Shown piece by piece: positions 1 to 34,620 of a stretch of DNA of 34,620 nt; the stretch's first letter is position 1, and every line of letters starts with the position of its first letter. The notes beneath the pieces were generated by a model that was not told where the DNA came from, ran no database searches, and was given only the letters and a program-made list of their open reading frames with translations. Position numbers and translations under genes: made by a program. Source of the stretch: Deltaproteobacteria bacterium (lineage in GTDB: Bacteria; Desulfobacterota; Desulfovibrionia; Desulfovibrionales; Desulfovibrionaceae); assembly GCA_009929215.1 (NCBI GenBank), contig SAAX01000026.1:1-34620 (forward strand), given 5' to 3'.

Positions 1-79
1 TGTTGATGCTGGTTATGAAAAGGCTATAGAAACTGCTAAAAAAATGAATATTCAAATCCCAATGATGGAAGAGAGATAG
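1..79 (+). CDS. C-terminal fragment, urocanate hydratase-like (foreign, partial)
   Basis: An open frame enters from the left edge and stops at 77-79. It encodes about 25 residues, including VDAGYEKAIETAKK and a terminal IPMMEER. Urocanate hydratases (HutU) typically end in a similar stretch (HADAGY..A...A.....LPM), so I infer the tail of such an enzyme, which hydrates urocanate in histidine breakdown. The codons are AT-rich, unlike the GC-rich third positions of everything after ~215. The match is short and from memory. This is either a foreign insert or an assembly join, and I could be wrong about the family. Confidence 0.4.
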   Translation, partial: VDAGYEKAIETAKKMNIQIPMMEER

Positions 80-82
80 TAT

Positions 83-210
83 ATGAGAGAATATCCGCAA
101 AGTGTGTTAGAAACAGAAAACACGGTTCGTGATTTAAAGTCAAAAAACCACTATTTCTATTTGCAGCAAGTAGACCGTATTGATGGACAGTACGTATATT
201 GCGACAATCG
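83..210 (+). CDS. Truncated AT-rich ORF of unknown function
   Basis: An ATG at 83 follows the preceding stop by 3 bases, with GAGAGA just upstream as a possible ribosome site, so the two look like neighbours in one operon. About 42 residues starting MREYPQSVLETENT are AT-rich and protein-like. The frame then runs into the terminator of the minus-strand phosphatase gene, and its codon use changes abruptly near 205-215. I therefore take only the part before ~210 as original coding sequence. No family is recognised. Confidence 0.35.
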
Positions 211-250
211 AAAATCCCCGCCGGGCTTTGTGGCCTCGGCGGGTATTTTT
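211..250 (-). terminator. Terminator of the HAD phosphatase gene (probably bidirectional)
   Basis: A perfect 7-bp GC stem, CCCGCCG (217-223) with CGGCGGG (237-243), is flanked by AAAA on the left and TATTTTT on the right. Reading the minus strand it lies just past the phosphatase stop and ends in a T-run. The T-run on the plus strand would also let it work in that direction. Confidence 0.75.
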
Positions 251-272
251 GCTTGGCAAACGTCTGTGCGGG

Positions 273-1052
273 CTATGCCCAGTCTTTGTCGGCGTGGCCC
301 AGGTGCTCAAGCACTAGGGTGGGCTGGTGTTCCTCTTGCGCAAGGTCGGCGCGTGTGGCCTCGCCGCTGAGCACAAGTATGGAATCAATGCCCGCATTGC
401 GGGCCAGCTGCATGTCTGTGCTCAGGCGGTCGCCCACCATGACCATTTCTTCCTTGCGGTAGCGGGCCAGCAGGGGTGCAAGCACGGCAGGGTCGGGCTT
501 GCCAAAAATGTACTGCGGCTTTCTGCCCGTGGCCGTTGCGTACAGGCTTATGAAGCTGCCCACATCGGGCAGGGGGCCTTCGGGCGAGGGGCACACAAGG
601 TCGGGGTGCGTGGCAAGAAAAAGCACAGAGCTGTCTTGCAGTAGCACCGCCGAACGCGCAAGCTTGTGGTAGGTAAGCTCTGTATCGTAGGCCAGCACTA
701 CGGCCTGCGCGCCCTGTTCCACCAGTTGCAGCTCTGGCATGCGGCCTTGCAGGTCGCGCTGAAAGTCGGCATTGCCCACCGGGTACACCCGCGTAATGCC
801 TCTCTCGCGCAAAAAATCCACCAGCGGTGTAACGGGTGAGAGCAGCAGGTCTTCACGCGCTGCAATGCCCATGCCGTTGAGCTTGTCCACATAGGTCAGC
901 GGCGACTTGGAGGTATTGTTGCTCAAAAAATAAAAATCCAGCTTGTTCCACTGCCGCTGAATAAAGCTCACTGCCCCTTCAATGGGAATATGACCAAGAT
1001 AGACAGTGCCATCCATATCAAGTACAACGCAGCGTTTTTGTGACCAGTCCAT
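273..1052 (-). CDS. HAD-superfamily phosphatase, NagD/class IIA type
   Basis: Encodes 259 residues, a usual length for class IIA HAD phosphatases. Motif I is VLDMDGTVYLG (nucleophile D12, acid/base D14), motif II is FLSNNTSKS, the motif III lysine is in FGKPDP, and motif IV is MVGDRLSTDMQLARNAG. These enzymes hydrolyse small phosphoesters in the cytoplasm; the substrate cannot be read from sequence. Because it is divergent from glpABC, a role in recycling glycerol phosphate or a similar metabolite is possible but only inferred. I chose the ATG at 1052 because GAGGA lies about 9 bases upstream. A longer in-frame version to 1166 has no ribosome site and a poor N-terminus. Gene function class is solid; exact role is unknown. 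Confidence 0.88.
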   Translation of the reverse strand: MDWSQKRCVVLDMDGTVYLGHIPIEGAVSFIQRQWNKLDFYFLSNNTSKSPLTYVDKLNGMGIAAREDLLLSPVTPLVDFLRERGITRVYPVGNADFQRDLQGRMPELQLVEQGAQAVVLAYDTELTYHKLARSAVLLQDSSVLFLATHPDLVCPSPEGPLPDVGSFISLYATATGRKPQYIFGKPDPAVLAPLLARYRKEEMVMVGDRLSTDMQLARNAGIDSILVLSGEATRADLAQEEHQPTLVLEHLGHADKDWA

Positions 1053-1334
1053 ATGCGCAATCCTCAATTTTTTTGCTTTCATTATGCGCCATTGACGTCT
1101 AAAGCAAGAACATCTGCCACATTGGGCAGAGTTAATCTTGACGCAACAACACAAATTGATAACCATACGGTATCAACAATCATCCTGGGCAAAACCGCAG
1201 CAATCACATAACCGGTCTGGCTCTTCAACCTTGTTGCGCAGGTACGCCGTTGTTTTTCGGCCAAAATGGCGCGGCATCTGGCAGCGTCTGCATGTCTTTG
1301 GGTGATTCCGACAATTTGCTCCACTGGAGAAACC
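1053..1334. promoter_or_regulatory. Divergent HAD/glpA intergenic region with inverted repeat
   Basis: 282 bases separate the two divergent starts. The clearest element is an inverted repeat, TTGATA (1156-1161), nine-base spacer, TATCAA (1171-1176). It has the size and symmetry of a dimeric repressor operator and sits between the two genes, about 160 bases before glpA. I see no confident -35/-10 pair. Which regulator binds is unknown. Confidence 0.4.
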
Positions 1335-2942
1335 ATGCTTGAAACTACAGTTGTCGTCATCGGCGGCGGCGCTACAGGCATAGGAACCCTGCGCGATCTG
1401 TGCATGCGCGGCATTCCTGCCATATTGCTCGAACAGGGCGGCCTGGCCCACGGTACAAGCTCGCGCTTTCACGGCCTGCTGCACAGCGGAGGACGCTATG
1501 CCGTGGGAGATAATGAATCGGCGCGCGAATGTATTGAAGAAAACATGATCTTGCGGCGCATAGGCAGACAGTGCATTGAAGAAACCGAAGGCTTTTTTGC
1601 CCTTACGCCAGAGGATGACCCCGCCTATGTGGACCGCTGGGTTGAGGCCTGTGGCCGCGCAGGCATCGACGCCCCCGAAATTGACGTAAAAGAAGCCCTG
1701 CGCCTTGAGCCCAACATGTCGCCCGAAATCAGCCGCGTTTTTCGCGTGCCCGATTCGTGCGTGGACGGCTTCCGCCTTGTGCTGCACAACGCCATGTCTG
1801 CCCGCAGGCACGGCGGAAAAATGCTCACCTACCACGAGGTCACCGGCATCTGCCAGAAAAACGGCAAGGTCTGCGGTGTTACGGCCATTAACAAGAACAC
1901 GGGCGAAACCGTAGAAATCGCCTGTTCTGTGGTGGTGAACGCCGCTGGCTCGTGGTCGGGCCGCATTGCGGCGCTGGCCGGGCTTGATGTGGCTGTTTCG
2001 CCCGACCGTGGCACGCTTGTGGTCTTTAACCACCGCTTTACCTCGCGTGTGGTCAACCGCCTGCACCCCGGCTCGGACGGCGACATTTTTGTACCGCACG
2101 GCTCCATCACCATCTTGGGCACAACATCCATGCCCACAGACAGGCCCGACGACACCACCCCCACCAGCGAGGAAGTGCTGCGCCTGCTCAAGATCGGCGA
2201 ACCGCTGTTCCCCCGCGTGCGCGAATACCGCATTTTGCGGGCCTTTGCGGGCACACGCCCCCTCTACACCCCCGGCAATGCCGCAGGGCGCAAGGCCAGC
2301 CGCAACTTCCATGTGGTTGATCATGCGGAGCAAGGCCTGGACGGCATGGTTTCCATCTTTGGTGGCAAGCTCACCACCTACCGCCTCATGGGCGAAAGGG
2401 CCGCAGACCGCGTTTGCGCCAAGCTTGGCGTCAATGCCCCCTGCCTCACGGCAGAAGAGCCCATTATTCCCGACCCGGACGAGGCAACCCTTGCCCGCGC
2501 CGCCAAGTACTTTCCCGTGCAGGGCATCAAGCTTATGGCCGACCGCATGGGCGACGACATTGGCCCCGTGCTGGAACAGGCCGAAAAAGCTGAAACCAAC
2601 CCCCTGATCTGCGAATGCGAAATGGTGAGCATGGCCGAAATCGAATGCGTGGCAAAAGATCCTTCCACCCATTCGCTCACCGATATCCGCCTGCGCACGC
2701 GTCTGGGCATGGGCACATGCCAGGGCACGTTCTGCTCGCTGCGCACCGTGGCCACGCTGGCCGAACACGGTATTTCGCTTGAGTTTTCGCCCACCGACAA
2801 TGCGCGGCGCTTCCTTCAGGAACGCTGGGGCGGGCTGCGCCCTGCCCTTTGGGGCATGCAGGCCCGTGAAATGGAACTTGGCCGCGCCGTGTACGCGGGA
2901 ACACTCAATCTTGATGGAGCCGCCCATGAGCAGGATTGTTGA
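1335..2942 (+). CDS. glpA: Anaerobic glycerol-3-phosphate dehydrogenase subunit A
   Basis: Encodes 535 residues, close to E. coli GlpA. It oxidises sn-glycerol 3-phosphate to dihydroxyacetone phosphate, with electrons passing through GlpB/GlpC to the membrane quinone pool. The N-terminus has a Rossmann FAD site, VVIGGGATGIG (residues 8-18), followed by the substrate-region HGTSSRFHGLLHSGGRY. The C-terminal part carries a BFD-like cysteine set, C426, C428, C462 and C467 (CEC ... GTCQGTFC), expected to hold a [2Fe-2S] cluster. The start at 1335 has GGAGA at 1326-1330. Its end overlaps glpB by 17 bases, so the two are translationally coupled. In a sulfate reducer this feeds glycerol or phospholipid-derived electrons into respiration. 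Confidence 0.96.
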   Translation: MLETTVVVIGGGATGIGTLRDLCMRGIPAILLEQGGLAHGTSSRFHGLLHSGGRYAVGDNESARECIEENMILRRIGRQCIEETEGFFALTPEDDPAYVDRWVEACGRAGIDAPEIDVKEALRLEPNMSPEISRVFRVPDSCVDGFRLVLHNAMSARRHGGKMLTYHEVTGICQKNGKVCGVTAINKNTGETVEIACSVVVNAAGSWSGRIAALAGLDVAVSPDRGTLVVFNHRFTSRVVNRLHPGSDGDIFVPHGSITILGTTSMPTDRPDDTTPTSEEVLRLLKIGEPLFPRVREYRILRAFAGTRPLYTPGNAAGRKASRNFHVVDHAEQGLDGMVSIFGGKLTTYRLMGERAADRVCAKLGVNAPCLTAEEPIIPDPDEATLARAAKYFPVQGIKLMADRMGDDIGPVLEQAEKAETNPLICECEMVSMAEIECVAKDPSTHSLTDIRLRTRLGMGTCQGTFCSLRTVATLAEHGISLEFSPTDNARRFLQERWGGLRPALWGMQAREMELGRAVYAGTLNLDGAAHEQDC

Positions 2943-4215
2943 CGTATTGGTGGTCGGCTCTGGTCTGGCGGGTCTTGTGGCTGCGCTGACCGCAGCCGAA
3001 CAGGGCCGCAGCGTGCGGCTGCTTACAACGGGCATGGGTTCGCTGGCCATCAGCGGCGGCTCGGTGGATTTTCTTGGCTATGCAGACAGCAGGCTGGCCT
3101 CAGACCCGTGGCAAAGCCTGGCCCTGCTGCCAGAAGACCACCCCTACCGCCTGTTGGGTGTAGAAAGCGTGCGCTCTGCCTTTCAGTTTTTTTCAGACAC
3201 CATGGAAAAACAGCACTGGCCCATGCGGCCCGCCCTTGCCCAGGATGGCATGCCGCGCAACACCCAGTTGCCCACCATCATGGGCACGCTCAAACCCACC
3301 TATCTGCTACCCGCCAGCCTGAATACACAGGCCATGGCCAGTGCCAAAAAGGTGCTGGTGCTCAGCGTGCACGGCCTGCGTGACTGCCAGCCCACCCTGG
3401 TGGTGAGCCAGCTCAAGCGTTACAAAAGTTGGGCCGACAGGGAATTTACCCAGGGGCTTATGCCCTCGCCCTTTGGCGAAACACACCGCGCCATCACCGC
3501 GCTTGATCTTGCCCGCCTTGCGGACAAGCCGCAGAGCCGCCAGTGGCTGCTCGACGCGCTGGCCCCGTATGCTGGCAAGTATGATCTTATCCTTATGCCG
3601 CCGCTGTGCGGCAGCAAGGCCAACCCCGAAGTGTGGCAAGCTGTGAACGCTGCCGCCGGTTGCCCGGTGGTTGAAATGCTGTCCATTCCTCCGGGGGTGG
3701 GCGGTCTGCGCCTGCGCGATGCCCTGTTGAATGCCCTGCACAAGCTCGATTTTGAACTGGTGGAAAACACCACGGTTCTGCGTGCCGAAACCACAGACAA
3801 AACCTGCACAGCCGTGCTGGCCGAGGCATCGGGCCAGCAACGCAGCCACGCTGCCCGCGCCTTTGTAACGGCCACGGGCGGCATACTTGGCGGCGGCATG
3901 GTGCTTGAACCCGGCCAGTGCTGGGATTCTGTGTTTGGCATCGACATTGCTGTTCCGCAGGACGTAACCCTGTGGTCTGAGCCAAAGATTTTTGGCAACC
4001 ACCTTTTTTCACGCATGGGTGTGCGCGTTGACCGCGAAATGCGGCCCGTGGATGCAGCAGCTGCCGTGCGCTGGCAAAACGTGTTTTTTGCCGGGCGCAG
4101 CCTTGGCGGCTACGATTACGCAACAGAAAAAAGCGGTCATGGCGTTGCCATTGCCACGGGCTGGCAGGCGGGCCGCATGGCCGCCGCAGCCGCCGCTGCC
4201 GGGGAAAAACAATGA
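2926..4215 (+). CDS. glpB: Anaerobic glycerol-3-phosphate dehydrogenase subunit B
   Basis: Encodes 429 residues, the usual GlpB size. The N-terminus has a dinucleotide-binding motif, VLVVGSGLAGLVAAL (G11-x-G13-xx-G16), and the C-terminus a second flavin-contact motif, FFAGRSLGGYDYATEKSG. GlpB is the flavoprotein subunit that partners GlpA and connects it to the Fe-S subunit GlpC. The start at 2926 is preceded by GGAG at 2916-2919; upstream in-frame ATGs lie deep inside glpA and are not needed. The stop overlaps the glpC start (ATGA), a sign of tight coupling in glpABC. Confidence 0.95.
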   Translation: MSRIVDVLVVGSGLAGLVAALTAAEQGRSVRLLTTGMGSLAISGGSVDFLGYADSRLASDPWQSLALLPEDHPYRLLGVESVRSAFQFFSDTMEKQHWPMRPALAQDGMPRNTQLPTIMGTLKPTYLLPASLNTQAMASAKKVLVLSVHGLRDCQPTLVVSQLKRYKSWADREFTQGLMPSPFGETHRAITALDLARLADKPQSRQWLLDALAPYAGKYDLILMPPLCGSKANPEVWQAVNAAAGCPVVEMLSIPPGVGGLRLRDALLNALHKLDFELVENTTVLRAETTDKTCTAVLAEASGQQRSHAARAFVTATGGILGGGMVLEPGQCWDSVFGIDIAVPQDVTLWSEPKIFGNHLFSRMGVRVDREMRPVDAAAAVRWQNVFFAGRSLGGYDYATEKSGHGVAIATGWQAGRMAAAAAAAGEKQ

Positions 4216-5423
4216 GCGTGCGCATTAATCCAGACAAGTGTATAGCCTGCACCACCTGCGTGGTGCACTGCCCCGTGGCAGAGGCCACGCCCAAGTTTCT
4301 GGGCCCGCGCATGATTGGCCCTGCCTATGAGCGTTTTCGTCTGCTGGGCCTTACGGAAGATCCCTCGCTGCACTATTGCGCCAACTGCAAAAACTGCGAC
4401 ATCTCCTGCCCGCATGGTGTGCCTGTTTCAAGCCTCAACATGATGGCAAGGGCCGACCAGTTCAAAAAACACTCGCCCGGTCTGCGCGACTGGGTGCTTG
4501 GGCACGGCGAGCTCATGGCCAAATGGCTGCGGCTTATCCCCGCTGCCATCAAAAACTTTGGCATGCTCAACCCGGTAACGCGGGCCGTGCTGGATGCCCT
4601 GGGCATCGACAAACGCGCGCCCCTGCCCGCCTTTGCGCCGCAGACCTTCCGCCAGCTCATGCAGCATGTGCACCAGCCAGACCTCAAGCGCAGCGTGGTG
4701 TTTTACCCCGGCTGCTATGTGGACGTGTATGACCCCCGCACCGGCCTTGATATGGTGTGGGCCATGAACCGCGCTGGCTACAAGGTTATTGTGCCCGAAG
4801 AACTGGTGTGCTGCGGCCTGCCAATGGTTGCCAACGGCTTTTGGCAGCACGCCCGCTCCAATGCAGAGCATAACCTCAAGGCCCTTGGTCAGTGGCGCGA
4901 TGCCGGTCTGCCCGTGGTTACGGGCTGCCCCAGCTGCGCCCTCATGTTCCGCGTTGATCTGCCGGAATACTTCCCCGATCTGGCAGAAAAATACGGCGCG
5001 TGCCGACTGGCCGATGCGCAGGAGTTTCTGCTGGATGCCGTGGACAGCGGCGACCTCTCGGTCAAGGCAGACGGCAAGCCGACAAACCTGCCAGACCTCA
5101 AGCTCATCTACCACGCGCCCTGCCACCTGCGTGCCCAGGGCAACGGCCTGCCGGGGCTTGAACTGCTGCGCCGCCTCGATGGCGTAACTGTGGAAAATGC
5201 CGATGCCGGTTGCTGCGGTATTTCTGGCAGCTACGGCTTTAAAAAGGAAAAGTACGATATCGCCCAGACCGTGGGCTCGGAGCTGTTTGACAAGATTCGC
5301 AAAAGCGGCGCTCAGGCGGCTGTTTCTGAATGCGGAACCTGCCGCGTGCAGATCACGCACGGCTCTGGCAAGTTCAGCCTGCATCCGGTGAGCATCCTGC
5401 GCCAACGGCTTGAAGCGCGTTAG
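4212..5423 (+). CDS. glpC: Anaerobic glycerol-3-phosphate dehydrogenase subunit C (Fe-S, membrane anchor)
   Basis: Encodes 403 residues. Two ferredoxin-like 4Fe-4S motifs open the protein: C10-C13-C16-C20 (CIACTTCVVHCP) and C56-C59-C62-C66 (CANCKNCDISCP). Two cysteine-rich CCG domains follow, with YPGCYVDVYDP...VCCGLPM and HAPCHLRAQG...AGCCGISGSYG, the layout of GlpC and related heterodisulfide-reductase-like subunits. It passes electrons from GlpAB to quinone at the inner membrane. The start overlaps the glpB stop by four bases. A strong hairpin at 5459-5488 closes the operon. No glycerol kinase, facilitator or glpR gene is in the window. Confidence 0.95.
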   Translation: MSVRINPDKCIACTTCVVHCPVAEATPKFLGPRMIGPAYERFRLLGLTEDPSLHYCANCKNCDISCPHGVPVSSLNMMARADQFKKHSPGLRDWVLGHGELMAKWLRLIPAAIKNFGMLNPVTRAVLDALGIDKRAPLPAFAPQTFRQLMQHVHQPDLKRSVVFYPGCYVDVYDPRTGLDMVWAMNRAGYKVIVPEELVCCGLPMVANGFWQHARSNAEHNLKALGQWRDAGLPVVTGCPSCALMFRVDLPEYFPDLAEKYGACRLADAQEFLLDAVDSGDLSVKADGKPTNLPDLKLIYHAPCHLRAQGNGLPGLELLRRLDGVTVENADAGCCGISGSYGFKKEKYDIAQTVGSELFDKIRKSGAQAAVSECGTCRVQITHGSGKFSLHPVSILRQRLEAR

Positions 5424-5458
5424 GCTTCTGACACGCACAACGATACCTGTTTACAATC

Positions 5459-5488
5459 TTGGGGCAGGCGGTTCGCCGCCTGCCCCAA
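5459..5488 (+). terminator. Hairpin terminator after glpABC
   Basis: A perfect 13-bp stem, TTGGGGCAGGCGG with CCGCCTGCCCCAA, closes on a TTCG tetraloop. It starts 36 bases after the glpC stop. The following bases (TTAACACC) are only a weak U-tract, so termination may be partial or Rho-assisted. Confidence 0.65.
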
Positions 5489-5526
5489 TTAACACCAAAC
5501 CCCGCATGCGGTATTTGCGCCGCCAT

Positions 5527-5645
5527 CGTCGCCAAAGGCGACGGGCGGAAAGGCACGGAAATCAGTCGCTGCACGGTGCGGCAAAGCCGCAACCTGCTCC
5601 TGATTCACGTGTATTGCTCCTGTTGTCCAGACGGCTCTGCCGTCT
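5527..5645 (+). repeat. Series of three triloop hairpins in the methyltransferase leader
   Basis: Three short perfect stems with 3-base loops follow each other: CGTCGCC-aaa-GGCGACG (5527-5543), TGCGGC-aaa-GCCGCA (5577-5591) and AGACGGC-tct-GCCGTCT (5629-5645). They fill the space between the glp terminator and the methyltransferase start. Their role is unknown; they could act as transcript structure or be a local repeat family. Confidence 0.5.
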
Positions 5646-5663
5646 GCCCTATAAGGCTTTGCC

Positions 5664-6428
5664 ATGACAAATGACAGCAAAAGATACACCAACAAGGATT
5701 TCTGGAACAACCGCGCCGCGTCATTTCCCCGTTTTGAAGCCGGGGATGACACCTACGAAGCCCGCATGCTGCGCCTTGCGCGTGAAAACGGCGTGGATTT
5801 TTGCGGCAAAACAGTGCTGGATGTAGGTTGCGGCAGCGGCATGTACACTATCCGCCTTGCCCAGCAGGCCGCCTCGGTCACGGCGCTGGATATTTCGGAC
5901 GAAATGCTGCGTATTCTCATGCAGGACGCCGCAGCCCAGGATCTTGCCAACATACGCCCCGTGTGCTCTGATTGGGAGCACTTTGCCCCTGCCGAGCGCT
6001 TTCAGATTGTCTTTGCTTCCATGACTCCCGCCCTCACCGACGATGCCGCCCGCGAAAAGCTGCACGCCTGCGCGCTTGAGCAGGTGGTCTTTATGGGTTT
6101 TACCGAGCGCAAAACCTCGGACGTCATGGCAGGGCTGTATGCCCACTATGATATCACTCCGCCTCAGTTTGCCGATGCGCCGCCCATGCGCGCATGGCTG
6201 CAAGCCCGCAACATCCCCCACACAGTTTTGCCTGTAGACGGCCAGTGGGTAGTGCCACACAGCCGCGAGCACCTGCTGGAAGCCTGCATCGCCAATTTGC
6301 GGGCGCGCGGCGCACAGCCGGATATGGCCCATGTGGCCGCGCATATTGAGGCCTTTCGCGATCAGGACGGCACATATGTGGAACGCACTGAATACTCCCT
6401 GCAAATGATCATCTGGCAGGCCAGCTGA
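5664..6428 (+). CDS. Class I SAM-dependent methyltransferase
   Basis: Encodes 254 residues. Motif I, VLDVGCGSGMYTIRLA (residues 51-66), and the acidic ribose-binding residue in TALDISDEML (D76) show a Rossmann-fold methyltransferase that uses S-adenosylmethionine. The N-terminal FWNNRAASFPRFE resembles small-molecule methyltransferases of the UbiE/Methyltransf_11 type. The substrate cannot be assigned. A weak AAGG lies about 8-11 bases before the ATG. The gene lies behind the glp terminator and a hairpin series, so it is probably not part of the glp operon. No conserved partner is visible nearby. Confidence 0.85.
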   Translation: MTNDSKRYTNKDFWNNRAASFPRFEAGDDTYEARMLRLARENGVDFCGKTVLDVGCGSGMYTIRLAQQAASVTALDISDEMLRILMQDAAAQDLANIRPVCSDWEHFAPAERFQIVFASMTPALTDDAAREKLHACALEQVVFMGFTERKTSDVMAGLYAHYDITPPQFADAPPMRAWLQARNIPHTVLPVDGQWVVPHSREHLLEACIANLRARGAQPDMAHVAAHIEAFRDQDGTYVERTEYSLQMIIWQAS

Positions 6429-8071
<1,643 letters not shown>

Positions 8072-8098
8072 ACCAACAGCACAAAACGGAGAACAGCT

Positions 8099-8422
8099 AT
8101 GCAGATGATTCGCACGATTATTCGGCCTGAAAAAACCACCGAAGTTCTCTCCGAGCTGCTGGCAGCGGGCTTTCCCGCCGTTACCAAGCTTGATGTGGTG
8201 GGCCGTGGCAAGCAGAAAGGCATCATGGTGGGCGACATTCAGTACGACGAAATTCCCAAGCAGATGCTCATGCTAGTGGTCAGCGACGAAGACAAGGACG
8301 ACGCCATCCGCGTTATCCTGCGCGTGGCCAAGACAGGCGACGGTCACTTTGGCGATGGCAGAATCTTTGTTTCAAGCGTTACCGAGGCCTGGACCATCAG
8401 CAGCGGCAAGTCTGGCCTGTAG
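8099..8422 (+). CDS. nifI1: NifI1, PII-like nitrogenase regulator
   Basis: Encodes 107 residues of the PII (GlnB) fold. The beginning, MIRTIIRPEKTTEVLSELL, and GFPAVTKLDVVGRGKQKG lead to a T-loop, and the DGHFGDGRIFVSSVTEAW C-terminus is typical of PII. The location directly between nifH and nifD and pairing with nifI2 identify it as NifI1. Known NifI1/NifI2 complexes bind the MoFe protein and inhibit it after ammonium addition; 2-oxoglutarate and ATP relieve this. GGAG at 8088-8091 supports the ATG at 8099. The gene lies 27 bases after nifH. Confidence 0.95.
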   Translation: MQMIRTIIRPEKTTEVLSELLAAGFPAVTKLDVVGRGKQKGIMVGDIQYDEIPKQMLMLVVSDEDKDDAIRVILRVAKTGDGHFGDGRIFVSSVTEAWTISSGKSGL

Positions 8423-8431
8423 GAGGCTCCC

Positions 8432-8809
8432 ATGCAGGAAATAGTTGCAATGGTTCGAGCCAACATGGTGGCAGCAACCAAAAATGCCCTGTCCAAGGCC
8501 GGATGCCCCTCATTCTCGTGCAGCAAGTGCCTGGGGCGTGGCAAAAAGGGTATGGATCCCGCCACCCTGCGCATGGTTATGGAAAGCGGCGAGCTGCCGC
8601 GCACCCCCGCAGGCGAATCGCTTACAGAAGTGGGCAGGCTGATTCCCAAGCGGTTGTTCAATATCTGCGTTCCCGATGAAAAGGTCGAAGCTGTGGTCAA
8701 GGCTATCATAGAGGCCAACAGCACAGGCCACCCCGGCGATGGAAAGATATTTGTGATGCCGGTGGAAGAATCCTATGTGGTTCGCACGGGCGAGCGCGCT
8801 GACGCATAA
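8432..8809 (+). CDS. nifI2: NifI2, PII-like nitrogenase regulator
   Basis: Encodes 125 residues, longer than NifI1 as usual, because of an extended T-loop region (about residues 40-70, with two cysteines in SFSCSKCLGRG). The C-terminal GHPGDGKIFVMPVEESYVVRTGE is the PII strand-helix end. It partners NifI1 in direct ammonium switch-off of nitrogenase, a system known from methanogens and anaerobic bacteria. AGGAGG overlaps the nifI1 stop, so the two are coupled. This post-translational control fits the lack of draTG here. Confidence 0.95.
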   Translation: MQEIVAMVRANMVAATKNALSKAGCPSFSCSKCLGRGKKGMDPATLRMVMESGELPRTPAGESLTEVGRLIPKRLFNICVPDEKVEAVVKAIIEANSTGHPGDGKIFVMPVEESYVVRTGERADA

Positions 8810-8820
8810 GGAAGGTATGT

Positions 8821-10410
8821 ATGAGTATTGACGCCAACGCAGTAGTGCTTGAGCGCTACAACGCCAAGGTCTTCAAGAACCGCAAGGAGCACATGCTCAA
8901 GGTGAACCCTGCGGAAGACCAGATGATCATCGCCAACACGCGTGCCATTCCCGGCATCATGACCAACCGGGGCTGCTGTTACGCTGGCTGCAAGGGCGTT
9001 GTGCTCGGCCCCATCAAGGATATTGTGCTGATCACCCACGGCCCTGTTGGCTGCGGCTTCTACAGCTGGGGCACGCGCCGCAACAAGGCCAAGGCCGAGG
9101 GTGATACACCCAACTACATTCAGTACTGCTTTTCCACTGACATGCAGGAGCCCGATATCGTCTTTGGCGGCACCAAAAAGCTCAAGAAGGCCATCGACGA
9201 AATCATGGAGCTCATGCACCCCAAGACCATCATGATTGCCGCCACCTGCCCCGTGGGTCTGATCGGTGACGACATTCAGGCCGTGGCCGCAGAAGCTGAA
9301 AAAGAATACGGCATCAGCTGCGTGGCATACAGCTGTGAAGGGTACAAGGGCGTGAGCCAGTCGGCAGGTCACCACATTGCCAACAACGGCCTCATGAAGC
9401 GCGTTATCGGCACGGGCGATTACGAACCCGCCTCCAAGTATTCGATCAACATTCTTGGCGAATACAACATCGGTGGTGACGGCTGGGAACAGGAACGCAT
9501 CCTTAAAAAAATCGGCTACGATGTGGTTTCGGTCTTTACCGGCGACGGAGAAGTGGAACGCATAGCCAGCTCGCACAAGGCCAATCTCAACCTCGTGCAG
9601 TGCCACCGCTCCATCAACTACATCGCCGAAATGATGAAGACCAAGTACGGCGTAGACTGGCTCAAGGTCAACTTTATCGGTCTGGAAGGTACGATTCAGA
9701 GCCTGCGCGACATGGCTGCCTACTTTGGCGACCCCGAGCTTGCGCAGCGCACCGAACAGGTTATCGCCGAAGAGCTGGCCGAGGTGCAGGATCAGATGGC
9801 GGCCTACAAAGCCCGCCTCAACGGCAAAACCGCAGCCCTCTTTGTGGGCGGCAGCCGCTCGCACCACTATCAGGGCCTGCTGCAAGACCTGGGCATCAAG
9901 ACAGTGCTGGCCGGGTACGAATTTGGCCACCGCGACGACTACGAAGGCCGGGAGATCATCCCCAACATCAAGGACGACGCGGACAGCAAGAATATCGAAC
10001 ACATCACGGTGGAAAAGGACGAAAAGAAGTACCACGCCTACCTTACCCAGGAACAGTACGACAAGCTGGCCGCAGAGATTCCGCTTGAAAAGTACGATGG
10101 CATGATACGCGACATGGACGAGGGAACCTATGTGGTTGACGACCTCAACATGTACGAAGCTGAAAAGTTTATGGAAATCCTCAAGCCCGACATGTTTTTC
10201 TCTGGCATCAAGGACAAGTACGCGTTGCAAAAGGCCGGAACCCTCTCGCGCCAGTTGCACAGCTACGATTACAGCGGGCCTTACGCGGGTTTCAAGGGCG
10301 CAACGCAGTTCGGTTACGACCTCTGCATGGGGTACTTTACCCCCGCGTGGCACATGGTAACCCCGCCCTGGAAGAACCGCGCCACCCTGCAAGGAACTGT
10401 GGGAGAATAG
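8821..10410 (+). CDS. nifD: Nitrogenase molybdenum-iron protein alpha chain
   Basis: Encodes 529 residues, longer than the ~490 of Azotobacter NifD. The excess maps to about residues 375-440, where anaerobe-type NifD proteins have an insertion. P-cluster cysteines are C53 or C52 (GCCYAGCKGVV), C78 (GPVGCGFYSW) and C143 (ATCPVGLIGDD). The FeMo-cofactor ligands are C261 (VQCHRSINY) and H480 (QLHSYDYSGPY). Q180 and H184 in VSQSAGHHIANN match the residues near the cofactor and homocitrate. Together with NifK it forms the alpha2beta2 protein that reduces N2. The ribosome site GGAAGG is just before the ATG, and nifK begins one base after the stop. Confidence 0.98.
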   Translation: MSIDANAVVLERYNAKVFKNRKEHMLKVNPAEDQMIIANTRAIPGIMTNRGCCYAGCKGVVLGPIKDIVLITHGPVGCGFYSWGTRRNKAKAEGDTPNYIQYCFSTDMQEPDIVFGGTKKLKKAIDEIMELMHPKTIMIAATCPVGLIGDDIQAVAAEAEKEYGISCVAYSCEGYKGVSQSAGHHIANNGLMKRVIGTGDYEPASKYSINILGEYNIGGDGWEQERILKKIGYDVVSVFTGDGEVERIASSHKANLNLVQCHRSINYIAEMMKTKYGVDWLKVNFIGLEGTIQSLRDMAAYFGDPELAQRTEQVIAEELAEVQDQMAAYKARLNGKTAALFVGGSRSHHYQGLLQDLGIKTVLAGYEFGHRDDYEGREIIPNIKDDADSKNIEHITVEKDEKKYHAYLTQEQYDKLAAEIPLEKYDGMIRDMDEGTYVVDDLNMYEAEKFMEILKPDMFFSGIKDKYALQKAGTLSRQLHSYDYSGPYAGFKGATQFGYDLCMGYFTPAWHMVTPPWKNRATLQGTVGE

Positions 10411-10411
10411 T

Positions 10412-11776
10412 ATGCTTGACCTCACCCCAAAGACACATGTGAACAGATCGGGCGTTCTTATCAACCCGTGCAAGACCTGTCAGCCAGTGGGTGCGCTGTT
10501 TGCCGCTCTGGGCGTGCGCAACTGCATGCCTTACAGCCACGGATCGCAGGGTTGCGCTTCTTACCACCGCACCTACCTTACGCGTCACTTCAAGGAACCC
10601 GCCATCGCTGTCACCAGTTCCTTTACCGAAGGCGCGTGCGTGTTCGGCGGCGGCCCCAACATCCGCCAGGGCGTCAAGACGGCCTTTGAAGTCTATAACC
10701 CGGACATCATTGCCGTGCACACCACCTGTCTTTCCGAAACCATCGGCGATGACCTCAAGACCTACATCGACGACATGGAAATTCCGGACGACAAGATCGT
10801 GGTGCACTGCAACACGCCGAGCTACGTTGGCTCGCACGTTACGGGCTTTGCCAACATGATGGCCGGCTTCATCAAATATCTTACCACCAAGGGCAAGACC
10901 ACCGAAACCGTGGCCGTGTTCCCCGGCTTTGTGAACCCCGGCGACATCCGCGAATACAAGCATCTTGTGAACCTGATGAAGCTCAAGTCCATCATGTTCC
11001 CCGATTGCAGCAATGTCATGGATGCCCCCATGACCGGCGAATACAAGATGTACCCCGATGGCGGCACAACGGTTGAAGAAATCCGCGCGCTCGGCAGCTG
11101 CCGCAAGGTTCTGGCTCTTGGCCGACTGACCAGCGAGGAACCCGCCGCCCAGCTCAAGCGCAAGTGCGGTGTGGATTTTGACCTGCTGCCCCTGCCCATC
11201 GGTCTGGCCGATACGGACGCCTTTATCATGGCCATGGCAAACCTCAACGGCGGCGAAGTTGACCCGCTTATCGAAGAAGAACGCGGCCGTCTGCTCGACC
11301 TTATGCTCGACGCAAACCCGTACTTCTACGGCAAAAAGGTTGCCGTGTACGGCGACCCCGACACAGTGCTTGGCATGACCCGCTTCTGCCTGGAACTGGG
11401 CATGATTCCCAAGTATGTGCTCACGGGTACGCCCGGCGAAACCTTCGTCAAGCTGGCCAAGGCCATGTTCAAGGAATACGGCAAGGAAGAAGAATGCAGG
11501 GCCTTTGCGGCCAAGGATCTCTTTGACCTGCACCAGTTTATAAAGGAAGAACCCGTGGATCTGCTGCTCGGCAACTCGCACGGCAAGCAGATCGCCAAGG
11601 CTGAGGGCATTCCGCTGGTACGCGCTGGCTTCCCGGTTCTTGACCGCTACGGACACGCCTCGCTGCCCATGGTTGGTTACCGTGGTGCCTTCCAGTTGGC
11701 CACCAAGATCGCCGACACGCTTATGGAAGAGTTTGACCGCAACTGCGCCGACGAAGACATGGATCTGATCATGTAA
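10412..11776 (+). CDS. nifK: Nitrogenase molybdenum-iron protein beta chain
   Basis: Encodes 454 residues. This is the short NifK form lacking the ~50-residue N-terminal extension of Azotobacter NifK, as in clostridial and archaeal enzymes. P-cluster cysteines are C23 (CQPVGALFAALG), C48 (HGSQGCASYHRT) and C106 (HTTCLSETIGDD). The SSFTEGACVFGG segment corresponds to the beta-Ser188 region. It pairs with NifD and holds half of the P-cluster. It starts one base after the nifD stop, with GGGAGAA as ribosome site inside the nifD end, so 1:1 production is favoured. A hairpin follows before nifE. Confidence 0.98.
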   Translation: MLDLTPKTHVNRSGVLINPCKTCQPVGALFAALGVRNCMPYSHGSQGCASYHRTYLTRHFKEPAIAVTSSFTEGACVFGGGPNIRQGVKTAFEVYNPDIIAVHTTCLSETIGDDLKTYIDDMEIPDDKIVVHCNTPSYVGSHVTGFANMMAGFIKYLTTKGKTTETVAVFPGFVNPGDIREYKHLVNLMKLKSIMFPDCSNVMDAPMTGEYKMYPDGGTTVEEIRALGSCRKVLALGRLTSEEPAAQLKRKCGVDFDLLPLPIGLADTDAFIMAMANLNGGEVDPLIEEERGRLLDLMLDANPYFYGKKVAVYGDPDTVLGMTRFCLELGMIPKYVLTGTPGETFVKLAKAMFKEYGKEEECRAFAAKDLFDLHQFIKEEPVDLLLGNSHGKQIAKAEGIPLVRAGFPVLDRYGHASLPMVGYRGAFQLATKIADTLMEEFDRNCADEDMDLIM

Positions 11777-11795
11777 GACGGCTCAAAGCCGCGAC

Positions 11796-11826
11796 AAGGG
11801 CCGGGGGGCATTGGCTCCCCGCCCTT
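11796..11826 (+). other. Intercistronic hairpin between nifK and nifE
   Basis: AAGGGC-c-GGGG pairs with CCCC-GCCCTT (11796-11806 with 11817-11826) with one bulged base. It ends a few bases before the GGGGG ribosome site of nifE (~11830-11835). It could stabilise the upstream nifHDK message, pause transcription, or limit nifE translation. There is no U-run, so it is unlikely to be a full terminator. Confidence 0.55.
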
Positions 11827-11840
11827 CCAAGGGGGTTCCC

Positions 11841-13268
11841 ATGGCTATGGAAATACTTGAAGAACGCCGTACGTCCATCAAGGAAAAGGGAAACAAGGGC
11901 GGGGGCTGCTGTAGCGGCGACGGCCTGCGTTGCGATACGGCCAGCGTGGCCGGTTCCGTGAGCCAGCGGGCCTGCGTGTACTGCGGTGCGCGCGTGGTGT
12001 TAAACCCCATTACCGATGCCTTTCATATCGTGCACGGCCCCATCGGCTGCGCCAGCTACACCTGGGATATTCGCGGCAGCCTTACCAGCGGGTCGGAACT
12101 GTTCCGCAACAGTTTTTCCACCGACTTGCAGGAAAAGGACATTGTTTTTGGCGGTGCAGAAAAGCTCACCCGCGCAATTGACGAGGCCGTGGCCAACTAT
12201 GCGCCCAAGCTCATTTTTGTCTACGCCACCTGCATTGTGGGCGTGATTGGCGACGATGTGGAAGCCGTGTGCCGCAATGCGGAAAAAAAGCACGGTATCC
12301 GCGTGATCGCGGTCAAGGCTCCGGGTTTTTCGGGCACAAAGTCCACGGGCTACCGCATGGCCTGCAATGCTCTGGTGCAGCTTATGGAGCCGCACAAGGA
12401 ACAGCCCAAGATCAAGGGCGTCAACATTCTGGGCGACTACAACCTTGCGGGCGAAATGTGGATTATCCGCAACTACCTGCGCGAAATGGGCATTCCCATT
12501 GTTGCCACCCTTACGGGCGACGCTGCCTACGAAACGCTCATCAAGGCCCCGGCTGCCCAGCTCAACATTGTGCAGTGCGCCGGCTCCATGATGTATCTGG
12601 CCCACCGCATGGAAGACGAAATGGGCGTTCCCTGGATGCGTGCCAGCTTCTTTGGGGTGGAGGACACCTCCACAGCTCTACGGCAGGTGGCCGAACGCCT
12701 CAACGACGACTACGCCAAGCGCAAGGCCGAGGCCCTTATTGCCGAGCGCGGCACCAAGGCCGAAGCGTTTCTTGAACAGTACAAGCCGCACTTTGTGGGC
12801 AAAAAGGCCGCCATCTTTGTGGGCGGCGGCTTCAAGGCCATATCGCTCATCCGGCAGTTTAACGAAATGGGCATCGAAACCGTGGTGGTAGGAACCCAGA
12901 CCGGCAAGCCTGAAGATTATGAAATCATTTCAAGCCTCGTTAACCCCGGCACGGTCATTCTTGACGATGCCAACCCCGCGGAGCTTGAAACCTTCATGAA
13001 GCAGAAAGGCGCGGATATTCTGGTGGGCGGCGTCAAGGAACGCCCCCTGGCCTACAAGCTGGGCATTGCCTTTTGCGACCACAACCACGAGCGCAAGCAC
13101 GCCCTGGGCGGCTTTGAAGGCGTGGAGAACTTCACCCGCGAGGTGAACCTTTCGATCAACAGCCCTGTGTGGCAGTTTACGCGCAGCTCTGCCTCATTTG
13201 CCGAGGCAACACAGGCGCAGGCCAATCTGGTGCGCCAAGCACTGGCCACAAGAGCAGCACATTTCTAG
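11841..13268 (+). CDS. nifE: FeMo-cofactor biosynthesis scaffold protein NifE
   Basis: Encodes 475 residues of the NifD/NifE family. Conserved cysteines C45 (ACVYCGARVV), C70 (HGPIGCASYTWD) and one in YATCIVGVIGDD hold the P-cluster-like Fe-S cluster of the NifEN scaffold. A cofactor-region cysteine lies in VQCAGSMMYLAHRM. An extra cysteine-rich N-terminal stretch, GGGCCSGDGLRC (20-31), is unusual. NifE and NifN form the platform where NifB-co becomes FeMo-co. The ATG at 11841 has a strong G-rich ribosome site; a second ATG two codons later is possible. It is less tightly coupled to nifK (64-base gap with hairpin). Confidence 0.95.
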   Translation: MAMEILEERRTSIKEKGNKGGGCCSGDGLRCDTASVAGSVSQRACVYCGARVVLNPITDAFHIVHGPIGCASYTWDIRGSLTSGSELFRNSFSTDLQEKDIVFGGAEKLTRAIDEAVANYAPKLIFVYATCIVGVIGDDVEAVCRNAEKKHGIRVIAVKAPGFSGTKSTGYRMACNALVQLMEPHKEQPKIKGVNILGDYNLAGEMWIIRNYLREMGIPIVATLTGDAAYETLIKAPAAQLNIVQCAGSMMYLAHRMEDEMGVPWMRASFFGVEDTSTALRQVAERLNDDYAKRKAEALIAERGTKAEAFLEQYKPHFVGKKAAIFVGGGFKAISLIRQFNEMGIETVVVGTQTGKPEDYEIISSLVNPGTVILDDANPAELETFMKQKGADILVGGVKERPLAYKLGIAFCDHNHERKHALGGFEGVENFTREVNLSINSPVWQFTRSSASFAEATQAQANLVRQALATRAAHF

Positions 13269-13306
13269 CACAGCGTAATCGGCTTGCACACAGTTTGCCC
13301 GCCGCT

Positions 13307-13321
13307 GCGGCCACTGGCCGC
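13307..13321 (+). other. Small hairpin in the nifE/nifN-B gap
   Basis: GCGGCC-act-GGCCGC is a perfect 6-bp GC stem placed 10 bases before the AGGAG ribosome site of the nifN-B fusion. It resembles the hairpins in the neighbouring nif gaps and may influence mRNA stability or translation of the fusion gene. Confidence 0.45.
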
Positions 13322-13341
13322 CTGGAACAAAGGAGAAGACA

Positions 13342-16050
13342 ATGAGCGCCAATCTTGTCAACCTGAATACAAATCCCTGCAAGATGTGCATGCCCTTGGG
13401 TTCGGTAAGCGCCTTTTACGGCATCAGCAAGAGCATGAGCATTCTGCACGGTTCGCAGGGATGCAGCACCTATATTCGGCGGCACATGGCAACCCACTAC
13501 AATGAGCCGGTAGACATCGCCTCGTCTTCACTTACGGAAGAGGGCACGGTATTCGGCGGCACCAAGAACCTACTCAAGGGGCTTGAAAACCTCATCAAGC
13601 TGTACAACCCCGAGGTGATCGGCGTTTCCACCACCTGCCTTGCCGAAACCATCGGCGAGGATGTGCCCGCCATCATCAAGCAGTTCAAGGACGAACACCC
13701 GGAAGTGACGGCCACCATCATTCCCGTGTCTTCTCCCGGATACGGCGGCTCGCAGTACGAGGGTTTTTTCCGCGCCTTGCACGCCATTGTGCGCCACGTG
13801 CCCATGAATGCCGCGCCCAATAACGTGGTCAACATCATCACCGGCCACCTGTCTGCAGCGGATTCCAGAGCCCTCAAGGCACTGCTCGACGGCTGCGGCC
13901 TTGACTATGTGCTGCTGCCCGATCTTTCGCAAAATCTCGACGGCGGGCATGAGGACGACTACAATCGGTTGCCGCAGTACGGCACAACGCTTGCCCGCGT
14001 TGGCCTTATGGCTGGCGCGCGCATGACCCTTGAGCTTGCGCCCTTCTGCCCCGAAGAATATTCTCCCGGCGCGTACCTGCGCGAAACTTACGGCGTGCCG
14101 CTTTTGCGCATGAATCTGCCCGTGGGCCTGCGCGATACCGATGCCTTTGTGGCCACGCTTGAGGCCCTTGGCGGCCAGATACCGGCCACCGTGCGCGAAG
14201 AACGCGCCCGCTACCTCGACGCCATGATCGACGCGCACAAATACAACGCGCAGTGCCGCGTGGCCGTTTACGGCGAGCCCGACATGGTGCTGGCGCTTGT
14301 GCGCGCCTCGTGCGAAAACGGAGCTGTGCCCGTGGTGGCCGCCACCGGCAGCCGTTGCGCCAGTTTTGAAAAAACCCTTGCGCCCGACATGGCCAAGGCC
14401 ACGGAAACCCAGTTCAGCGGTGATTTTGACATTCTGAACTTTGCCGACTTTACCGCCATTGAAAACGCCCTGCTTGCGCGCAAGGCCAACCTCATGCTGG
14501 GCAATTCGGACGGCCGCCGCATTGAGGAACGCCACCACGTTCCGCTGCTGCGCTACGGCTTTCCCATCCACGACAGGGTGGGCGGCCAGCGCACGCGCCT
14601 GCTGTTCTATGACGGCTCGCTCAGCCTCATGGAAGCCACGGCCAACGCCATGTTGCAGTTTACCGAGAGCAGCTTCCGCGAGGAGCTTCTTAACAAATAC
14701 TTCAAGGATGATGCCTTCATGGAAGCCGAAGCCTCTCGCATAGAAGTTGTGGCCCCCGCCAAGAAGCCGCTTGTGCCTGTAACTGCCGCTGCCGCCCCTG
14801 CGGCCAGCGATCTGGCCGCCATAAGTGCAGAGCGCACCAAGTCCCACCCCTGTTTCAGCTGTGGGGCCTGTGCCACCTCGGCGCGGCTGCATCTGCCCAT
14901 CGCGCCCAAGTGCAACCTGAGCTGCAACTACTGCCTGCGCAAGTACGACTGCGTTAACGAAAGCCGCCCCGGTGTCACCACCGCCGTGCTTACGCCCGCT
15001 CAGGCCTTTGACCACTTCATGAAAGTAAAGCACGACATGCCCAATCTTACGGTTGTGGGCATCGCTGGCCCCGGCGACACGCTGGCCAACCCGGAGGAAA
15101 CCTTCCGCACGCTCGAGATGATCCGCAAGGAAGATCCCAATATCACCTTCTGCATGTCCACCAACGGTCTGGCCCTGCCGGAATATGTGGAAGACATGAA
15201 GCGCGTGGGCGTGAGCCACGCCACCGTGACCATCAACGCCGTTGACCCCGCCATTGGCGCGCAGATTTACAAGTTTGCCATGTATCGGGGCAAGAAATAC
15301 ACGGGCGAAACCGCAGCCGCCCTGCTGCTGGCCAACCAGATGGCGGGCCTGCGCGCCCTGAGCCAGGCGGGCATAGTGAGCAAGGTCAACACCGTGCTGC
15401 TCAAGGGCATCAACGACGGGCACATCCCGCAGGTGGTGGAAACCGCGCGCGAGCTTGGCGCGGTGATGACCAACATCATGCAGCTCATCCCGGTCAAGGG
15501 CAGCGTTTTTGAAAACATGCCCCTGGTGAGCAACAAGGAGCTTATGGACATGCGCCGCAGTTGCGAGCCCACGCTCAAGCAGATGTACCACTGCAAGCAG
15601 TGCCGCGCCGATGCCGTGGGCCTGCTGGGCGACGACAAGTCCATTGAATACCGCCCGGCCGTGGCCGAAAAGGCCCCCGCAGCGGAAGAAGCCAAGCCCG
15701 CTGTGGCCCGCAAGATACGCATTGCCGTGGCCTCCAAGACCGGCATGACCGTTGACCAGCACTTTGGTCAGGCAGAACAGTTCTATATCTACGAGAGTGA
15801 CGGCGCAGCCGCCAGCTATGTGGAAACGCGCAGTGTTTCCCGATACTGCAACGGCATGGACGACTGCGGTGAAAAGACCGGGCGCATGGCGGGCATTCTG
15901 GCCGCTGTGGACGACTGCAAGGGCGTGCTGGCCCTGCGCATAGGCGAAAGCCCGCTGAAAAAGCTTGAGACCAAGGGCATACGCGTGTTCACCCTTTACG
16001 AAAATGTGGACAAGGCCGTGAATGACGCCGCCAGGGCGCTCTGCGGGTAA
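13342..16050 (+). CDS. nifN-B: NifN-NifB-NifX-like triple fusion, FeMo-cofactor assembly
   Basis: Encodes 902 residues in three parts. Residues 1 to ~460 are NifN, the NifE partner, with C13, C16 and C41 (NPCKMCMPLGS; HGSQGCSTYIRR). An Ala/Pro-rich linker covers ~470-495. Residues ~500-770 are the radical-SAM enzyme NifB: a leading C504-C507-C510 set, the CxxxCxxC motif C524-C528-C531 (CNLSCNYC), the GIAGPGDTLANP SAM-region motif and a late C751/C754 pair (CKQC). Residues ~788-902 form a NifX/NafY-like cofactor-carrier domain. NifB makes the carbide-containing Fe-S core (NifB-co), which NifEN receives. N-B fusions are known in clostridia. AGGAG precedes the ATG. Confidence 0.95.
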   Translation: MSANLVNLNTNPCKMCMPLGSVSAFYGISKSMSILHGSQGCSTYIRRHMATHYNEPVDIASSSLTEEGTVFGGTKNLLKGLENLIKLYNPEVIGVSTTCLAETIGEDVPAIIKQFKDEHPEVTATIIPVSSPGYGGSQYEGFFRALHAIVRHVPMNAAPNNVVNIITGHLSAADSRALKALLDGCGLDYVLLPDLSQNLDGGHEDDYNRLPQYGTTLARVGLMAGARMTLELAPFCPEEYSPGAYLRETYGVPLLRMNLPVGLRDTDAFVATLEALGGQIPATVREERARYLDAMIDAHKYNAQCRVAVYGEPDMVLALVRASCENGAVPVVAATGSRCASFEKTLAPDMAKATETQFSGDFDILNFADFTAIENALLARKANLMLGNSDGRRIEERHHVPLLRYGFPIHDRVGGQRTRLLFYDGSLSLMEATANAMLQFTESSFREELLNKYFKDDAFMEAEASRIEVVAPAKKPLVPVTAAAAPAASDLAAISAERTKSHPCFSCGACATSARLHLPIAPKCNLSCNYCLRKYDCVNESRPGVTTAVLTPAQAFDHFMKVKHDMPNLTVVGIAGPGDTLANPEETFRTLEMIRKEDPNITFCMSTNGLALPEYVEDMKRVGVSHATVTINAVDPAIGAQIYKFAMYRGKKYTGETAAALLLANQMAGLRALSQAGIVSKVNTVLLKGINDGHIPQVVETARELGAVMTNIMQLIPVKGSVFENMPLVSNKELMDMRRSCEPTLKQMYHCKQCRADAVGLLGDDKSIEYRPAVAEKAPAAEEAKPAVARKIRIAVASKTGMTVDQHFGQAEQFYIYESDGAAASYVETRSVSRYCNGMDDCGEKTGRMAGILAAVDDCKGVLALRIGESPLKKLETKGIRVFTLYENVDKAVNDAARALCG

Positions 16051-16054
16051 TTCC

Positions 16055-16079
16055 GGCCCAATCCATCGGCCCAATCCAT
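16055..16079 (+). repeat. 12-bp tandem repeat in the nifN-B/nifV gap
   Basis: GGCCCAATCCAT occurs at 16055-16066 and again at 16068-16079 (period 13). It lies immediately after the nifN-B stop and before a strong hairpin. It is probably a replication-slippage duplication. Confidence 0.6.
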
Positions 16080-16080
16080 T

Positions 16081-16109
16081 GGCCTGGCCGGAGGCAAACC
16101 GGTCAGGCC
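16081..16109 (+). other. Intercistronic hairpin between nifN-B and nifV omega
   Basis: GGCCTGGCCGG (16081-16091) pairs with CCGGTCAGGCC (16099-16109) over 11 positions with one G-U pair and a 7-base loop. It lies 31 bases after nifN-B and 36 before nifV omega. With no U-run it is better read as an attenuator or RNA-stability element than as a terminator. Confidence 0.55.
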
Positions 16110-16144
16110 GTGGCACACGCCATCTTTGCCGAGAGGTTATTTCC

Positions 16145-17089
16145 ATGCCGCAACTGGTGGACAGAACGCTCTGCCTGCTCTACCGGGTGCTGCCAGCCGC
16201 GCACTCGCAAGAGCAAAGGCAGACCGCAGATGCATTTGCACTCTGGGCCGGGGAATGGATCGACCTCATGCACCACATGGGCTTTGTGGTCGAAATTCCC
16301 CCAGACCTGCAATTTGAAGCAGCCAGCGCCAAGGCCCGCCGCACGGGCAAGCGTCCGGCTCCTTACGGGCCGTGGTCGCGCCTGAGCGGCTGCTGCGATG
16401 CTCTTTATAGTTTTGAAACCGAGCTCTGGCCCCGATTTGCCACCATCAAGGATACGGTGGAATTCTGTCCCGGCGACCACGCGGGCTGCGCCACGGCTTT
16501 GGCCGTGCTGTGGCTGCTCAAGGGCGGCCCCCGCGTGGCGGGCTGTATTGGTGGCTCTGCCCTGCACGGCCCCGATGCTGGCCCCGCGCTGGAAGAAGTA
16601 GCCCTGAGCCTGCACGCCCAGGGGCTCGAAACCGGCCTTGCAAATCTGGACAAAATGCCGCAGGCCACCGCCCTGCTTGCGCAGGTGGGGCTTGACATAT
16701 CCCAACACAAGGCCGTGCTGGGCGCGGATATCTTTGCCGTGGAATCGGGCATCCATGTGGACGGTATTGTCAAAAAGCCCTTTTTGTACGAGCCCTACCC
16801 GCCAGCCACCGTGGGGCTTGAACGTCAGATTGTGGTGGGCAAGCATTCGGGGCGTGTTTCGCTGCGCATCAAGGCCCGCCAGCTTGGTTTAAGCTTGCCC
16901 CGCGCGGAAGAAGAACCTATGCTTGAAAAGGTTCAGCAGCTTGCCGAGCACCAGCAGTGCAGCCTGACCGACGCCCAGTTTCTCGACCTGTGTCACACAT
17001 GCCATCCCCCCGAATCCCTGTCTTCTGCCCGAACAGACTGTTGCGGTCTTTCGGGTGCAACGGCTTCTGTGGAGGTGGGTCATGCCTGA
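16145..17089 (+). CDS. nifV-omega: Homocitrate synthase, omega subunit
   Basis: Encodes 314 residues. The diagnostic part is ADIFAVESGIHVDGIVKKP...YEPYPPATVGLERQ...VGKHSGR (about residues 195-245). This is the C-terminal half signature of homocitrate/isopropylmalate synthases, while the catalytic TTLRDGEQ motif is absent. It therefore corresponds to the omega polypeptide of split NifV, as described in Clostridium pasteurianum. Together with the alpha subunit it condenses acetyl-CoA and 2-oxoglutarate to homocitrate, the organic ligand of FeMo-co. GAGG at 16133-16136 supports the start; a longer in-frame start at 16022 would overlap nifN-B. The end overlaps nifV alpha by 8 bases. Confidence 0.92.
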   Translation: MPQLVDRTLCLLYRVLPAAHSQEQRQTADAFALWAGEWIDLMHHMGFVVEIPPDLQFEAASAKARRTGKRPAPYGPWSRLSGCCDALYSFETELWPRFATIKDTVEFCPGDHAGCATALAVLWLLKGGPRVAGCIGGSALHGPDAGPALEEVALSLHAQGLETGLANLDKMPQATALLAQVGLDISQHKAVLGADIFAVESGIHVDGIVKKPFLYEPYPPATVGLERQIVVGKHSGRVSLRIKARQLGLSLPRAEEEPMLEKVQQLAEHQQCSLTDAQFLDLCHTCHPPESLSSARTDCCGLSGATASVEVGHA

Positions 17090-17945
17090 GATCATCATTG
17101 TCGACACTACCCTGCGCGACGGCGAACAGGCCCCCGGTTTTGCCTTTGCCCCTGCCCTTAAAATCCGCCTGGCGTCCATGATGGACGAGGCGGGCGTGGA
17201 CCAGATTGAGGCGGGTGTTCCCGCCATGGGCGAAAACGAAAAGGCCACCATCCGCTCCATCCGCGAAGCATGCGCAAACGCCCGCGTTTCTACCTGGAAC
17301 CGCCTGCGCGAAAGCGACGTGCGCCACTCCTTTGACTGCTCTCCCCACATCATCCATCTGTGCTGTCCTGTTTCAGACCGCCAGATAAAAGACAAACTCA
17401 AAACTACCCGTACCGAGGTGCTGGCCTCGCTGGCCAAGTGCGCTGCCCTTGCCGCCAGCCGTGGTGCGGAGGTTACCGTGGGTTTTGAAGACGCCTCGCA
17501 CGCCTCGCCCGACCAGCTGAAGGAAGCGGCCCGGGCTGCCCGCCAGTGCGGCGTGGTGCGCGTGCGCCTCAGCGATACCGTGGGCTGCTACACGCCCGAC
17601 AAGGTATGGCGGGCCGTGCGCATGCTGCGCGAGGCAGGCGTGGATGTGGAAATACACGCGCACAACGACTTTGGCATGGCCGTGGCAAACTCACTCATGG
17701 CTGTCAACGCCGGGGCGCGGTACGTCAACACAACATTGTGGGGCATTGGCGAAAGGGCGGGCAACTGCGGGCTGGCTACCTTTACGGCAGCAGCCGCGCG
17801 TCTTGGCAATACAACGTGTGCGGTGAATTCACGCAAGGCCCTTGAGCTGGAACGCCTCGCGGCCACGCTGTTGCCGCAAAAGTCCATGAACGGCTGGGGC
17901 AAACATTTGGGGTATAGCTATGGCACGCGCCCTTTTGGGCTATAG
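17082..17945 (+). CDS. nifV-alpha: Homocitrate synthase, alpha subunit
   Basis: Encodes 287 residues. It opens with IIIVDTTLRDGEQAPGFAF (residues 4-22), the catalytic N-terminal motif of the DRE-TIM metallolyase family. It later has HAHNDFGMAVANSLMAVNAG, with the HxH metal ligands, and TTLWGIGERAGN. It ends soon after the TIM barrel and lacks the ESGIHVDG half, which the preceding omega gene supplies. GGAGG at 17071-17075 is the ribosome site, and the start overlaps the omega stop, matching a need for equal amounts. It is the last clear nif gene before a hairpin at 17969-17998. Confidence 0.93.
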   Translation: MPEIIIVDTTLRDGEQAPGFAFAPALKIRLASMMDEAGVDQIEAGVPAMGENEKATIRSIREACANARVSTWNRLRESDVRHSFDCSPHIIHLCCPVSDRQIKDKLKTTRTEVLASLAKCAALAASRGAEVTVGFEDASHASPDQLKEAARAARQCGVVRVRLSDTVGCYTPDKVWRAVRMLREAGVDVEIHAHNDFGMAVANSLMAVNAGARYVNTTLWGIGERAGNCGLATFTAAAARLGNTTCAVNSRKALELERLAATLLPQKSMNGWGKHLGYSYGTRPFGL

Positions 17946-17968
17946 GCACAAGCGTCTTTTGTCCTCTG

Positions 17969-17998
17969 CCTGCGTCGCGTTAGCCGTTGCGACGCAGG
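17969..17998 (+). terminator. Hairpin after nifV alpha
   Basis: CCTGCGTCGC pairs perfectly with GCGACGCAGG around a 10-base loop, 23 bases after the nifV alpha stop. No T-run follows, so it may act as an RNA 3'-end stabiliser or a partial terminator. Confidence 0.5.
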
Positions 17999-18179
17999 AA
18001 GCTACGGATAACGACAGCAGCTGGTTAAAATGAACCTGACACGTCCATTACTGTCGCTATTCGTAAGCCCGGCAGGCGGGCAACGACTAGCGCTGACTGC
18101 GCCAGTTTTTTCGGTCGAGTACTATAAGAGTACACTCCCTCAAAAACAGGCTTGTCTTCCTTGGCAGAGAACAAAATCC

Positions 18180-18241
18180 ATCTTGTGCCAAAACGTGTTT
18201 ATTATAATTACGGCAGATAGATAGATGTTATTTTAAATAAC
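18180..18241 (+). promoter_or_regulatory. Candidate promoter and palindrome before the AnfO-like gene
   Basis: A perfect TATAAT lies at 18203-18208 with only a poor -35 (ATCTTG) 17 bases before. Just after the expected start is a palindrome, GTTATTT-t-AAATAAC (18227-18241), placed where a repressor would block transcription. Both are pattern-based only. Confidence 0.35.
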
Positions 18242-18295
18242 TACATCACTCGTTGCCGCTAACACTCTGGACGCCCCCAGCTTACGGAGATCGCC

Positions 18296-18946
18296 ATGAA
18301 ATGTGACTGCATTGCAGTGCTTGAAAATACAGAAAATTCCATTACCTCAATGGATACCTGCACCCATCTTGCTGTCTGGCAGCGCGACTGGAGCACAGGC
18401 AAGGGCTGGCATGCCGCTGCATCCGTGCCTTTTTCGCTTGCAGGCTGCGACACCCTGCCCCAGATGCGCGATCACCTGCGTGAGCTTGCCCAGCTGCTGC
18501 CAGCAGAGGCCGCCATTGCCGGGGCCAGCATTTCTGGCCTTGCCTACAACGAGCTGAGCCGCATGGGCTTTTGCCTGTGCGAGCTCGATGCCTTCTCGCC
18601 CGATATTCTCGATGCCCTTGCCAGCGAAATTCTGGCTTCGGCGCAGGGCGAGGTGCAGGTTCCCACAGCCCCCACGCCCACGGGCATACCCGGCGTGTAC
18701 ACCATCAACCTTATGGAAGTGCAGGCCGCCCACCCCGATATTACGTCAAAAAAAGCCCTGCGACCCTTTTTGGCCTCCACACCCTTTGTGGAGCTGGAGA
18801 TCATTTGCGGGCACATGCCCCCCTGGTTTGAAGAACACATGCGCCAACACCACCTTACCTGCGCCCGCACACGGCAGGATGACGGAACCGTGCGCGCCCG
18901 CATTTCGCACGCGCTCTGCGGCGAAACAGCGCCCAACGGCATTTAG
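18296..18946 (+). CDS. AnfO-family nitrogenase accessory protein
   Basis: Encodes 216 residues. The N-terminal region has a PFSLAGCDTLPQMRDHLREL segment, then GASISGLAYNELSRMGFCL. The C-terminal region has NLMEVQAAHPDITSKKALRP, FVELEIICGHMPPWF and a conserved LEIIC-H-P-W-E pattern. I recognise this arrangement as the AnfO family, named from the Fe-only nitrogenase locus of Azotobacter, whose exact role is not settled. Its place 350 bases after nifV, with no anfHDGK in the window, suggests it serves the Mo enzyme or an alternative enzyme coded elsewhere. CGGAGA at 18285-18290 is the ribosome site; the stop overlaps the ribosome site of the next gene. Family assignment is from memory of motifs. 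Confidence 0.72.
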   Translation: MKCDCIAVLENTENSITSMDTCTHLAVWQRDWSTGKGWHAAASVPFSLAGCDTLPQMRDHLRELAQLLPAEAAIAGASISGLAYNELSRMGFCLCELDAFSPDILDALASEILASAQGEVQVPTAPTPTGIPGVYTINLMEVQAAHPDITSKKALRPFLASTPFVELEIICGHMPPWFEEHMRQHHLTCARTRQDDGTVRARISHALCGETAPNGI

Positions 18947-18955
18947 GAGACTGTC

Positions 18956-19897
18956 ATGAGTACCGCCCTGCAATTTGAAACGGCATTGACCCCATACGGC
19001 CCTGTAAACGATGTGCACGTGCTCACGCGCTGGCCCGGCGGCGCACCGCAGGACTGCCGCCTGCTGGAAAAAAACAGCGTGCCCACGCCACAAGGCTGGC
19101 TGGTTGCGCTCTACGACCCGGAAGACGTGCGCCGCAGCAGCGGTAAAAGCTTTAGCCTGTACCCCAACGGCATGTGGCGCAGCCTTGAGCTGCAAGGGCA
19201 GACCACGGTAAGCACCCCGCTGGGCGACATGCCCGCCGAATGGCTTGCGTGGCACGAAAAAGGCACGCTCAAGCGCATACTGCTGCGCAAGGGCAAACTG
19301 AGCGGGTACTGGACAGAACAGGACGAACGCAAGCTTGCCACAGAAATCAGCCTTGACCTCCACGGGCAAAGCGTAAACGCCAAGATTCAGGGCCTGCGCT
19401 TTTACACATCGGGCATGCTTGAAAGCGTCACATTCTGGCCTGGCGAAACCATACGTCTTGAAACTCCGCTCGGCCCCCTGCCGGTGAGGTACGGCTGTGC
19501 TTTTTACGAAAACGGCCGCCTGCGCAGCTGCGAGCCAGCACGGCCCGTGCATGTGCCCACCCCCTTGGGAGAGCTGGCGGCCTACGATTCCACGGCTTCG
19601 GCCATTTGCGGCGATATTAATTCGCTGTGCTTTGATGAAAAGGGCGCAGTTTGCGGCCTGGTTACCGCCGCATGCACCCTGCGCTGGCAGGCCAACGGCC
19701 AGCAGCAAAGCATTGCCCCGCGTATGGAAAAAGACCAGCTCACCATGCTGCGCACGGTGGTTGTGCCCCTGCGGCTGACCTTTTTGCCAGACGGTCTTGT
19801 GCAGATGGACGACGGCCAGAAGGTGCTGTTGGCCCCGGCAAAGGAAATTTCTGTTACCCCCTTTGTGGCCCTGCCAGACATGCGCCCCGGCAACTGA
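18956..19897 (+). CDS. Unrecognised beta-repeat (MORN-like) protein in the nif neighbourhood
   Basis: Encodes 313 residues, no signal peptide and no membrane segment. It is built from repeated units. TP-x-G occurs at residues 12, 44, 87, 170 and 202 (TPYG, TPQG, then TPLG three times). Aromatic-x-x-x-G-x-hydrophobic-x-(S/R) turns occur as LYPNGMWRSL, WHEKGTLKRI, FYTSGMLESV and FYENGRLRSC, with weaker FDEKGAVCGL and FLPDGLVQMD. This resembles MORN-type beta-hairpin repeats, often used as binding surfaces. TAGGAG, overlapping the stop of the AnfO-like gene, is its ribosome site (9-base gap), so the two are co-translated. I cannot name its function; a partner role for the AnfO-like protein or nitrogenase is inferred from context only. 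Confidence 0.85.
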   Translation: MSTALQFETALTPYGPVNDVHVLTRWPGGAPQDCRLLEKNSVPTPQGWLVALYDPEDVRRSSGKSFSLYPNGMWRSLELQGQTTVSTPLGDMPAEWLAWHEKGTLKRILLRKGKLSGYWTEQDERKLATEISLDLHGQSVNAKIQGLRFYTSGMLESVTFWPGETIRLETPLGPLPVRYGCAFYENGRLRSCEPARPVHVPTPLGELAAYDSTASAICGDINSLCFDEKGAVCGLVTAACTLRWQANGQQQSIAPRMEKDQLTMLRTVVVPLRLTFLPDGLVQMDDGQKVLLAPAKEISVTPFVALPDMRPGN

Positions 19898-19965
19898 CGG
19901 GCACGCAGACAAACAATCCATACAAACAATTATTGCGCATAGTTACATAAAAATGGCCACACACC

Positions 19966-20009
19966 AGCAGCCCGCAACCGGAGCAGACCAGCTCCGAGTG
20001 CGGGCTGCT
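19966..20009. terminator. Large composite hairpin after the beta-repeat gene
   Basis: An outer 11-bp stem, AGCAGCCCGCA (19966-19976) with TGCGGGCTGCT (19999-20009), encloses an inner stem, CGGAG/CTCCG (19979-19983 with 19992-19996). It sits 68 bases past the stop and before the antiporter gene. It lacks a clean T-run, so it is a probable but not certain terminator, or a leader structure of the next gene. Confidence 0.5.
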
Positions 20010-20011
20010 TG

Positions 20012-20025
20012 CCGTGCGCGCACGG
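20012..20025. promoter_or_regulatory. 14-bp perfect palindrome upstream of the antiporter gene
   Basis: CCGTGCGCGCACGG is a perfect palindrome two bases after the composite hairpin and 49 bases before the start codon. It could be an operator or part of the leader structure. No promoter elements are clear. Confidence 0.35.
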
Positions 20026-20074
20026 TATCTTGCGCTGTACAGGCCCGCAGTGCTAGGTTGACGCAGGAGGCGGC

Positions 20075-22093
20075 ATGGAAGTTCCTTTGCTTTATGAAAT
20101 AGTCATTATTTTTCTGCTTTCGATCTTTGTCACCATCGTCTGTAACAAAATCAAACTGCCCGCCACTGTGGGCTTTTTGCTCACAGGCGTATTGTGTGGC
20201 CCCTCTGTGCTTGGCATTGTCAAAGACATGCAGGCCATTGACCATATAGCAGAAATTGGCGTTGCCATGCTGCTGTTCACCATTGGCATGGAGCTTTCAG
20301 GCGAGGCCCTCAACCGTTTGAAAAGGCCGGTTTTTTTGGGCGGCAGCCTTCAGATAGGCCTTACCGTCATAGCTGTGGCGGGCATGGCCATGTTGCTGAG
20401 CCACGGCACATTCCAGCAGGGCATTTTCTGGGGCTGCCTTGTGGCGCTTTCCTCCTCGGCCATTGTGTTGCGCATATTGCAAGAGCGCGGGGCCACCAAC
20501 ACGCCCACTGGCCGCCTTTCGCTGGCCATTCTGGTTTTTCAGGACATCATGGTAGCCCCCATGCTGCTGTGCGTGCCCCTGCTTGCGGGCACTCTTGAGC
20601 TTTCGCTTGAGGGCGCGGTGTTTTCTACCCTGCGCGTGGTGGCGGTGCTGGGCGCGGTGCTGCTTTTTGCCCGCTTTGGCCTCGACAGGCTCATGGAAGC
20701 CGTGGTGCGCACACGCACCAGAGAAATTTTGCTGCTCTCGACCCTTGGCCTCTGTCTTGGCATGGCCATGCTTACCAGCCACATGGGCCTTTCACTGTCA
20801 CTTGGGGCCTTTATGGCTGGCCTTATGCTGGCCCGCTCACAGTACAGCATGAGCGTTATCTCAGGTATTTTGCCCTACCGTGACGTGTTCATGAGCCTGT
20901 TTTTCATTTCTGTGGGCATGATGCTGAATCTGGAATATTTTTCTCAGCATTTTGTGAGCATTATTGTCATAACGGCACTTTTTGTTATCATCAAAAGCCT
21001 GCTCACCCTGCCTGCCGTGCTGGTGCAGGGCTACCCCCTGCGCGCGGCCATTATTACCTCCCTTTCACTGGCGCAGGTAGGCGAATTTGCCTTTGTGCTG
21101 GCGGCTTCCGGCCTAAGCGCCAAGCTTTTTGACATGAACGCCTACCAGACTTTTCTTGCTGTAAGCGTGCTCACCATGATGCTTACGCCGTGCCTCATGT
21201 CCATTGCGCCCCGCTTTGCCGATATGGTGGCGGGCAAACGCAACAAGCACATGCTGGCCAAGGCCGAAGACCACGAGGGCGCCTGCGCTCTGGAAGACCA
21301 CCTGATCATTGTGGGCTTTGGTATCAGCGGCAAACATCTGGCCCATGTGGCCCGCGAATCGGGCCTCAGCTACACCATTCTTGAAATGAACCCCGAAACC
21401 GTCACAAGGTATCGCCAAAAAGAACCCATCTCGCACGGCGATGCCTCGCAGCCTGTTGTGCTTGAACATCTGGGCGTTACCAAGGCCCGGGTAATGGCCA
21501 TTGTCATTTCAGACCCCTCCGCCGTGCGTGCCATTGTTATTGAGGCCCGCCGCTTTAACCCGCATTTGCACATCATTGCCCGTACCCGCTTTGTGAGCGA
21601 GGTTGCCCCCCTGCGTCAGCTTGGCGCAGACGAAGTGGTAGCCGAGGAATTTGAAACCTCCATTGAGGTCTTCAGCCGCGTGCTCACCCGCTACCTTGTG
21701 CCCCGGCAGGATATAGACTCGTTTGCCGCGCGCATTCGGCAAGAAAATTATCGCATGATACGCCGCATGAGCGCTGCGGTTAATTCGCTCGATTCAATGG
21801 TCAGCCGTCTGCCCGACATGGGCGTTCAGGCCATGCGGCTTGCCCCGACCTCGCCGCTCTGCGGCATCAGCCTTGCCCAAAGCCAGATGCGCCGCAAATA
21901 CGGCGTGACGGTTATTGCCATTTTGCGCCAGGGCGCAACCCAGGCATCGCCAGAGCCCAACGATCTGTTTGAAGCCGACGACGTAGTGTATCTGTTTGGC
22001 AAAACAGAAAAACTGCTTGCCATTGCCCCGCTTTTTTCTGGGCCTTTGCGCGAATCAAGCAAGGAAACAAGCCCCCCGCCAAAGGCTGCATAG
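20075..22093 (+). CDS. CPA2 cation:proton antiporter with RCK domains (Kef/KefB-like)
   Basis: Encodes 672 residues. Residues 1 to ~395 form about 12 membrane segments of the Na+/H+ exchanger fold, including LPATVGFLLTGVLCGPSVLG and the conserved core ALSSSAIVLRIL and FQDIMVAPML. Residues ~407-545 are a TrkA-N/RCK Rossmann domain (HLIIVGFGISGKHLA, with HGDASQPVVLE). Residues ~590-655 are an RCK-C domain (GVQAMRLAPTSPLCGISL...DVVYLFGKTEKL). Such proteins exchange K+ or Na+ for H+ at the inner membrane and are gated by nucleotides through the RCK part. The ligand and ion are not determinable. GGAGG lies just before the ATG. It stands alone as a transcription unit. Confidence 0.92.
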   Translation: MEVPLLYEIVIIFLLSIFVTIVCNKIKLPATVGFLLTGVLCGPSVLGIVKDMQAIDHIAEIGVAMLLFTIGMELSGEALNRLKRPVFLGGSLQIGLTVIAVAGMAMLLSHGTFQQGIFWGCLVALSSSAIVLRILQERGATNTPTGRLSLAILVFQDIMVAPMLLCVPLLAGTLELSLEGAVFSTLRVVAVLGAVLLFARFGLDRLMEAVVRTRTREILLLSTLGLCLGMAMLTSHMGLSLSLGAFMAGLMLARSQYSMSVISGILPYRDVFMSLFFISVGMMLNLEYFSQHFVSIIVITALFVIIKSLLTLPAVLVQGYPLRAAIITSLSLAQVGEFAFVLAASGLSAKLFDMNAYQTFLAVSVLTMMLTPCLMSIAPRFADMVAGKRNKHMLAKAEDHEGACALEDHLIIVGFGISGKHLAHVARESGLSYTILEMNPETVTRYRQKEPISHGDASQPVVLEHLGVTKARVMAIVISDPSAVRAIVIEARRFNPHLHIIARTRFVSEVAPLRQLGADEVVAEEFETSIEVFSRVLTRYLVPRQDIDSFAARIRQENYRMIRRMSAAVNSLDSMVSRLPDMGVQAMRLAPTSPLCGISLAQSQMRRKYGVTVIAILRQGATQASPEPNDLFEADDVVYLFGKTEKLLAIAPLFSGPLRESSKETSPPPKAA

Positions 22094-22292
22094 CCCTTGG
22101 CTGCAAGCGTTTACGCAGCGTAAGGGGCAGATTGACGGCGGCTTGCAGGGGGATTGCAAAGCCGCCCGAAATAACGGGAAGCAGAGTTCCATAAAGTGGG
22201 GCCGGGAACTTGCGCATTTTGCCATTGCCGTCTATTAAAAATGTTTACAGATATACTCACGGGAGCAACCCATTGGGCTGCCCGCTGACAAT

Positions 22293-22306
22293 CCGCCCCC
22301 AGGCGG
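22293..22306 (+). promoter_or_regulatory. Hairpin covering the ribosome site of the CoA-binding gene
   Basis: CCGCC-ccca-GGCGG lies 12 bases before the ATG. Its right arm, GGCGG, is the only purine-rich ribosome-site candidate nearby. Folding would hide it, so low or conditional translation is possible. A CCCA/TGGG stem lies just upstream. I could not match a known riboswitch. Confidence 0.35.
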
Positions 22307-22318
22307 CATGGATGTACT

Positions 22319-22759
22319 ATGCTTGACGACAGACAGATACGCGCCATGCTTGGCGAATCGCGCAGTATTGCCATTATCGGAGCCAAGGACAAACCCGGTC
22401 AGGCCGTGGACAGGGTTGGGCGCTACCTGCTTGAGCAGGGATACCGCGTTGTGCCCGTGCATCCGGTGCGCAAGACCGTGTGGGGATTGCCCGCAGTGCC
22501 AAGCATTGCAGAACTGCCAGAACCAGTGGACATCATAAATCTTTTTCGTGCGCCAGAATACTGCCCCGGTCATGCGCAAGAGGTATTGCAGCTTGACTGG
22601 CGGCCCAAACTCTTTTGGATGCAGCTTGGTATACGCTCGCCCGAAGCGCGTCAGGCTCTGGCCCAAACCGATATAACTGTGGTTGAAGATTTATGCATCA
22701 TGGTGGAACACGCGCGCTTGTTGCCCCATTCGCTCACATCTCAAGGCCAAGGATTATAG
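22319..22759 (+). CDS. CoA-binding domain protein (YccU-like)
   Basis: Encodes 146 residues of the CoA_binding_2 fold. SIAIIGAKDKPGQAVDRVGRY (residues ~16-36) is the nucleotide-binding loop. GYRVVPVHPVRKTVWGLPAV, DIINLFRAPE and KLFWMQLGIRSPEARQ follow the family pattern, with the catalytic-like EDLCIMVEHARL at the end. The domain resembles the CoA-binding part of succinyl-CoA synthetase alpha, but stand-alone members have no defined reaction. The ATG at 22319 has only a weak ribosome site. The stop lies three bases before the next gene's ATG, so it leads a three-gene unit with the YkgJ-like and J-domain genes. Confidence 0.88.
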   Translation: MLDDRQIRAMLGESRSIAIIGAKDKPGQAVDRVGRYLLEQGYRVVPVHPVRKTVWGLPAVPSIAELPEPVDIINLFRAPEYCPGHAQEVLQLDWRPKLFWMQLGIRSPEARQALAQTDITVVEDLCIMVEHARLLPHSLTSQGQGL

Positions 22760-22762
22760 CCC

Positions 22763-23215
22763 ATGACTGCCGTTAACGGAGAATCAGTTTTCAACTGCCG
22801 CATGTGCGGCCACTGCTGCGAAGGCAGGGGCGGCATAGTTGTGAGCCCCACCGATATGATTCGGCTGGCCGCCCACATGCAACTGCCGCCAGAACAGGTG
22901 GCAGAACAATACTGCGAGCGCATAGGCGGCAAGCTTAAAATCCGCTGCGGCGACGATGGTTACTGCGTATTTTTCCATCAGGGCAGCGGCTGTGGCGTGC
23001 ACGAGGGCAAGCCCTCCATCTGCCGGGCGTGGCCTTTCTTTCGCGGCAATATCGAAGACGCGTCAAGCCTTGCCATGGCCAAGGAATTTTGCCCCGGTAT
23101 CGAGCCCGATGCCAAGCATGCGCAGTTTGCACGCGAAGGACGGGAATATCTGCAAGAAAATGGCCTTCTTGCTTCCGATTCGTCGTGCGAAGCCAACGCG
23201 CTTATCCTTAAATAG
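22763..23215 (+). CDS. YkgJ-family cysteine cluster protein
   Basis: Encodes 150 residues. The N-terminal FNCRMCGHCCEG (C12, C15, C18, C19) plus later cysteines (YCERIGGKLKIRCGDDGYC, GCGVHEGKPSICRAWP, EFCPG) give the pattern of the YkgJ/zinc-or-iron-chelating family. Such proteins are thought to bind a metal or Fe-S cluster; the function is unknown. AAGGATT upstream overlaps the end of the CoA-binding gene, and the J-domain gene starts two bases after its stop, so the three are one operon. Cytoplasmic, no signal peptide. Confidence 0.88.
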   Translation: MTAVNGESVFNCRMCGHCCEGRGGIVVSPTDMIRLAAHMQLPPEQVAEQYCERIGGKLKIRCGDDGYCVFFHQGSGCGVHEGKPSICRAWPFFRGNIEDASSLAMAKEFCPGIEPDAKHAQFAREGREYLQENGLLASDSSCEANALILK

Positions 23216-23217
23216 CC

Positions 23218-24291
23218 ATGCGACGCCGCCCCCGCCAAATATCGCTTAAGGAATGCTACGACATTCTCAAGCTGAAAAAAGACGCCGACACGGCAGACCT
23301 CAAGCGGGCCTACCGGCGGCGGGCTTTTGAGCTGCATCCCGACCTCAATCCCGGCAACCCCGATGCCAGCAAGGATTTTCAGCTGCTCAACGAGGCCTAC
23401 GTTGCGCTTTCTGCCGTGCTTAAGCACGAAGATACCGTGCGCGCCTCTACCCAATCGAGCAGGGCCGAGCAGGAAGAAGCCAGGGCGCGTGCGGCAAGGG
23501 ATGAAGCAGCCGAAGAAAACGAGCGGCAAGCCTCTGCCGGTGCAGAAAAGGAAGCCCGACAAAACGGCAGTGCAGAATCTGAAAAAGCACGGCAGCAAGC
23601 TGGCGCAGAAACCAGCGGCGCTGCGGGCTCCTCTGGCCCTTCAGGCCCATCAGCTGGCCCAACGGGCCCATCTGGGCGGGCAGGCGCAGCCGGTTCAGCC
23701 GGGGCTGCTGCCGGGGCTAACCGGGCCAACAGGCAGGAGCAGGGCCAAGCCAAGGCAAACGGCGCAAGCGCAGGGCAACAAGGTGCGCAAACCGGCTACT
23801 CCGAGCACGATGTTCTGCGCGACCTGCTTACAGACCCCTTTGCCCGCCGGGTTTTTGAAGATATTTACAGCGAGCTGAACCGCCAGCATCAGGCAGAAAC
23901 GCCCCCGCCCCGGCCCGAAGAACCCGCGCCAGAGCAGCCCAAGGCAAAGCCTGCCCCCGAAAAACGCAACGTAAAGTTGCACCAGAGCAACCTTGCCTGG
24001 GGTACGCCCAAGTGGAACAAAGACCACAGCAAGGGCGTTACCGGCATGGTCAAGGGCTGGCTGCGCAGGCAGATTGACGAGGAGCAGAGCCTCACCCTGC
24101 CCTCGGCAAACCTTGCGCCGGGCAAACGCATTCGCTTGCAGATACGCCAGGCCCTTTCGGGAGAGCTTAAAACGGTTGAAATAACCCTTCCGCCCGATTT
24201 TGCCGTGGGCAAACCCATTCGGCTGCGCGGCCTTGGCAAGCGCGTGGGCCCCTGGCAGGGCGACCTTTACCTCATAATTACCAACGAATAG
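23218..24291 (+). CDS. J-domain co-chaperone with collagen-like linker and DnaJ C-domain
   Basis: Encodes 357 residues. The J-domain spans residues 8-66 with HPD at 40-42 (AFELHPDLNPGNP), needed to stimulate DnaK ATPase. There is no zinc-finger (CxxCxGxG) region. Instead a long low-complexity linker runs ~75-195: an Ala/Glu/Arg-rich probable helix, then a Gly-Pro-Ser/Ala segment (134-165: GSSGPSGPS, AGPTGPSGR). The last ~110 residues resemble the DnaJ C-terminal substrate-binding domain (GKRIRLQIRQALSGEL, VGKPIRLRGLGKRVGPWQGD). It is a type B/CbpA-like co-chaperone in outline. No ribosome site is visible at 23218; it is probably translated by coupling to the preceding stop, two bases away. 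Confidence 0.88.
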   Translation: MRRRPRQISLKECYDILKLKKDADTADLKRAYRRRAFELHPDLNPGNPDASKDFQLLNEAYVALSAVLKHEDTVRASTQSSRAEQEEARARAARDEAAEENERQASAGAEKEARQNGSAESEKARQQAGAETSGAAGSSGPSGPSAGPTGPSGRAGAAGSAGAAAGANRANRQEQGQAKANGASAGQQGAQTGYSEHDVLRDLLTDPFARRVFEDIYSELNRQHQAETPPPRPEEPAPEQPKAKPAPEKRNVKLHQSNLAWGTPKWNKDHSKGVTGMVKGWLRRQIDEEQSLTLPSANLAPGKRIRLQIRQALSGELKTVEITLPPDFAVGKPIRLRGLGKRVGPWQGDLYLIITNE

Positions 24292-24324
24292 ATGCGTGGC
24301 ATTTGCCCGCGCAACAGCATATGC

Positions 24325-24357
24325 AAAAAGGAGGCTCCTTGCGGGGCCTCCTTTCAT
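24325..24357. terminator. Bidirectional terminator between the J-domain gene and panD
   Basis: AAAGGAGGCTCC pairs with GGGGCCTCCTTT (24327-24338 with 24343-24354) over 12 positions with one T-G. Flanking A-runs on the left and TTT on the right let it serve both converging genes. Confidence 0.8.
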
Positions 24358-24431
24358 TTCCTTAGTCTTGTTTCACAAGGGGGTCAGGGACGCACACGCG
24401 GGCCGCGCAGCCAGCCCTTGGGACGTTGCTG

Positions 24432-24845
24432 CTATTCGCTTTCGACATGAAAGCCAAAGTCCCCTTCTTCCTCGCCGTCCACCACATAGCGCAGGCGCTC
24501 AAGCACGCTGTTGTCCTCGTTAAAGGTCAGCACCACTGGCTTGCGGCTGTACAGGTCTTGCGGGCCATTCACATATTCATATGCGCTGATGATAACCTCA
24601 TCGCCGCGCTGGCAGGCGCGGGCCGCAGCGCCATTGAGTATGCAGCAGCGCGAACCACGTTCGCCGTAAATGACATAGGTAGAGATGCGCTGGCCGTTGC
24701 TTTTGTTCCAGATATACACAAATTCCAGCGGGTAAATGCCGGCCTCGCGGCATTGTTCGGGGTCGAGGGTTACAGAACCGTGGTAATTGAGTTCGCACCC
24801 GGTAACACGTATGCAGTGCAGCTTGGCGCGCAGTATTTGCAGCAT
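24432..24845 (-). CDS. panD: Aspartate 1-decarboxylase
   Basis: Encodes 137 residues, close to the ~126 of E. coli PanD. It decarboxylates L-aspartate to beta-alanine for pantothenate and coenzyme A synthesis. The self-cleavage site Gly23-Ser24 in [10 protein letters not shown] makes the pyruvoyl group from the serine. [20 protein letters not shown] and [17 protein letters not shown] are family hallmarks. I start at 24845 ([11 protein letters not shown]), which fits the family N-terminus and has GAGAGAG upstream; a 20-residue longer version to 24905 is unlikely. The tail after ~125 is slightly longer and acidic ([10 protein letters not shown]). It stands alone, ending against a shared terminator. 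Confidence 0.94.
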
Positions 24846-25095
24846 AATGCTCTCTCTCTTGCACGGGTTGCCCGCGCCGAAAAAAAAGGCCGCTTGCGCG
24901 ACCAAGATACTAAGCCAAATCCAGAATTGCCATCATTGGGTTACTTGCAGCGCCTTGTTGCGCAAAGGGCAAAAAAACACTGCTCGGGCACAAGTTTTTG
25001 TATCGCCCACACCCGGCCTTGGGGGCAAACCCGGTGTGGTCGCAACACGCCGGGCTGCAAAGGCGTTGTGAACCTAAGTATATGACAAATTAAAA

Positions 25096-25518
25096 TCAAT
25101 AGGCCTTGATGTACTCGTCCATGTTTTCCGCAGAGCAATTGCGGCTAACCCAAAAGGCAGACGCCCACACCATCAGTGCGGTTGCCTGTGTGTCGTCCAG
25201 GCTTTTTATCTTGGCTTCAAGGCTTGATTTGCTGGCTCCATGCCGCATGTGCACGCCGTTTATATCGCAGGCATCGTTAACGCGCAGCAACAGATACGAA
25301 AGGCGCGTGTGATCCGGCATAAGCTTCATGTCCTTGTGGGCTTCCACAATGGTTTTAAGCTCTGCCGCGCTGAATATGTGCTTGATACCCGTAATGGCCC
25401 GAAAAAACGTATCCACAGCCCAGGGTAGAATAAACTCTGCCCCTGCGCTCTTTGTGCGAAAATAGTCTTTGAGCCAGCGTTCCTGATCGTCGTTAATGCG
25501 TGCTGCAACCTGCGGCAT
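25096..25518 (-). CDS. Small hypothetical protein, possible ribbon-helix-helix N-terminus
   Basis: Encodes 140 residues. No family is recognised. The N-terminus, MPQVAARINDDQERWLKDYF, has the alternating strand followed by helix seen in ribbon-helix-helix DNA-binding proteins; the rest is predicted mostly helical, with WVSRNCSAENMDEYIKAY at the end. The ATG at 25518 is preceded by GGGGG; an upstream in-frame ATG at 25560 lacks a ribosome site. It is separated from panD by 250 bases and is not obviously co-transcribed with it. Codon use is somewhat less GC-rich than the nif genes. A DNA-binding role is a guess. Confidence 0.65.
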   Translation of the reverse strand: MPQVAARINDDQERWLKDYFRTKSAGAEFILPWAVDTFFRAITGIKHIFSAAELKTIVEAHKDMKLMPDHTRLSYLLLRVNDACDINGVHMRHGASKSSLEAKIKSLDDTQATALMVWASAFWVSRNCSAENMDEYIKAY

Positions 25519-25788
25519 GATGCCCCCGATGATGCGTGCGGCCTGGCACTGGTTAGCCAAACATCGTGTTACGCCATCTTTTCTTTTTGCGCTACACTAC
25601 CTGCCCATGAATTTCAAGATAAAATCTAGACTTTTTTCCAGAAATATAATCTACAGTTATCACAAGCGGGGCAAAAGCTACGCAAATAGTTACGCTACTT
25701 CACCCAGCCGATAATTTCAGGCAAGCCCACCCCTTGCAGACTACTGGCATTACACATATCAATAGCCCACTATCAGCAAGGAGCTTTC
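25519..25788. other. AT-rich divergent spacer
   Basis: 270 bases between the small minus-strand gene and the EamA transporter. It is AT-rich compared with its flanks. A 35-codon ATG frame at 25607 lacks a ribosome site and I do not call it. No operator or terminator stands out. Confidence 0.5.
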
Positions 25789-26709
25789 ATGCCGCCAGCC
25801 AACCAAGCGGGGCCTTCGTGTCAGAATGATGCCACAGTTTGCGGAAAAAATAAATTGCAGAAAAATGCTGTTCGCACCGCCCTTCTGCGCATGCACGCCG
25901 CAACCGTACTGTTTGGCATCTCTGGCATTTTTGGCAAATTGTGCCAGTGTTCTGCCATTGACCTTGTGTGCGGCAGAGCCCTGGTTGCCGTTGTCGCATT
26001 AGGCGGCATTTGCCTTGTACAGCGCAACTCGCCGTGGGAAAATGTTAAACTGCGCGACCTTGCAGGCCTTGGCATAAGCGGTGTTTTACTTACTCTACAT
26101 TTTGTAACTTTTTTTATGGGCATAAAACTGGGCGGCGTGGCTGTGGGCACGCTGGGTTTTGCCTGTTTTCCTGTTTTTACGGCTATTTTTGAAGCCATTG
26201 CATACCGTGAACGTCCTAACGCACGCGAATTGCAGTGCATTGCAATGGTTACCATCGGGCTTGTGTGCCTTACGCCGTCATTTTCGCTGACCGATACCGC
26301 AACCCACGGTCTTTTGTGGGGCATTGCCTCTGCCGGGGTGTACGGATTGGTGGCCATAGCCAACAGACATTTTGCCGGGGGCATGTCGGGCATGCACACC
26401 TGCTGGTGGCAAAATGTGGTCATTATTCTTTGCCTGCTGCCCTTTGCCGCCGCCGACCTTGTCACCCTTGCCCCGCTGGACTGGCTGTGGATAGCCTGCC
26501 TTGGCCTGTTGTGCACAGCACTTGCCTACAGCCTGTATGTAAGCAGCCTAACTGCGCTTAAAGCCCGCCAGGCCGCCATTATCATTACCCTTGAGCCAGT
26601 TTACGCCATTCTTGTTGCGTGGCTGCTGTTTGCAGAAACCCCCGGCTTGGGCATCGTGCTGGGCGGCACTCTTATTCTCGCAGCCGTTGCCAGATTAAGC
26701 AGACAATAA
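25789..26709 (+). CDS. EamA/DMT-family transporter
   Basis: Encodes 306 residues with about ten hydrophobic segments in two EamA-like halves (about 35-165 and 170-303). Signals include ATVLFGISGIFGKL, LGGVAVGTLGFACFPVFTAI with the acidic end of the first repeat (YRERPN), and the second-repeat end ITLEPVYAILVAWLLFAETP, the typical EPV..L.....GE region. These inner-membrane carriers export or import small metabolites such as amino acids; the substrate is unknown. The first ~30 residues are a polar, cysteine-containing extension of uncertain reality. AAGGAG at 25778-25783 supports the start. It is a single-gene unit. Confidence 0.92.
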   Translation: MPPANQAGPSCQNDATVCGKNKLQKNAVRTALLRMHAATVLFGISGIFGKLCQCSAIDLVCGRALVAVVALGGICLVQRNSPWENVKLRDLAGLGISGVLLTLHFVTFFMGIKLGGVAVGTLGFACFPVFTAIFEAIAYRERPNARELQCIAMVTIGLVCLTPSFSLTDTATHGLLWGIASAGVYGLVAIANRHFAGGMSGMHTCWWQNVVIILCLLPFAAADLVTLAPLDWLWIACLGLLCTALAYSLYVSSLTALKARQAAIIITLEPVYAILVAWLLFAETPGLGIVLGGTLILAAVARLSRQ

Positions 26710-26813
26710 AGCATTGTGCTGACCCAACAGCTCTTTACAATAGCCAACCGCAAATAATCAATAGATTACTTAATGGAAATTTTATTTTTTATAAATCTTT
26801 ATCCAAAACAACA

Positions 26814-26840
26814 TAAAGCATCTATCAGTTTTGACGATAA
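26814..26840 (+). promoter_or_regulatory. Sigma-28 (FliA) type promoter of the chemoreceptor gene
   Basis: TAAAGCAT (26814-26821), eleven bases, then GACGATAA (26833-26840) matches the flagellar sigma-28 consensus TAAAGTTT-N11-GCCGATAA in spacing and in most positions. The expected start near 26848 leaves a ~113-base leader containing the inverted repeat ATGTTA-N5-TAACAT (26893-26909). This places the receptor in the motility regulon. Confidence 0.7.
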
Positions 26841-26892
26841 CGTGATTTAAGAAAACCATACAGTTTGTTATTTCTCACAATTATTCATCGGA

Positions 26893-26909
26893 ATGTTATT
26901 TTTTAACAT
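26893..26909 (+). promoter_or_regulatory. Inverted repeat in the chemoreceptor leader
   Basis: ATGTTA-ttttt-TAACAT lies 51 bases before the start codon, downstream of the sigma-28 promoter. It shares ATGTTATTTT with the palindrome at 18225-18234. It may be an operator or a small leader hairpin; AT-richness makes chance plausible. Confidence 0.3.
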
Positions 26910-26960
26910 CTGTGAGCACATGCTAAAACCAACCAGCCTGCCACGTTCACGGAGGATACC

Positions 26961-29273
26961 ATGCCCATTCTAAAATTCAAAAGCGTTAATGCAGCTATTG
27001 CTTCAATTATAAGCATCATCCTTCTTATTGGCGTGTCTATTCTTGTAATTTATGTTGGCGAATCATCGTATAATATTGCCAATAAAACGTCTATTGAGGG
27101 AATGACGCTTATCAACAAAGGGCTTATCGCCAACGTCAACGACTTGATTGATTCAAATTTGAGCATGATAAAAGTACCAGCGCAGAGCGGTCAGGCCAAA
27201 AAAGCCATTGAGGGCGACAGTGCTGACATGGACGCTTTGCTTAAAGCACTTATCAAAGAATATAAGGGCATCAATTCCATCTTTGTGCTGAACAGCCAGG
27301 GCAAGGCGATTTCGGGCACATCAAGCACTGGCGAATCATTTATTGGCAACAATTATAGTGAAAGAGGCTACTTTAAAACAGCAATACAGGGAAAAGACGC
27401 CATTGACCCCAATATTATTGTAGCAAAAACAACAAAAAAAGAAATTCTCGCCCTTGCCACGCCTGTTTTTGGCGACAACGGCAAGCCCATTGGTGCAGTT
27501 TGCGTAACTATAAACTGGCTCGAATATGTTAAAAACCATGTTCTCAATATAACTTTTGCAGACAATGGCTATGCTTTGATTATTGATGCTAATGGCCGCA
27601 TCATTGCCCACCCCAATGCTGAAATCCATATGAGTGAAGGCAAAATGGACTTTGTGCCCAGGGCGTTCAAAATGAATAGCGGCGCTTTTGATTATGAGTT
27701 CATGGGTAAAGGCAAGATTATCGTTTTTAATACCCTCGAGAAAACTGGCTGGCTTGTCTGCACTACAGCTTTTGCCGATGACCTTGCCAAAGATGCGGTT
27801 GGGCAGCGCAACATTCTTATTGCCGTTGCCTGTGGTATTCTTGTTGTTCTGCTTGGCAGTATCATATTCATGGTGCGCCGGGTTATCACCAACCCGCTCA
27901 GAAACATCATGGATTACAGTGCGCAGATCGCGCACGGCAATTTCAAGGCTGAGCTTGCTGGCAACTTCAAATTTGAACTGGCTGAACTTGCGGGCAACTT
28001 TAAAGAAACCACGGCAGTACTTAAAAATCGCCTGGGCTTTGCAGACGGCGTATTGCAAGGCATTACCTTTCCCACCCTGGTTGCAGACACAAATGTGCAC
28101 ATTACCTATGTAAATGCCCCCATGGTCAAACTAGTGGGTAAAACTGGTCAGCCTAATGATTACATTGGCATGCAGGCAGCTGAATTTTTCTACGGCGATG
28201 CCAGCAGACCCACCATCAGCCACAAGTGCCTGAGCGAGGGAACCAATGCCCACGGCATTGAAAGGGAAATGACATTTGCCAACGGCGAACACAAGTTCCT
28301 GCGCCTTGATGCCTCGCTCATACGCGATCTTGACGGCAATATTGTGGGCGCAATGACTCTGGTATTCGACCTGACGGAAATCAAAAAGCAGCAGGCAACC
28401 ATTGAGCAGCAACGCGACACCGTTGCCCATATTGCGCAAGATGCAAACGCCATTGCCGATCGGCTTTCTACCGCTACAGAGCAGCTTTCTGCCCAGGTGG
28501 ATCAGGCCAGCCGTGGTGCCGACCAGCAGACGCAGCGCGTTTCTGAAACCGCCACTGCCATGGAGCAGATGAACGTGTCTGTGCTTGAAGTGGCGCGCAA
28601 CGCTGGCGACGCTTCAGACACCACAACCAATGCCAAGAGCAAGGCAGAGCACGGCGCAGATGTGGTCAACAAGGTGGTGCAGGGCATCAACCAGCTGCAC
28701 ACCCAGGCGCTGGCGCTCAAGAGCGGCATGGCCTCGCTGGGCGATCAGGCCCAGAGCATTGGGCAGATCATGACCGTTATTTCAGACATCGCAGACCAGA
28801 CCAACCTGCTGGCCCTGAACGCCGCCATTGAAGCGGCCCGCGCTGGCGAAGCCGGACGCGGTTTTGCCGTAGTGGCCGACGAAGTGCGCAAACTGGCAGA
28901 AAAAACTATGCAGGCTACCCGCGAAGTGGGCTCTGCCATTCAGGGCATCCAAAACGGCACTTCGCAGAACATTGATCAGGTCAACGATACAGTGAGCACC
29001 ATCGAGCAGACCACCGAGCTTGCGGGAACATCGGGCGCTGCGCTCTCAGAAATTGTGGTGCTGGTGGATCAGGCTGCGGATCAGGCCCACTCCATCGCTG
29101 CCGCCGCCGAAGAACAGTCGGCCACCAGCGACGAGATCAACCGCTCCATCGAGCAGATCAACATCATCAGCTCTGAAACGTCTTCTGCCATGTCGCAGTC
29201 TGCTGCTGCCGTTATGGAGCTGGCAAAACAGGCGCAGGAGCTCAAAAAGCTCATCGCTCAGATGGTTTCCTAG
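26961..29273 (+). CDS. Methyl-accepting chemotaxis protein (dCache-HAMP-PAS-MCP)
   Basis: Encodes 770 residues. One membrane segment (11-32) and another (284-306) bracket a ~250-residue periplasmic dCache sensor ([39 protein letters not shown]). A HAMP region (~307-360) follows, then a cytoplasmic PAS domain (~362-478: [16 protein letters not shown] ... DLTEIKKQQ). The signalling domain has the CheA-binding hairpin tip [20 protein letters not shown] with [20 protein letters not shown] (~610-648). There is no CheR-tether pentapeptide; it ends [15 protein letters not shown] precedes the ATG. HAMP contains three GNFK-type short repeats (326-348). The first half is AT-richer than the signalling half. 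The ligand is unknown. Confidence 0.95.
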
Positions 29274-29334
29274 CCTTACACGGCGCAAGGTGCGGGTGAG
29301 GTTACGCCAGCCCAGCCTGCGTGAACAGATAGCA

Positions 29335-29385
29335 AAAGCCCCGGCAGCATGATGAAAAAACGTCATGCGGGCCGGGGCTTTGGTT
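29335..29385 (+). terminator. Terminator of the chemoreceptor gene
   Basis: AAAGCCCCGGC (29335-29345) pairs with GCCGGGGCTTT (29371-29381), with an inner stem GCATGA/TCATGC (29347-29352 with 29363-29368) around an A-rich loop. TTTGGTT follows. It is 60 bases after the MCP stop. Confidence 0.8.
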
Positions 29386-29412
29386 GCTGTATAATCCTGG
29401 CTGCGGATTTGC

Positions 29413-29483
29413 CTGTTGCCAGAATAGCAACAGCCCGTTTTCTTTCAGGTTCGGCGAATCAGCGCACCTGAAGGGAAACGGGC
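29413..29483 (-). other. Twin hairpin, likely 3' end of the dapB transcript
   Basis: CTGTTGC/GCAACAG (29413-29433, 7-base loop) is joined to a long interrupted stem, GCCCGTTT..TTCAGGT with ACCTGAA..AAACGGGC (29433-29450 with 29466-29483). They lie 105 bases past the dapB stop on the minus strand. No U-run ends either, so their role as a terminator is only inferred. Confidence 0.45.
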
Positions 29484-29587
29484 CATCGTGTTAATTCAGT
29501 GAACGGCTTACAGAGTGACAAAGCAAGCAATCGTCCAGCCTGCCGGGGCAAAATGGTTCATCCGCCCCGCTCCCCTGCCTTGCCTTG

Positions 29588-30376
29588 CTAACTATCCTTG
29601 ATCACGTCCTGCATGCTGTAGAGCTTGCCGGGCTTCTGCCCTGCCATCCAGCCAGCGGCGCGGATGGCGCCGCGCGCAAAATTCTCGCGCGAGTGGGCCT
29701 GATGGGTTACTTCAATGCGTTCACCCGTGCCCATAAAGTACACGGTATGCACGCCCACCACATCGCCGCCGCGAATGGCCTGAATGCCAATTTCTTTCTT
29801 GGGGCGCGCGCCGATGATGCCGTCGCGGGAAGAGCAACGCACGTCGTTGAGCTTCCAGTCGCGGGCTTCGGCCAGGCATTCCCCAAGGGTCAGAGCCGTG
29901 CCGCTGGGGCTGTCTTTTTTACGGTTATGGTGCAGCTCGACCATTTCAATGTCATAATCCTCGCCAAGGGCCTTGGTGAGCTGGGGCAGAATGTTGAGCA
30001 GCACGTTGACGCCAATGCTCATGTTCGAGGCCCAAAAAATGGGAGCCTTGGCAGCAAGGGCGCGCAATTCGTCCTTTTCCGCATCGCTAAAACCAGTGGT
30101 GCCGATAACCAGGGCGTTGCCTGTCTGGGCTACGGCCTTGGCCGATTGCAGGCTTACCACCGGGGCCGTAAAATCAATGACCACCGCGCCCGGAACCTTG
30201 GGCAGCAGGGCCGCGAGGCTGTCGGAAACAGGGCAGGATGCACCTGCAAGAGCGCCAATGCGCTCCGGGCTGTCTACCAGCCCCGCAAGGGTAAACTTCG
30301 GGTCGGCTTCCACAAGCCCGCTGATGGTCTTGCCCATGCGCCCGCTGGCCCCAACCACGATAATAGAAGTGCTCAT
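29588..30376 (-). CDS. dapB: 4-hydroxy-tetrahydrodipicolinate reductase
   Basis: Encodes 262 residues, normal for DapB. It reduces 4-hydroxy-tetrahydrodipicolinate with NAD(P)H in the lysine and diaminopimelate (cell wall) pathway. VVGASGRMGKTI (residues 7-18) is the nucleotide site. VIGTTGFSD, WASNMSIGVNVLL and the signature MVELHHNRKKDSPSGTAL (catalytic His-His and Lys, with SGTA substrate contact) are all present. GGAG lies just upstream of the ATG at 30376; upstream in-frame codons to 30454 would overlap ligA. It follows ligA by about 16 bases on the same strand, so it is probably transcribed with uvrB-ligA. Confidence 0.96.
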   Translation of the reverse strand: MSTSIIVVGASGRMGKTISGLVEADPKFTLAGLVDSPERIGALAGASCPVSDSLAALLPKVPGAVVIDFTAPVVSLQSAKAVAQTGNALVIGTTGFSDAEKDELRALAAKAPIFWASNMSIGVNVLLNILPQLTKALGEDYDIEMVELHHNRKKDSPSGTALTLGECLAEARDWKLNDVRCSSRDGIIGARPKKEIGIQAIRGGDVVGVHTVYFMGTGERIEVTHQAHSRENFARGAIRAAGWMAGQKPGKLYSMQDVIKDS

Positions 30377-30392
30377 AGCTTCTCCGTTTCCG

Positions 30393-32567
<2,175 letters not shown>

Positions 32568-32585
32568 TCACGGCAGCAACGGCTC

Positions 32586-34265
32586 TTATTCGGGCATGGC
32601 GATAAGCCGAGCCCGTAAAATGCGGATACGGTCACGCAGCTCGGCGGCCTGTTCAAATTCCAGATCGCGCGCGGCCTGCCGCATTTCTTTTTCAAACTTG
32701 GCAACAAGGATTGCGGTGTCTTCGGCAGTGAGCGGCACGGCGTCGGCCTCACGCTGTTTGCCCTTGCCCTTGCCTTTGCAGCGCCCACGGCCGCCGCCAT
32801 CCTCCACATACAGGCTATCCAGCGGAGATTCAAGGCTCTTGCGGGTACTGGTGGGCGTGATGCCGTGCTCTTCGTTGTAGGCAGACTGCTTGGCCCGGCG
32901 GCGCTCGGTTTCGCCCATGGCGGCGCGCATGGAGTCGGTGATCTTGTCGGCATACAGTATCACCTTGCCCTGCGCGTTACGCGCGGCGCGGCCAAAGGTC
33001 TGGATAAGCGAACCCGTGGATCGCAAAAAGCCCTCCTTGTCCGCATCCAGAATGCAGACCAGCGACACTTCGGGAATATCCAGCCCTTCGCGTAGCAGGT
33101 TGATGCCCACAAGCACGTCAAATTCCCCCAGACGCAAGGCGCGGATGATCTGCATGCGCTCAAGGGTATCGATGTCCGAATGCAGGTAACGCGCCCGCAC
33201 GCCCATGTTGCAGCAGTACTCTGTCAAATCCTCGGCCATGCGCTTGGTAAGCGTGGTGACCAGCACCCTCTCGCCCAGCGTCACCTTGCCCCGGCATTCG
33301 CCCAGCAGGTTTTCCATCTGGCCCTTGGTGGGGCGCACCTCCACCACCGGGTCAACCAGACCCGTGGGGCGGATGATCTGCTCTGCCACAATGCCCTGCG
33401 CCTGATCCAGCTCGTACTTGCCGGGCGTGGCCGAAACGTAGACCACCTGATTGAGCAGGTCTGTAAATTCGTTGAACTGGAGTGGGCGGTTATCCAAGGC
33501 CGAGGGCAGGCGAAAGCCGTAGTCCACCAGGGTTTGCTTGCGCGAGCGGTCGCCCTTGTACATGCCGCCCACCTGCGGAATGGTAATGTGCGATTCGTCT
33601 ACAAAGAGCAGAAAATCTTTGGGAAAGTAGTTGAGCAAGCACGAGGGCGGCTCGCCCGGCTTGCGGCCATCGAGGTGGCGGGTGTAGTTTTCGATGCCGT
33701 TGCAGTAGCCAAGTTCTTCAATCATTTCAAGATCAAGCTGGGTGCGCTGCTCTATGCGCTGGGCCTCAATAAGCTGGCCGTGCTCCTTGAAATAGGTAAG
33801 CCGCTCTGCCAGTTCGTCGCGTATATCGCTGGCCGCACGCTTAAGGTTATCCTGCGCCGAAACAAAGTGGCTGGCCGGGTACAGCACGGTTTTGCTCACA
33901 TCGGCCAGCACCTCACCCGTGAGGGGGTCGATTTCGCGCATGAGGTCGATATCGTCGCCAAAAAATTCCAGCCGCAGCGCTCGCTCGTGGTGGTAGGCGG
34001 GAATAATCTCGAGCGCGTCGCCCCGCACGCGAAACGTGCCTCGGTGGAAGTCGTAGTCGTTGCGCTCGTAGTGCACTTCCACCAGCCGGGTGATGAGCTT
34101 TTCCATGGGAAAGTGCTGCCCCACCTCAACGGGAATGACCATCTTGGCGTAGTATTCTGGTGAACCAAGGCCATAGATGCACGAAACCGAGGCCACAATG
34201 ATCACGTCACGCCGGGTCAGCAGAGCGTGGGTGGCGGCGTGGCGTAGTTTGTCGATATTGTCGTT
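32586..34265 (-). CDS. uvrB: Excinuclease ABC subunit B, 5' end missing (chimeric join)
   Basis: About 558 residues of UvrB, the damage-recognition helicase of nucleotide excision repair, are intact from [16 protein letters not shown] through [32 protein letters not shown] (motif II DESH), [27 protein letters not shown] (motif V), [16 protein letters not shown] (motif VI) to the C-terminal UVR motif ([20 protein letters not shown]). The first ~120 residues, with the Walker A (ATP-binding) site and most of the beta-hairpin, are absent. The frame stays open upstream but encodes unrelated proteins. I infer an assembly join near 34260-34270; a real fusion would not bind ATP. The gene sits 63 bases before ligA. 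Confidence 0.93.
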
Positions 34266-34322
34266 GACAAAGGCGATAACGCCGTCGCAGCCCTTTGCCA
34301 TCACCGCCGTATCGGGGGTAAG
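34260..34322 (-). CDS. Short 2-hydroxyacid-dehydrogenase-like fragment (foreign)
   Basis: In frame with uvrB, about 20 residues ([19 protein letters not shown], then VND) resemble the N-terminal region of Bacteroidetes-type D-lactate/2-hydroxyacid dehydrogenases (…L…DTA.LAKG.D.V.AFVND). It sits between the LptE-like and UvrB parts and shares short sequence at each border. The assignment rests on a short stretch and is tentative. Confidence 0.35.
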
Positions 34323-34620
34323 CTTGTTTTCAAAGACAATCCGGACGGTGACGGTAAGACGTGTCATGGATGCCACCTCGTCCGAAGTGACCGCCATGGG
34401 GGCAATGGTGTATCCGGTGATTTCGCCGGAAACGGCATAATCCCCGTCCTGTGTTATAACCGAAAGACTTGTGAGTTTTGTGTATTTGTCCATCAGGGCC
34501 TCTGTCAGGACGTTGCTTAACGAAGGATTGATCCGTTCGGCCCTGTTTTCGATATAAGATACACTGATGGTTTCCGCATCCCGGTGGATTGATGTCCCGG
34601 AAAAGGAGTACCACCAGCAC
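34311..34620 (-). CDS. Partial LptE-like lipoprotein (Bacteroidetes type, foreign)
   Basis: About 103 residues, open to the right window edge. The frame begins near [14 protein letters not shown], where the Cys would be the lipidated residue after signal cleavage. It continues [52 protein letters not shown] and [15 protein letters not shown]. This matches the LptE/LptE-like outer-membrane lipopolysaccharide assembly lipoproteins of Bacteroidetes in pattern (YxF.G.SI....TISV.YFENRA, SGEITGY...P). The 5' signal peptide is beyond the window. The 3' end is lost at the join to the dehydrogenase-like piece. It belongs to another organism. Confidence 0.6.

Follow-up and report, generated by a model that had tools for sequence, protein, structure and literature searches.

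The nif cluster of a 34,620-nucleotide stretch of DNA from a Desulfovibrio-like genome (the window) is followed by two genes, one coding for a homologue of AnfO and the other for a protein we call P0002. We lean, with modest confidence, to the reading that this AnfO is a nif-specific member of its family which participates in the maturation of the Mo nitrogenase as a carrier of the FeMo-cofactor for apo-NifDK, with P0002 alongside. More broadly, an accessory role in cofactor handling, one of the possibilities raised by the first-pass annotation of this DNA, is supported and constitutes the best reading of the pair.

The nif genes, anfO, P0002 and the sequence features listed with them lie on the forward (+) strand. 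The operon 5' of anfO is of the Mo type, as seen from the match of NifD to TIGR01282, the presence of NifE, the NifN-B fusion and the split NifV. It comprises nifH (7250..8071; TIGR01287, 463 bits), the PII-like nifI1 and nifI2 (8099..8809; from the gene call and their clustering with other nifI genes), nifD (8821..10410; TIGR01282, 656 bits), nifK (10412..11776; TIGR01286, 424 bits), nifE (11811..13268; TIGR01283, 608 bits), a nifN-nifB fusion with a NifX-like domain at the C-terminus (13342..16050; PF00148, Radical_SAM and PF02579) and a split homocitrate synthase, nifV-omega then nifV-alpha (16022..17945; TIGR02660 on both halves), so that the gene order reads nifH-nifI1-nifI2-nifD-nifK-nifE-nifN~B-nifVω-nifVα, then anfO, then P0002. 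Only four Oxidored_nitro proteins, NifD, NifK, NifE and NifN-B, are encoded in the entire genome (99.98% complete, 3.11 Mb); all of them lie inside the window, and there is no anf or vnf component-1 gene. Two sister genomes, G065 and G069 (100% complete, in about 20 contigs), also present AnfO and P0002 with no anfD, and the absence of anfHDGK noted from the window thus extends to the complete genome and its well-assembled sisters. Upstream of the nif cluster (1302-5423) we observed a DAO/FAD/FeS trio resembling the anaerobic glycerol-3-phosphate dehydrogenase glpABC, and after P0002 (20075-24291) genes for a CPA2-type antiporter, a CoA-binding protein, a CxxCxxCC protein and a DnaJ-domain protein, in an order kept in G041 and G051.

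The pair had been placed directly after the Mo-nitrogenase operon; it does come after a nifV of the Mo type, but the two are separated by a 350-bp gap (17946-18295) holding a strong predicted hairpin (17964..18001), a possible transcription boundary. Because of this gap and hairpin, anfO and P0002 may form their own transcription unit in the window strain. Between nifV and anfO of the sister loci, which include named Desulfovibrio among the matches of the nif-type AnfO scan described below, the distance is only -4 to 276 bp, and anfO is therefore on the nif transcript in at least some strains. The search for regulatory signals gave no Rfam match, no sigma-54 signal and no sigma-70 promoter in the nifV-alpha/anfO gap, and sigma-54 sites no more frequent than by chance in the window (28 observed versus 37 expected). 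Another strong predicted hairpin, with no clear T-tract, lies 3' of P0002 (19965..20010) and possibly ends the transcription unit.

The anfO gene (18296..18946) codes for a protein of 216 amino acids whose family, first assigned from the letters alone, was confirmed by a full-length match to PF09582 (residues 6-191, E 9e-37, 126.7 bits for a cut-off of 30.3). Against TIGR02940 the protein scores 70.2 bits (E 2e-19), under the equivalog cut-off of 129.15. A PDB sequence search with AnfO returned weak, unconvincing matches only, and the plasmid collection contained no relatives of anf-type AnfO. Three residues, His173, W177 and F158, are invariant in the 54 aligned AnfO sequences. The first of them (codon 18812..18814) is the putative equivalent of His203 of Azotobacter vinelandii AnfO, a correspondence assigned through the C-x-H motif. 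Mutagenesis of the A. vinelandii protein showed that His203 is essential while Cys159 and Cys201 are dispensable (PMC11938142), and the replacement by Phe, in four nif-linked copies, of the Cys located two residues before His173 fits these results.

Two alignment columns separate completely the nif-linked from the anf/vnf-linked AnfO: position 176, three residues after the histidine (Pro176 in the window, codon 18821..18823), is P or A in 40/40 nif-linked and K, R or H in 13/13 anf/vnf-linked copies, and position 148 is D or E in the 40 former and non-acidic in the 13 latter. The histidine, the tryptophan and an SKK motif are fully conserved in nif-linked AnfO over several phyla. Within Desulfovibrio, the nif and anf copies separate in the tree with a support of 100/100. 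The anf-linked copies fall into two clades, one of Desulfovibrio and one of Bacillota, and since the well-supported branches require at least two changes, the association of these residues with nif or anf does not come down to one single event. The Desulfovibrio anf-type proteins (L083, L091, L099) have the C-terminal sequence GQKW[FY]D-GCSCG, a Cys tail that neither the nif copies nor the anf copies of Bacillota possess.

The AlphaFold2 model of AnfO (pLDDT 92.8, pTM 0.62) presents two domains. The N-terminal domain (residues 1-116; 18296..18643) is predicted to adopt the NafY-core/NifX-like fold: with VIA-align, it superposes on the NafY core (1p90) with a Z of 10.2 and 3.5 Å over 110 residues, a likeness of fold only, and on the NifX bound to NifEN (9ian_F) with a Z of 9.9, and its best ten fold matches all belong to the NafY/NifX superfamily. 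The corresponding domain of A. vinelandii AnfO binds apo-component 1, i.e., the apo-FeFe protein (PMC11938142). A Pro-rich linker (residues 117-130; 18644..18685), delimited by a block of lower pLDDT, the low interdomain pTM and the alignment, leads to the C-terminal domain (residues 131-209; 18686..18922), which is presumed to bind the FeMo-cofactor by homology to the C-terminal domain of A. vinelandii AnfO (PMC11938142) and whose fold gave weak matches only (NUDT6 N-domain, Z 6.8; SirA-like, Z 6.2).

The distribution of both genes was followed in two censuses, one of relatives and one of Clostridia, and the statement that AnfO and P0002 occur only with nitrogenase applies to these two. In the first, which covered 121 relatives, the Desulfovibrio genomes bearing AnfO and those bearing nifD are the same 17. 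A second AnfO, next to anfD, is present in all five of these 17 that also encode anfD (more than 1000 bits to TIGR01861) and in no others. Synteny in the genus shows two arrangements, nifH-I1-I2-D-K-E-NB-V(omega)-V(alpha)-anfO(-P0002) and, at a separate locus, anfHDGK accompanied by an anfO of its own. In G011, which is 63% complete, the sole AnfO is of anf type and on a short contig, and this genome is uninformative on nif linkage. The termite-gut Desulfovibrio clade has nif-anfO and no P0002. Conversely, P0002 occurs without AnfO in G125, G257, G241 and the Desulfovibrionales genus g12, where the nine P0002-positive genomes are all nif-positive and P0002 sits away from nif, between a glucokinase gene and a gene for 83 amino acids. 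Searching the whole phylum for P0002 brought in another seven genomes, from three more genera of Desulfobacterota (g17, g18 and g110), and there too it stands alone. The stand-alone P0002s of Desulfobacterota (L084:8367-9601, L230, L231) cluster in a single clade, separate from the P0002 copies linked to AnfO, and the neighboring 83-aa gene, which matches no Pfam family, is kept in g12 and g110 (L084:9350-9601).

The Clostridia census covered 273 genomes, of which 19 have NifD/NifE. AnfO over the cut-off was found in 11 of these 19 and in none of the 254 nitrogenase-negative genomes, and the same numbers were obtained for P0002 (Fisher 6e-15 in each case, uncorrected for phylogeny); the two occur together in ten genomes. 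The eight nif-positive Clostridia lacking AnfO show that this protein is not essential to NifN-B type systems. These censuses are unbiased and carry the argument, because the wider scan, performed on 84,980 species genomes, used nif-type AnfO as its only query and its loci lean accordingly to a nif context. With this limit, the scan found 32 AnfO loci (Desulfovibrio, Bacillota, Coriobacteriales and others), 30 of which have Mo-nif neighbors (the exceptions being L116 and L124, the latter on a 4-kb contig) and none of which adjoins anf genes. Twenty of the loci come from outside Desulfovibrio (Ruminiclostridium, Pectinatus, Acetobacterium, Anaerotignum, Lachnospiraceae, Coriobacteriales, Candidatus Adiutrix and delta MAGs), and in 19 of them P0002 comes immediately after AnfO, at an intergenic distance of -32 to 66 bp; in the remaining one (L117) it is elsewhere in the same genome. 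All 21 such genomes contain nitrogenase, and in 14 of them AnfD is found nowhere. Together, these results bear out for several phyla the linkage of the pair to nitrogenase genes seen in the window, confine both genes to nitrogenase-bearing genomes in the two censuses and give good support to the earlier idea that they are not tied to the Fe-only enzyme, anfHDGK being absent from the complete window genome and its well-assembled sisters. The grouping of Coriobacteriales with Anaerotignum (L127, L122) in both the AnfO and the P0002 trees suggests that the nif-anfO-P0002 block may have moved between phyla.

The pair is also present beside the alternative systems. Of 13 anfD-bearing genomes checked, 11 have as many AnfO copies as nitrogenase systems (exceptions G123 and G128). 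P0002 and AnfO adjoin one anf operon, in G219, with the pair in reversed order (anfH-I1-I2-D-G-K-P0002-anfO), and one vnf-like cluster, in G123.

P0002 (18956..19897) has 313 amino acids, and its characterization as an all-beta, MORN_2-like, nitrogenase-associated protein comes from its AlphaFold2 model, the PF07661 matches of its family and its genetic linkage; we consider that P0002 most likely represents a nitrogenase-associated MORN_2-like family. Its ATG lies 9 bp after the AnfO stop codon, which is overlapped by a Shine-Dalgarno-like AGGAG (18945..18949) read directly in the sequence. The window protein has no significant Pfam or NCBIfam match. However, 17 of 31 members of the family, the window copy not being among them, match MORN_2 (PF07661; best 6e-9), and TPxG occurs five times in the window copy against three at most in any of 20,000 shuffles. 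The term MORN-like used by the first-pass annotation is therefore borne out by the family, and its TPxG repeats by the window copy. The model is a confident all-beta structure (pLDDT 91.6, pTM 0.85). A Foldseek comparison with the PDB yielded nothing at E < 0.001, a PDB sequence search returned nothing and no relatives were found in the plasmid collection. The top PDB entries for the model, OspA and the CPAP G-box (Z 6.9, under the trust threshold of the tool), are extended single-layer sheets, which agrees with MORN-like repeats; a specific likeness to OspA/CPAP or to an integrase domain was dropped because the structural matches are too weak. Many Bacillota P0002s (L114, L115, L121, L125, L130-L133 and others) end in CxxCxxC(xxC), a possible metal-binding tail, and we rejected it as a family-wide metal site since it is missing from the window copy and from all Desulfovibrio copies. 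The P0002 proteins of G016, G058 and G054 (L039, L038, L037) carry some 30-40 extra residues after the NSL motif, before the next strand, a feature confined to one Desulfovibrio subclade.

From its linkage and distribution we infer that P0002 may act as a scaffold or partner in maturation. A direct AnfO-P0002 complex is a guess, because the two proteins show no coevolution over and above the one each has with NifD/K/E: the distances of AnfO and P0002 follow those of NifD/K/E (r 0.83-0.85), and the correlation left between the two proteins is not significant (partial r 0.15, with 515 of 5000 permutations as high). This same result, together with the occurrence of each protein without the other, speaks for P0002 being foreign to the task of AnfO, perhaps with a structural or regulatory function and merely carried on the same transcript. 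We judge this unlikely, though it deserves serious consideration, for the two genes are found together at clusters of all three kinds (nif, anf and vnf) and in both orders, and among nif-positive Clostridia P0002 is present in 10/11 genomes with AnfO versus 1/8 without (Fisher p 0.001).

For AnfO itself, the most likely ordering of the mechanisms puts delivery of the cofactor first, with a gatekeeping function as its main rival. In the delivery scenario, the NifX/NafY-like N-terminal domain would dock on apo-NifDK, and the C-terminal domain would hold, via His173, the FeMo-cofactor arriving from NifEN. The tethered cofactor would then be passed to apo-NifDK or kept until NifDK is ready; of delivery and blocking, we presume the former. 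AnfO would in this way take the job of NafY, with the order of domains reversed, in an organism for which the search for a NafY SAM-type domain came out negative; the profile of that domain was silent in 30 genomes, but silent in control genomes too. The all-beta P0002 would accompany the cofactor step as a scaffold or partner, possibly in contact with AnfO. The C-terminal domain of A. vinelandii AnfO binds both FeMo-co and FeV-co, and its authors compare AnfO with NafY (PMC11938142). Because the cell has no FeFe protein to guard, handling of FeMo-co for apo-NifDK is the simplest function for a nif-linked AnfO. Several points stand against this scenario: the NifN-B fusion already has a NifX-like domain that could hold the cofactor, A. 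vinelandii AnfO blocks the insertion of FeMo-co into the FeFe protein, the opposite of delivery (PMC11938142), eight nif-positive Clostridia do without AnfO, the TIGR02940 score is under the equivalog cut-off, and the pairing of P0002 with AnfO is not strict.

This blocking is what the gatekeeping alternative would transpose to another client: AnfO on apo-NifDK would capture cofactor that is incorrect or incomplete (NifB-co/L-cluster, or forms lacking Mo or containing W), a function that would matter in sulfidic, Mo-poor habitats. It extends directly the mechanism demonstrated for AnfO (PMC11938142), the essential His is the same in the nif copies, and many of the hosts are sulfidic or strict anaerobes. 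Against it, the cofactor known to be captured, FeMo-co, is the right one for NifDK, so that capture would have to be reversible or discriminating, and discrimination between cofactors is considered unlikely by the AnfO authors (PMC11938142); furthermore, the strict change at position 176 suggests that the nif copies work differently. We thus hold gatekeeping to be rather unlikely, if still the strongest competitor of delivery.

The pair might instead serve general Mo homeostasis or another Mo/W cofactor, the nif linkage reflecting a shared demand for Mo. This is suggested by the stand-alone P0002 of g12 and by L116:20-11601 (Clostridia bacterium SKW158), where AnfO-P0002 lies behind genes for MoeA-PBP, a MoaA-like radical SAM protein, MoaC and a MOSC protein, preceded also by genes for a sigma-54 activator, an aldehyde ferredoxin oxidoreductase, a SPASM radical SAM protein and ThiF; this single case hints at a link of the pair to Mo handling. 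However, the L116 genome itself has NifD/NifE-like matches, on another contig. Molybdopterin enzymes are common in Clostridia, and AnfO and P0002 are each absent from all nitrogenase-negative genomes of that census, which makes the homeostasis explanation improbable. Finally, we rejected the idea that nif-linked AnfO copies are useless remnants of anf systems that have disappeared. The five Desulfovibrio genomes with both systems make a loss of anf in the genus plausible, but the idea is largely refuted and has very little probability left, as anf-bearing genomes retain a separate anf-linked AnfO, the two types differ deeply, also at fixed positions, and the nif copies remain intact beside nif, with conserved motifs, over several phyla.

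Beyond the preferred carrier function, a more general scheme, tentative and in our opinion doubtful as a whole, would make AnfO a cofactor-sorting adaptor, one per nitrogenase system, in which the residue at His+3 (P/A versus K/R/H) and the N-terminal domain set delivery (nif) or diversion (anf, vnf), and would make P0002 a new maturation family acting with AnfO on all three isoenzymes. If AnfO regularly partners the Mo enzyme, the general role of the family differs from the guarding of the Fe-only enzyme, and an unstudied cofactor-handling step would exist in the NifN-B type nitrogenase of anaerobes. Sets of genes from these anaerobes used for nitrogenase transfer might then have to include AnfO and P0002. 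The choice between delivering and diverting is directly testable through a single amino-acid swap, at the subtype residue next to the essential His, and P0002 provides a second, unnamed family to test.

Experimental papers describe AnfO as keeping FeMo- and FeV-cofactor out of the Fe-only nitrogenase and compared AnfO only from organisms having that enzyme (PMC9310841). AnfO is listed, in the same arrangement, in the nif clusters of Desulfotomaculum gibsoniae (PMC4148979) and Desulfofundulus (PMC11206085); the parts concerned are gene lists or a figure legend, and they hold no survey, subtype, partner or mechanism. For P0002 we found no paper in the open-access literature, earlier mention elsewhere being possible, and the only open-access article mentioning both nitrogenase and MORN repeat deals with biofilm genes of Fusobacterium. 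Clostridial nafA/nafB, a possible earlier name, were not found in that literature either. What is probably new here is an AnfO subtype serving the Mo nitrogenase together with an undescribed companion family, AnfO itself having been annotated in nif clusters of sulfate-reducing bacteria in the lists cited above, which leave it uninterpreted.

Compared with A. vinelandii AnfO (PF09582/TIGR02940), the window protein shares the full-length Pfam family, the two-domain build, the essential His and the neighborhood of a nitrogenase operon; it differs by its linkage to Mo-nif in a genome devoid of anfDGK, its score under the TIGR02940 equivalog cut-off (70.2 versus 129.15), the P/A instead of K/R/H at His+3 of the nif copies, their acidic position 148 and the frequent pairing of its type with P0002. 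It also lacks the GGCSCG tail of the Desulfovibrio anf-type AnfO. P0002 resembles MORN_2 (PF07661) through the profile matches of its relatives and their repeated Y-x-N/D-G-x-L-K/R turns, to which its family adds the TPxG turns, a central FPLNGK-SGYW core and, in many Bacillota, the CxxCxxC tail, along with a distribution restricted to nitrogenase in the genomes tested. With NafY/NifY, AnfO has in common a domain of NifX/NafY-core fold, a tethered second domain and the Mo-nitrogenase setting, and by analogy would bind both apo-component 1 and FeMo-co. Unlike them, it belongs to a different sequence family, has no DIMCO_N (SAM-like) domain (it matches PF09582 only), carries the NifX-like domain at its N-terminus and would bind the cofactor through the other domain.
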